Source: Zea mays
Taxonomy: Eukaryota > Streptophyta > Magnoliopsida > Poales > Poaceae
Assembly (NCBI RefSeq): GCF_902167145.1
Contig: NC_050101.1
Location: 135,748,990-135,812,989 of the forward strand
Length of the DNA: 64,000 nt
Reading direction: 5' to 3'
Shown here: in pieces, positions 1-64,000 of the stretch
Numbering within the stretch: the first letter of the stretch is position 1
How the letters are laid out: each line of letters opens with the position of its first letter
Translations under genes and position numbers: made by a program
Notes under the pieces: model-generated
Told to the model about the DNA's origin: nothing
Seen by the model: the letters and a program-made list of their open reading frames with translations, nothing else
Database searches by the model: none

Positions 1-1366
1 GGGCGCCATGTCTTGCAGCCTCTTGTACGCGGAGGTGAACAACCACCACGTTGCTCGGGCGCGCTGGTGCAGCTACGACTCCCTCGCAATGGAGCACCCC
101 CATCATCTGCTTCACCCGCCGACGCGCTAGGAAACCGCGTGCTGCAGCCTGCAGGTGGACGACCGCCGCCGTCTGTCGCAGAGCAAGCACCCTCTCCTGG
201 ACATCGCTCTTGGGTTCAAGGGTGGCGGTAATGGCTGTCCCTGATGACGAGGGCGATGTCGGCGATGAGGGCACGACAAACGTGGCAGCAGAAGTCGCCA
301 CTGCTGCGAGGGAACCAAAGCGCTGCTGGCACATGATCTTGAACTGTGGCCACGTGACCTCACGCTCGTCGTGTTCCAGCCGCCAGAACCACGTATGTGC
401 ATGGCCGGTGAGGTGATACGATGCCAGCCAGGCTTTGTTGGACTCCAGAGTGCGCTGGCTCTAGAAGAACTGCTCGCAGCCGTTGAACCACCCCAGAGGG
501 TCACCACTGCCGTCGTAGATGGGGAAGGAGGGGGTGCTGCAGTCGTCGACATGGTAGCAGTAGCGAGGGTCGGCGCCAGGGGCTGGTACACCGGTCCTGG
601 TATGGTTGCCCCTGGCGTCGTCAGCCATGCAACTGGTGATGAAGACGGCCCTGAGGGCGCAACACAACTGGTGATGAAGATAGCCCTGAGGGCGCAACGC
701 AACTGGTAGGCATCGCCGCCCACGAAGATGTAGGTGCCATAGCGGGCGACGACGGCCAGGCCGCTGGTGTTGGCGTGCTGCTAGAGAGTGCCATGTTGAT
801 TGCATTGAGCTTCACAAACAGATCGTCGAAGTACGCCTGGTCGGGAACCCAAGGACCCACGAGAGACAGAGGCGTGGCTGTGGGTCGCTCGTACTGCGTG
901 ACGTTGGTGTAGGAGTTCCAGTATTAGAGGTAGCCGGTGATGTCGTCGACGAGGCCGCGCCACAGCTTGGGTAGCGACGGGTCTTCCGGCGCGTACAACG
1001 GGGCTGTGCGCCCGGACGAGCCACTACCGCTCGACATTTGGGTCCAGTTGGGTCTAGGCAACCCGCAATGGCGCCAACAATGTGGTGCGGAGGTGGCGTC
1101 CCGACGGCGCGGGACGGAGGCGTCCCAACGACGCGGAGGGTGACGCAACCTGCCGGTGTGGAGGTGGAGGCGGCGGCGGACCCAGAGCGACGAAGCCTCC
1201 GGCGTGGAAGTGGCCTGGCGGATCGGTTGTACGCGCGTTGGTTGAGGTGTGGTGGTGAGCGACGACGTAGATGTGGCGGACACACGACGGTGATGTGGTG
1301 GCGGCTGTGTGTTGCGGGCGAACAGCACAGGAACAGACGCGGTGAAAGGGCGATGGGAAAAAAATT
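1..1366 (-). pseudogene. Broken gypsy gag with captured WW-like and IQ-like motifs
   Basis: The minus strand encodes a gag-like protein over several frames. Near 974-882 it reads LPKLWRGLVDDITGYL, a stop, then YWNSYTNVTQYERP. This matches a WW domain, most like those at the N-terminus of plant DEAD-box RNA helicases. Near 525-300 are gag core motifs. At 154-119 is LQAAARGFLARR, a textbook calmodulin-binding IQ motif. Neither is a standard gag domain, so gene-fragment capture is inferred. At least two in-frame stops and frame shifts show it is a pseudogene. The codons are very GC-rich, unlike the host exons that follow. Confidence 0.6.
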
Positions 1367-1382
1367 GGCTCCGAATACCAGG

Positions 1383-1756
1383 TGTTATGGTCGCTAGATC
1401 GGTGAGGGATTGGATAGGGGTATCGATGGGCAGGAATGTCGGTCGGGGGCCTCTGCCCACGACCGAGCAAGATGAGGATTTCTCCCTTCTAATTCTTGCC
1501 TACTTTATTTCTCATCCATTGATTACATAAATAGGCCAGCTGGCCGTTCCTATCTAGCTAGAGATCCTTATCTCCTTAAAACTCTCATAAAAACTCTCAA
1601 CAACTACTAACTGATAACCTTACTAGATAATCTCAACTAATCTCCTAGATAATCTCAACTAATCTTCTAATCTTTTCTCTAACTATCCTTATCTAATCCC
1701 CATTGGAAGGCCCATGGATGCTGCGGCCCCTCCGTGGGCCTCCTTAGGCCCTTACA
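1383..1756 (-). repeat. LTR of the first gypsy element (5' LTR, minus strand)
   Basis: On the minus strand the segment starts TGTAAGGGCC and ends CATAACA, giving the usual TG...CA ends over 374 bp. It contains a TATA-like stretch in GGCCTATTTATGTAATC. Immediately inside it is CCTGGTATTCGGAGCC (1382-1367), which resembles the initiator-Met tRNA site TGGTATCAGAGCC with a few changes. The boundaries are inferred from the TG/CA ends and PBS position; the partner LTR is outside the window. Confidence 0.65.
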
Positions 1757-2353
1757 TAGGCCCAAATCCAATTAGCAGCTAACTATTAGCTCTAGAGGTT
1801 CCAACCAAGGCCTTAATATCATGGTGAGACTTGAGAATATTGGACTTATATTGTTGTATGAAATCTTGTTTGAACCCTCACCCATCTATTGGTATGGTTA
1901 TATCGATTCATTGGTAATAAATTGTGACTAATGATGAGAGGACCCTTGGAAAAGAATCAAAAGATCCCTGTTCTGAAATGCAAGCTGCATTGGATTTCCA
2001 CGACATTCAATTGGTGCCACAGAATTTGATAATCTGGGCATAAGATCCGTTCTCTTATCTCTATTCATTTGGCTAGTTCTTTTCTGAGCAGAAGAGTCAT
2101 GGAACTCTCGAAATGGGAATTGGGAATACTCTAATGATAGATCAGTTAGTTGTAACACGTGGTGTTAAGTATTACCCCACCCTAATTACACTATTTACAC
2201 TTGATGGAGAGGTTGCAAAAAAATCACACCAGAATAATGTATTGTTTCTCTTAATTCTCTTTAACTGTGCTGCGAAATTTGACTAGTTTGCTTTGATAAT
2301 TCTGTTGAGCTGTGTCCGTTTGTAAATTGTAATATTATTCTTCATTTGCACAG
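1757..2353 (+). other. Upstream intronic sequence with one candidate exon
   Basis: This AT-rich stretch lies between the gypsy LTR and the first well-supported exon. One candidate exon, 1939-2013 (25 codons, ending ALDFHDIQL before a GTGCCA donor), would join in phase to the exon at 2354. Its acceptor lacks a good pyrimidine tract, so it is only a suggestion. No other coding signal was seen. Confidence 0.3.
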
Positions 2354-4621
2354 GTTAATATATCACTAAATGCTGCTGCTGGACGGCTCAAACAAACTAG
2401 GGAAGAGAGGGACCAATTTGACGAAGCAAACAATCAAATCATATTTAGCTTGAAAAAAAAGGTGCTGGTGTTTACTTTTTGTGGTTGATCCAGTCTAATT
2501 TGAATAATATTCTAAGAACTGTGTATTACTGTCTTTCTCCCATGATACTTTTCATCAACTTGTGGCCTGTCGATTCTTTCCCATCATATTTGTTGCTCAA
2601 GATGGTGCTTGTTGCATTTCATTTCCAAATCTATTTAGGAGGATGACCTCTCAAAATCCATTGCCTTATGTAATGTGGAATCCAATGTTGTCAAGATCTG
2701 GATCGGTTTCCTTGAGGACTCGTGGAAGCTGCAGTCCTCATACAATGAACAGAAGGATAATAAAACGTGGTATGACTTTTTTTTTCTGTATGGTTCTGTG
2801 GTTATTTCATTATTTATTACTTCTCTTTTGTTGAACAGTTCCACTACTTGAGCTACTCTGGATAAACTTGTGCTCACCTTGTTTTACATTTGTAATATGT
2901 TGGCCTTCTCAGTGATGAGCTGGAGAAATGTGTGAGTGATTTTCTAAAGTTGACAAAACATCATCTTTCAGCATTCAAGGTAAGTGAAACTTGTTATTCA
3001 TGTGATCATGTCTGCTAGAGGCATTCATGCAGTATCATATCTATCTCCGTTTTGCTGTTACAATTATGTTTTTCTTTTTCTTTTTGTATTTATCAGGAAG
3101 TCCTAAGCCAATTGATTGAGAATATCGAAACATATGTCGGTAACTTGGCTGTCTTAACCTCAAGGTATTTTAGTTCTTTTCCTAAAGTCATGTACTTTGT
3201 TGTCCAATTTGTTTGGTAGGTTTTTACTTGCCTTGTAGGGAAGAGGAAAAAGAACATGGGGATGATGAGGCATCTGAGAGGACAGATCCACGTAAATCCC
3301 TTGAAGAGGAATATCTAGAAACAGAAAAGAAGGTTATACTCAGTCACCTTACTTTAACTTGGTCTCATACATGGTTCTTAAAGCGGTAAGGCGAGGTAAG
3401 GCATTGAACCACCGCTGGACGCCTAGGCGCCGCCAAAGGCGAGCAAGGCGACACCTTATCAACATGAGAACCAGCAAAACAGCAGCATGGAGGAGGAACA
3501 AAAAGAAAAAAAAAGAAAAAAAGGAAATGGAAAAAGGAGAAGGGGTAGGAGCCCCGGCCAACCGGCAAGCCCATATGCTCACTCTGTTTCCCTCTCTCTC
3601 CCCCGATTGAGCTGCTGCTTTCCTTCTCCCCCTTTTCAGCCACGGCTTCCTTCTCTCCCCCAGATTCAGCCGCTGCCACTCATGATTTCGCCGCCGCCAC
3701 CCCCGATTTGGTTGCCGCTGGCCCCGATTCGGCCACCGCTGCCCCTGATCTCGCCGCCGCTGCCCCCTGAATCCTCGATTTGCCGCCTCCAGCCCCGATT
3801 CGGCCGCCGCTGGCCCGATTCGGCGCCGCCCCTTTTCATCCCCTCTGTTCTCTTGCTGATTTAGTTAGGCGACGGGGATGCCTAGGAGAGTTGGGGGGCG
3901 CCTAGACGCCTAGGCGACACCTTTAAAACAGAGGTCTCATAGTTCTAGTTCATTCATAACATGATTTGATATGCCTGAAGAACCCAAAGTTGAATTGACA
4001 TCTATCAGTCGCCATATGTATTACTTATAGCAACTCGCCCAACTCTTCAGTTTTGTAACTTCTAAACCTTAGAGAAACTAGACCAAACTGTCTTATGTAT
4101 TGACAATATTTTCAGATTATAATTGCGTTCAGCATAGTTGATCACATAAAGAAATTGTTTTATTCTGGGGAAGGGGCTGATTCAAGGTACCATCTGATTC
4201 TGTTGTTCTCTATTCAGTGTATTATTTTCAAGTTTGCACCAAAGTGATCTTACTCTGTGACTTCAAATGTTTATTTAGGAGAGATGACCCAGAGGTCAAG
4301 AGCTTAATTGAGGAGATTGAGAAAATGAGGGAATCGTTCGAGTCTATAGAAAGGCCAACACTAAGCATAGAATCTGAGAAAGCAAAACCACTACCTGTTG
4401 AGGGATCGAAACTGAGTCCTTCACCTCTTCAGGCTCCTGCTACCCCAAAAGCTGCACACGTTGACTCACCAAAATCTCCCATGAAACCTGAGCAGCATTT
4501 CGATTCAGATGCGGAGCTTGCAACCCTGGGATCAGAGATCGGGAAAGAAGACAAAGAGTACTCAGTTGAGGAGATAAGCGGGTGGGAGTTTGACGAGCTC
4601 GAAGAGGACCTTAAGAGCTGA
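2354..4621 (+). CDS. Conserved plant coiled-coil protein, 3' seven exons
   Basis: Seven exons join with consistent phase and GT-AG borders: 2354-2461, 2639-2769, 2913-2979, 3097-3164, 3239-3332, 4116-4186 and 4279-4621. They encode about 293 residues ending in TGA. The product is rich in Glu, Lys and Leu with coiled-coil stretches (for example [17 protein letters not shown]), a Ser/Pro-rich linker with repeated SP sites, and an acidic tail ([14 protein letters not shown]). The family has no function I can name. A phosphorylated scaffold or trafficking protein is only a guess. The 5' exons are missing: either they lie left of the window beyond the gypsy insertion, or the gene is truncated. The reading frame is intact throughout the visible exons. 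Confidence 0.75.
3370..3932. mobile_element. Mutator-like non-autonomous element in an intron
   Basis: A perfect 9-bp direct repeat, GGTCTCATA, flanks this 563-bp segment (3361-3369 and 3933-3941), the duplication length typical of Mutator/MULE transposons. The ends are loosely inverted (TGGTTCTTAAAG against CTGTTTTAAAG on the other strand). GCCTAGGCG-type motifs cluster near both ends. The middle is a GC-rich, imperfectly repeated CCGCCGCTGCCCC / CCCCGATTCGG stretch, which could be a captured exon. Removing it restores a normal intron of about 210 bp between exons 3332 and 4116. No transposase is present. Confidence 0.6.
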
Positions 4622-5120
4622 CACAAAGAATCGACAAACAGAACACAATTCGATTTGGTTATCTTCACTGACATGTATTATTTGTCTGGGCCTTGCGTGG
4701 GCAAGAAATACACACTGGTTGATATGTACATAGTGCTGTTTGATTGTGTATTGTCGCGCACTCGCGCTGTCAATTTGTCACTGTCTTAAGATATACGGAC
4801 TGAGCTGGTGTAACTTGGGCGAGGCATTTGCTATTTGTTTGCTCTTGCCGCGAATATTTTTATCTTACATGTATACCGAACCCTGTTGTAACAGTTGTAA
4901 ACGCGGAAAACAAAATTCGAACATTTGACAGAATTTGCTCCGTAGAACATTGGATTGTTGGGTTTGAGTTTTACATTGCATTCCTAATGGATGAATCTAT
5001 CAGGATTCAGGCTTCCCCAACAACTATAATATCTCATTTCATATTTCAAACTTTGCTCTACAAACACTGGATTTAGGCTTCTACTGTAACTATTTTATCT
5101 CATTTCATATTTCAAACTTT
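4622..5120 (+). other. 3' UTR and downstream region of the coiled-coil gene
   Basis: The sequence after the TGA is AT-rich with no credible ORF. Transcript ends are probably near 4900. At 5030-5120 a roughly 65-bp segment containing ATCTCATTTCATATTTCAAA is duplicated in tandem, and the second copy leads into the LINE target site. Confidence 0.5.
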
Positions 5121-5137
5121 ACAAACATTGTTATTTT

Positions 5138-8100
5138 TTTTTGACGAAGGGGCAGAGCCCCTATTTCATTAGGAAATAGGATAAGTGTCATTACAGACCA
5201 CCACGATGGGAAACAACCCATCACCAAAAGGAGCACCTAGTGGAACTAACCTCTACATTCTGTCATACTAGAAAAGCAAAGATCCGACTCCACTAGTATC
5301 AGTTCAAGTGAAACCACAGTTTTAATCCAAGCTTATATACAATGACCACATGCCAAAAGCAGCAACACAGCTAAAACACCCCAGATGTATCTAACCCATC
5401 AAAATAACATCCAAACATTTGAGCTGCAGTTAACAAACAACTAGTGCCAAAAGAAGTCTTCAACCAGCGATACGACGGTCCCTCGGACACCACCCAAAAG
5501 CCCTGCTCATCGCCTCACTTGCTATCCTTCTGATTAGCCTGCTTCCTTGGACCACCATCTTTTTTTTCTTCTCTCTCTGGCGAATAGCCCAAGAATCCAG
5601 CCAAAAGCAACAGAGAAATATTATGTTAGCAGGGTCAAGTAGAACCTTCTCACCAAAAAACCAATCATTTCTGGTTCTCCAAATAGCCCAAAACATGGCA
5701 CCACAACAAAAAATCAATAAGTTTGAAATTCTGCCTTTAGATTTATTCATCCATCTGTCACAAATTTCACCAATGTTTTTTGGAATGGAATCCAGATTTA
5801 GGGCAATTTGGACCACTCTCCACACAAATCTGGCAATAGGATATTTAAAGAACAAATGATCAATCGATTCCAGACCACCACAAAAACAGCACTCACTAGA
5901 TCCCTTCCAATTTCTTTTTTTCAAGTTATCTTTTGTAAGAATTTTATTTCTTATCACCAACCAAAAGAAGACTTTGATTTTCTGTGGTAACTTAGATTTC
6001 CACAAAAATCTGTAGGGAACTTTCACCTGATCAATTGAATTTTTCTTATACAAAGAATTAACAGTGAAACCTTTGTTGCCCAAACACCAATTCATTTTAT
6101 CTTCTTGATCTGTCAGAGTGTAATTAGTGCATAAAGCAACTAATTCATCATATAACACCTGAAGGCTACCCGTCATTCTTCTTCTGAAAGAAAGTGCTTC
6201 AAAATCTGATGACAAAACTTTATTAACCATGACATCTTTATCCAGAGCCAAATCAAACAGTATAGGAAATTTCACAGCAAGAGGACCATCACCAATCCAG
6301 TAATTTTTCCAAAAACTGGTTCGACAACCATTACCAACAGCAATCTTACAATATTTAAAGAAAACTTCTCTGAGACTCAAGAGCTTTTTCCAAAACTGAG
6401 AATCACTCTGCCTTTGTTTAACTGAGATAAGGGGTTTTCCCTTAATATATTTTTCAGTAATAATACTTTGCCATAAACCATTTGAATTTTCCAAATTCCA
6501 CAACCACTTTGTCAACAAGGCATCATTCATATAACCCAAATTCAAAACACCTAATCCTCCTAGACTTTTAGGAGAGCAAACCGCATTCCAGTTAACCAAA
6601 TGTATTTTTTTGTTTGAGAACCACCTTGCCATAAAAGTCTTTTCCTGAGCAAGTCCAAATTCCTAATAACAGATTTAGGAGCCGGATAGATCGATAACAT
6701 ATATAAAGGGATGTTAGAAAGACAACTATTCAGTAAAGTCAATCTGCCCCCAGGCTCAGAAATCTACCTTTCCAACCAACAAGTCTTTTGTCCATTTTTT
6801 CTATCATTGGGCACCAAAGAGACTTACTGACTTTCTTATTATCAATTGGGACTCCAAGATATTTCATCGGAAGACTTCCCACAGGACAAGTGAAAATGTC
6901 AGCATACAGATCAATAAACTCTTTAGCTTCCCCTAAGCAGAAGATTTCACTTTTGTGAAAATTAATTTTCAGCCCCGACATATGTTCGAATAGACAGAGG
7001 ATAAATTTAAGATTTCTAGCACCTTCCAAACAATCTTGAATTAAAAAAATAGTATCATCAGCATATTGAAGGCAACAACAACCATTTTGAATGATGTGCG
7101 GAATAAGACCACGAATCAAACCTCTTTCTTGAGCTTTTTGAATAATGCAAGCCAGACCATCATCAACAAGGTTAAACAACAAGGGCGAAAAAGGATCACC
7201 CTGTCTAACACCTTTATGAGTTGCAAAATATGGACCAATCAAATCATTAGTTTTGATAGCCACTTTGCCACCTCTGACAGTTTTCATAACCCAATCACAC
7301 CAAATATCACCAAAACCTTTTTTTTCCGTCATGCAATGAAGAAATTGCCAATTAACTTTATCATAAGCTTTTTCAAAGTCAATTTTAAGAATCACCCCAC
7401 TTTGCTTTTTTTTTCTTCACTTCAGGAAGAGTTTCATTCAAAGAAACCACACCATCCATAATGTATCTACCTTTAATAAAACCATACTGGTAACTACTAA
7501 TCACTTTAGTAATGCAAGAAGCAAGTCTATTAGTCAGCACTTTAGTAATGATCTTATAACAGATATTCAGGAGACAAATCGGTCTAAAATTCCTCATATC
7601 AGTAGGGTTATCTACTTTGGGTAACAGTGTCACGAGACCAAAGTTAAGTCTTTTAATGTCAAGCACCCCATCATAAAAGTCCTTGAATAAATTCCACAGG
7701 TCAATGTGAATGAGGTCCCAAAAATCTTGAAAAAATTCAGTAGGAAAACCATCAGGGCCAGGAGCACTATTGTGCTTTAAACTGAACACAACCATCTTAA
7801 TTTCCTCAAAAGAAAACAGAATAGTGAGCAAAGCCCGATCTTCATCACTTAATCTATTCATATGAAAATTCGACATATTAATGCTGGATAGAGAAGAAGG
7901 CCCAAATAAATCTTTATAAAAAGCAGTAGTCACTTTATTAATATCATTATCAGCAACAACAGTATTTTCCTTATGAACTAAGGAGAGAATTTTAACTCTT
8001 CTTCTTTTACCTTTGGCGATAAGATGAAAATATCTAGAATTTTCGTCACCCTCATTAACAAATTTTTCTCTCGCCATTTGTTTTCTCTTACAGCACTCTT

Positions 8101-9139
8101 CAACCAACAAATTTTTTAAGTTCCACTCCAAATCCAAATTTTCAAGTCTTTCCGAGTTGGAAATACCATTGCTTTCACTTTTTTTATCCATAAAATCAAT
8201 TTTTTGGAGTAAATATTTTTTAAGTCTAGAATATCTTCCTTCTACATTAATATTCCACCCCTTCAAAGTTTTTTTCAGTCTTTTAATTTTCTCTTTCCAA
8301 ATATCAATACTAGATCGACTTCTAACCGGAAGAGACCAATTGTTCTAGACAATATCTTTGAATTCCGGTCTAAACTTTCAGCAAAGCTCATATCTGAAAT
8401 CTCTCTTCAGAAAAACTCGAGAGTCAGTTTTGAGACATAAAGGAACATGATCAGATAATGTCCTGTCAAGACCAGTGACCACCACATTTTTGAATTGAAG
8501 GACCCATTCTGGACTAGCCAGAAATCTGTCAAGTTTTTCAAAAGTGGGAGGATCCCCTGTTATTCGACCAAGTATATAATCTTCCATTCAAATCAAGTTC
8601 AATAAGGCTATGAATGTCAATGATAGAATTGAACAAGGAACTCCAGCTGTTAGTTCCCCAGGTTTGTTTTTATCAGATTCTTTCCTAAGGATATTGAAAT
8701 CACCCCCAACCAACATAGGATAATTGCATTTTGAACAAAAGGAAGCTAGCTCCACCAGAAATTTTTGTTTATGATCATTCTGAGCAGCACCATAAACATT
8801 AATAAAATTCCAAATAAAACCATTTTCTTTGTGTGCTAGAAGAACCTTAATCATGAAATCCCCCTTCTCAACTTTTATGATATCAAAAACCTCAGCATCA
8901 ATACCAACAAGAAGACCACCAGATCTTCCCTTAGCTGGTGTCCAGAACCAGGCAAAATTTCTATTACCACTAATAGAGTTCAGCCACGAATCTTCAAAGG
9001 ATTTTTATTAGTTTCTTGTAAACCATCAAAATCAATTCTTTCCCTTCTAATTAATTCTTTTAAGAATTCAATTTTTATTCCTTTGCCCAACCCCTGACAA
9101 TTCCAGATGAGACCAATCATTCTGAATATTTAAGGTTGG
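5138..9139 (-). mobile_element. L1-type LINE, 5'-truncated and dead
   Basis: A 17-bp target duplication, ACAAACATTGTTATTTT, flanks the element (5121-5137 and 9140-9156). A short poly-A tail (poly-T on plus, about 5134-5142) marks the 3' end. On the minus strand the order is AP-type endonuclease, reverse transcriptase, then a zinc-binding C-terminal domain, all from ORF2. The element starts about 20 nt before the ORF2 ATG, so ORF1 and any 5' UTR promoter are absent. This is the usual outcome of incomplete target-primed reverse transcription. Confidence 0.9.
5460..9120 (-). pseudogene. LINE ORF2 (endonuclease-reverse transcriptase), broken
   Basis: The start at 9120 reads MIGLIWNCQGLGKG, the normal opening of plant L1 ORF2 endonuclease. 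Further endonuclease motifs are MLVGGDFNILR (about 8700) and LSDHVPL (about 8435). RT motifs are FPTEFFQDFWDLI (about 7740), IDFEKAYDKVNW (about 7380), GVRQGDPFSPLLFN (about 7190) and the catalytic YADDT (about 7060). The C-terminal part at 6000-5850 has the RVT-associated zinc domain (WKSKLPQKIKVFFWL, CCFCGGLESIDHLF). The frame changes at least four times (near 9000, 7390, 6740 and 6600), and there is a stop near 8587. No active enzyme can be made. Confidence 0.88.
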
Positions 9140-9156
9140 ACAAACATTGTTATTTT

Positions 9157-9923
9157 AGTTCCACGTTTTTTATTTTATATGATCCATCGAAGATAGCCCT
9201 AGGAGTAAGCAAGTTTAGTTTTGTTGTGACAAAATTCACCAACGAAGACCTGACTATGATTCTATTGACGTCGATCTGGGTGCCAAACACTTGGAGTGAA
9301 CCACCTGGTGCTCTATGCGGAGGCGCAGGAGCGGACGACCAACGACTCTGAATCGGACGGTCCTTGACCTAGGCGCAGGAGCAGATCCTCCTTTGCATGC
9401 TTCTGGATAGTTCGCGCCTGGGTCTGGACTATCTGTGATGGCACATGGTCTTCTGCGTGAAGAACCCTATAACTCGCCTCCGGGTAGATCCCATCGAGGA
9501 GAAGAGTTCCAGAGGTTGCTCCGGGGTAGGTAGGCCACCTGGTACGTCCCTAATTGGTGTAGAGTCGAAGAGAGATGATTGTGGAAGACTAAACTAGGGC
9601 TAGATTACTCCTCCTAAGGAATGGAAAGAATAGTGCAAAATAAGATAAATTTGATAAGTAGATTTGATTGGATCGATTGTGGGGGTTCAATCGGTCGTAC
9701 CCCTTCATCTATATAAGGAGGAGGTCTGGACCCATCACAACTCGTTTCCTGAGCTAATCCCATGAGGATCGCTAACAAATCTCGCAAGAAACGGTGAACC
9801 GTAACTAATTCTACGCACGCGTGGACTGTCTGCGCCGCCACCGCGGACAGTACGAACCGCAGACCATCCGCAATCCAAAAGTGGTGCTCAACACATGGCT
9901 CCCTGCCTTTTGGTGGAGCTAGG
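9157..9923. mobile_element. Old LTR-retrotransposon sequence left of Sirevirus A
   Basis: The stretch contains a TATA-like CTATATAAGG at about 9712, GC-rich CGGACAG motifs at about 9845, and AGTGGTGCTCAACACATGG at about 9880, all resembling grass gypsy LTR/leader sequence. Once Sirevirus A is removed (CTAGG duplication), it continues directly into 29682. Strand is ambiguous because TATA-like words exist in both directions, although the gag to the right reads on the minus strand. There is no coding region. Confidence 0.45.
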
Positions 9924-10129
9924 TGAAAGGGAATTAGGCTTACACCTTTTTCCTAATTGATTTTGGTGGTTGAATTGCCCAACACAAATAATTGGACTAA
10001 CTAGTTTGCTCTAGTCTATAAGTTCTACAGGTGCCAAAGGTTCACAATAAGCCAATAAAAAGACCAAGAAAGGGGTCAAACAAAGAGAGCAAAAGACATC
10101 CCAAATGGCACCCTGGTCTGGCGCACCGG
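9924..10129 (+). repeat. Truncated 5' LTR of Sirevirus A
   Basis: It matches the first 206 bp of the 3' LTR at 28513, starting TGAAAGGGAATTAGG, with only a few differences. It stops inside the first CGCACCGG palindrome and jumps straight to the gag leader (TGCTTCATTAGAGC). About 950 bp of LTR and the primer-binding site are therefore missing, a single internal deletion. Confidence 0.9.
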
Positions 10130-10156
10130 TGCTTCATTAGAGCTTAATCGCTCGAA

Positions 10157-13100
10157 GTGATGTCGGGAGCATCCACCAAGAGGGATCTCGGGACCGGCGA
10201 CAAGTCCGCAAGCTCGGGAAGAACACACTCAAGTGAGTCCGCCCACAAGGACAAGGAGGAATCCTCTTCCTCCATCAAGTCCCATCAGATGGGTGACAAG
10301 AAGAAGAAAATGAGGAAGGTGGTCTACTACAAGACAGACTCTTCGTCACCCTCCACCTCCGGCTCGGAATCGGCCTCCACCACTTCAAAGCGCCATGAGC
10401 GCAAGAAGAACAGTAAGATGCCCCTTCGCTATCCTCGCATTTCTAGACGCACTCCATTACTCTCCGTTCCATTAGGCAAACCACCTATGTTTGAAGGTGA
10501 AGATTATTCTATGTGGAGTGATAAAATGAGGCATCACCTAACCTCACTCCACAAAAGCATATGGGATATTGTTGAGTATGGAGTGCAGGTACCAAAGAAG
10601 GGAGACAAAGATTACGACTCGGAGGAGGTCGAACAAATCCAACACTTCAACTCCCAAGTGTCACACCCGGTTTTAGAAGGCAAACCGAATGCGAACCATG
10701 TACGTGCCAGGATCAGCAATTCACGTACATAGCAGTTACATAACATGGACATCATCACACAGTGCTCAAATAGTATTAAAAAAGGGAAATAATAGTCGAT
10801 TACATCATGATGTCTGAGACATCCACATAGTCTTTACAAATAATCAAAGTGCGGAAAAGAAACGTAGATAAACGCGGCCTTCACAGGCAGCTGATTGGGG
10901 GTTGCCGCTAACCCACGCCTAGAACTCGTCGTAGTCTTGGAACTCCTGGAAGTCTCCTTCCACAGCTTTATCTTCACCTGAGCAGTGGTTGCAATGCTGA
11001 CAATCTGGGGATGGGGGGGTTTAGTGTGTAGAGCAAGGGTGAGTACACATCAACGTACTCAGCAAGTATCCTGTTTGACTGTAGTGGACTAGCTTTATGT
11101 GGGGATGAGTCAAGCAGTTGCTTTTAGTTGGTCAGATTATTATTTACTAGTAGAAAGCCAGGTTTTAACATTAACCCAAGTTATTAGCCCGATGTACCCT
11201 TTCCAAACGGAAAGAATACCACTTACCAGCACCATAGTCATAACCAGAACCATCAATCTCATTGCCACCTGTAACCCAAAATGTCTCTGATCAAGTACCA
11301 CTAATCACTGGAGCTCCCTTGGCCGCTCATAACCGTGAGCACGACTGATATATCAGTTTTCAAACACTCTGCTGAGGTTGTGCACTTTACCCACAAGCCG
11401 TGATTCCCTTTCTGCCCGGAGATCATGACTCTCCATTGATCACTACCAAGGTGACCCAACAGGGCATCACTATGTAGCCTTTACAAAGATTCCCCGGGGC
11501 TGTAGCCACCCGTTAGGTTTCCTAAATGCACCACACTCCTCCCCAAGGGGCGAACCCAAACTTGGCAGAGCGAGCCGCATACACCGAGCCCCATTGACGG
11601 CACGACGACTAAGTGATCTACACCCCGGATCCTCTAATTATTCAGCTAAGGGCACCCCATTCCACCCTCATGGTTGCACTGTTTTCCCGGGCGGTCATCC
11701 AAAGAACAGGTCCTTACGGAGAGGCACTCGAGAAACCGCTCGAGCCCCCTTAAAGGCCACAAGTATAACATCATAATAAGAGAAGGGAAAACAACGTATC
11801 ATAAATAATCTCATCATGTTCATTGATTATAGTTGAGCAATAGCATAAAGCTAAACAATAATAATCCAACCCAAATAGGTAAACAAGGACATGGATAACA
11901 AAACTAGTCAATCCTTAGGCATAAATGTGTAATGTGGGAGGTGAATTAAAGAATGAATAGGACAGAGATAGGTCAAGGGACACTTGCCTCCACCAACCGA
12001 CTGCTGCTCAGGGGCTTCTCCTGCGAGTTCTTCGGGCTCCTCGACCGAATCGTTCTCTATGCGATTGCAAGCATGCATACATCCATCCATTCAAATTAGG
12101 AAACAAACAGTACACCATACAAGAGAATAAATAAAGTAAATATGCATAGAATATCACATACGATAATGAATTTACCATGGTTAGAAAGAGGCGGGGAAAG
12201 GTCTCGCGAGGGTCAAGGCTTATGCTCGAGGCGCATTACGGGTAGACGAATAACTAGACGCTACGTGCTTTAGTTCTACTTAGCTCCAATTAGTTCTAAC
12301 AAAAGGATTAGCTACATGCATAACTCGAATCATGACCATTTTCAGTTGATCGACATTGGATGAGGTAGATAATTACTTACATGTATTAACTAACGTAAAC
12401 AATTTCTAATTTGGTTTCCATTTATTGATTACATAACACGATCACTACGCACGGAATGCACAGGGGGGGTAGACGGGTGGCTCGGGGTAGACGATCGTGT
12501 CGCGAACGAGTCACACACGCGTCGGGGCCGCGTGCTGGCCGAGCTCGAGGCCGCGCGCCAAAGGTACGCTTGGCCGAGCTCAAGGCCGCGCCGAGGCCAT
12601 CACAACGCGAGCAAGGCACGCCGGTGGCACGCCGGGGCGGGCGGGCGAACACGGGCGACGGCGACGTCGCGGACAGGGGAGCGCGTCGAGCCGCCATGGC
12701 CGGGACGGCCGGGGCCGGCGGGCGCGGCCGGGGGCGACGAGTAGGGGGCGGGCTAGCTGGGGCGGGGCCGAGCGCGGCCGGGCGCGGCCGGGCATGGCCG
12801 GACGGGGCGAGGCCGGGGTCGGGGGCGACCGAGCTCGAGGCGAGGGCGGGCGCGGCCGGCGTGGCCGCGGCGGGGCCGGGGCTGGGGCCGGGCGGCGTGG
12901 GGCGAGGCTGGGCGCGGCCGGGCATGGCCGGACGGGGCGAGCGCGCCCACGGCGCGGGGGAGGGCGCCGGCGAGAGGGGGAAGGAGGAGGAAGGGGAGGG
13001 AGAAGAGGGGAGGGGAGGGGAGGGGGAGGGAGGGCGCGTGAGGCCGACTGGGCCGCCGCGGGGCCCACGCGGGAAGGGGGGGCTGGGCCAAAAGGGGGAG

Positions 13101-15514
13101 GAGAGGGAGGAGAGAGAAAAGAAAGGTTTTTTCCTTTTTTGATATCTATTTTCTATATAAATGCTTTCACAATTTCAAACAACCAAAAAAAGTGCATGGT
13201 TCGGCATGATGCAACAAATCAAGGAAATTAACTCTAGGGTTTACTATTATCATATAACTTAAAGTTTTGAAGACGGGTGAGGTTTTAGCGAAAAGAAATG
13301 GGAAAGAGAGGTAACACCCGAATTTGGAGAGTGAAGAAAAAGAAAAAATTCAACTCCAAAAAAAATTCGGGGTGTTACACCAAGCCACGACTATACTCCT
13401 CGCCTCTCTAAGTCGAGAGGAGTATAATAAGGTGGAAGGGTTGAAGAGTGCAAAGGAGATTTGGGACGTGCTAAAGACCGCGCACGAAGGAGACGAGGTG
13501 ACCAAGATCACCAAGCGAGAGACGATCAAGGGGGAGCTCGGTCGCTTCTGGCTTCGCGAAGGGGAGGAGCCACAAGATATGTACAACCGGCTCAAGACCT
13601 TGGTGAACCAAGTGCGCAACCTCGGGAGCAAAAAATGGGATGACCATGAAATGGTTAAGGTTATTTTTAGATCACTTGTGTTCCTTAACCCTACGCAAGT
13701 TCAATTAATTCGTGGTAATCCTAGATATACACTAATGACTCCCGACGAAGTAATAGGAAACTTTGTGAGCTTTGAGTTGATGATCAAAGGCTCAAAGAAA
13801 ATTATCGAGCACGACGGCCCCTCCACGCCCGAAGCACAACCGGTCGCATTCAAGGCGACGGAGGAGAAGAAAGAGGAGTCTACATCAAGTAGACAACCCA
13901 TCGACGCCTCTAAGCTCGACAATGAGAAAATGGCGCTCATCATCAAGAGCTTCCACCAAATCCTCAAACAAAGGAAGGGGAAAGATTATAAGCCCCGTTC
14001 CAAGAAGGTGTGCTACAAGTGTGGTAAGCCCGGTCATTTCATTGCTAAATGTCCTTTATCTAGTGATAGTGACAGGGGCGACGACAAGAAGGGCAAGAGG
14101 AGAGAAAAGAGGAGGTATTACAAGAAGAAGGGCGGCGATGCCCATGTGTGCCGCGAGTGGGACTCCGACGAGAGCTCCTCCGACTCCTCATCCGACGAGG
14201 ACGCCGCCAACATCGCCGTCACCAAAGGGCTCCTCTTCCCCAACGTCGGCCACAAGTGCCTCATGGCAAAGGACGGCAAAAAGAAAAAGGTGAAATCAAA
14301 ATCCTCCACTAAATATGCATTCTCTAGTGATGAAGATAATGCTAGTGATGAGGAGGATAATTTGCGTACCCTTTTTGCCAACCTAAACATGCAACAAAAG
14401 GAAAAACTAAATGAATTAATTAGTGCTATTCATGAGAAGGATGATCTCTTGGACTCTCAAGAGGACTTCCTAATTAAGGAAAATAAGAAGCATGTTAAGG
14501 TTAAGAATGCTTATGCTCTAGAAGTAGAAAAATGTGAAAATTATCTAGTGAGCTAAGCACATGCCATGATATTATTACCAACCTTAGAAATGAGAATGCT
14601 AGTTTAATTGCTAAGGTTGATTCAAATGCTTGTGATGCTTCAATTCCCAATCTTAGAGATAATAATGTTGAATTACTTGCTAAGATTGAAGAATTAAATG
14701 TTTCTCTTGCTAGCCTTAGAAATGATAATGAAAAATTAATTGCTAAGTCTAAAGAAATAGATGTTTGCAATGCTTCCATTTCCAATCTTAGAGATAACAA
14801 TGATATTTTACGTGCTAAGATTGTTGAACTTAATTCTTGCAAACCCTCTACATCTACCAGTGGGCATGTCACTATTTGCACTAGATGTAGAGGTATTAAC
14901 ATTGATGCTATTCATGATCATATGGCTTTAATTAAACAACAAAATGATCATATAGCAAAATTAGATGCTAAAATTGCCGAGCATGACTTAGAAAATGAAA
15001 AATTTAAATTTGCTAGAAGTATGCTCTATAGTGGGAGACGCCCTGGCATCAAGGATGACATTCGCTTCCAAAAGGGGGACAATGTCAAACTTAATGCCCC
15101 TCCTAAAAATTGTCAAACTTTGTTAAGGGCAAAGCTCCCATGCCTCAGGATAACGAGGGTTACATTTTGTACCCTGCCGGTTATCCCGAGAGCAAAATTA
15201 GGAGAATTCACTCTAGGAAGTCTCACTCTGGCCCTAATCATGCTTTTATGTATAAGGGTGAGACATCTAGCTCTAGGCAATCAACCCGTGCAAAATTGCC
15301 TAAGAAGAAAACTCCTATTGCATCAAATGATTCTAACATTTCATTTAAGACTTTTGATGCATCGTATGTTTTAACTAACAAATCCGGCAAGGTAGTTGCC
15401 AAGTATGTTGGGGGCAAACACAAGGGATCAAAGACTTGTGTTTGGGTACCCAAAGTTCTTGTATCTAATGTCAAAGGACCCAAAACCATTTGGGCACCTA
15501 AAGTCAAGAACTAA
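10157..15514 (+). pseudogene. Sirevirus A gag, interrupted and frameshifted
   Basis: Part one (10157-10658) starts MSGASTKRDLG with a Ser/Lys-rich head and the gag motif PPMFEGEDYSMWSDKM. It is cut by the solo LTR and resumes at 13385 with ATTILLASLSREEYNKVEG. The retroviral-type zinc knuckle CYKCGKPGHFIAKC is at about 14010-14050. A one-base loss near 14548 ends the frame early, and a second shift occurs near 15105. Between them is a long heptad-like coiled-coil region (repeated NLRDNN / SLRNDN). Gag ends with TAA at 15512-15514. Homologous order in Sirevirus B confirms the assignment. It would form the virus-like particle if intact; here it cannot. Confidence 0.88.
10659..13379 (-). repeat. 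Solo LTR (gypsy-type) inserted in Sirevirus A gag
   Basis: A perfect 5-bp duplication, CCAAG (10654-10658 and 13380-13384), flanks a 2721-bp segment with TG...CA ends (TGTCACACCCGG... and ...GGGGTGTTACA). No PBS, PPT or coding domain is present, so a solo LTR left by recombination fits best. Minus orientation (TGTAACACCCCG start, ACCGGGTGTGACA end) matches Tekay/Del-like grass gypsy LTRs as I remember them. It contains a very GC- and CpG-rich block at 12440-13130 in which long ORFs arise by composition alone. The plant gypsy clade assignment is tentative. Confidence 0.75.
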
Positions 15515-16097
15515 ACTTGTTTTGTAGGTTTATGCATCCGGGGGCTCAAGTTGGATCATCGACAGCGGGTGCACAAACCATATGACAGGGGAGAAGAAGA
15601 TGTTCTCCTCCTACGAGAAAAACCAAGATCCCCAACGAGCGATCACATTCGGGGATGGAAACCAAGGTTTGGTCAAAGGATTGGGTAAAATTGCTATATC
15701 TCCTGACCATTCCATTTCCAATGTTTTTCTTGTAGACTCTTTAGATTACAACTTGCTTTCCGTTTCTCAATTATGCAAAATGGGCTATAACTGTCTTTTT
15801 ACAGATATAGGTGTTACTGTCTTTGGAAGAAGTGATGATTCAGTAGCATTTAAGGGAGTGTTAGAGGGTCAGCTATACTTGGTAGACTTTGATAGAGCTG
15901 AACTCAACACTTGCTTAATTGCTAAGACTAACATGGGCTGGCTCTGGCATCGCCGACTAGCACATGTTGGAATAAAGAATCTTCACAAACTTCTAAAGGG
16001 AGAACACATTTTGGGACTAACAAATGTTCATTTTGAGAAAGACAGGATTTGTAGCACATGTCAGGCAGGGAAGCAAGTTGGTGTTCATCATCCACAC

Positions 16098-17343
16098 CGA
16101 GAGCACCTAGAGGGGGGGGGGTTAATAGGTGATCCTGTGAAACTTGAAAACTTAAGCCACAAAACTTGGTTAATTGTTAGCACAATAATTGCCAAGTGGC
16201 TAGAGAGGAGTCAAAACACAATAACCACGAGAAATCAATCACAGAGATGACACGATGGTTATCCCGTGGTTCGGCCAAGACCAACGCTTGCCTACTCCAC
16301 GTTGTGGCGTCCCAACGGACGAGGGTTGCAATCAACCCCTCTCAAGAGGTCCAAAGACCCACTTGAATACCACGATGTTTTGCTTGCTTTTTCTCAATCC
16401 CGTTTGCGAGGAATCTCCACAACTTGGAGCCTCTCGCCCTTACACTTGAAATTCACAAAGAAGCACGGAGCAAGGGAGGGATTAGCAACGCACTCAAGAC
16501 AAGAAATCACAGCAACACCACGCACACAAGTCGCAACAAGAGCTCACAACACAACTCAAAGAGTTCACTACTCAACTAGAGCTCTAATTGCTATCACAAA
16601 GAATCAAAGGCGCAGAATCGTTGTCTTGGTGCTTAGGAATGTTGTAGGAATGCTTGGTGTTGTCCTCCATGCGCCTAGGGGTCCCTTTTATAGCCCCAAG
16701 GCAGCTAGGAGCCGTTGAGAGCAATCTAGGAAGGCTGATCTTGCCTTCTGTCGACTGGCGCACCGGACAGTCCGGTGCACACCGGACACTGTCCGGTGCC
16801 CGATTTCTTTCCTTAAGCGGCGCAGCCGACCGTTGGCAGCCAGAGAGCCGTTGGCGCACCGGACATGTCCGGTGCACACCGGACAGTCCGGTGCCCCCTT
16901 CTAGCCATTGGCTCGACCACGTGTCCCGCGCAGATCGCGCGGCCGACCGTTGGCCCGGCCGACCGTTGGCTCATCGGACAGTCCGGTGCACACCGGACAG
17001 TCCGGTGAATTATAGTCGTACGCCGCCGGTGAATTCCCGAGAGCGGCCACTTCGCTCGAGCCAGCCTGGCGCACCGGACACTGTCCGGTGCACCACCGGA
17101 CAGTCCGGTGCTCCCAGACTCAGCAGAGTCTTGGCTGCTCGAGCCAAGACATTTCCAATTAGATTTTTCCTGTTTCCAGCACTTAGACACAACACATTAG
17201 TCCATAAAATAATGTACTAAGTCTGAGAAACATACCTTTATCCTTGATTTGTACTTTGTCCACCTTTTTACACTTAGGCACTTGTGTTGGGCACTAAATC
17301 ACCAAAATACTTAGAAATGGCCCAAGGGCACATTTCCCTTTCA
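16098..17343 (-). repeat. 3' LTR of Sirevirus B
   Basis: It pairs with 23775-25019. Its outer tip reads CG instead of TG on the plus strand (16098-16099), a point change. It carries a TATA-like CTATAAAAGG (minus, about 16696-16686) and many CCGGACAGTCCGG-type palindromes at 16755-17115, typical of Sirevirus LTRs. Confidence 0.95.
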
Positions 17344-17360
17344 ATCTCCCCCTTTTTGGT
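17344..17360 (-). other. Polypurine tract of Sirevirus B
   Basis: On the minus strand CCAAAAAGGGGGAGAT lies directly next to the 3' LTR, where plus-strand DNA synthesis would be primed. Similar purine runs recur at about 17585, 17742 and 17993. Confidence 0.85.
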
Positions 17361-18122
17361 GATTTATGCCAACACAACATAAAGCAAGTAGAACAAATAC
17401 AAAATCGATTCAAATAAGAACTCAAATTGTTTTGATTCAAATTTGACATATATGGATCACTCTTTGCCACCACTTGGTTTGTTTTTGCAAATCAAACTCA
17501 AATATCTATCTCTTAGTCAAACACACATGTTAAGACATAAAGAGAGTCATTCCAAGAGAAATTGATTCAAGATTTCAAAAACTCCCCCTTTTTCCATAAT
17601 CAACAATTCTCCCCACAAGAAGCCAACTTTTGACAAGAGAGACAATAAAAGAGTTTTGACAAACCAAAAGCTCTATTCTACTATTTTCAAAATCTCTCAA
17701 GTGGTAGCTGATCCATTTATCACTTTGGCCTTTATTTTCTCCCCCTTTGGCATCAAGCACCAAAACGGGATAAATCTTGGCCCTTTAACCCCATTGCCTC
17801 ACCAAAATCTTCAAATAAGAGTACAAAGGCAATAAGAGTATAAAGATGAACTTGGAAAAGTTACTCTTTTCATCGGAGTGCAGTGGAAGTCTTGCATGGT
17901 CCAAGTCCACCTTTTCCCTTTCAAACCTCCTTTGAGACTAACAAGCCAACTCAAGCACATGGTTAGTCTCAAAGGGTCAAGTTGTAACACATCTCCCCCT
18001 AAACATGTGCATCACTTTGCAACGGACTTGTGAGGTCCAGGGAGTGTTTGTACAACTTGAGCACCATTATTAAGCAACAAAATGCAACATGATCAAAGGC
18101 ATAAACACATGTATGCTGTAAA
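17361..18122 (-). other. Sirevirus B noncoding tail with repeated PPT-like motifs
   Basis: This lies between the pol stop and the PPT. It has no credible ORF but carries several copies of the GGGGGAG core. Clusters of extra PPTs upstream of the 3' LTR are a known Sirevirus trait. Confidence 0.7.
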
Positions 18123-21100
18123 TCAATCCAAGTTCCGTGAATCTAAGACATTTAGCTCACTACGCAACCTGCAAAAGGTCTTCTCATCTAGAGGTTTGGT
18201 AAAGATATCGGCTAGCTGGTTCTCGGTGCTAACATGAAATACTTCGATATCTCCCTTTTGCTGGTGGTCTCTCAAAAAGTGATGCCGGATGTCTATGTGC
18301 TTTGTGCGGCTGTGTTCAACAGGATTATCCGCCATGCGGATAGCACTCTCATTATCACATAGGAGTGGGACTTTGCTCAGATTGTAGCCAAAGTCCCTGA
18401 GGGTTTGCCTCATCCAAAGTAGTTGCGCGCAACACTGTCCTGCGGCAACATACTCGGCCTCAGCGGTGGATAGGGCAACGGAGGTCTGTTTCTTAGAATT
18501 CCATGACACCAGGGACCTTCCTAAGAATTGGCACGTCCCCGATGTACTCTTTCTATCGACCTTACATCCAGCATAGTCGGAATCTGAATATCCAATTAGG
18601 TCAAAGGTAGACCCCTTTGGATACCAGAGCCCGAAGCAAGGCGTATCAACTAAATATCTAAGGATTCGCTTCACTGCCACTAAGTGACACTCCTTAGGAT
18701 CGGATTGAAATCTAGCACACATGCATACGCTAAGCATAATATCCGGTCTACTAGCACATAAGTAAAGTAACGACCCTATCATTGACCGGTATGCCTTTTG
18801 ATCAACGGACTTACCTCCTTTGTTGAGGTCGGTGTGTCCGTCGGTCCCCATCGGAGTCTTTGCGGGCTTGGCATCCTTCATCCCAAACCGCTTCAGCAAG
18901 TCTTGCGTGTACTTCGTTTGAGAGATGAAGGTACCGTCCTTGAGTTGCTTCACTTGGAACCCAAGGAAGTAGTTCAGCTCGCCCATCATTGACATCTCGA
19001 ATTTCTGCGTCATCACCCTGCTAAACTCTTCACAAGACTTTTTATTAGTAGAACCAAATATTATGTCATCGACATAAATTTGGCATACAAAAAGATCACC
19101 GTCACAAGTCTTAGTGAAAAGAGTTGGATCGGCTTTCCCAACCTTGAAAGCATTAGCAATTAAGAAATCTCTAAGGCATTCATACCATGCTCTTGGGGCT
19201 TGCTTAAGTCCATAGAGCGCCTTAGAGAGCTTACACACGTGGTCGGGGTACCGTTCATCCTCGAAGCCAGGGGGTTGCTCCACGTACACCTCCTCCTTGA
19301 TCGGCCCATTGAGGAAAGCGCTCTTCACATCCATTTGGTACAACCTGAAAGAATGGTGAGCGGCATATGCTAGCAAGATACGAATTGATTCTAGCCTAGC
19401 CACAGGAGCAAACGTTTCCTCAAAGTCCAAACCTGCGACTTGGGCATACCCTTTTGCCACAAGTCGAGCCTTGTTCCTCGTCACCACCCCGTGCTCGTCC
19501 TGTTTGTTGCGGAACACCCACTTGGTTCCCACAACATTTTGCTTGGGACGAGGCACCAGTGTCCAAACTTCATTGCGCTTGAAGTTGTTGAGTTCCTCTT
19601 GCATGGCCAACACCCAGTCCGGATCTAGCAAGGCCTCTTCTACCCTGAAAGGCTTAATAGAAGAGACAAACGAGTAATGCTCACAAAAATTAACTAATCG
19701 AGACCGAGTAGTTACTCCCTTGCTTATGTCACCCAGAATTTGATCGACGGGATGATCCCTTTGAATCATCGCTCGAACTTGGGTTGGAGGTGCCGGTTGC
19801 GCTTCTTCCTCCATCACATGATCATCTTGTGCTCCCCCTTGATCACACGCCTCTTGTTGATTAACCTGTTCATCGTTTTGAGTTGGGGGATTCACCATAG
19901 TTGAGGAATAAGGTTGATCTCGCTCATTTTGTTCCTGTGGCCGCACTTCTCCAATCGCCATGGTGCGAATTGCGGCCGTTGGAACGTCTTCTTCATCTAC
20001 ATCATCACAATCAACAACTTGCTCTCTTGGAGAGCCATTAGTCTCATCAAATACAACGTCGCTAGAGACTTCAACCAAACCCGATGATTTGTTGAAGACT
20101 CTATACGCCTTTGTATTTGAATCATAACCTAACAAAAACCCTTCTACAGCTTTGGGAGCAAACTTAGAATTTCTACCCTTCTTCACTAGAATGTAGCATT
20201 TGCTCCCAAATACACGAAAGTAAGATACATTGGGTTTGTTACCGGTTAGTAGCTCATACGAGGTCTTCTTGAGGAGTCGGTGAAGGTAGACCCTGTTGAT
20301 GGCGTGGCAAGCCGTGTTCACGGCTTCCGACCAAAAGCACTCGGGGGTCTTGAATTCTCCAAGCATCGTCCTCGCCATATCGATGAGCGTCCTGTTCTTC
20401 CTCTCTACCACACCATTTTGTTGTGGTGTGTAGGGAGCGGAGAGCTCGTGCTTGATCCCTTCCTCCTCAAGAAACTCCTCCACTTGAAGGTTCTTGAACT
20501 CGGACCCGTTGTCGCTCCTTATCTTCTTCACCTTGAGCTCAAACTCATTTTGAGCTCTCCTTAGGAAGCGCTTGAGGGTCCCTTGGGTTTCAGACTTATC
20601 CTGCAAAAAGAACACCCAAGTGAAGCGGGAAAAGTCATCAACAATAACTAGACCATACTTACTTCCTCCTATGCTTAGATAGGCGACGGGTCCGAAGAGG
20701 TCCATATGTAGCAGCTCCAGGGGTCTTGATGTGGTCATCACATTCTTGTTGTGATGCGCTCCTCCCACTTGTTTACCTGCTTGACAAGCTGCACAAGGTC
20801 TATCTTTTTCGAAAGTAACATTGGTTAGACCTATCACGTGTTCTCCCTTTAGAAGCTTGTGAAGGTTCTTCATCCCCACATGTGCTAAGCGGCGATGCCA
20901 TAGCCAGCCCATGCTAGTCTTAGCAATTAAGCATGCATCTAGATCGGCCTCCTCTTTTGCAAAATCGACTAAATAAAGTTTGCCGTCTAATACACCCTTA
21001 AAAGCTAGTGAACCATCACTTCTTCTAAAGACAGACACATCTACATTTGTAAATAGACAATTATATCCCATATTGCATAATTGACTAACAAATAGCAAGT

Positions 21101-21323
21101 TATATCCAAGAGACTCAACTAAAAACACATTAGAGATAGAGTGCTCATTTGAAATAGCAATTTTACCTAATCCTTTTACCTTGCCTTGATTCCCATCACC
21201 GAATATTATTGAATCTTGGGAATCCTTGTTTTTGAAGTAGGAGGTGAACATCTTCTTCTCCCCCGTCATATGGTTTGTGCATCCGCTGTCGATAATCCAG
21301 CTTGAACCCCCAGATGCATAACC
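18123..21323 (-). CDS. pol: Sirevirus B pol polyprotein (protease, integrase, RT, RNaseH)
   Basis: The open frame of about 1066 residues starts in phase just after a splice-acceptor-like TTTGCCTTGCAG at the gag-pol junction; there is no ATG. In order it has protease [13 protein letters not shown] (residues about 8-20), the integrase zinc domain [15 protein letters not shown]...CAACQAGKQ (about 140-185), the integrase core [11 protein letters not shown] and [14 protein letters not shown] (about 270-310), [17 protein letters not shown] and YVDDIIFGS (about 660-755), and RNase[19 protein letters not shown] and [13 protein letters not shown] (about 910-960). All expected catalytic motifs are present and there are no stops. 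Pol lies in a different frame from gag, so it must be made by splicing or a recoding event. Confidence 0.93.
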
Positions 21324-21336
21324 CTGCAAGGCAAAT

Positions 21337-23724
21337 TTAGGCTTGGGACTTAGGTACCCAACTCTTGTTGGGTCCTACAAGGTTAGTCACAATTATCTTA
21401 GGGACCCAAATGCAAGTTTTATCACCCTTGCATTTTGCCCCTAATTTCCTAGCAACTATCTTCCTATCCTTTCTACAAATTGCAAAGGAAGCATTTAAAG
21501 CATGATAAATTGTAGAAGGACCATTCATAACTTTCCTAGCAGCATGAACAACATTCTTTCTAGGCACATGATGAACATAACTCCTAGACATATCTCTATC
21601 ATGCATATAAGAAGAACTGGAAGCATACATAACATAAGAGTCATAGGCATGTGAATCAAAAGTATTACAACTCCTATGAGACTGTCTTCTATCATTGTAC
21701 ATAAAAGCATGGTTCTTTTTAGTACTACTTGCCATAGGGGCCTTCCCTTTCTCCTTGGCGGAGATGGGAGCCTTATGGCTTGTTAAGTTCTTGGCTTCCC
21801 TCTTGAAGCCAAGCCCATCCTTAATTGAGGGGTGTCTACCAATCGTGTAGGCATCCCTAGCAAATTTTAGTTTATCAAAATCACTTTTCCTAGCCTTAAG
21901 TTGGGCATTAAGACTAGCCATTTCATCATTTAACTTTGCAATAGAAGCTATGTGTTCACTACAGGCATCAATATCAAAGTCTTTACATCTATTGCAAATA
22001 ACAACATTTTCTACACAAGTGGTTGATTTACCAGCTATTTCTATCTTAGCATTCAAATCATCATTAATGCTCCTTAAGCTAGAAATCGTCTCATGGCAAG
22101 AAGATAATTCACAAGAAAGCATTTCATTTCTTTTAACTTCTAAAGCATGAGATTTTTGTGCTTCTACAAATTTGTCATGTTCTTCATACAACAAATCTTC
22201 TTGTTTTTCTAAAAGCCTATTCTTATCATTCAAGGCATCAATTAATTCATTAATTTTATCTACCTTGGTTCTATCTAGGCCCTTAAATAAACATGAATAA
22301 TCTATTTCATCCTCATCACTAGATTCGTCCTCACTTGAAGAAGCATAAGTAGAGTTTCGACTACATACCTTCTTCTCCCTTGCCATAAGGCATGTGTGAC
22401 GCTCGTTGGGGAAGAGAGATGACTTATTGAAGGCGGTGGCGGCGAGTCCTTCATTGTCGGAGTCAGAGGAGGAGCAATCCGAGTCCCACTCCTTTCCTAG
22501 ATGTGCCTCGCCCTTGGCCTTCTTGTAATTTTTCTTCTTTTCCCTCTTGCTCCCGTGTTCCTGGTCACTTTCATTATCGGGACAGTTAGCAATAAAATGA
22601 CCAATCTTACCGCATTTGAAGCATGAGCGCTTCCCTTTGGCTTTGGTCTTGCTTGGCTGTTCCTTGCGACCCTTAAGCGCCGTCTTGAATCTCTTGATGA
22701 TGAGGGCCATCTCTTCATCATTAAGTCCGGCGGCCTCAATTTGTGCTACCTTGCTGGGTAACGCTTCCTTGCTCCTTGTTGCCTTGAGAGCAACGGGTTG
22801 AGGCTCATTGATTGGACCGTTTAGAGCGTCGTCCACGTACCTCGCTTCCTTGATCATCATTCGCCCGCTTACGAATTTTCCAAGGACTTCTTCGGGCGAC
22901 ATTTTGGTGTACCTGGGATTCTCACGAATGTTATTCACCAAATGAGGATCAAGAACGGTAAAGGACCTTAGCATCAATCGGACGACGTCGTGGTCCGTCC
23001 ATCGCGTGCTTCCGTAGCTCCTTATTTTGTTGATAAGGGTCTTGAGTCGGTTGTATGTTTGTGTCGGCTCCTCGCCCCTTATCATCGCGAATCGTCCAAG
23101 CTCGCCCTCCACCAACTCCATCTTGGTGAGCAAGGTGACGTTGTTCCCCTCATGTGAAATCTTGAGGGTGTCCCAGATCTGCTTGGCGTTATCCAAGCCA
23201 CTCACTTTGTGATATTCATCCCTGCACAATGAAGCTAGAAGAACAGTAGTAGCTTGTGCATTCTTATGAATTTGCTCATTAATGAACATGGGACTATCCG
23301 AACTATCAAAGTGCATTCCACTCTCTACAATCTCCCATATACTAGGATGGAGAGAGAACAAGTGACTACGCATTTTATGACTCCAAAATCCGTAGTCCTC
23401 TCCATCAAAATGAGGAGGTTTACCAAGTGGAATAGATAATAAATGAGCATTTGCACTTTGAGGAATACGAGAGTAGTCAAAAGAAAAGTTCGAATTAACC
23501 GATTTCCTTCTCTCGTAGTCGTTGTGGTCGTCGTCCTTTTGGGAGGAAGTAGACTCATCGCTATCGTCGTAGTAGACGATCTCCTTGATGCGCCTCGTCT
23601 TCTTCTTCTTCCCTTCTTTCCGTCTATGGCCCGAGCCGGAGTCGGTAGGCTTGTCATCCTTCGGCTCGTTGAATATAGACTCCTTCTCGTTGTTGACCAC
23701 CATCCCCTTTCCCTTAGGATCCAT
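21337..23724 (-). CDS. gag: Sirevirus B gag
   Basis: This is an intact 795-codon frame with an ATG about 50 bp inside the 5' LTR. It has a Lys/Arg/Ser-rich N-terminus, the copia gag core [19 protein letters not shown] (about residues 105-125) and [17 protein letters not shown], then the zinc knuckle [14 protein letters not shown] (about 365-380). A long C-terminal coiled-coil follows, and the protein ends in a basic tail WVPKSQA. This is longer than most copia gags, as is normal for Sireviruses. It is expected to form virus-like particles and package element RNA. Gag stops 14 nt before the start of the pol reading frame. Confidence 0.93.
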
Positions 23725-23760
23725 CTCTTTGGGCGATTAGTCCCTTCTTGAAAGAGAACG

Positions 23761-23773
23761 CCTCTGATACCAA
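23761..23773 (-). other. Primer-binding site of Sirevirus B
   Basis: Minus-strand TGGTATCAGAGG lies just inside the 5' LTR and is complementary to the initiator-Met tRNA 3' end, the usual copia primer. Confidence 0.9.
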
Positions 23774-23774
23774 T

Positions 23775-25019
23775 TGAGAGCACCTAGAGGGGGGGGGGTG
23801 AATAGGTGATCCTGTGAAACTTGAAAACTTAAGCCACAAAACTTGGTTAATTGTTAGCACAATAATTGCCAAGTGGCTAGAGAGGAGTCAAAACACAATA
23901 ACCACGAGAAATCAATCACAGAGATGACACGATGGTTATCCCGTGGTTCGGCCAAGACCAACGCTTGCCTACTCCACGTTGTGGCGTCCCAACGGACGAG
24001 GGTTGCAATCAACCCCTCTCAAGCGGTCCAAAGACCCACTTGAATACCACGGTGTTTTGCTTGCTTTTTCTCAATCCCGTTTGCGAGGAATCTCCACAAC
24101 TTGGAGCCTCTCGCCCTTACACTTGAAATTCACAAAGAAGCACGGAGCAAGGGAGGGATTAGCAACGCACTCAAGACAAGAAATCACAGCAACACCACGC
24201 ACACAAGTCGCAACAAGAGCTCACAACACAACTCAAAGAGTTCACTACTCAACTAGAGCTCTAATTGCTATCACAAAGAATCAAAGGCGCAGAATCGTTG
24301 TCTTGGTGCTTAGGAATGTTGTAGGAATGCTTGGTGTTGTCCTCCATGCGCCTAGGGGTCCCTTTTATAGCCCCAAGGCAGCTAGGAGCCGTTGAGAGCA
24401 ATCTAGGAAGGCTGATCTTGCCTTCTGTCGACTGGCGCACCGGACAGTCCGGTGCACACTGGACACTGTCCGGTGCCCGATTTCTTTCCTTAAGCGGCGC
24501 AGCCGACCGTTGGCAGCCAGAGAGCCGTCGGCGCACCGGACATGTCCGGTGCATACCGGACAGTCCGGTGCCCCCTTCTAGCCGTTGGCTCGGCCACGTG
24601 TCCCGCGCAGATCGCGCGGCCGACCGTTGGCCCGACCGACGTTGGCTCACCGGACAGTCCGGTGCACACCGGACAGTCCGGTGAATTATAGCCGTACGTC
24701 GCCGGTGAATTCCCGAGAGCGGCCACTTCGCTCGAGCCAGCCTGGCGCACCGGACACTGTCCGGTGCACCACCGGACAGTCCGGTGCTCCCAGACTCAGC
24801 AGAGTCTTGGCTGCTCGAGCCAAGACATTTCCAATTGGATTTTTCCTGTTTCCAGCACTTAGACACAACACATTAGTCCATAAAATAATGTACTAAGTCT
24901 GAGAAACATACCTTTATCTTTGATTTGTACTTTGTCCACCTTTTTACACTTAGGCACTTGTGTTGGGCACTAAATCACCAAAATACTTAGAAATGGCCCA
25001 AGGGCACATTTCCCTTTCA
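23775..25019 (-). repeat. 5' LTR of Sirevirus B
   Basis: This 1245-bp LTR has TG...CA ends, a TATA-like motif near 24370 and the same palindrome series as the 3' LTR. It pairs with 16098-17343 at about 98.7% identity by visual comparison. Confidence 0.95.
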
Positions 25020-27697
25020 CACACAAGAACATCATGACGACTGACAGGCCACTCGAGCTCCTACACATGGACCTTTTCGGCCCGATAGCTTACATAAGCA
25101 TCGGCGGGAGTAAGTACTGTCTAGTTATTGTGGATGATTATTCTCGCTTCACTTGGGTGTTCTTTTTGTAGGAAAAATCTCATACCCAAGAGACCTTAAA
25201 GGGATTCTTGAGACGGGCTCAAAACGAGTTCGGCTTAAGGATCAAGAAAATTAGAAGCGACAACGGGATAGAGTTCAAGAACTCTCAAATTGAAGGCTTC
25301 CTTGAGGAGGAGGGCATCAAGCATGAGTTCTCTTCTCCCTACACGCCACAACAAAATGGTGTAGTGGAGAGGAAGAATAGAACTCTATTGGACATGGCAA
25401 GAACCATGCTTGATGAGTACAAGACTTTGGATCGGTTTTGGGCCGAGGCGGTCAACACCGCTTGCTACGCCATCAACCGGTTGTATCTACACCAAATCCT
25501 CAAGAAGACATCATATGAACTCCTAACCAGTAAAAAGCCCAATGTTTCATATTTTAGAGTCTTTGGTAGCAAATGTTTTATTCTTGTTAAAAGAGGAAGA
25601 AAATCTAAAATTGCTCCTAAGACTGTAGAAGGCTTTTTGCTAGGATATGATTCAAACACAAGGGCATATAGAGTCTTTAACAAGTCCTCCGGACTAGTTG
25701 AAGTTTCTTGTGACATTGTGTTTGATGAGACTAACGGCTCTCAAGTAGAGCAAGTTGATCTTGATGAGATAGGTGATGAAGAGGCTCCGTGCGTCGCACT
25801 AAGGAACATGTCCATTGGGGATGTGTGTCCTAAGGAATCCGAAGAGCCACCACATGCACAAGATCAACCATCTTCCTCTACACAAGCATCTCCACCAACT
25901 CAAGATGAGGATAAGGCTCAAAATGATGAAGGAGAAGATCAAGGAGTTGAGCCACCTCAAGAGGAGAGCAATGATCAAGGGGGAGATGCCCGTGATCAAG
26001 ATGAGGAAGATGAGCAAGTTCCAAATCCGCCACACCCAAGAGTCCACCAAGCAATCCAACGAGATCACCCCGTGAACACCATCCTCGGCGATATTCAAAA
26101 GGGGGTAACTACTCGATCTCGTGTTGCTCATTTCTGTGAACATTACTCTTTTGTTTCCTCTATTGAGCCACACAGGGTAGAGGAAGCACTACAAGATTTG
26201 GATTGGGTGGTGGCGATGCAAGAGGAGCTCAACAACTTCACTAGGAATGAGGTATGGCACTTAGTTCCATGTCCTAATCAAAATGTTGTAGGAACCAAGT
26301 GGGTCTTCCGCAACAAGCAAGATGAGCATGGTGTGGTGACAAGGAACAAAGCCCGACTTGTGGCCAAGGGTTATTCACAAGTCGAAGGTTTGGATTTTGG
26401 TGAAACCTATGCACCCGTAGCTAGGCTTGAGTCAATTCGCATATTACTTGCCTATGCTACTTACCATGGCTTCAAGCTTTATCAAATGGACGTGAAAAGT
26501 GCCTTCCTCAACGGACCAATCAAGGAAGAGGTCTATGTTGAGCAACCTCCCGGCTTTGAAGATAGTGAGTACCCTAACTATGTTTATAAACTCTCTAAGG
26601 CGCTTTATGGGCTCAAGCAAGCCCCAAGAGCATGGTATGAATGCCTAAGAGATTTCCTTATCACTAATGGCTTCAAAGTCGGAAAGGCCGATCCTACTTT
26701 ATTTACTAAAACTCTTGACAATGATTTGTTTGTATGCCAAATTTATGTTGATGATATTATATTTGGGTCTACTAACGAATCTACATGTGAGGAATTTAGT
26801 TGGATCATGACACAGAAATTCGAGATGTCGATGATGGGGGAGTTGAAGTACTTCTTGGGATTTCAAGTGAAGCAACTCCAAGAGGGCACCTTCATTAGCC
26901 AAACGAAGTATATTCAAGACATTCTAAACAAGTTTGGAATCAAGGATGCCAAGCCCATCAAGACACCCATGGGAACCAATGGGCATCTCGACCTCGACAC
27001 GGGAGGTAAATCCGTCGATCAAAAGGTATACCGGTCAATGATAGGCTCTTTACTCTATTTATGTGCATCTCGACCGGATATTATGCTTTCCGTATGCATG
27101 TGTGCAAGATTCCAAGCCAACCCTAAGGAAGCTCACCTTACGGCCATAAAACGAATCTTGAGATATTTAGTTTATACTCCTAAGTTTGGGCTTTGGTACC
27201 CTCGGGGATCCACATTTGATTTAATTGGTTATTCGGATGTCGATTGGGCGGGGTGTAAGATTAATAGAAAGAGCACATCGGGGACTTGCCAGTTCTTGGG
27301 AAGATCCTTGGTGTCTTGGGCTTCAAAGAAGCAAAATTCTGTAGCTCTTTCTACCGCCGAAGCCGAGTATATTGCCGCAGGTCATTGTTGCGCGCAACTA
27401 CTTTGGATGAGGCAAACCCTTAGGGACTATGGTTACAAATTAACCAAAGTTCCTCTTCTATGTGATAATGAGAGTGCAATCCGCATGGCGGATAATCCCG
27501 TTGAACATAGCCGCACTAAACACATAGTCATTCAGTATCATTTCTTAAGGGATCACCAACAAAAGGGAGATATCGAGATTGCATATATTAACACTAAGGA
27601 ACAATTAGCCGATATCTTTACCAAGCCACTAGATGAACAAACCTTTAACAAACTTAGGCATGAACTAAATATTCTTGATTCTCGCAATTTCTTTTGA

Positions 27698-28512
27698 TGT
27701 TTTGCACACATAGCTCATAAATATACCTTTGATCATGTCTCTTTTATATACTATGACTAATGTGCTCTCAAGTATATTTCAAACCAAGTCATAGGTGTAT
27801 TGAAAGGGAATTGGAGTCTTCGGCGAAGACAAAGGCTTCCACTCCACTCCATAACTCATCCTTCGCCGTCGCTCCGAGCATCTCTCCAACTTTGGTATAA
27901 TCTTCACTCGTATTACTGTTCGCCAAAGGGGGAGAAAGTAGTTATAAGGGCTTATATTTCACTCAAGTATCCATTTTTGGCGATTCATGCCAAAGGGGGA
28001 GAAAGTATTATCCTAAAGCAAAAGGACCGCACCACCACCCATTTTCAAAAAGTTTAAAAAAATGATGAATTCTTCAATTGATATCTTATTATATCCAAAA
28101 AGGGGGAGAAAGTAGCACCTTCAAAAATTGGTATCTTAAAACCCTCTTGAACACTAAGAGGAGGAATTTATTGAGGGGGAGTTTTGTTTAAGTCAAAGAA
28201 AAAGCATTTGAAACAGGAGGAGAAAATTTCAAATCTTGACAATGCTTCTCAAAATCTTATTCATTTACCTTTGACTATTTGCAAAAGGACTTTGAAAACA
28301 ATTTACAAAAGGATTTGCAAAAACAAAACATGTGGTGCAAGCGTGGTCCAAAATGTTAAAGATAAAGAAACAATCCATGCATATCCTATGAGAATTTATA
28401 TTGGCTCAATTCTAAGTAACCTTTGCACTTACAATTATGCAAACTAGTTCAATTATGCACTTCTATATTTGCTTTGGTTTGTGTTGGCATCAATCACCAA
28501 AAAGGGGGAGAT
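27698..28512 (+). other. Sirevirus A noncoding tail with an array of PPT-like motifs
   Basis: AAAGGGGGAGAAAGTA-type runs occur at about 27924, 27990 and 28097, with partial copies at about 28172 and 28215. The functional AAAAAGGGGGAGAT abuts the LTR at 28499. No gene is present. Confidence 0.75.
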
Positions 28513-29676
28513 TGAAAGGGAATTAGGCTTACACCTTATTCCTAATTGATTTTGGTGGTTGAATTGCCCAACACAAATAATTGGACTAACTAGTTTGCTC
28601 TAGTATATAAGTTCTACAAGTGCCAAAGGTTCACAATAAGCCAATAAAAAGACCAAGAAAGGGGTCAAACAAAGAGAGCAAAAGACATCCCAAATGGCAC
28701 CCTGGTCTGGCGCACCGGACTGTCCGGTGCACCAGGGCACTCGACGCTGAACTCGCTACCTTCAGGAAAATCAGAGGGCACTCCGCTATAATTCACCGGA
28801 CTGTCCGGTGTGCCAGTGGAGCAACGGCTACTTCGCGTGCAACGGTCGACTGCAACCGCATTCAATGCGCTACAGTGCGCGCCAGAGTCAGAGCACGCGC
28901 AGTTGGCGCACCGAACAGTCTACAGGACCTGTCCGGTGCACCACCGGACAGCCCAGAGGCCCCACAAGTCAGAGCTCCAACGGTCGAACCCCAACGGTCT
29001 GCTGACGTGGCTGGCGCACCGGACAGTGTCCGGTGGCGCACCGGACTGTCCGGTGCGCCATGCGACAGCAGTCTTCTAACGGCCATATTTTGGTGGTTGG
29101 GGCTATAAATACCCCAACCACCCCACATTCAATGGCATCCAAGTTTCCCACCTTCAACACATTATAAGAGCTATAGCATTCAATTCTAGACACTCCAAAG
29201 AGATCAAATCCTCTCCCAAGTCCGGAAACACTCCAAATCAAATAGTGACTAGAGAGAGCGACATTTGTGTTCTTTTGAGCTCTTGCGCTTGGATCACTTC
29301 TTTTCTTTCTCATTCATCTTGTGATCAAACTCAATTGTAACCAAGGCAAGAGACACCAATTGTGTGGTGGTCCTTGCGGGAACTTTGTGTTCCGTTTGAT
29401 TGAGAAGAGAAGCTCACTCGGTCTAGGTGACCATTTGAGAGAGGGAAAGGGTTGAAAGAGACCCGGTCTTTGTGACCACCTCAACGGGGAGTAGGTTTGC
29501 AAGAACCGAACCTCAGTAAAACAAATCATCGTGTCTCGCTCTTTATTTGCTCACGATTTGTTTTGCGCCCTCTCTCTCGGACTCGTTTATATTTCTAACG
29601 CTAACCCGGCTTGTAGTTATGCTTAAGTTTATAAATTTCAGATTCGCCCTATTCACCCCCCTCTAGGCGACTTTCA
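28513..29676 (+). repeat. 3' LTR of Sirevirus A
   Basis: This 1164-bp LTR runs from TGAAAGGGAATT to CTAGGCGACTTTCA. It has a TATA box GGCTATAAATACCCC at about 29100 and CGCACCGGACTGTCCGGTGC-type palindromes at 28709-29060. It is flanked by CTAGG. Confidence 0.95.
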
Positions 29677-29681
29677 CTAGG

Positions 29682-32527
29682 CGAGCCAAAAGCACATGTA
29701 CTGCCATCACCCTTCGAGAAACAATAGATCTCACAAGCCATCTTGTTTTCGAAGTAAGAACTACGTCTGATGCAAGTCATTGGCTTTTCAATCCAATAGG
29801 ATGATCATTCAATAGAGCTTCGATTTAATGCATAAAGGCCATTTCAGATTGTTTTTTTCTCGGCCATGACCATCTGATCAATGGATCAAAAGGTATAGAA
29901 TGGAGGTCCCTCTAGCCTAAATAGGCTAAGGGACTATGTATGTACCACGTGTTTATTGTCGTACCATTCCATATTTGAACAGCACAATATATCGACGATG
30001 AGTAGGTAGGTGGGAAGTATCCTGGAACCACTAAATGAATAGGTGATGCTTGCTTTGTTGCCTTTCGGGCCGTTTTATTCGGCCGTTTTGTTTTAGCGGG
30101 TGACCGGGGTTCCTTTGTTGACCGATCGCGTAGAGCGACCTTTTTGCTAGCATATTTGGATAGCAATTTATCAAAAGTAGGGTCGGCTTTGACTAGCCGA
30201 CCATGCGTATTATAAGTACTTTGCCCCTGCGTCCCCTTTTGCACTTTGTGTGGAGGTTGACGCCTCTGGCAATAAGCGGACTGTCCGACCGAGTTAGCCG
30301 GACTAGCTACTTGAGCATCAGACCATCCGCATGTAGGTGCCGACCGCTCACGATGCTCGAGTTATGGAGCTTTGCTCAGCTGTTCAATCGAGCCTACCTC
30401 CGGCGCCTCTGGACTTGTTAGTTTTCCTGTCCGGAGCCTTCCGAGCAATCCCTCCTTGCGATATATTCGACATGCGAGTATCACCAATGTCGATGTTTTT
30501 GCCTTTGCCCTTATCTTCCACTTTCGATCGAACTAAGACTTTTTTTGCTTGCTATTTCTATTGTATTGACAGGAAATGGTTGCGTGTCAACTTCAATTTC
30601 CTGAAAACGCAACCGGACATCATTTATGGCTGATTGTATCTATCGAAAAAACATTATAATCATTTGTGGCATAGGAAAAAGAATTACGTCACTTGCAATA
30701 AGCACATCTCTTCAATTTATCCAAAGGAGGAATAATATGTGTTACTTTAATGTTGCGAGCCTAGCTCGTCAAATATTTTATCACAATTAGAAGTATTAAA
30801 GGTGAATTTAATTTCTTCTTTTGAACCGGTTACAAAGAAGAACACACAAAAGGGTTAGCCTTTGTTGGCCAAGCAAGCTCGATAGTACATATATCTGTAG
30901 ATTCAACATCCGAGCTATCCCGCTCCAATAGATGCACATTGTGGCCAGCCGATTTTGATGTCTCTTTATTTCAACTTTCACAGGCTAACGCTCGTTGATG
31001 TAGCTGTACTAATCAAAAGAACTAGGTGCCATCTAATTTTTCTCTTAGGTAAGATCGCAACCCATTAAAGGCCAGCCGTTCTAGCTGTTTGTCAGTGACA
31101 TGGATTTGGAAGCATCAGTTTCTATTGTCTCGGAAACTCCGGATATAACCATTAATCGATTCTCTGTTCCCCTGTCGGACTGAAGCTAAATCAGCTAACT
31201 CTAACTCATGTTCTCCTGAGAAAAAGTGCTCATAAAAGTTTTGCTCTAATTCCTCCCAAGAGTTGATAGAGTTATGCGGCAAGGCTGCGTATCATGCGAA
31301 TGCGGTATCAGTAAGGGACAACAAGAATAAACAGATACAATAGGATTCCTTATCAGCCAATTCTCCTAAGTGTGCTAAGAACTGGCTTACGTCTTCGTGC
31401 GTGTTTTTCCTGCCTTCACCGAAAAATTCTGGAGAAATCCGGTATCCTGGCCCCTTGCGGATATGGCACGACATCAAATCGGTGGCTATAAGGTTTTCGA
31501 TACGACTGCCCCATGCCTGACACACTAACACCAAGTTTTTTGTCTCTGAACAACCTGGCTACCTCATCCCTAATTTTTTCTACTACATCCGGTGACCATC
31601 CATTAAGTACGGAGGTGAAAACCTCAGGTTGCCTAACATTATGTTGTCCGCTTTCCTCCTAGAGATGTTCAAAATGTGTGTTAGGTGTCCTATTAGTGCC
31701 ACCCCCTCTTGCCCTATATCTCTCGGGCTCTCTGGTGGCCGAAGAATATTCGACGCTAGACATTTGAGGTGTCACGACATGGTTATAATATGTCATTGGT
31801 AAGGTAGCATATTGCTGTTGCGATGGGTGTAAAAACTGTGTGTATTGTGTAGCCCCTGGTTCTGTGTAGGACGATCCTGCGTAAGGGGCCGGACGGTCCG
31901 TGACCAGGCCGAACGGTTCGAGGGTGTATCCAGACTGTCTGGACGTATATGGCGTTGCCCATGTAGTTTCGTACCCGAACGGTCCAAAGTAAGGGGCCAG
32001 ACGGTCCGCGACTGAGCCAAATTGTCTGGGGTTGTACCCGAATAATTTGACCATGTATAGTGTGACCTGGGTGGTCTGTGCGCGGACTCGAGTAGGGTCA
32101 CACAGTTCGACGAAATACGACAAACGGTCGACGCTATAGCCGAACGGTCTTTGCTGACCCTCAAACGGCCCTACTGTGTTAAGAGTTGGTCACGTGTTAG
32201 GCAACGACTGCTGCGGTGGCGCTACGAACGTATTCATCGACATACCATACAATGGCTAGGTACATGATGACCCATTTGCAGTCGATGTGTTTGGTGTGGG
32301 TGGTTATTTATTTGGTTCATGAGAGGGAAAACTCAAGACAGTAGATTTTTCATATGAATGTGTCCATCCTTTAATAGATTCATCTATATACTGCTTTAAC
32401 TGATCCCCTCGCTGTTCTATAAAAGCCATAAGAGATGGATTTGGAATACTTACAATAGGAGACTGAGACGGAGGTAGGGGAGATTCCACATCGATCCCCT
32501 ATTGACGGATGATCTTCTGGTGGTGAT
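29682..32527 (-). pseudogene. Old gypsy gag region (minus strand), degraded
   Basis: The minus strand starts near 32489 with MESPLPPSQSPIVSIPNPSL and SIKGWTHSYEKS. A Tyr/Pro-rich linker with GYNPRQFGSVADR-like repeats (about 32050-31850) follows, built on CGGACGGTCCG DNA palindromes. The gag core is DTAFAWYAALPHNSINSWEE-like at about 31310-31230, then SVRQGNRESINGYIRSFRDN. A basic linker (STKEPRSPAKTKRPNK) lies near 30090. Stops are frequent. Sirevirus A splits it on the left and copia E sits just upstream of its start, making it one of the oldest layers of the nest. Confidence 0.6.
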
Positions 32528-32659
32528 TGTAAGGAAAAGGGACCCTAGCCCATTTGTCTAAGTGATTTTGGCGTTTGATGATTAACATAACCTTGTGGAC
32601 TAATATTTCCCAAGTGTTTGTGTGTTGTAGTTCATAGGATGCGAAGTGGATTAACCTGG
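32528..32659 (+). repeat. Copia E LTR, left piece
   Basis: The piece begins TGTAAGGAAAAGGGACCC, a start resembling other Sirevirus-like LTRs, and stops at the CCTGG target of element C. Confidence 0.6.
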
Positions 32660-33246
32660 TGTTGGGGTTGTGCTTCGGTGCGCCGAAGGTCTCACACGAA
32701 GAAGCAGCTTCGGCTGAAGTCGTCTCCAAGAGATGGCCGAAGGTCCCTTTTCATGGAGCTTCGGCGTTTTAAACCGACATAGAGATAGAATGACCTTTTT
32801 ATACATATAGGTCTGAGTCAATGCTGTAAACTTTCGCAAGGGACATAATTGTAATTTGTCACAGGCTGCGACCTGTGCCTATAAATAGATGAACAGTACC
32901 TCTGTACTGTTCACGTGAACCTGTCATTTGCTTTCACATCACGCTTGTATTTTTGCCTTCTGCAGGACCGAAGGTACATTTGTAATTCAAAGTCATTTAT
33001 ATTCATTAATACAAATAGAGATAATTCTATGACAATATTTAAATGTTTATTTCATATTCTATGGTTTATGTGAATGCTTCATTCTTCGTTGTTATGCTTA
33101 CGAAGGTATGTCCTTCGTAACCTTCGTCCGAGATGCTTTATATCCCGAAGGGATATATTGTTATGGAGGACGAAGGACCTTAACACTTAACATTTTTTGT
33201 GTTGCCTTGTTCTTAATTCTTAGCATTTGAGAACAAGTCCCCAACA
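32660..33246 (+). repeat. 5' LTR of element C
   Basis: It runs TGTTGGGGTTGTGC to AGTCCCCAACA, 587 bp. A TATA box CCTATAAATAGATG is at about 32878. I count seven CTTCGG/CCGAAG words. It is identical to the 3' LTR. Confidence 0.97.
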
Positions 33247-33264
33247 TTGGCGCCCACCTCCGGT
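33247..33264 (+). other. Primer-binding site of element C
   Basis: TTGGCGCCCACCTCCGG directly follows the LTR; TGGCGCC is a known gypsy PBS core. The same site, with one change (GTC for GCC), lies beside the LTR of fragment F at 46548-46532. Confidence 0.8.
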
Positions 33265-33290
33265 CAACTCACTTCCACCTTTCTGAGCTG

Positions 33291-36200
33291 ATGGCTTCGT
33301 TCAACACCCAAGCTGGAGCTGCTTCGGCTTCGAAGCTGGTGCTCCCGATAACAGGCGGTTCTTGCTCAGAGCCAGCTAACAAAAAGCAGAAGAAGGAGGC
33401 TCAGAGAAGAGTACAGCATGTTGGAGTGCAGGGACCCTTCATTAAGTCAAAATGGTCTCATATTCCGATTACCTTCTCTCAGGAAGATCTTCAGCTCAAG
33501 GACTATCCTCACAATGATGCTATGGTCATTTCCTGTGTGATCAAAGGGTTTCTGGTTCACAATGTCCTAGTTGACACAGGCAGTGCAGCTGACATTATAT
33601 TTGCCAAAGCCTTCAGACAGATGCAAGAGCCTGAAGACAAGATTCATGATGCTACGCACCCTCTTTGTGGCTTCGGAGGGCGGCAGATTGTGGCACTCGG
33701 GAAGATTACCATGCCGGTAACCTTCGGATTTGTTAATAACACAAGGACTGAGCAAATTGTGTTTGATATTGTTGACATGGAATACCCCTACAACGCCATC
33801 ATTGGTCGTGGTACCCTAAATGCTTTTGAAGCAATTCTTCACCCAGCTTATCTCTGCATGAAGATACCTTCGGACCAAGGGCCTATTGCTATTCATGGGA
33901 GTCAGGAAGCTGCCAGAAGGGCCGAAGGAAGCTGGACTGATTCCAAGGCAATCCATAATATAGATGGAGTTGAAGCTTGTGAACAGTACAAGTTCAGGAG
34001 GGAAAAAGCAGCTTCGGCTGATCAGCCGAAGCCCATGCTGCTGTGTGAGGATATAGCAGAGCAGAAGGTGCTATTGGGCTCGCAATTATCTGAAGATCAA
34101 GAGAAAACCTTGATAAGGTTTTTATTCAACAATAAAGATGTTTTTGCATGGTCAGCCAATGATCTTTGTGGAGTGAATCGGGATGTTATTGAACATTCGC
34201 TCAATATTGACCCATCCTTCAGACCCCGCAAGCAGAGGCTTCGGAAAATGTCTGATGACAAGGCCGAAGGGGCTCGCAACGAAGTAAAAAGACTCCTAAG
34301 TGCAGGAGTTATCAGAGAAGTGAAGTATCCAGAATGGCTAGCTAACACTGTTATGGTGAAGAAGGCCAATGGAAAGTGGAGAATGTGTATTGATTTCACA
34401 GATCTCAACAAGGCTTGTCCGAAGGATGAGTTCCTGTTGCCAAGGATAGACTCTTTAGTTGATGCAGCAGCTTCTTCGGAACTCATGAGTCTCCTGGATT
34501 GTTACTCAGGCTATCATCAAATCTGGATGAAAAAGGAGGATGAGCCGAAGACTAGTTTCATAACCCCAAGTGGTACATATTGCTATCTTCGGATGCCTGA
34601 GGGGCTTAAGAATGCTGGAGGGAGTTTCAGCAGGATGACTGCGAAGGTTCTCCAATCTCAGATAGGCAGAAATGTGTTGACCTATGTTGATGACATTATT
34701 GTAAAAAGCACGAAGCAAGAAGACCATATTGCTGATCTGCAGGAGACCTTCGCCAGCTTCAGACAAGCTGGTCTGAAGCTGAATCCAGAAAAATGTGTCT
34801 TCGGAGTAAAGAAGGGTAAGTTCCTTGGATGCTTGGTTTCAACAAAGGGAATTGAAGCTAATCCAAACAAAATCGAAGCTATACTTCGAATGGAGCCACC
34901 AACCACAAGAAAGGGGGCCCAAAGATTGACAGGAAGACTGGCATCTCTTAACAGATTTATATCCAGATCAGCAGAAAGAAATCTACCCTTCTTCGAGGTG
35001 CTAAAATCAGCTGAAGTCTTTCAATGGGGCCCAGCTCAACAAAAAGCTTTCGAAGAACTCAAGCAATACCTGATAGATCTAACAACATTAACTCCACCAA
35101 TGCCAGGGGCTCCTCTGTTGTTGTATGTGGCAGCTTCGCACTCAGCAGTAAGTGCGGCGCTTGTGCAGGAGAAGTTTGATGGACAAATCAAGAAGCAGGT
35201 CCCAGTATATTTTGTATCTGAGGTCCTTAGTGTCTCAAAGAAAAATTATACAGAACTGGAGAAGGTGTTGTATGCCGTTCTAATGGCATCTAGGAAGCTT
35301 CGGCATTATTTTCAGGCATATAATATTATTGTTCCTTCTTCGCAGCCGTTGAAAGATATCATGAGAAATAAAGAAGCTACTGGCCGAATTGGAAAATGGG
35401 CTGCGGAGCTTAATGAATTTTACATTGATTATGTGCACAGATCCTCGATCCAGTCTCAAGCATTGGCAGATTTTATTGCCGACTGGACGCCAGGGGCTCA
35501 GGGCGAAGAAGCAAATAAAGATGCCGAAGCATGGACAGTGTTTTGTGATGGCTCCTGGGGAACCTTCGGAGCAGGAGCAGCTGCTGTTTTGGTTTCACCG
35601 TCCAAGGTTAAAACTTGCTATGCAGCAAGACTGGACTTCAGCTGCACAAATAATATTGCTGAGTACGAAGCCTTGCTCCTGGGCCTTCGGAAACTAAAGG
35701 CGATGGGGATCAGGAGGGCGATCCTTAAAACTGATTCTCAGATTGTTTCGGGTCATATTGACAAAAGTTGCAAGGCTAAAGACCCGAAGCTTGAAAAATA
35801 CCTAGACACAGTCCGAAGGATCGAAGCTTCTTTCGAAGGATTTTCTGTTAAGAACATCCCTCGAGGGCAAAATGAACATGCTGATTTGTTAGCCAGGTCT
35901 GCAGCACAGGGGCTGCCGCTACCTTCGGATGTATTCTTCGAAACAATAAAGGCACCTTCAGTGGAGTTACTTGAAAGAGCAGTTCTTACTATTTCTCCTG
36001 TGTACAGTGAAGATTGGAGAACTGAGATAATTTCTTACCTTCAGGGCAACTTTCTATCAGATGACGAAGCTTATAATAAAAGAATAGAGGCAAGAGCTCG
36101 TCCGTATATCATTATAGAAGGGGAGTTATACAAGCATGGAGTTTGTGCCCCGCTGCTCAAGTGCTTGTCTAGAGCCGAAGGTATAGAGTTGATGAAGGAG

Positions 36201-37244
36201 ATACATGCAGGCCTTTGTGGATCCCACATCGGATCCAGGCCGTTACTTGGAAAAGTGTTCCGTCAAGGATTTTATTGGCCGAAGGCAGCTTCGGATGCAG
36301 CTGAGTTAGTTCAAAAGTGCGAAGGTTGTCAGAAATGTGCAAGAGATCAAAAACAACCTTCGTCTTTGACACAGCTAATACAACCCATCTGGCCATTGCA
36401 AAGGTGGGGCCTCGATTTGCTGGGCCCATTACCACCGGCTCAAGGCAATCTGAAATATGTTGTAGTTGCTGTGGAATATTTTTCCAAGTGGATTGAGGCG
36501 AAGCCATTAGCTACAATAACTTCGGCCACTGTCCAAAAATTTTTCTGGCAGAATATTGTCTGTCGCTTCGGAGTGCCGAAGGCTATAACTGTAGATAATG
36601 GAACACAATTTGACTCCGAAGAATTCAGAAATTTTTGTGATCAAATTGGCACGAAGATCCACTTTGCGTCAGTCAGGCACCCGGAGTCGAATGGGCTTGT
36701 TGAAAGGGCCAACGGCATCATAATGACAGGAATAATGAAGCTAATCTTTAATCAACCAAGGGGAAAGTGGCCAGATCAGCTTACCAAAGTGGTATGGAGC
36801 CATAACACAACAACATCAAGATCTACAGGCTTTACCCCATTTAAGTTGTTATTTGGTGACGAAGCAATAACCCCGGAAGAAGCCAAAGCTGGATCAATAA
36901 GAGTGGTAGCTTCGGCAGAATCAGGTCCCGAAGATACTTGTCTCGTGGAAAAAGATGCCTTAGAAGGGATCAGGCTTCAGGCCGTGGAGAATATCAATAA
37001 GTACCAGGCTGAAACAGTTAAATGGCGAGATAGAAAGGTCCGGCTAAAAAATATTGAGCCAGGACACTTGGTGCTTCGGAGAGTGGCCAATCCGGATACA
37101 GTGGGCAAATTGCAACTGAAATGGGAAGGGCCTTTCTTAGTAGCATCTTCGTCAAGGCCTGGTTCGTACAGACTGAAGGACATGGATGGCAATGAAATTC
37201 CAAGATCTTGGAATGCGGATGAGCTTCGGCGGTTTTATGTATAA
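33291..37244 (+). CDS. pol: Element C polyprotein: protease, RT, RNaseH, integrase (no gag)
   Basis: An intact 1317-codon frame begins with ATG 45 bp after the LTR. Protease VLVDTGSAADIIF is at residues 92-104. RT includes ANGKWRMCIDFTDLNKACP (about 360-380), LLDCYSGYHQI and the catalytic YVDDIIVKS (about 465). A second RNaseH-like domain has FCDGSWG and LKTDSQIV (about 750-825). Integrase has an HHCC finger (HAGLCGSHIG...CEGCQKC, about 965-1015) and core motifs LDLLGPLPP, VDNGTQFDSEEF and HPESNGLVERANG (about 1040-1150). The first 60 residues look like the linker that normally follows gag, so gag has been deleted. All catalytic motifs are present. For replication it would need gag from another element. 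Confidence 0.92.
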   Translation: MASFNTQAGAASASKLVLPITGGSCSEPANKKQKKEAQRRVQHVGVQGPFIKSKWSHIPITFSQEDLQLKDYPHNDAMVISCVIKGFLVHNVLVDTGSAADIIFAKAFRQMQEPEDKIHDATHPLCGFGGRQIVALGKITMPVTFGFVNNTRTEQIVFDIVDMEYPYNAIIGRGTLNAFEAILHPAYLCMKIPSDQGPIAIHGSQEAARRAEGSWTDSKAIHNIDGVEACEQYKFRREKAASADQPKPMLLCEDIAEQKVLLGSQLSEDQEKTLIRFLFNNKDVFAWSANDLCGVNRDVIEHSLNIDPSFRPRKQRLRKMSDDKAEGARNEVKRLLSAGVIREVKYPEWLANTVMVKKANGKWRMCIDFTDLNKACPKDEFLLPRIDSLVDAAASSELMSLLDCYSGYHQIWMKKEDEPKTSFITPSGTYCYLRMPEGLKNAGGSFSRMTAKVLQSQIGRNVLTYVDDIIVKSTKQEDHIADLQETFASFRQAGLKLNPEKCVFGVKKGKFLGCLVSTKGIEANPNKIEAILRMEPPTTRKGAQRLTGRLASLNRFISRSAERNLPFFEVLKSAEVFQWGPAQQKAFEELKQYLIDLTTLTPPMPGAPLLLYVAASHSAVSAALVQEKFDGQIKKQVPVYFVSEVLSVSKKNYTELEKVLYAVLMASRKLRHYFQAYNIIVPSSQPLKDIMRNKEATGRIGKWAAELNEFYIDYVHRSSIQSQALADFIADWTPGAQGEEANKDAEAWTVFCDGSWGTFGAGAAAVLVSPSKVKTCYAARLDFSCTNNIAEYEALLLGLRKLKAMGIRRAILKTDSQIVSGHIDKSCKAKDPKLEKYLDTVRRIEASFEGFSVKNIPRGQNEHADLLARSAAQGLPLPSDVFFETIKAPSVELLERAVLTISPVYSEDWRTEIISYLQGNFLSDDEAYNKRIEARARPYIIIEGELYKHGVCAPLLKCLSRAEGIELMKEIHAGLCGSHIGSRPLLGKVFRQGFYWPKAASDAAELVQKCEGCQKCARDQKQPSSLTQLIQPIWPLQRWGLDLLGPLPPAQGNLKYVVVAVEYFSKWIEAKPLATITSATVQKFFWQNIVCRFGVPKAITVDNGTQFDSEEFRNFCDQIGTKIHFASVRHPESNGLVERANGIIMTGIMKLIFNQPRGKWPDQLTKVVWSHNTTTSRSTGFTPFKLLFGDEAITPEEAKAGSIRVVASAESGPEDTCLVEKDALEGIRLQAVENINKYQAETVKWRDRKVRLKNIEPGHLVLRRVANPDTVGKLQLKWEGPFLVASSSRPGSYRLKDMDGNEIPRSWNADELRRFYV

Positions 37245-37429
37245 CTCGATGTAATTTTGACTTTTCTTTTCTTTTTCATGGCACCCTTTTCCTTTCTAAA
37301 AGGGGGAGAAAGGTTTTTAATGGGGCCATCTTATGTAATTTCCTTTTTAGTTTTATAAGAGCAAAATCCCCCAAAGAATGTAAATGTAAAAGCTGAGAGT
37401 GCACCATCGAGTGCCGAAACTAAAAAAGA

Positions 37430-37612
37430 GAAGAAGCTCCAAAGACGTCCCTAAGGGGATGCAGAGCTCACAGCGAAAAGTCAACGCTGATTCCGCCGAA
37501 AGTAAAAGGCGAAGAAGCTCCAAAGTCGTTCCTAAGGGAATGCAGAGCTTATACCGTCTAAGTAAAGGACGAAGAAGCTCCAAAGACGTCCCTAGGGGAA
37601 TGCAGAGCTGAC
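37430..37612 (+). repeat. Three imperfect copies of a GAAGAAGCTCC-GATGCAGAGCT unit
   Basis: The unit GAAGAAGCTCCAAAGACGTC...ATGCAGAGCT begins at 37430, 37511 and 37571, with spacings of 81 and 60 bp. Confidence 0.8.
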
Positions 37613-37834
37613 GTGTGTTTGCTCCTAAAAAAAATGATGGATGAGTGTGGCTTCGGACATACGCTTCGGACATTCATTTGCACATTGCATCATGGCATTT
37701 GCATGCATAAGCATTCATTCATAGCATTTGTGTTCCTAAATGGTTGCTTCGGCACAGAGAAAAGTTTCGGATAAATGGTTTGTTATGTAAAAGAAAGGTT
37801 TCGAAGAAGTGGTTTTTTATGAATCGTTGTGTAT

Positions 37835-38060
37835 AAGAGTAGCAGCCTTTTATGTTTTGTTATGTAAAAGCTTCGGCAGAAAGAAGAAGTAGTCTTTTAT
37901 GTCTTGCTATGTAAAAGCTTCGGCAGAAGGAAGAAGTAGTCTTTTATGTCTTGCTATGTAAAAGCTTCGGCAGAAGGAAGAAGTAGTCTTTTATGTTTTG
38001 CTATGTAAAAGCTTCGGCAGAAAGAAGAAGTAGTTTTTTATGTTTTGCTATGTGAAGAAA
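37835..38060 (+). repeat. 47-bp tandem repeat in element C
   Basis: The word CTTCGGCAGAA recurs at 37871, 37918, 37965 and 38012, each exactly 47 bp apart, with TTTTATGT..TGCTATGTAAAAG between. There are about 4.5 copies, 90% or more alike by eye. Confidence 0.9.
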
Positions 38061-38341
38061 AGCTTTGGCAAAAAGAGGAAGCGACCGTTTAGGCTTCGTT
38101 GTGTACGAAAAGAAGGGAAGGTGTTTTTTCGCCTTCGGCTCAAAATACTGATTTCGTCCACATCAAAGCGACTCAATCGAAGGGTAAGGATATATTACAA
38201 GGTATGTACAAAGTTCCTTGAGAACAGTTCAATTGTATTTACAAAACTTGTTACAAAAGTATCCTGAGTTTTTTTTCCTATAGTACATTTCTACTGATCT
38301 TCATTAAGCTTCAGCTTCGGCGACAGTTTCGGCGACATAAC

Positions 38342-41236
38342 TTAGGCATCATCTTCACCTTCGTCATCCTACATAAATCAAAGAATCGTGAGTAAAAATC
38401 AAGTGCAAAGAAAAAGGTAAGTACGAAGTATTATCTCTTACTGGTTCAAGATGACTTCGTGCTTCATCTCCAGCCTTCTCTCGCCCGCCCTTTGTCCATA
38501 CCATTTTTATAAATCTATTGGAGATACTTCGGGCGAGGTCGGGCATATCATCCAGAATTGATGAAGATAAGGTGAAATTGGGCCTGTTGACAACCTTTCC
38601 ATGTTCGCAGCCGGCTTTCAGAAATGCAGCAGCAGTCCCTCGAGAAGCCACCCAGGCACAGAAGTCACCATGCCCAGCTATGACTTCGTCGAGCTCGTCA
38701 ATTTCCCCCTCAATGTGTTCGAAGGTTTGTGGTAGGTCTTCAGCTGAGGGGGTAAATTTTTCGCTGCTAGCTCCAACTGAATGAAAAATCTTTCTTAGTC
38801 GCTGAATGCACTTGTTGCTAAATTCTAGGCATTTTTCTTGAAGATTTGTCAGTAGTTTTCTCAAATCCGAATTTTGCTGAGCTTCGGCTTCAAGTTTTGC
38901 ATTGAGATCTTGTTTCTCTTGTTCGAACTGCTCAGACTGGCGGAGAAGCTTCGTGTTCAGTTCTAATATTTTTGCTTCAGCTTCCGCCAGTAAACCTTCG
39001 GCTGCCTGGAGTTCAAAGTTCTTTTTCTCAAAAGCATCTGATTGCTCCTTTATTTTGTTTTCCAAATTTCCAATTATAACTTCATGCTTTTTATCTTCAA
39101 GATCTTGCTGCATTTGCAAGGCTTTGCTCAATAGCATACTCTACACAAACACAACCTTCATCAGACATGTTTTTGTTAGGAGCAATAAAAGTTAGGGGAC
39201 AAGTCATCTACCTTGAAGTTGGAGTAAAACAAACTACCAACGACATGCTGTCGTCGGTAGCGGCTGATATCTGCTTCTAGCTTCGGAAATCCAATACTCT
39301 TGGACAGAGTACTAATAACTCTGGCCCCTGTCTGGTCCCGAATACACTCTAATTTCTCATCATCAACACCTCCGAAGAGGAGTGCCCCAGGTTTGTATCC
39401 GCAGGATTGGGCATACTCTTTAAGCTCTTCTATTTCAGCTTTTGTTAGATGTTCTCCAACTAAGTTTTGGAACGCGAAGGTTTCGTTTTTTGAAGCTTCG
39501 TCAGCAATTTCTTTTCCTTTCTTTGACGCTACGGTCACAGTTTCTCCGGCAGCAGTAGCAGTTTCTTCTGCAGCCATGTCTAGCAGCATTTGGTCAATAT
39601 GTTCAATTGTGCTCTCTAAATTAAAATCTTCAGCTGAGGTAACTTTGGCGGCTGCGGCCTCCGAAGGTGCAATTTCAATATCTGCTCCCTCTGCAGCCGC
39701 TCGTGTTTTTTGGGCCGAAGCTCTTGGCGGCGTTTTGTCAATTACCTCTGTCACGGTAATGATTCTTTGTCTCTTTGCCTTGATTGTTTTCCTTGATTTC
39801 TCGGGCTCTTTGTCCTTCTGAAAAAACTTTGTCAGTTGAGGACCCAGTGGACTTAGCTTTGCAGGTAAGGATTCAGTCATTACCTTCAGAATTTCCCCAA
39901 CAACAGCAGCAGAAGGCGATGCGGGGGTTTCTTCTGCTTCGGATATTTGTTGCTTCGGAGAAGAAGTTTTCTTTTTCTTCTGAATTTTCTTCTTTATTGG
40001 TTCTTTTTCACCTTCATCTAAGGCTTCAGTTGCCCTTTTCCTTTTTTGGCCCCTGGCACCTTTGTTCAGATCTTCGTAGTCTGGGTATTCGAAGCCCAGG
40101 GCGTCCAATACTCGATTCAGCCTTCGTTTTGGACGGCTGCCGAAGGCTGCAGTCATCAATTGATCTTCTTTCTTGGAATAATTACCAAGTATTTCGTTGC
40201 ACATCACTTCAATCGTATCTAGCCACTCTTGGCAAGGAGTTTTAAAGAATTTCTTAAATTTGAAGTAGTAAGGCAAGCGTACAAGTTCACCCTTTTTCTT
40301 TTCCCCCTCCAGCTTCGGCATTTCCCACTCTTTTACACTAGGGAAAACTTTGAAAGCCAAGAATTCCTGGACCAGGTCCCTTGTACTGATATTTTCTGCA
40401 ATTATTTTGAATTCATACATTGCTTTTTGAGTTGGACCCTCTGGTAACATGTGGCACTGGGGGCGGGTTTCTCCGAAGGTCAGTTCCAGTGGGCTTTGCA
40501 CAAGCTTCTCTTTATCATCATCAACCTTAACATAGAACCATTCCGATTTCCACCCTGCTGCCCATTTGCTTCGGTAGCTGATCACAGGACACTTTGTAGT
40601 TTTCCGATAAGCAAAATTATAGCAACCAAAGTTGTCATGTAATCCATCCTTTCTAGCCTTTGTCTGATAGTGCAGTTCATGAACTCGGCAAAAGCTGTCC
40701 GCAAACGGTTCCACCGCCTGGCTTCGGAGTGCCCAAATATAAACACTAAGCCTAACGATAGCGTTAGGGGTTAGCTGGTGAAAATAGATTCCAAAATTAT
40801 TCAATATCTCTGCAATAATCCCATGAAGGGGGAATCTCAACCCAGCCTTTAAGAAGCTTTTAAAAATAACAATTTCATCTTTCTCCGGCTTTGGGGTAGT
40901 CTCTTCTCCTCCGAAGCGTAGTAGCTTCTTTTGATTTTCAGTAAAATAGCCTGACTTTACCATCTTGGACAAATCAGCCTTCGAAACAGTAGATTTCCCG
41001 AAGTCCAAATGGCTGGGTTTGCTTGGTGTGGCAAGGTGATAATCATCTTCGGAGTCTGTTTCCTCAGCTTCTTCTCCTTCTGCTTCAGCGATTGCTTGTT
41101 CTGCATCATCAATAGGAATCTTTTCCGAAATCACTAGCCCGGACCGTTGCATGGCTTCGGAGATAGGGACGGTCTCCGAAGCTTCAGTTTCCTCCCCCTC
41201 GCGTTCAATCCTAGCGGTAGAACGGACTCTGGCCAT
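38342..41236 (-). CDS. Element C antisense gene, plant transposon-protein (PF04195-like), three exons
   Basis: The gene lies opposite to pol. Exon 1 is 41236-39212 (675 codons, ATG start), exon 2 is 39140-38442 (233 codons) and exon 3 is 38368-38342 (8 codons plus TAA). Introns are 71 and 73 bp with GTAGAT/TGTAG and GTAAGA/TGTAG borders; all junctions are phase 0. The predicted protein is about 916 aa. The N-terminus is acidic. Residues about 140-300 carry RFPLHGIIAEILNNFG, HQLTPNAIVR and GWKSEWFYVK, matching the family Pfam calls putative gypsy-type transposon (PF04195). A Lys-rich nuclear-signal-like stretch (KKKIQKKKK) lies near 410, and exon 2 encodes a coiled-coil. Function is unknown. 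It is intact in a very young element, which suggests recent selection or recent amplification. Confidence 0.8.
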
Positions 41237-41671
41237 TTAACTATGAACTTGTGAAACTTTAATACTTTTTTCTCCGAAGCAGGTTTCAAGATGGAGCTTC
41301 GTTCAATTCTGACAAACAAGCTTCGGCGATGGTTAAAAATTTTGGCAGCAAAACAGTGCAAATAGCAATGAATGCTGTGGTAACTTCACAACTACTTGTC
41401 AGTTTATATAGTGCTGCAGGTAAGAAGGCGAAGCGGCGGAATTGTTACACCAGGCGCGCAGTAACTTGTACCCGCTGCGCAGTGGACCGCAAGGATTAAA
41501 CAGTAACTCTGCAAGGTGGGACCGACACGCGCTCGGAAGTCGGATCGTTTCTCCGCAACGAGCTCAGGGAAGGTGTTTTTTGGACCTTCGGCTTCCCGAA
41601 GCTGAAGAGGTTTTTTTTTTCACGGGTCAAGCTCGTTACGAAGAACGATCTAGCACCGCGAAAGGGGCTAC
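41237..41671 (-). promoter_or_regulatory. Promoter region of the element C antisense gene
   Basis: On the minus strand CACTATATAAACTGAC (plus about 41413-41400) is a strong TATA box about 165 bp before the antisense ATG. It lies outside the LTR, so the antisense gene appears to have its own promoter. The right end holds the PPT, GCGAAAGGGGCTAC at 41658-41671, next to the 3' LTR. Confidence 0.65.
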
Positions 41672-42258
41672 TGTTGGGGTTGTGCTTCGGTGCGCCGAAG
41701 GTCTCACACGAAGAAGCAGCTTCGGCTGAAGTCGTCTCCAAGAGATGGCCGAAGGTCCCTTTTCATGGAGCTTCGGCGTTTTAAACCGACATAGAGATAG
41801 AATGACCTTTTTATACATATAGGTCTGAGTCAATGCTGTAAACTTTCGCAAGGGACATAATTGTAATTTGTCACAGGCTGCGACCTGTGCCTATAAATAG
41901 ATGAACAGTACCTCTGTACTGTTCACGTGAACCTGTCATTTGCTTTCACATCACGCTTGTATTTTTGCCTTCTGCAGGACCGAAGGTACATTTGTAATTC
42001 AAAGTCATTTATATTCATTAATACAAATAGAGATAATTCTATGACAATATTTAAATGTTTATTTCATATTCTATGGTTTATGTGAATGCTTCATTCTTCG
42101 TTGTTATGCTTACGAAGGTATGTCCTTCGTAACCTTCGTCCGAGATGCTTTATATCCCGAAGGGATATATTGTTATGGAGGACGAAGGACCTTAACACTT
42201 AACATTTTTTGTGTTGCCTTGTTCTTAATTCTTAGCATTTGAGAACAAGTCCCCAACA
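41672..42258 (+). repeat. 3' LTR of element C
   Basis: 587 bp, identical to 32660-33246 in my line-by-line comparison, and followed by the CCTGG target duplication. Confidence 0.97.
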
Positions 42259-42263
42259 CCTGG

Positions 42264-43754
42264 GGCTCTAAGGATGCAACACCTCAAATAAGACATTATA
42301 AGACCTATATAAGATATTACAAAGTAATATTTGAGACACGTTATACATGCTAAGAGTCCAACACATCAAGAAGTAGAAGTTGGATGCAAAGCTACAAAAC
42401 AAAAGTGAAGTTGACAAAGTTGAGAGGAAGGGCTGACTGAATTGGAAGTGTTTCACAAAATCAAATCTACTCAAAGTGACATGGATTCAACTCTGAGATG
42501 TAGATAATTTTATAAGCTTTCCAAAAAGTCCAAGATCATCAAAATAGGAGTTCGGAGCTAAAAGTTATGCCCACAATACAAAGTTGGAATTGCTGAAAAA
42601 ACCGTAGCACCATATGGGATATCCGATGCACCAAATTTGCTCAAAATGGTATGGATTCAACTCTGGGATGTATAGAATTTCATAAGCTTTTCAAAAAGTA
42701 CAAGATCATCGAAATTAGAGTTCGGAGTTAAAAGTTATGGCCAAAATACGACAAGCGAACATGGACTGTCCGGTGCGCCATCTTCGAAAGCTCCAACGAC
42801 TACCTTTAATGGCTAGTACACGTGGCATGTCCGGTGCACCACCGGACAGTCCGATGCACCTATCTAGTGCATCACAGAAAGTTGCATAACAACTTTCCAA
42901 TGACTATATTTAAGTTGGGGCCTATATATACTTCACCCATTCGACCATTTGGAGGTGTGAGAGCTCAAGCAACATAACAAGACATATTGTAGACATTTCC
43001 AAGTGCTCATACACCCAAGTGCTTAATAGAATCACTCGGTGATTAGCGTAGGTACTTTGCGAAGTGCTTAGGTTAGTTAGACCGCTGATGCGCTTGCTCT
43101 AAGTGAATCCTAGTTAGTTGAGTGAGTTTAGAAAAACCACACAACCCCTCGGCTCTTGTATGAGTCGTTGTAATTGTACCAAGTGGGGCGATATTCTTGT
43201 GAGACCGTGACAATCAAGTTTGTGTCACAGCCGCCACCGTGTACCGAAGGGAACGAGGCTCGTGGTGTTTCGGCCGGAAGCTCGATAGTGGAGACGGCGG
43301 GGAGCGTCCGAGAGGAGCCGAAAGTGGAGCACCACTTGCGCGTGGAGAAGGCCCGCAACTCTCTACGGAGTTACTCGACCGAGGTGCATGGCCCTCGCGT
43401 GGGCTACCCTTTGCAAAGGTACACCAACGAGGATTAGTCGGAACCTTGCGTGGTTCTGGATACCTAGGTAAAAATATCGACGTCATCCACGAGAGTTTGC
43501 ATCTTTACCTTGCTCTTTACTTTTCGCATTTATACTAAGTATTTAAGTTTCAATCTCGCCTTTCTAGTTAGATTATTTAGGATTGAAACTTAGCCTTTGC
43601 GGTAGAGATAGCAACACTTAGACAAAACCTAGTTTGCACATTCTAGATTGTTTATTTGCATAGGTTTTGCTCTAGGGATTTAATTGTGGCCTAGTTTAGA
43701 GATAGTTTTTAAAAGTCCTAATTCACCCTGTCTTAGGCATCACCGTTTCCTACA
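42264..43754 (+). repeat. Copia E LTR, right piece
   Basis: It contains a tandem duplication of about 180 bp, each copy with ATGGATTCAACTCTG and GAGTTCGGAG (42482 and 42651). Two CCGGACAGTCC-type words lie at 42765-42855, and a TATA box CCTATATATAC at about 42922. It ends ...TTTCCTACA just before AG and the PBS. Confidence 0.75.
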
Positions 43755-43756
43755 AG

Positions 43757-43770
43757 TGGTATCAGAGCCC
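43757..43770 (+). other. Primer-binding site of copia E
   Basis: TGGTATCAGAGCCC matches the initiator-Met tRNA site and lies two bases past the LTR end. Confidence 0.85.
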
Positions 43771-43836
43771 GGTATGGCTCATTTGAAACGTTTTAGCTTC
43801 ACCGCTAATTGAGCCGATGCTTTTTAGAGGACGGGG

Positions 43837-45357
43837 ATGGATACCCATAGGCCACCACACTTCGACGACACTAACTTCCAATATTATAGTGCTAGAATGG
43901 CTTGTTACCTAGAAGCGGTTGATCTAGGTGTTTGGAGAGTCACTCGTGATGGGTTGAAACACCTAAGAATCCCGAGAAGCTCACCACGAGTGACGAAAAA
44001 GAAATTCATTTGAATGCTAGAGCCAAAATTTGCTTCTATGAATCTCTTAGCATGGAAATTTTCATTCAAGTATTTACCTTGAAAACTGCTAATGATATTT
44101 GGCTAAAATTGCATGAGCTCCATGACGACACATCTAATGTCCGTGAGCAGAAACATTGTCTAGTCTTGAATGAGTATAATTCTTTTTCTATGAAAGAAAA
44201 TGAGCTTGTTAGAGAAATGTATTCACACTTAAATCTTGTGATTAATGAGCTCAACTCTATTGGAATTAATAAGCTAGATGACACAGATATTGTGAGGAAG
44301 ATCATCTCTCTTCTACCACAACAAAGATATGGGAGCATCATCACCATCCTTCACAACCTCGAGGATTTGAGCCAAATGACCTGACGAATGTGATTGGAAA
44401 AATTGAGGCATTTGAGATGTCGCGGAAAATGAGTCAACAAGAGGAGCCTACTTCTTCAAAGCCATATGCTTTTGCATGCGATGAACACAAAAATATGAAA
44501 GGCAAGAAGAAGGCTCCAAGCTCAAGTGAAGAATAGGAAGCATAACTTGATGATGATGATGATGATGATGATGAAGAAGAAGAAGAAGATGATCAACCCT
44601 CAACACCATCCTCCTAGGATGAGGATACAGTCCGACGCGTTGGGAAGGTAATGGAGACGATTCGCAAGATTAATCTAATGGGTGTGCCCCTGCAGGTCGA
44701 GGATCTTCTCTTTAACATTGACAGGAAAAAGCAAAGAAAGGGAGGATGCTTCACATGCGGGTAGAAGGGCCACTTCAGGGACAACTATCCAAATATGGCC
44801 GAACCCACAAAGAGGAGGAGCAAAGGTAAGACGCTTACAAGTGTCAAAACTTGGAATGGCTCTTCAAGCGAAGATGAACCTCCAAGGACAAGCAGCCACC
44901 GCTCTTCATCACGCTCTCACGGTCATCACACAAATGCCTTATGGCAAGAGGTAAAACAAGTATCCCATTCTCTAGTGATGATAGTGATGATGAATGTGAT
45001 GATGAGGGAAAACCCTCCTTAGATGAACTTACGCATGCCATTAAATTTTTTGAGGATGTCTGCACTAAACAAAAGGCTCAACATAAAACATTGAAAAATA
45101 AGTTGATTAGCTCTCAAAATGATTATAAATGTTTGCTAGAAAAATCTAAAACATTTGCAAATTTGAATTGTGAGCTAACAACTAAAATTGAGCAATTAGA
45201 GTCTAATGCTCCATCATCAACTACCGATGATAGCCTTATAAAAAAGAATGAAAACTTATGGCTAAGTGAGCTAGCTCTCAAGAAGCTATTGAAAACTTGC
45301 TAGAGAATATGGAAATTCTTAGCATACACAATAATGAGCTAACTACTAAGCTAGAAT
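43837..45357 (+). pseudogene. Copia E gag, broken
   Basis: It starts MDTHRPPHFDDTNFQYYSAR, the usual opening of UBN2-type copia gag. After a frame break near 43990 it continues ICFYESLSMEIFIQVFTLKTA...YGSIITILHNLEDLSQ (44010-44384). A run of GAT/GAA codons (acidic tract) is at 44555-44595. The zinc knuckle at about 44745 reads GGCFTCG, stop, KGHFRDN, so it is destroyed. A coiled-coil tail follows to about 45357, where the element ends abruptly. It is non-functional. Confidence 0.75.
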
Positions 45358-45560
45358 GATGTCTTACACGAAATCCGACAAAAAATATTCGTTACCGACT
45401 AGTTCCGTATTTGACCCACGACTATCCATATTTGTATTCGAGAATATCCGTATTTGTATTCGTATTCGAAGCTTTCTGTATTCTAATTCAAATCCGAATA
45501 AAAATATGAAAACAAATATAGTTTCATTGATATCCGTCCGTATTCGATCCAATTACACCC
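45358..45560. mobile_element. Possible hAT-like fragment
   Basis: It is AT-rich with many ATCCGTATTTG / TATTCG words. The right end, read in reverse, is TAGGGGTGTAATTGGATCG, which resembles a hAT terminal repeat. The left end was not recognised and no 8-bp duplication was found. Confidence 0.35.
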
Positions 45561-45901
45561 CTAAGCATGTGAGTGGGAACTGACTCCGTGAATCGTTGGA
45601 CATGGCCTAATACATTGTGCTACATGGTCGTTTGCGTCTAAGAGCTTCTCCAACAATACCTTAAATCAGTGCCCTATCATGAAATATAGGATTCAACTCA
45701 TAAAAATAGCTCTAACAATAGTCTATTTTATAATTTTTTATCAAAACAAATTATAGGACACACCATGAAATGATCCAAATATACTACACTACAAAATAAT
45801 GTCCCATCCTTGTTTTCTATGTCATCCTCAACCTTTTATTTTATAGTAATGTAATTTATTTCTTAAAATACATTATTTAGGTTTAACTAAGCTCAATTTT
45901 T
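45561..45901. other. AT-rich intergenic stretch, possible MITE debris
   Basis: GAGCTTCTCCAACAATACC at 45642 and repeated TATTTTATAATTTT words resemble grass MITEs, but no terminal pair or target duplication was found. There is no ORF of interest. Confidence 0.3.
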
Positions 45902-46375
45902 TTAATGTCCTACAAGTCCTAGGTCGAAGCGATGAGTATCAAGTCTAGGCCACATTTCTGATGCCATGACGAATGACTTCACCATGACGGCTGAGTTACC
46001 ACCATACGAGGATATGGTAGCTTCGTAGCTCATGAAGAACTGCTTCGGGTCGGATAAACCATCATACATTGGTAGTGTGGGATATCTGTATAGTGGTGAC
46101 CAAGGTGTAGCCAGCTGTGGTATCAGCAGTGAAGCTTCTTCGTAAAGGAAATCTTGAAAGTTGAATGCCTCATGACCAAGATTGTTGTCATGATTATGGC
46201 CCTCGTGATTCTGGTCCTTGTAGTTGTACCGATCTTTGTGTGCTTCGATGTTGCACATTTCTTCAGCTGCTTCGTCGATTTCCTTTTGAAGCTCAAAGAG
46301 ATGAATTCTCCCTTCACTTTTCCATTTGCTGATGGATTGCTTCAAGGTCGTTGATGTCACGATCAAGCTCCTCAT
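45902..46375 (-). pseudogene. Fragment F gag, truncated
   Basis: The ATG at 46375 opens a 157-codon frame with a charged coiled-coil head (FELQKEIDEAAEEMCN) and then the gypsy gag start LPMYDGLSDPKQFFMSYEAT and SFVMASEMWPRLDT. Only the first part of the gag domain remains before the element is cut at its left end. In this window it is the closest candidate for the type of gag that element C lacks. Confidence 0.7.
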
Positions 46376-46548
46376 CTTGTGGTTCTAGGCTGACGACTTT
46401 CCTCTATTGGTTCCTTGCCTCCCCTGATGAGAGCTTCTTCCCCTTGGTTGGGATCCAAGGTCCGGAGGATAGAGCCAGTCGCCACTATCTTCTTTGGCAG
46501 CATGATATATGTTGTTGTGGTCGTGGAATCACCGGAGGTGGACGCCAA

Positions 46549-47250
46549 TGTTGGACACTTATTTTCAATTGCTACATGGCATCAAAAACTAGGCAACACA
46601 AGTTAAATAATATGGACCTTTGTCCTGAAGGTATCACTTTTTCGAAGTGTTAGCTTGAGGACAAAGGTCTTTAAAAGGAGATGCAAACAAAATAGTGTTG
46701 AATGAGATGACAATAGACAATAAAGAGTAAAACCCATCTCTTGTGCCTTAGCATTATTTATTCCATCTTCCTTCGTATTATACAAGTGTACAAACACACC
46801 TTCGCTTTTTTTTTGCACAAGATAGCTCGAAGGTACTTCGAAGGCTGAGCGCAATAAAGCTTAAGACCCTCCCAATGTGCCTTTATGTGGGCATTGTTCA
46901 CCTATTTATTGGAAAGTTGAACAGATTCGTAGAAAATTACAAACATGTCCATAAAATTTACATACATGATTTTACAAAAGATGCAGGGACATCACTATTT
47001 TTTCTCTTTCTTTCTTGATGCACAAGTCTTGGACTTCTTCTCCTTCGTCGCTTTGCATCCGAATCTTTCGCCATGCTGAGGTTAGTGACTTCGGCTCGCA
47101 CCTTCGTTGCTTACATGTGTGGTCGAAGCTTCTGTCCATCACTTCGGTCGAAGGTCAGCTTCGTCTGTCCTTCACTTTATGTTCGAAACACATTAGTTTA
47201 CACCGAAATAGTGGCGTCTTAAAGATATTCAGCAAGCTAGATACCCAACA
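46549..47250 (-). repeat. 5' LTR of fragment F
   Basis: 702 bp; minus strand TGTTGGGTATCTAGC to AAGTGTCCAACA. The right flank is CACAC; the other target copy has been lost. Confidence 0.7.
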
Positions 47251-47898
47251 CACACAACACGCGGCTAATCTATACTGCCATGCGTCAAGAGTAGGTGATT
47301 GGAAAATTGGCTAAATATCCAAATGATTACGGAAGAAAAAATGAATGGGCCGGCGATGTGTTGACACTTCAGTTTTTGTTTGAAAAAAATATATACGTAA
47401 GCCATATTTGTCACATCATGTTAGATGGAACCTTTATTTTTTGTTAACCCGAATACCACGATTGGCAGCTGTTTTTTTTCCTTCACGAAAAACAATTGTG
47501 GGGATTAGGCCACGGTGGGAATGACTTGATGAGTTGAAGTTGAACAACGTGGAAATGTATAAATGACATGGTCAGACCATATAATGGTTTACAAACATTT
47601 TCACTTGTGGTCCACCGGCACCAATCCCCCCCTATTTTGCAAACCAACGGTCAAAATCGGCGAGGAAAAAAAATGAAGTTCATAGGGCACCTAATTCCTA
47701 GTTGATTATTGAGGCTCAACCACCATTTAAATTAGTGTCAGAGATTTTAATATGCCTTAGCTTATTGTTTGATTAAATGTGGATCCTCCAATGGTGACAA
47801 AAATGACATAGCGATCACATATTCTACGGGCCGGCTAGCTAGCATCTAAACAGCCTATAAAACTCCCCGCGTCCCAGACAAGACGAGCAGCAACAGCC
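47251..47898 (+). promoter_or_regulatory. Upstream region and TATA box of the peroxidase gene
   Basis: A TATA-like CCTATAAAACT lies at about 47853-47863, about 45 bp before the ATG, predicting a very short 5' UTR. The rest is AT-rich with no coding signal; its left edge is the LTR of fragment F. Confidence 0.6.
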
Positions 47899-49195
47899 AT
47901 GACGACGACGAAGCGGCACTGCTTGCGCTTCACCACCGTCCTGGCGACGACGCTTCTCTCCGCCACCGCCGCCTGCCTCGACGTCGGCTTCTACGACAGG
48001 ACATGCCCCACTGCCGAGACCATCGTGCAGCAGACCGTGGCGGCCGCGTTCAGGAACAACTCCGGCGTCGCTCCGGCGCTGATCCGCATGCACTTCCATG
48101 ACTGCTTTGTCAGGGTAATTAAGCTCACGCATGCATGTGGCTAGAAGACATGCTGTTTTTTTTTCCCTCTCCACACGAGCGAGTGACTGTACGTACGCGC
48201 GCGGGCTCTAAACTCCTTGCTTGCTGCAGGGCTGCGATGGCTCGGTGCTGATCGACACGGTAGGCAACCTGACGGCGGAGAAGGACGCGCCACCCAACAA
48301 CCCCAGCCTCCGGTTCTTCGACGTGGTCGACCGTGCCAAGGCGTCACTGGAGGCTCAGTGCCCCGGCGTGGTCTCCTGCGCCGACGTGCTCGCCTTCGCG
48401 GCCAGGGACAGCGTCGTGCTCTCCGGTGGCCTCGGCTACCAGGTGCCGGCCGGACGCCGTGACGGGCGGATATCCAATGACACCGAAGCCCTCAACAACC
48501 TGCCTCCGCCGTTCTTCAACGCCACCGAGCTGGCAGACAGGTTCGCCTCCAAGAACCTCACTATCGAGGACCTGGTCGTGCTCTCCGGCGCGCACACCAT
48601 CGGCGTCTCGCACTGCAGCGGCTTCGCCGGCCCGACAGACCTGAACGGCCCCGTTGACCGGCTCTACAACTTCAGCTCGCCTGACGGGGTAGGGGCATCG
48701 TCTGTCACCTCGCTCTCTGCAAAACCTTGAATGCGAAAAAAAGATGACCCCCGGTTATTACTTACCATGCATTGCTGTGGTGTACAGATTGACCCGACGC
48801 TGAGCAAAGCCTACGCATTTCTTCTCAAGAGCATCTGCCCGGCCAACACCAGCCAGTTCTTCCCGAACACGACGGTGTTCATGGACCTCATCACGCCGGA
48901 AAGGTTTGACAACAAGTACTACGTCGGCCTGACCAACAACCTGGGCCTCTTCAAGTCAGACGTGGCGCTGCTGACCAACGCGACGATGAAGGCCCTGGTC
49001 GACTCCTTCGTGCGCAGCGAGGCGACTTTCAGGACCAAGTTTGCCAGGTCCATGATCAAGATGGGGCAGATCGAGGTGCTGACGGGGACGCAGGGCGAGA
49101 TCAGGCGCAACTGCAGGGTCATCAACCCCGTTAGTGCCACCGATGATGTCGTCCTCGCCCGCCCATCAGGATTCACTGGAGTGGCTGCGAGCTAG
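47899..49195 (+). CDS. Class III secretory heme peroxidase, three exons
   Basis: The exons are 47899-48114, 48230-48688 and 48788-49195, with GT-AG introns of 115 and 99 bp, all phase 0, giving 360 aa. Residues 1-26 form a hydrophobic secretion signal. The distal heme site RMHFHDCFVRGCDGSVL (about 62-78) has the catalytic Arg and His; the proximal site DLVVLSGAHTIGVSHC (about 190-205) has the heme-ligand His. All eight disulfide cysteines are present (DRTC, HDC, GC, QC, SC, SHC, SIC, RNC). Several NxS/T sites suggest glycosylation. Such enzymes use hydrogen peroxide to oxidise phenolics in the cell wall or vacuole (lignin, suberin, defence). The grass pattern is often four exons; here exons 2 and 3 of that pattern seem fused. 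It looks functional. Confidence 0.95.
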
Positions 49196-50573
49196 CTAAC
49201 CAACTGTCGGTTCATGCACATGCGTTGTGCACAGTGTGTGATGTCTAGTGTGAGTTGATGTGTGAAATTGTAATAAGTAATGAGCAGATTATCTTGGTAA
49301 GCTCGCTTGTTACTGTGGCAAAAGTTGTTTTGTTGCATGACAAAAATGTATACTCATCGGATTATTGAAAACAAAACTGATATTTGTTCAGGCAAATAGT
49401 TCTACAAAATCCTTATAAACATATATATTGTCGATACCGACTGGGTGCCCAACTCTCATAGTCAGTTCACATGCATGGGCCTTTTACCAGTTATTATTAT
49501 CCAAAATTCAGAAAATCCGCAGAGCAACCTTCCTTATCCAAATAATGCCCAAAGGTTAAGGCCGATAAACATGGAAAGCATCTATTTTAAGGGTCTTTCT
49601 AGATTTACATAACCCAATCCCAGCTCGAGATCAAACCATTGAAACGCTTTGCCGACTGTCCTTGTAGTATACTTGCGCAGCAGTTGCATTACAACAACTA
49701 ATTATTAGTCACCTCCATGTCAGAATCTGGTTAGGAAGTCCTTGTGGTTTTTTTAGTTTAGTCACAACATGGAACAACTACATAAAAAAATATAAATTCT
49801 TGTCAGTGGCGTTCATAAAAAAATATGGACCTATATATAGTTTTGACTTGACTAAGCACTCACCCGCCTGTCATCCCAATCCCCTTTCTGACAACAACAG
49901 TAGTTAGGTAGAGCAACTGCTGCGTACGTATTGATGTACTAATCAAACGTGGAGCAATTATGGTGCAGACAAGGTTGTCTGTTTCCATCATCAAAAGATT
50001 CCAAATCCACACGTCGTCGATCCCAAAGAGTTCAATTATGTAAAGTCAACGCCGGGATCATATTTAAGGTTCTTTTTTTTTGTTTCTTCTTGTTCACGAA
50101 CTCTAGTTGGGTGTAGATCAGATGTGACTCATAATCTTGAGTCTGTATTTTTCTTGTGACTGGAAAGGTTGTTTTTCATTTTCATTTATGTTTCATTGTG
50201 ACCTTGCCACCTTCGATTCCTGGTTTCCTGCATAAGCGTCAATACATGCATGACATGTGTTTCCTATGTTTACAAGCAACTTATTGAAGGTGGAAGATAC
50301 GAGGTGCAAACCCCTCTCTATCCAGACATTTTTAAATTTTATTTGGTTGTGTGAGAGTACCAATGATCTTTATGCATACCACCTAGCTAGTACTCTCAAC
50401 CCCGGGTTGTCAACGTAGTTATTATATACGGTAACATGAAACCCTTGACCCTTGAATTCTGGAATAAGAAAAAAACAAGGAAGCTTGACCCAAAGTATAT
50501 ATATATATATACACATGCAAGGTGGAAGCATACGTACGTACTATTTCAACAGGAGCTGCAGTATGAAACAAGG
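49196..50573. other. Downstream of peroxidase; intergenic
   Basis: An AATAAG-type poly-A signal lies near 49270. A (TA)n microsatellite is at about 50497-50512. Nothing else was recognised. Confidence 0.5.
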
Positions 50574-50575
50574 TA

Positions 50576-50906
50576 CTCCCTCCAGTGCAGTAAAGGTAGT
50601 CGTTTAGGACATGATTGTGCATACCAAGGAGTGATTAATTATCATAGAGTTTTCCCTGTTTGCCCCTATTAAATAGGGATATGGGTGCATTAACGTCACT
50701 AAAACAATCAAGCTTGATTGGTTGCTGCAGCAGCTCCAAGACATTCTAGACTAGAGGTCTCAAGTTCGATTCCTCTTAAATGCATCTTTTTTTGTGCAAT
50801 TATTAGGGGCAACAACGTCCAAATTCCAGACCCACGCGCGCTATGACTTCTTTTTGTGTACGCTCGGTCACGCGCAGGATGACTTCTTTTACTGCACCGG
50901 AGGGAG
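50576..50906. mobile_element. Stowaway/mariner-type MITE with tRNA-like core
   Basis: Inverted ends CTCCCTCCAGTGCAGTAAA and (reverse) CTCCCTCCGGTGCAGTAAA are flanked by TA on both sides (50574-50575 and 50907-50908). The length is 331 bp with no transposase. The interior (about 50720-50785) holds AAGTTCGATTCCTCT, close to a Pol III B box (GGTTCGANTCC). Confidence 0.8.
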
Positions 50907-50908
50907 TA

Positions 50909-52470
50909 CATGTTTTACAATGGTCTGAAATGGAAATTACGGGGGCATTTTCTCACTGACCTTCCTGCAAGAACGCCTTCTTCATCCCATCAAGTTTCTG
51001 AATGCTACTGAAAGTCAACATGAAATCAGCCATTGTACTCGCTGTGACTTACAAGAGAGAGAGAGAGTGTGTGTTAGAAAATAGGCATTATCAGTTTTAA
51101 TTTAATCCAGAAGAACGGTATGATATATGTGATGATATGTACGTGCATGTCAGCATGTGTGTATCACTACTCGCATGCGGAGGGACCGATGCTTAAGGCA
51201 TCAGTGACTTTATTCACACGAGACATCTCTCGATCATCATTCCAGGCAAAATATGCAACCGTTTGAAAGGAATGCCACGGGTCGCAGCCTAGCCGGCGGC
51301 GCGCACACGCGTGTGACAATCCTTCATTATTTTTTAACTTTTCAATAAATACACCAACAGTTCACCTATTTAAATTGATTGATTTGTCCCTTAAATTTTC
51401 GATATGGTGCTAAATTATTAGTACACCATAATATTAAAGTGGACCATTAGTATTGGCTATTATTGAATATTAATTGGGCCAAGCCTACATTAATCCAAGA
51501 GGGCAAGAGAGATCTCTTTGATTGCTCTTGCGCGTTGAAAAACCTTAGCTGAGCTCACGTGGGAATGGTCAGCCGGTCTGAACCGTTCTGGAGTGGACTC
51601 GACAAACCAAGAATAGAGACTAGACGTGCAGTTCGAGGTAACAGCCGCTTGCAGGATTCTCTTCTTCAGTGTGACCCTGGCCATTTCGTCGAGCACCTCG
51701 CATACGGCTTTCCCACTCGGCCACGATGCCAGCAGTCGACGTTGCTTGCTTGGTCACCGTCACGACTCACGCTGTGTTCCTCTCAAACCTTCGCGCGCTC
51801 CCCCTCCCCGCGGTGGAGAAACAACGCGCCCGCCATCTAACACAACAACGGGCAGTTGAGTTTGAACAGCGCCGGGCACCACGCGCCGTTGCCCGTTGCA
51901 CACGCCAGAAGCACGGAACGCCCACCGCATCCCGTGCTACGGAGTACACGAGACTTTGGTGTATTTAGGGTGTATAACAAAGTTCACAGAAAATTTTGAA
52001 AAAATTTATACATATTCTTTTCATTCTACTTTAACTATATACAAAATTTTAAGATCAAATTCGTTATACTTTAGTGGAATTTCAGTTTTGCTAGCCCACG
52101 AGATCTGTATTCGAAGCCCATACATCGTGGCATATTTGGCGTGTAATAATAAATAAAACTAACTGCCGCATGTTTCACGCGTAGTTTTCTTCTCGCTGCA
52201 GTTAGAGTATCTCCAACGTGTCTTATAAAAATAGCCTAAAAATTAAAAATAAATATATTTTATAGAATTTAGGGTACCAACAAAAAATAAGCTCCAACAG
52301 TAGAGCCCTATATCAAGTTTATCTGAAATCTATTAATCTACTTCGTTTGTTTGGTAACAAAATTTTGCGAAGGGTCTGTTCGTTTAGACCTGGATATGGG
52401 GTAGCCCAATAAGATATATTATATTTGTGGCACTTGAGGAGATGATCTATATTTTTTGACTTTTTTTGTA
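50909..52470. other. Intergenic sequence with MITE-like debris
   Basis: (GA)n/(GT)n microsatellite is near 51055-51075. At 52204 GAGTATCTCCAACG and at 52291 GCTCCAACAGTAGAG resemble MITE debris. Short ORFs at 51480-51960 match nothing I recognise and sit in a GC-rich patch. Confidence 0.4.
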
Positions 52471-52579
52471 AAATAAGGCAGAATATTTTTATTGGAAGCA
52501 GAATATTGGAAAGAGATGTTATGTAGTGAGATGGACTCTATCATGTGAAATGAGACTTGGGAGATCACTAACTATCGAA

Positions 52580-54105
52580 GCGGGTGTAAACAAATTGGCT
52601 GTAAGTGGATTTTTAAAACTAAATTGAAGCCTGATGGTACTACTGAAAAGTACAATTAAGGCTAGGTTTAGGCCAAGGGATTTACATAAAAAGGAGAGAA
52701 TTTCTTTGACACATACTCTCATGTTGCCCAAATTACCACCATTAGATTGTTGTTTGCAATTGCGTCTTCCTATGGTCTACTTGTCTATCAAATGGATATA
52801 AGGACATCTTTCCTTTGTGAGGAGTTAGGCTATATCTAACAATTTATCCATACCCATACCAATATTCAAACTCCACTCTACAGTGCAAAACAGTGTTTTG
52901 GGTAACTATATGGGTGAACCGCTGGACACGGTCTTAAAGGAACAAATATATATGGAGCAACCAGATGGTTACAAAATTCCTGGGCAAGAGAACAAAGCGT
53001 GTAAATTGATAAAAACTTGTATGGTCTTAAGCAAGCACCCAAACAATGTCATAAAAAATTCGACAACACATTGACATCAGTAGGATTCAGCGTAAATGAG
53101 GCTGACAAGTGTGTACTATTGTTATGGTGAAGGTTAAGGAGTAATATTGTGATAGTATGTCGATGACATACTGATTTTTGGAACAAGCACAAGCGTGATT
53201 GTTGAGATTAAATATTTCTTGTCTAAATGTTTTGACATGAAAGACATGGGACCGACAAATGTAATTCTGAATATAAAGTTGATCAAAAGTGAGGATGGGA
53301 TTACTCTAAATCAAAATCATGATGTTGAGAAAAATATTTACTGCTTTAGCTTTGAGTACTATAAAGTCGCGCCAACTCCCTATTACGCGAGCATCAAGAT
53401 TTAAAAATATATAGGAGATGGAAAAGATCAACTGAGATATTCACTAATAATTGGTTCCCTTATGTATCTATCTGGTGCCATGCATCCTGATATCTCCTAT
53501 ACTATGAGCAAATTAAGTCAGTTTACATCAAACCTAGGAGATGATCATTGAAGGCAATAGAATGAGTGTTGCGCTATTTGAAAGGCACAACCTTACATGG
53601 AATTCACTACATAGGATATTCATCAGAGTTGGTGGGATATATTGATCCCAATTAGATTTTAGATGCAGATGAGATGAAAGCCACGAGTGGCTATGTGTTT
53701 ACGCTTGCTGGTGCTATAGTTTTGTGAAGGTCTTTTAAACAAACTGTATTAACCAAGTCCACCATATAGGCTGAACTTGTAGCACTAGAAATAGCTACTA
53801 ATGAGGCTGAATGGCTAATAGAGCTATTGATGGACTTGCCTTTCGATCAAAAGCCGATAGCAGCTATCCTAATGTATTGCGATAACCAATCAATGATAGC
53901 TCATGTTATGAACACAAAGGATAATTTGAATTCCAATAAGCACGTTAAGCGTAGACTGAAGTTTGTCAGAAAAATGAAAATCTCTAGAGTTATAGCTACG
54001 AGCTATGTGAAACGAAAAATTAATCTTGTAGACCCTTTCATAAAGGGATTATTATGGAATGTGATTTTTGTGATGTCTAAGGACATGGGTATGGAACCCA
54101 CATGA
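52580..54105 (+). pseudogene. Old copia pol remnant (RT and RNaseH)
   Basis: Frame-broken translation gives CKWIFKTKLKPDGTTEKYN (52595), IYMEQPDGYKIPGQENKACK (52945), VDDILIFGTST (53160), MKDMGPTNVILNIKLIKSEDG (53240), IGSLMYLSGAMHPDI (53450) and ATSGYVFTLAGAIVL (53690). It ends near YCDNQSMIAHVMN and a KINLVDPFIKGL tail (53876-54060). These are in correct copia RT-RNaseH order. Many stops and frame changes show great age. No LTRs could be delimited. Confidence 0.8.
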
Positions 54106-54350
54106 AGTTGCACCACAATAGTAACCTATCCTTTTGATCAGAGATGTCATGATTTATGTACTAGGAAAACAAGTTGGCTGGTGTAACCAAAGAGTACATT
54201 TTAAATAAATAAATGTACCCATGTTCGAATGCACCCACATACTCTTTACTGTATGGATGGATGGCATAAAGCCTTAATATTTTCCGTTGTGAAGATATTA
54301 GCCTACAAGATATCTTGAAGGAAAACACCTACTTAAGCTCAACTAGAGGT
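54106..54350 (+). other. Sequence after the old copia pol
   Basis: It is AT-rich and may be the decayed 3' noncoding/LTR part of the copia remnant. No boundary could be set. Confidence 0.3.
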
Positions 54351-54790
54351 CACAGGTGCAATTCTAAACCCGCACCCGAACCTGTCGGATTGTAGGTGAG
54401 TTTCTGGTCACCCGCGGGTTTTACTCATTGTACATTTTTAAACAATAATTTATCTATAAGCAATTAAGTACCAACAATAATTGAGTTGTATCTATGGATT
54501 TTAAGTCTTTTCATGTTGAGTAGCAACACAACATTTCATGAACCATTAGTCAAGTTACTTATTCAAAATAATTACTATTGTATCTTATTTCTTTTGTGGA
54601 AAATAAAGAATGAACCAATTTTTAAGTTGGGGGTCACTCGTGGGTTGAAATAGAAACCTGCACCCACACCCGCAAAACTTTGGGTCGGATGTGGGTTGCA
54701 CCCGTGGGCCAAAATCTTCACCCATACCCGCACTCGTCGGGTCAGGTACCCGTCAGGTTTCAGGTTTGCGGATTAATTGCCATTCCTAGC
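54351..54790. mobile_element. Possible hAT-type MITE with ACCCGC-rich ends
   Basis: The left end CAGGTGCAATTCTAAACCCGC and the right end, reversed, TAGGAATGGCAATTAATCCGC are similar inverted repeats. CACCCGC and CGGGT words are concentrated in both flanks. No exact 8-bp duplication was found. Confidence 0.45.
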
Positions 54791-56230
54791 CTACACGAGG
54801 GACAACAATAAGATTTTTGGACAACGCAATTGCGGGACCGGTCTAAGTTGTTCGACGATGTTCTGCGCTGCCTAACAGACAAATTGACGCGTCTACATTG
54901 ACAATCTACTTCGTCTTCTTTTATGCTTGATCAACCTAAGCACCGACAAACCAACATGAGTCAATATGTCTATTCAGTTGTTTACTGTGTTGATCTATTT
55001 GTAGCTATGTGTAGTTCACATATCAGTTTTGAATACCTATGAAATTTGCCTCAAATTATAATCTGAATTTAGAATATTACGCAATTTTCCAACACATAAA
55101 GTTGAGGGTATGAATGCCAAAGCCTCTCAAACCTAATCATAGTGAGATCATAAAATGAATTTAACAGATTTAACACATGCAGCTAATGCCATTTACCGAA
55201 GAGCCCAAAGAAACAACATTACTAGTGTTTTTAATCATAGTGAGATCATCAAATTAATATAACGACCCATCTAAACAAAGTAACTGGTACAAGCTTCTGG
55301 CGAGGAACAATCCACGTTCAGGTGTTTGGAGTTTTTATTCTTGATTTCAACCGTCTCAAACAACAAAGGGAACGACAATTGTCATTTTCCTGTGACTAAA
55401 ATTGTCGAGATGGCCAACAAACCAACTGACCCATCAGAGTGTAGTTGCTGCTTGTAGTTGTACACATGTCTTCGCTTGTCCCTTGTAGTGCTGAGTTGCA
55501 GGAGTGATCTCCACGTAATTAAACTATATGGCTACTGCAGTACCCTGGGCATTTTTTGGAGATGATATTTTAGAGCTCAAATTACCACCAATAGCAGCTG
55601 GTTGTCCCCTATATTTTTCTCAGCTATACTTAGATTACTACCCGATGCCTTGCTCTCTCTAATCCCTTTATTTATATTTTCTTCCTTTTCTTTCTCAGTA
55701 GTTGGCTCTTCATCTAATAACACAGGATAGATCCACATCTCCATATCAATGGGTGAGTCAGTGTACTTGGCTGGCTCTTCATCATTTCTTCCTTTTCAGA
55801 CAAACCACTATGGTTTGGGCAAGTGTCAAGTGTGGTATCCAGTCCTAGCGTGGTCCAGGAACTGAGGCAACTTGGCACTGATGGAGCAATTACTGGACAG
55901 ACAGGCACTGGGTTACTGTCAGGCTACTGTAAGTGGAGACATATCACCAGAAGCAAGCAGATGCAACTCCGGATCCGGAATCAGTCAATGGGGCACATGC
56001 ATGCATGCTTCGTCAGCGGCGTTGGAAGAATGGTCCAGTGGCAGTACTAATGTTTTGAAAACGGATGGTCACATGACATCAAACTTTGATGTATCCTTGT
56101 TTGTCCTTTTTTATATAAAAAGAAATGAAAAATTGCGTGTTTAATTTTGCATGCAGTATATGTATCCTGGAGCTGTGTTGCTGGTCAATTTAGGGTTTGT
56201 TCGGTTATTTTTAATCCATATGGATATTTA
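54791..56230. other. Intergenic sequence, function unknown
   Basis: Overlapping short ORFs at 55714-56144 stand out a little but match no family I know. A short captured gene fragment is possible. The rest shows nothing. Confidence 0.3.
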
Positions 56231-56371
56231 GGGCTTGTCCGGTTATTTTCAATCCATATGCATTGGAGGGGATTTATATGGATTCAGAGAATTTTTGACT
56301 TGCTTATTATGGATTAAAACCTCCTCAATACCCTACAATCCATATGGATTAGGGTAGAACCGAACAAGACT
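56231..56371. mobile_element. Tourist-like MITE (PIF/Harbinger)
   Basis: The left end GGGCTTGTCCGGTTATTTTC and right end (reverse) AGTCTTGTTCGGTTCTACCC are inverted. A 3-bp TTA flanks each side (56228-56230 and 56372-56374). The 141-bp element has CCATATG words inside each end. Confidence 0.7.
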
Positions 56372-56408
56372 TTAAGGATTTGGAGGTTTTATCCCACAGT
56401 ACTTGGGG

Positions 56409-56738
56409 GTGTTTGGTTCTAGGGACTAATTTTGAGTCCATCTATTTTATTCTATTTTAGTACCTAAATTGTTAAATATAAAAATTAAACTCTATTTTAG
56501 TTTCTATATTTTATAATTTAGGTAATAAAATAAAATAAAAAGACTAAAAATTAGTATGGATGTTAAAAAGTCTGTAAAACCAAATACAAGGACTAATTTT
56601 TAGTCCCTCCATTTTATTTTATTTTAGTACCTAAATTATTAAATATAAAAACTAAATTAGCAAGTATTTAGAATTTAGGGACTAAAATAGAATAAAATAA
56701 ACTAAAATTTAGTCCGTAAAAAATCAAACACTCTCTAA
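56409..56738. mobile_element. MITE with GGGTGTTTGG ends
   Basis: The left end GGGTGTTTGGTTCTAGGGAC and right end (reverse) AGAGTGTTTGATTTTTTACG are inverted. The body repeats GGACTAATTTTTAGTCC and TTTTATTTTATTTTAG, typical of a common grass Tourist-type MITE. No exact 3-bp duplication was confirmed. Confidence 0.6.
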
Positions 56739-57198
56739 TTAAATTTCCTAATATTAAAGCTATAGCTGCTCCTTCCCCATGTATACGAACCGTTTACTAG
56801 TACTTACTTTTGTAGCTGCTAATATCTAGGTCTTCTATGAAACAAAGGAAAAGTAAAAGAATTTTGAAGGATTAAAACTCTATCGAAAGTTTTCCTATGT
56901 GGTTCTTTGGAATAAAGGATTGAGTTGCTAATCCTATAAAATTCCTATGAAATTAAACATTGTAGTGAGATTTTGAAGGATTTTAACATGGGGTCCAACC
57001 TCTTGAAAATTTTACTATAGAATTGAAGGTGGCATACAACTCTATTCCTATATTTTTCTCACCCTATGTTTTACTAATACTCTATTCCAAAGGAGGCCTT
57101 AATGTCTAATTTTCCTTTATGTATATTAGTTAAAAGGATCAATATGTTCAAGAGTACATCAATTAGATTAATATTTTTTAATAATTAAGTTCTATAGG
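56739..57198. other. MITE debris and AT-rich DNA left of element D
   Basis: Words such as TTCCAAAGGAGGCC (about 57082) and GGATTGAGTTGC suggest another decayed MITE. No terminal pair or ORF was found. Confidence 0.3.
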
Positions 57199-58930
57199 TG
57201 TCGGCGTTTCGAGACCGGGGGGTCCCTCGGGCCGACGAGTGAGTGTCGCCGCGTGCCCCAGCCCAGATGGGTCGAGCGCGTGGGCGAGCGCGAAGGGAGG
57301 AAAGGAGCGAGGCGGCCGGAGACCGGCGTGAGAGAGGTGGGAATCCCGCGGCCTTCGTGTTCGTCCCGCGCCCAGGTCGGGTGCGCTTGCAGTAGGGGGT
57401 TACAAGCGTCCACGCGGGAGAGGGAAGCGAGCGGCCCCAAGAGAGCGCCTGTCCCGTCCTCGTCCCTGCGCGGCCAACCTTCTCTAAGAGGGCCCTGGTC
57501 CTTCCTTTTATAGGTGTAAGGAGAGGATCCAGGTGTACAATGGGGGTGTAGCAGAGTGCTACGTGTCTAGCGGGGGAGAGCTAGCGCCCTAAGTACATGC
57601 CGATGTGGCAGCCGGAGAGATTTTGGCACCCAGCTGGTGTGATGTCGTGGCCGTCGGAGGAGCGACGGAGCCTGACGGAGGGACAGCTGTCGGAGCGGTT
57701 GAGTCCTTGCTGACGTCCTCCTGCTTCCGTAAGAGAGCTGAGAGCCGCCGTCGTCATAGAGCATGCGGGGCGCCATCATTGCCTGTCTGGCGGAGCTAGC
57801 CAGATGGGACACCGGTCTTGTTCTCTGCGGCCCGAGTCAGCTCGGGGTAGGGTGATGATGGCGCTTCCTGTTGACGTGGCTGGCCTGCGCCCTAGGTTGG
57901 GCGACGTGGAGGCTCCTCCGAAGCCGAGGTCGAGTCTGTCTTCCATGGCCGAGGCCGAGTCCGAGCCCCTTGGTCGGGCGAGGCGGAGGTCGTTCGGCAG
58001 AGGCCAGGGCGGAGTCCGAGCCCTGGGGTCGGGCGAAGCGGAGTTCGTCGTCTTCTGGGGCTGAGCCCGAGTCCGAGCCCTGGGGTCGGGCGAAGCGGAG
58101 TTCGTCGTCTTCTGGGACTGAGCCCGAGTCCGAGCCCTGGGTCGGGCGGAGCGGAGTTCGCCGTCTTCCGGGACTTAGCCCGAGTCCGAGCCCTGGGTCG
58201 GGCGGAGCGGAGTTCGCCGTCTTCCGAGACTTAGCCCGAGTCCGAGCCCTGGGTCGGGCGGAGCGGAGTTCGCCGTCTTCCGGGACTTAGCCCGAGTCCG
58301 AGCCCTGGGTCGGGCGGAGCGGAGTTCGCCGTCTTCCGGGACTTAGCCTGAGTCCGAGCCCTGGGTCGGGCGGAGCGGAGTTCGCCGTCTTCCAGGACTT
58401 AGCCCGAGTCCGAGCCCTGGGTCGGGCGGAGCTTCCTATGGTGCCTTTGGCAGGGCCTGACTGCCTGTCAGTCTCACTCTGTCAAGTGGCACTGCAGTCG
58501 GAGTGGCGCAGGCGGCGCTGTCCTTCTGTCAGGCCGGTCAGTGGAGTGGCGAAGTGACGGCGGTCACTTCGGCTCTGCCGGAGGGCGCGCGTCAGGACAA
58601 AGGTGTCAGGCTACCTTTGCATTAAATGCTCCTGCGACTTGGTCGGTCGGTGCGGCGATTTAGTCAGGGTTGCTTCTTAACGAAGGCAGGGCCTCGGGCG
58701 AGCCGGAGATATGTTCGCCGTCGGAGGGGGGGGCCTCGGGCGAGACGGAAATCCTCCGGGGTCGGCTGCCCTTGTCCGAGGCTAGGCTCGGGCGAGGCGT
58801 GATCGAGTCGCTCGAATGGACTGATCCCTGACTTAATCGCACCCATCAGGCCTTAGCAGCTTTATGCTGATGGGGGTTACCAGCTGAGGATTAGGAGTCT
58901 TGAGGGTACCCCTAATTATGGTCCCCGACA
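57199..58930 (-). repeat. 3' LTR of element D
   Basis: On the minus strand it starts TGTCGGGGACCATAATTAGG and ends GAAACGCCGACA. It contains a 56-bp tandem array at 58009-58436 and GGGCGAGGC-type words. Confidence 0.85.
58009..58436. repeat. 56/57-bp tandem array inside the element D LTR
   Basis: The word CCGAGTCCGAGCCCTGGG recurs at 58066, 58123, 58179, 58235, 58291, 58347 (one change) and 58403, spaced 56-57 bp, with a first partial copy at 58009. There are about eight units. Confidence 0.95.
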
Positions 58931-60361
58931 GTAGCCCCCGAGCCTCGAAGGGAGTGTTAGCACTCGCTTGGAGGCTTTCGTCGCACTTTTTTGCAAGGGA
59001 ACCAGCCTTTCTCGGTTGCATTTTGTTCCGGTGGGTGCGCGCGAGCGCACCTGCCGGGTGTAGCCCCCGAGGCCTCGGAGGAGTGGTTTCACTCCTTCGA
59101 GGTCTTAATGCCTTGCGTAATGCTTCGGCTGGTCTGGTTGTTCCCTCATGCGAACTGGCCGTAGCCCGGGTGTACGGACGGGGCCCAAGTTCTCGGGCTG
59201 GTATGTTGACGCTGTCAACGGTTCGGCCGGAGCCAGGTTTGTGAGAGCAGCCCCCGAGCCTCTGCATAGGGCGAGAGGGCGATCAGGGACAGACTCGGCT
59301 TTTTGCATACGCCCCTGCGTCGCCTTTCCGCAAGGAGGAGGGGGGGAAGCGCCATGTTACCCTCGATGGGCGCCAAACATGGTGTCTCCGGTGAGCTGCA
59401 AGCGGGTAATCCGAGTGGACGTTCGTGCCCCGTTCGTTAGGGGTCGGCTAGGGGCCCAGAGGCACGCCCAAAAGTACCTGCGGGTGATCTGCCAGACCCG
59501 GTCCCCTGGCGACGGGGTCCGAGGGCTCGATGCCTCCCTCTGATGGGATTCCGTTACAAGATCGCTCCCGCTGGTCTCGGAAATGTCCTAGGGTACCTCG
59601 GGAGCGCAGCCCGAGCCTTGGTTATGTATCGAACGTACCCATGGTCATCCCTCGCTCGGCGTCTGAGGCGACTGTGAACCCTTCGGGGGCCAGCCTTCGA
59701 ACCCCTGATCAGTAATGGGCGCGGAGCCCGAGTAGCCTGAGGCGACCGTGGAACCCTTCGGGGGGCCGGCCTTCGAACCTCTGACCAGTAGTGGGTGTAG
59801 GGCCCACGCGATCTGAGGCGGCTGTTGAAACCCTTCGGGGGGCCAGCCTTCGAACCTCTGATCAGTAAGGAGGCTCGGAGCCTGGTTCCTTCAAGGGGAA
59901 GGATCCTTTTCAGGGTATCCCCCTTTCCCGGTCCCTGTTGCAAGAGATAGAGGAAAAGGAAAAAAGGGAAAGGATACGAAATCGAACGACGCGGCGTACC
60001 TCTTTTGGCGCGGTCATTTTGGCGAAGGCGAAGCGTCGCCCGCTTTTCCTGCCAGAAGCGCCGCCTGTCCCGCCGCGGAGTTAATGCGACGGGGCGAGTG
60101 GTTGGCGGGGCGGCCGCTGCGCGTGCGCGAGCCGTTCGAGGAACGGCTGTTTTGCTTCGCGTTTTTGAATCCCGCGTCCGGTCCGGGCGGAACGTTGGAA
60201 CCGGCCTCGCCTTGGTCTTTATATACCCGGGAGAGGGTCTGGTGACGGTTCTTTGCTCCGCTTCCTGCCTCCCTCTTAGGTTTTCGCAACCTGAGAGACT
60301 TAGCCAGGTAAGAGGAAACCGCCCTTCCTGCCCCTCGCGCCGCCATCCCTTTTGCTCGGTG
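58931..60361 (+). promoter_or_regulatory. Element D spacer and promoter of the antisense gene
   Basis: The left end holds the PPT (58931-58944, reverse). At 59660-59880 are three imperfect copies of a unit of about 76 bp built on CTTCGGGGGCCAGCCTTCGAAC. A TATA box, TCTTTATATACCC, is at about 60216-60228, about 140 bp before the gene's ATG. ORFs on the minus strand here are composition artefacts. Confidence 0.6.
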
Positions 60362-63300
60362 ATGGCTGACCGGGTGACCATCATCTCGCCGCGCGATCCA
60401 TGGCCCTTTTCCACGGTGACAGCGAGTGACCTGGAGGATCTGGTCGGCGAGGGTTTGCTCTGTCCTCTCACCGATAAGCAGCGACCAGAGTGGATTCCTC
60501 CTGTGGGCGGAGCCGCTCCGTCCCCACCACCGGGGTACATCGTGAGCTTTGTCTCCTTCCACGAGCGGGGATTCGGTGTGCCGGCGGGCCGCTTCATGCG
60601 GGCGATCCTGTACCACTATGGGGTGGAGTTGCACAACCTTACCCCTAACTCCATCTCGCAGGCCGCCATCTTCGTAGCGGTGTGCGAGGGGTACTTGGGG
60701 ATCGCCCCCCATTGGGATTTGTGGACCCATCTCTTTTGCGCGGAGCTTTTTGCCTCGCCAACGGGGGAGAGGAAAGTCCGTGCAGCGGTGCGGGCCGGCG
60801 GCTGTACCGTCCTGCTGAGGCAGTCGCGGGCGTCGCTGTATATTCCTGCCATCCTCGCGTCCTCGAACAAGGGGTGGCAGCGCCGGTGGTTCTACCTCCG
60901 GAACGACGGCGAGTTGCTCCCGCCGTTCTCCCAGCGAGTAGTCACCGCTGCCACCGACGCCTGGCGCCACGGGACCCCGCACGAAAGACAGAAGAACCTC
61001 GAGCCACTTCTCCAGGCCTTGGAGGCGTTGTGGAAGGGGGACTCACCGCTGCGGGAGTGATTGCCGCCATCCACCGTCGGAGGGTGCTTCCCTTGGCGGA
61101 GCGGCGGCTGTCGCTTTGGGAGATGACCCCGGAGGCCGACTGGGAGGGCTCGCGGATGTCCCCTGATCCTCTTCCCTTCGACGCCCTCCAATGGCGGGTG
61201 TCCGTTGCGTTGGGGAAGCCGGACCCCCACGCCTTCTCCCAGCTTTTGATGCGCCCCGACCGAGGGTGCGTGACTCTGGTGAGTGTCCGCTTCTTCCTTC
61301 TTCATACATCAGGTTGCTCCTGGTTCTTACGATTGGGGTTTTTCCCCTCCTCTTCAGGAGGTGGTGTGGCACAAGCCTTCCCTGCCACGGGTCCCGTAGG
61401 ACGCGGTGGACCGAGCAGCGCGGCGGGTCGCCGCGGAGGAGAGGAAGAAGAAGAAGGACGCGGAGAAGGCCCGGGCCCGCGAGCGGAGGCAGGCCCGAGA
61501 CGCCTTGGAAAAGCTCCGTCGCCAGCAGGAGAGGGAGGGGCTCCCGAGGGAGCCGTCGCCGGAAACGCCCGACGACGACGACGATGATGAAGATGATGAC
61601 GAGGAGGACGACATGGCCGCCCGTCTTGGCTTCAGCCCCGGCTTGGGGTTTGGCCAGGAGCCGTCAAGCCAGCCCCCGAGCGGGCTGACGCCGTCAGTCC
61701 CCGGAGTCGGGACGTCGGGGTCCCGGCCTGAGGGGCGAGGGCAACCCGAGAGGGCTCCTGACCCCTCGGCTGGAGGAGCTGAGGTGACCCCGGGGGGCCA
61801 GGCCAGGGCGTCTGCTCCCCGAGAGCTGCCGTTCGTGCCAGCAGCGCAGGGAGGCGACCCTCAGGCTGCCGTTACAGTGCCCGGGCGATCTGCCCCCCGG
61901 GCGTCCAAAGCGAGGGCGGTGCCGAAGTTGCCAGCGAAGCGGACCTCGGCGGCGGTTCCGGGGGCCGGGATCCAAGAGACTTCCCCCCAGGCACGGTGGA
62001 TCATGGCCCGGAGCGGGTAAGTATCTTGGAATGTCTTCGTCCTGGCTTCCCATTCATATGTCCCGGCCGTGATTTTTCTTTTCTCCTCAGCAAGCGAAGC
62101 CACGGCCTGACCGACCTGGCACCCCGGAAGGCACTTAAGACGACGCCGGCTTGTGCGGCCAGCGCCGCTCCGGGCCTTGCCGTTCAGCCGACCCTCTCGC
62201 ATGGCGTTCCACCTCAGGGGGCTCGGGCGGCGCCGGTCGCCGTGGAGCAGGTTCCCGAGGCTGGCTCCTCTGCCGAGGTGGCCATTGTGATAGGGGAGAC
62301 GGCTGACGCCGACATGGTCCCGAGCCCACCGGTCGTGCCGGCCATGCCGGCGCCTGCCGCTACCGAAGTCGCCACCGTCCTGGTTGGAGAGCGACCGGTT
62401 GCTGCCGACGTCGAGACGGCTGATGCGTCGACGCCTGGTGCCTCGGAAGAGGTGGGCGGGGAGGCGCGATCCGTCCCGCCGGGCGGCAGCCTCATCGCTG
62501 TGCGGCGGAGCCCCGAGGTCCGGCGCCAGTTGCTCCGGTTCCGGACCCGTGAGGCCTCGGACCCCGTCTTTGTTCTCGACGATGAACGGGAGGACCAGTC
62601 CTGGGATGAGCTCCGCGAGTGTGCTGAAGCGACGGTGGGGTCGCTCCGGTCGTCGCTGGAGGTTTTCTGCAGGGACGTCCCCAGAATCCTCCAGGTAACG
62701 GTTTCAGGCATACCTTTTCCCTTCTGTGACCGAGGCGTTCTTCGTGACGCCCCGTTTCCTTCCCTCAGGATCTGACGGATCGGAGCGCCGCCAAGTCATC
62801 GTTCATCCGCTGCGAGGTCGATGTCTGGGGCTCGCTGCGGTCCCTGAGGACCTCGCTTGCTGGGGCTACTGCGCGCCTTTCTCAGCAGGGTGCCGAGGTA
62901 GCGGACCTCCAGTTGCTCTGCACTGACCTGAGAGCCGAGGCGGCAGCGGCGCGCGCGGAGGCGGCTGCGGCGCGCGCAGAGGTGCAACGGCAGCGGTCGG
63001 AGTTCGTCCAGGTCGTCGAGGAGCGGGACCAATCTCGGGGCCGGGCTACCGAGGCCGAAAGCCGGGCCGAAACCCTCGCAGCTGACTTAGCCGTAGCCCA
63101 GGTCGCGACCTCGGAGCAGCGTGCCCGGGCCGAAGGTACGCCTTGGCCATGCTTGGTTCTTGTTCTTGTTTGTTTCCTCTGCTTGTGTTTGAGATCTTTC
63201 TTCTGGCTGTTCGCAGAGCTCGAGTCCGCCCTCGATGAGTCCGCCAAGGCGCTTGCCGAGGCGCTTGCCGGGGCGGCCGAGCAGAGGGAGGCCGACCTCG

Positions 63301-63707
63301 CGGCCATGTCCGAAGCCGTCTCGGACGTTTATCGGATCCTTGGCTCCGGCGACGTTCCTTCAGGAAGCTCCCCTCAAAGCCGCCTTCAAGCCTTGGGTGA
63401 TCACGCGCGCGGCAGACTCCACGAGGCGCTACACCACGGCGTCAGGCGGGCCTTTGCCGTGCTCGCTTCCCACTATGTTGTGGACCTGGAGCGGGTTAGT
63501 GAGGGGTATTGTCTTCCTGACGAAGACGAAGCTGCCCTGGCGGAAGTCCAGCGGCTCGACGCGGTCGCCACGGGTCCGAGCGCAGTGCTGGCGACCACCT
63601 TTGAGGCGGAAATCCTCCCCCCTGCGCCGTCGCCGGAAGCCGAGATGGACCTTACCGAAGGCGGGGACGGAGCTGAAGGCGCGGCTCCTTCCCAAGGCGA
63701 CGCCTAA
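60362..63707 (+). pseudogene. Element D antisense gene, PF04195-like, five exons, broken
   Basis: The exons are 60362-61278, 61358-62016, 62091-62694, 62769-63135 and 63217-63707, with GT-AG introns of 72-81 bp and matching phases. Exon 1 encodes FHERGFGVPAGRFMRAILYH, VELHNLTPNSISQ and SNKGWQRRWFYLRND, the same family as the element C antisense gene (LTPN and GW..WFY motifs). Exon 2 is Lys/Arg-rich then acidic (DDDDDDEDDDEEDD); exons 4-5 encode Ala/Glu-rich coiled-coil. Two defects: the G-run at 61036-61040 is one base short, shifting frame, and a TAG at 61397-61399. Without these it would encode roughly 1000 residues. Function is unknown; it is non-coding for pol and antisense to the element. 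Confidence 0.75.
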
Positions 63708-64000
63708 CTCTTGTTGGAACAGTTTCTGTTGGATGCGCGTGTGTCTTCCTGCGGCCGCTGTGGCCTGAACACTTTGTTTCCATTGCATGAAGTCGTACTC
63801 TTCCTTTTATTTTGCGTGTCCGGCTTTGTCTGTCAATAACAGGGTGGCTTCCCGAGTAGGGGTCATTTTTTGTGGCGGGTGACGAGTGAAGGTGTCCCTA
63901 ACCCGGAGGCATAGGAATCCCTCGGCTCAGTCGGCCTTGCCACTTACATGTACCCACGTTCGCTCCTTGGGGCCCTGTCTCTGACATAGCCGGGAGAACG
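63708..64000. other. Downstream of the element D antisense gene
   Basis: Noncoding sequence after the TAA; the internal region of element D continues off the window. No pol motif is visible yet. Confidence 0.5.

What the first reader, a model, noticed from the sequence alone, without database searches (positions are those of the whole stretch)
38342..41671. Intact spliced gene antisense to a very young gypsy element, with its own TATA box
Element C has identical LTRs, yet carries on the opposite strand a three-exon gene of about 916 codons, open across all exons, with clean phase-0 GT-AG introns and a TATA box outside the LTR. Antisense introns survive retrotransposition because they are not spliced from the sense genomic RNA. 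The protein belongs to a family known mainly from transposon annotation (PF04195-like), and its role is not established. Possible roles include nuclear targeting, gag replacement or silencing escape.
Basis: partly seen in the sequence, partly recalled or inferred. Interest (0 to 1): 0.8.

Follow-up and report, generated by a model that had tools for sequence, protein, structure and literature searches.

The report
Spliced backwards gene in maize-type retrotransposon
A jumping element, probably of the abundant maize family Cinful, carries on its reverse strand a split gene for a large protein; genes of this kind are already known from this lineage, and what looks new here is comparative evidence that the gene is cut into exons and kept that way in many relatives.

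Summary
Element 32660-42258 has identical 587-bp LTRs, a CCTGG target duplication, pol but no recognisable gag. On the minus strand between pol and the 3' LTR lies a three-exon, phase-0, GT-AG gene model of exactly 916 codons (41236-38342). PF04195 (TRP28) is at residues 123-188, and TATATAAA lies 166 bases upstream of the ATG, outside the LTR. The kind is in print: Vicient 2025 reports antisense TRP28 ORFs in 97% of young Retand clusters and lists a gag-less maize cluster ('Zea mays 1') with 587-bp LTRs and an internal region of 8,365 bp (here 8,425). Reviews report that Grande's antisense gene23 has its own promoter and a nuclear product. Cinful (pol) and Zeon (gag) are described as interdependent, so 'gag replacement' is unnecessary. 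New here: splice-border evidence. In 104 of 105 exon-1 relatives carrying the border motif (134 held) the next residue is Val (GTN), and identity falls from 0.88 to 0.26. At the exon-2 donor: 110 of 116 (120 held), 0.88 to 0.46. Before exon 2, 42 of 43 readable relatives are compatible with an NAG acceptor. So the TRP28 and coiled-coil-like frames look like exons of one gene. Transcription, splicing and function remain untested.

The parts
32660..33246 (+). 5' LTR, 587 bp
   Evidence: identical to 41672-42258
41672..42258 (+). 3' LTR, 587 bp
   Evidence: identical to 5' LTR
32655..32659 (.). target-site duplication CCTGG, left copy (right copy 42259-42263)
   Evidence: read from sequence
33247..33258 (+). 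likely primer-binding site next to the 5' LTR
   Evidence: position only, by inference
33231..37244 (+). pol reading frame (stop to stop; first ATG 33291): DTG protease-like motif, RT, RNase H, second RNase H, integrase; no gag found
   Evidence: Pfam hits; DTG at residue 115, YVDD at 485; no CCHC zinc-knuckle pattern in any of six frames of 33247-41671
37847..38053 (.). tandem array, 47-bp unit, 4.4 copies
39212..41236 (-). antisense gene exon 1 (675 codons)
   Evidence: relatives
40673..40870 (-). PF04195 Transposase_28 (TRP28) domain, residues 123-188
   Evidence: matched by 28 of 28 members of alignment A1, the window's own included
39141..39211 (-). intron 1, 71 bp, GT-AG, phase 0
   Evidence: border evidence in relatives
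38442..39140 (-). antisense gene exon 2 (233 codons), coiled-coil-like in its first part
   Evidence: only weak matches to coiled-coil families, below their cut-offs; no coiled-coil predictor was run
38369..38441 (-). intron 2, 73 bp, GT-AG, phase 0
38342..38368 (-). antisense gene exon 3, acidic tail DDEGEDDA and stop
41403..41410 (-). TATATAAA, candidate TATA box of the antisense gene
41660..41668 (+). likely polypurine tract GAAAGGGGC before the 3' LTR
   Evidence: read from sequence, by inference

Best explanation
This is a young, gag-less Ty3/gypsy element of the Retand (Tat) lineage, most likely the maize family Cinful. It carries the lineage's characteristic antisense accessory gene in an intact, intron-containing form. 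Shown here: one open three-exon frame, a TRP28 domain, and splice borders kept in relatives. Inferred: RNA polymerase II starts just downstream of the TATA box, which lies 261 bases inside the 3' LTR, and reads back towards pol; two short introns are removed; and the 916-residue product (TRP28-containing N-terminal half, basic middle with NLS-like runs, coiled-coil-like exon 2, acidic tail) enters the nucleus. There it most likely acts in trans as a regulatory or accessory factor of the element, as proposed for Grande GENE23. Because the gene lies opposite to the genomic RNA, its introns are not recognised in that RNA and pass intact through each round of copying. Gag would be supplied by partner elements (Zeon type).
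For: Structure. The order RT, RNase H, second RNase H, integrase is that described for Ogre and Retand. The published cluster 'Zea mays 1' has LTR 587, internal 8,365, no GAG, TRP28 yes, one tandem array. Cinful-1 is a named Retand element; Cinful is listed at 9,568 bp in one paper, ours is 9,599. Cinful codes pol and Zeon gag. Conservation: in an 81-sequence alignment the blocks of residues 151-250 and 326-375 keep the majority residue in 0.90-0.96 of rows, and the last block (676-686, the intron read-through) in 0.45. Splice borders: 104 of 105, 110 of 116, 42 of 43. Grande gene23 is reported to be transcribed from its own promoter with a nuclear product (a review).
Against: No RNA evidence could be looked at, so promoter use and splicing are inferred. 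The family name Cinful rests on structure and sizes, not on a sequence match; one paper gives Cinful an LTR of 653 bp and another a total of 8.5 kb, neither equal to ours, and Vicient 2025 does not say which family 'Zea mays 1' is. That paper lists the protease as absent in 'Zea mays 1', whereas a DTG motif is present here (Pfam found no protease domain). 29 of 134 exon-1 relatives lack the border motif and were left out: many end early, a few run on in another way; 1 of 105 has Glu at the donor. 6 of 116 exon-2 relatives read Ile or Ala at the donor, so they probably lack GT there. The exon-2 border is less sharp (0.88 to 0.46). The listed relatives are only the best 120 per search. The structure model was too poor to speak to function (mean pLDDT 34).
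Confidence: 0.75

Rival explanations
1. Two separate antisense genes: a 686-residue TRP28 protein ending inside the present intron 1, and a separate coiled-coil-like protein starting at the ATG that is the second codon of exon 2. No splicing is needed.
For: Each frame is long and open on its own; the published survey counts TRP28 and Smc-type ORFs separately. Exon-1 and exon-2 relatives were not seen on the same DNA outside the window.
Against: The residues after K675 are not conserved (pairwise identity 0.26 against 0.88 before), yet the first of them is Val in 104 of 105, as a GT donor demands; just before the exon-2 codon AGT, 42 of 43 readable relatives have Gln or Lys, compatible with CAG or AAG acceptors. 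Separate proteins would not need this.
Confidence: 0.1
2. The antisense transcript matters as RNA: it pairs with the genomic RNA, feeds small-RNA silencing or limits copy number, and the protein is a passenger.
For: The review raises this for antisense ORFs. The whole gene overlaps the region that the genomic RNA must cross to reach the 3' LTR.
Against: Relatives keep 62-94% protein identity over exon 1 while the intron read-through is not kept; an RNA-only role would not favour amino acids and splice borders. Both roles may coexist.
Confidence: 0.12
3. The antisense protein replaces gag, since this element has none.
For: No gag domain by Pfam and no CCHC pattern in the internal region; basic stretches and a coiled-coil-like part could suit an RNA-binding structural protein.
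Against: In the published table only 8 rows by my count lack GAG (the paper's text gives nine clusters) and only two lack TRP28, so most clusters have both. In the Cinful-Zeon family gag is coded by Zeon-type copies.
Confidence: 0.03

Closest known systems
Retand-lineage cluster 'Zea mays 1' (Vicient 2025, PMC11963269), most likely the Cinful family
   Same: LTR 587 bp; internal 8,425 here against 8,365; no gag; antisense TRP28 ORF between pol and 3' LTR; one tandem array.
   Different: pol-to-LTR region 4,427 against 4,313 bp; DTG motif present here where the table lists no protease; the paper's text never uses the word intron.
Grande gene23 (maize; Gomez-Orte 2013, not held, known here through PMC7264820 and PMC11963269)
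   Same: antisense gene between pol and 3' LTR; own promoter; proposed nuclear accessory factor.
   Different: Promoter and nuclear location are reported as measured for Grande, only predicted here; sequence relation not tested; exon structure of gene23 not seen.
Rice RIRE2 and Silene Retand antisense ORFs
   Same: same position and strand; Retand ORF4 carries transposase 28.
   Different: sequence and exon structure not compared.
Antisense genes of HTLV (HBZ, APH-2)
   Same: antisense gene with a nuclear product, offered by Vicient as an analogy.
   Different: the HTLV antisense promoter is in the 3' LTR, whereas the TATA-like box here lies outside it; no homology claimed.
Known plant LTR elements with functional introns (Ogre, EVADE)
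   Same: an intron inside a plant LTR element (passages of PMC12786077).
   Different: those introns are described in transcripts carrying gag-pol; here they lie in the antisense gene.

Membership tests
Retand lineage of plant Ty3/gypsy elements | RT-RH-second RH-INT order | tested here: met
   RVT_1 376-534, RNase H 599-730, RVT_3 773-891, H2C2 986-1036, rve 1055-1151; order described for Ogre and Retand
Retand lineage of plant Ty3/gypsy elements | RT groups with Retand in a tree | not tested
   no reference RT sequences at hand
Retand lineage of plant Ty3/gypsy elements | long pol-3'LTR region (2,933-6,566 bp) | tested here: met
   4,427 bp, from pol stop 37244 to 41671
Retand lineage of plant Ty3/gypsy elements | antisense ORF with TRP28 (PF04195) | tested here: met
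   E 6.8e-10
Retand lineage of plant Ty3/gypsy elements | 5-bp target duplication (usual in plant LTR elements) | tested here: met
   CCTGG on both sides
Cluster 'Zea mays 1' | LTR 587 bp and internal region within 2% of 8,365 | tested here: met
   587 and 8,425
Cluster 'Zea mays 1' | GAG absent | tested here: met
Cluster 'Zea mays 1' | AP domain listed as absent | tested here: inconclusive
   no Pfam protease hit, but DTG motif at residue 115
Cinful family | sequence identity to a Cinful reference | not testable with these tools
   no maize sequence held; the genome search gave no answer
Cinful family | published sizes | tested here: inconclusive
   9,568 bp total but LTR 653 in PMC3091746; 8.5 kb and LTR 0.6 kb in PMC2412881; here 9,599 and 587
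Grande gene23-type accessory gene | own promoter in the element's internal region | tested here: inconclusive
   TATA-like box only
Grande gene23-type accessory gene | nuclear protein | not testable with these tools
   basic, NLS-like runs at residues 398, 420, 488, 572 are suggestive only

The most novel reading that the evidence does not exclude
The antisense TRP28 ORFs and the antisense coiled-coil or SMC-like ORFs that a survey lists as separate in Retand elements are, at least in relatives of this element, exons of a single spliced gene kept under selection. The element would then be a two-gene, two-promoter system with converging transcription units, in which one strand must stay unspliced and the other must be spliced.
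Probability: 0.6. Interest if true: 0.6.

Novelty: new member of a known kind. Interest (0 to 1): 0.42.

Why it matters
The role of antisense genes in Retand elements is an open question. A complete, spliced 916-residue reading gives the full protein to tag and test, where surveys that take single ORFs of 600 bp or more see two pieces and miss the last exon. It also gives RNA mappers exact antisense splice junctions to look for in a very abundant family (Cinful-zeon: 82,429 copies by homology in B73, if the family name is right). Reads spliced on the antisense strand cannot be mistaken for genomic DNA or sense RNA.

Tried and rejected
Structure: AlphaFold2 on the exon-1 frame with 81 sequences gave mean pLDDT 34.3 and pTM 0.24; no fold search was run on it because matches would be meaningless. 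No solved structure matches the profile of that alignment at E up to 1.

Other copies as DNA: none in the rest of the window (tblastn at E 1e-3 found only this gene); none confirmed in viral contigs or genome contigs, both asked with the exon-1 frame only. So dN/dS and conservation of the TATA box could not be tested. Metagenome contig scans were capped at zero and not tried.

Gag replacement was considered and rejected (see rivals). Coincidental ORF: rejected because of the relatives. The bacterial promoter and terminator scan is not relevant to a plant element.

Literature on introns in these antisense genes: the library searches and passage searches showed no description for Retand antisense ORFs. 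Gomez-Orte 2013 is not held and most subscription papers are missing, so a prior description cannot be excluded.

Full report
Element. Two LTRs of 587 bp (32660-33246, 41672-42258) are identical and flanked by CCTGG. With a substitution rate of 1.3e-8 per site and year (recalled, from no call) one difference would be expected per roughly 65,000 years, so the insertion is young. The internal region is 8,425 bp. The sense frame 33231-37244 holds RT, RNase H, a second RNase H and integrase, with DTG, YVDD and integrase motifs. The open frame begins inside the end of the LTR (first ATG 33291) and already reaches the DTG motif at residue 115, so there is hardly room for gag; Pfam finds none and no CCHC pattern exists in any frame of the internal region. 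A 47-bp tandem array lies at 37847-38053.

Antisense gene. [quoted passage not shown] PF04195 is at residues 123-188. The product has basic runs at 398, 420, 488 and 572, a coiled-coil-like start of exon 2 (only weak matches below the curated cut-offs; no dedicated predictor was run) and an acidic tail. TATATAAA at 41410-41403 leaves 166 bases to the ATG and 261 to the LTR. Its full 8 bases are unlikely by chance (0.1% of Markov copies), the core TATAAA is not (7.6%).

Relatives. Three searches of 5.8 billion predicted proteins gave 328, 2,296 and 1,241 hits at E up to 1e-3, of which the best 120 each were listed; only the 7,994 candidates sharing most words were scored. Held in the end: 134 distinct exon-1 type and 120 exon-2 type proteins. 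The exon-1 type proteins are single-frame predictions that read through the exon end into the intron, and the exon-2 type likewise; that makes a test of the splice borders possible. Of 134 exon-1 relatives 105 contain the border motif; in 104 the next residue is Val (GTN), in one Glu (a looser motif on the first 120 gave 97 of 97 Val). After removing near-duplicates (57 left), mean pairwise identity is 0.88 over the last ten residues before the border and 0.26 over the ten residues after the Val. For exon 2, 116 of 120 carry the motif; 110 have Val, 5 Ile, 1 Ala; identity falls from 0.88 to 0.46 (45 non-redundant). Of the 120 exon-2 relatives 100 hold the exact start MLLSK; 57 begin there and 43 read in from upstream; of these 41 have Gln, one Lys and one His just before the first exon residue, Ser. 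Gln and Lys are compatible with CAG and AAG acceptors, though the third base is not seen; our own copy has TAG there. In 34 of 116 the exon-2 read-through is 20-29 residues long and ends in VG or AG, the ending that the intron-2 acceptor gives in our copy; the other 82 do not, so the intron-2 acceptor is untested in them. The 29 exon-1 relatives without the motif were dropped before the count; many end early, some run on differently. All 28 members of alignment A1, the window's own included, match PF04195. Exon-1 and exon-2 relatives were not seen on the same DNA, so their linkage is shown only in the window. The host species of the relatives is not known.

What is known. Vicient 2025 (PMC11963269; parts 1-3 of 5 read, plus passages) finds antisense coding regions in all and TRP28 in 97% of young Retand clusters, and lists 'Zea mays 1' with numbers close to ours. 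Vicient and Casacuberta 2020 (PMC7264820; parts 1-2 of 3 read, plus passages) review Grande gene23, with its own promoter and nuclear product, and call for a look at antisense and spliced transcripts. The word intron occurs in neither text. PMC8547701 (passages) describes Cinful as pol-coding and Zeon as gag-coding members of one family, a near-mutualism. PMC3091746 (passages) lists Cinful at 9,568 bp with an LTR of 653 and 2,181 ESTs: the total is close to ours, the LTR is not. PMC2412881 gives Cinful 8.5 kb and LTR 0.6 kb (passages). PMC12786077 (passages) says plant LTR elements generally lack introns, with Ogre and EVADE as exceptions. PMC6317226, PMC2774510 and PMC11728184 were read as passages only. 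Species: maize is inferred from the match to published maize clusters, not from a sequence comparison.

Reading. The finding is real and well described, but it is a member of a published kind. What this work adds is comparative evidence for conserved splicing, which merges the TRP28 frame and the coiled-coil-like frame into one gene. A nuclear accessory function is the best guess by analogy with Grande; no function is shown.

Noticed in passing
window 47839-49195: Class III peroxidase-type gene in pieces: three neighbouring frames match PF00141; a likely host gene near the element.
   Followed up: partly
window 42259-44500: Element C sits next to a copia-type element: frame 43950-44384 matches Retrotran_gag_2. 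A 118-bp stretch is duplicated at 42462-42579 and 42632-42749, 86% identical.
   Followed up: partly
window 16099-17343 and 23776-25019: Another LTR-like direct pair, about 1,245 bp, 98.8% identical.
   Followed up: no
window 18174-19721 and 26099-27646: Long inverted pair, about 1.55 kb at 80% identity: related sequence in opposite orientation.
   Followed up: no
window 57919-58432: Tandem array with a period of roughly 55-58 bp (offsets in the self-comparison).
   Followed up: no
window 46531-46626: 101-column stretch 75% alike to the end of the element's LTR and the adjoining primer-binding region, on the other strand.
   Followed up: no
proteins P0167, P0182, P0184, P0185, P0195, P0208: Relatives that read Ile or Ala instead of Val at the exon-2 donor, so the GT there seems lost or shifted.
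   Followed up: no
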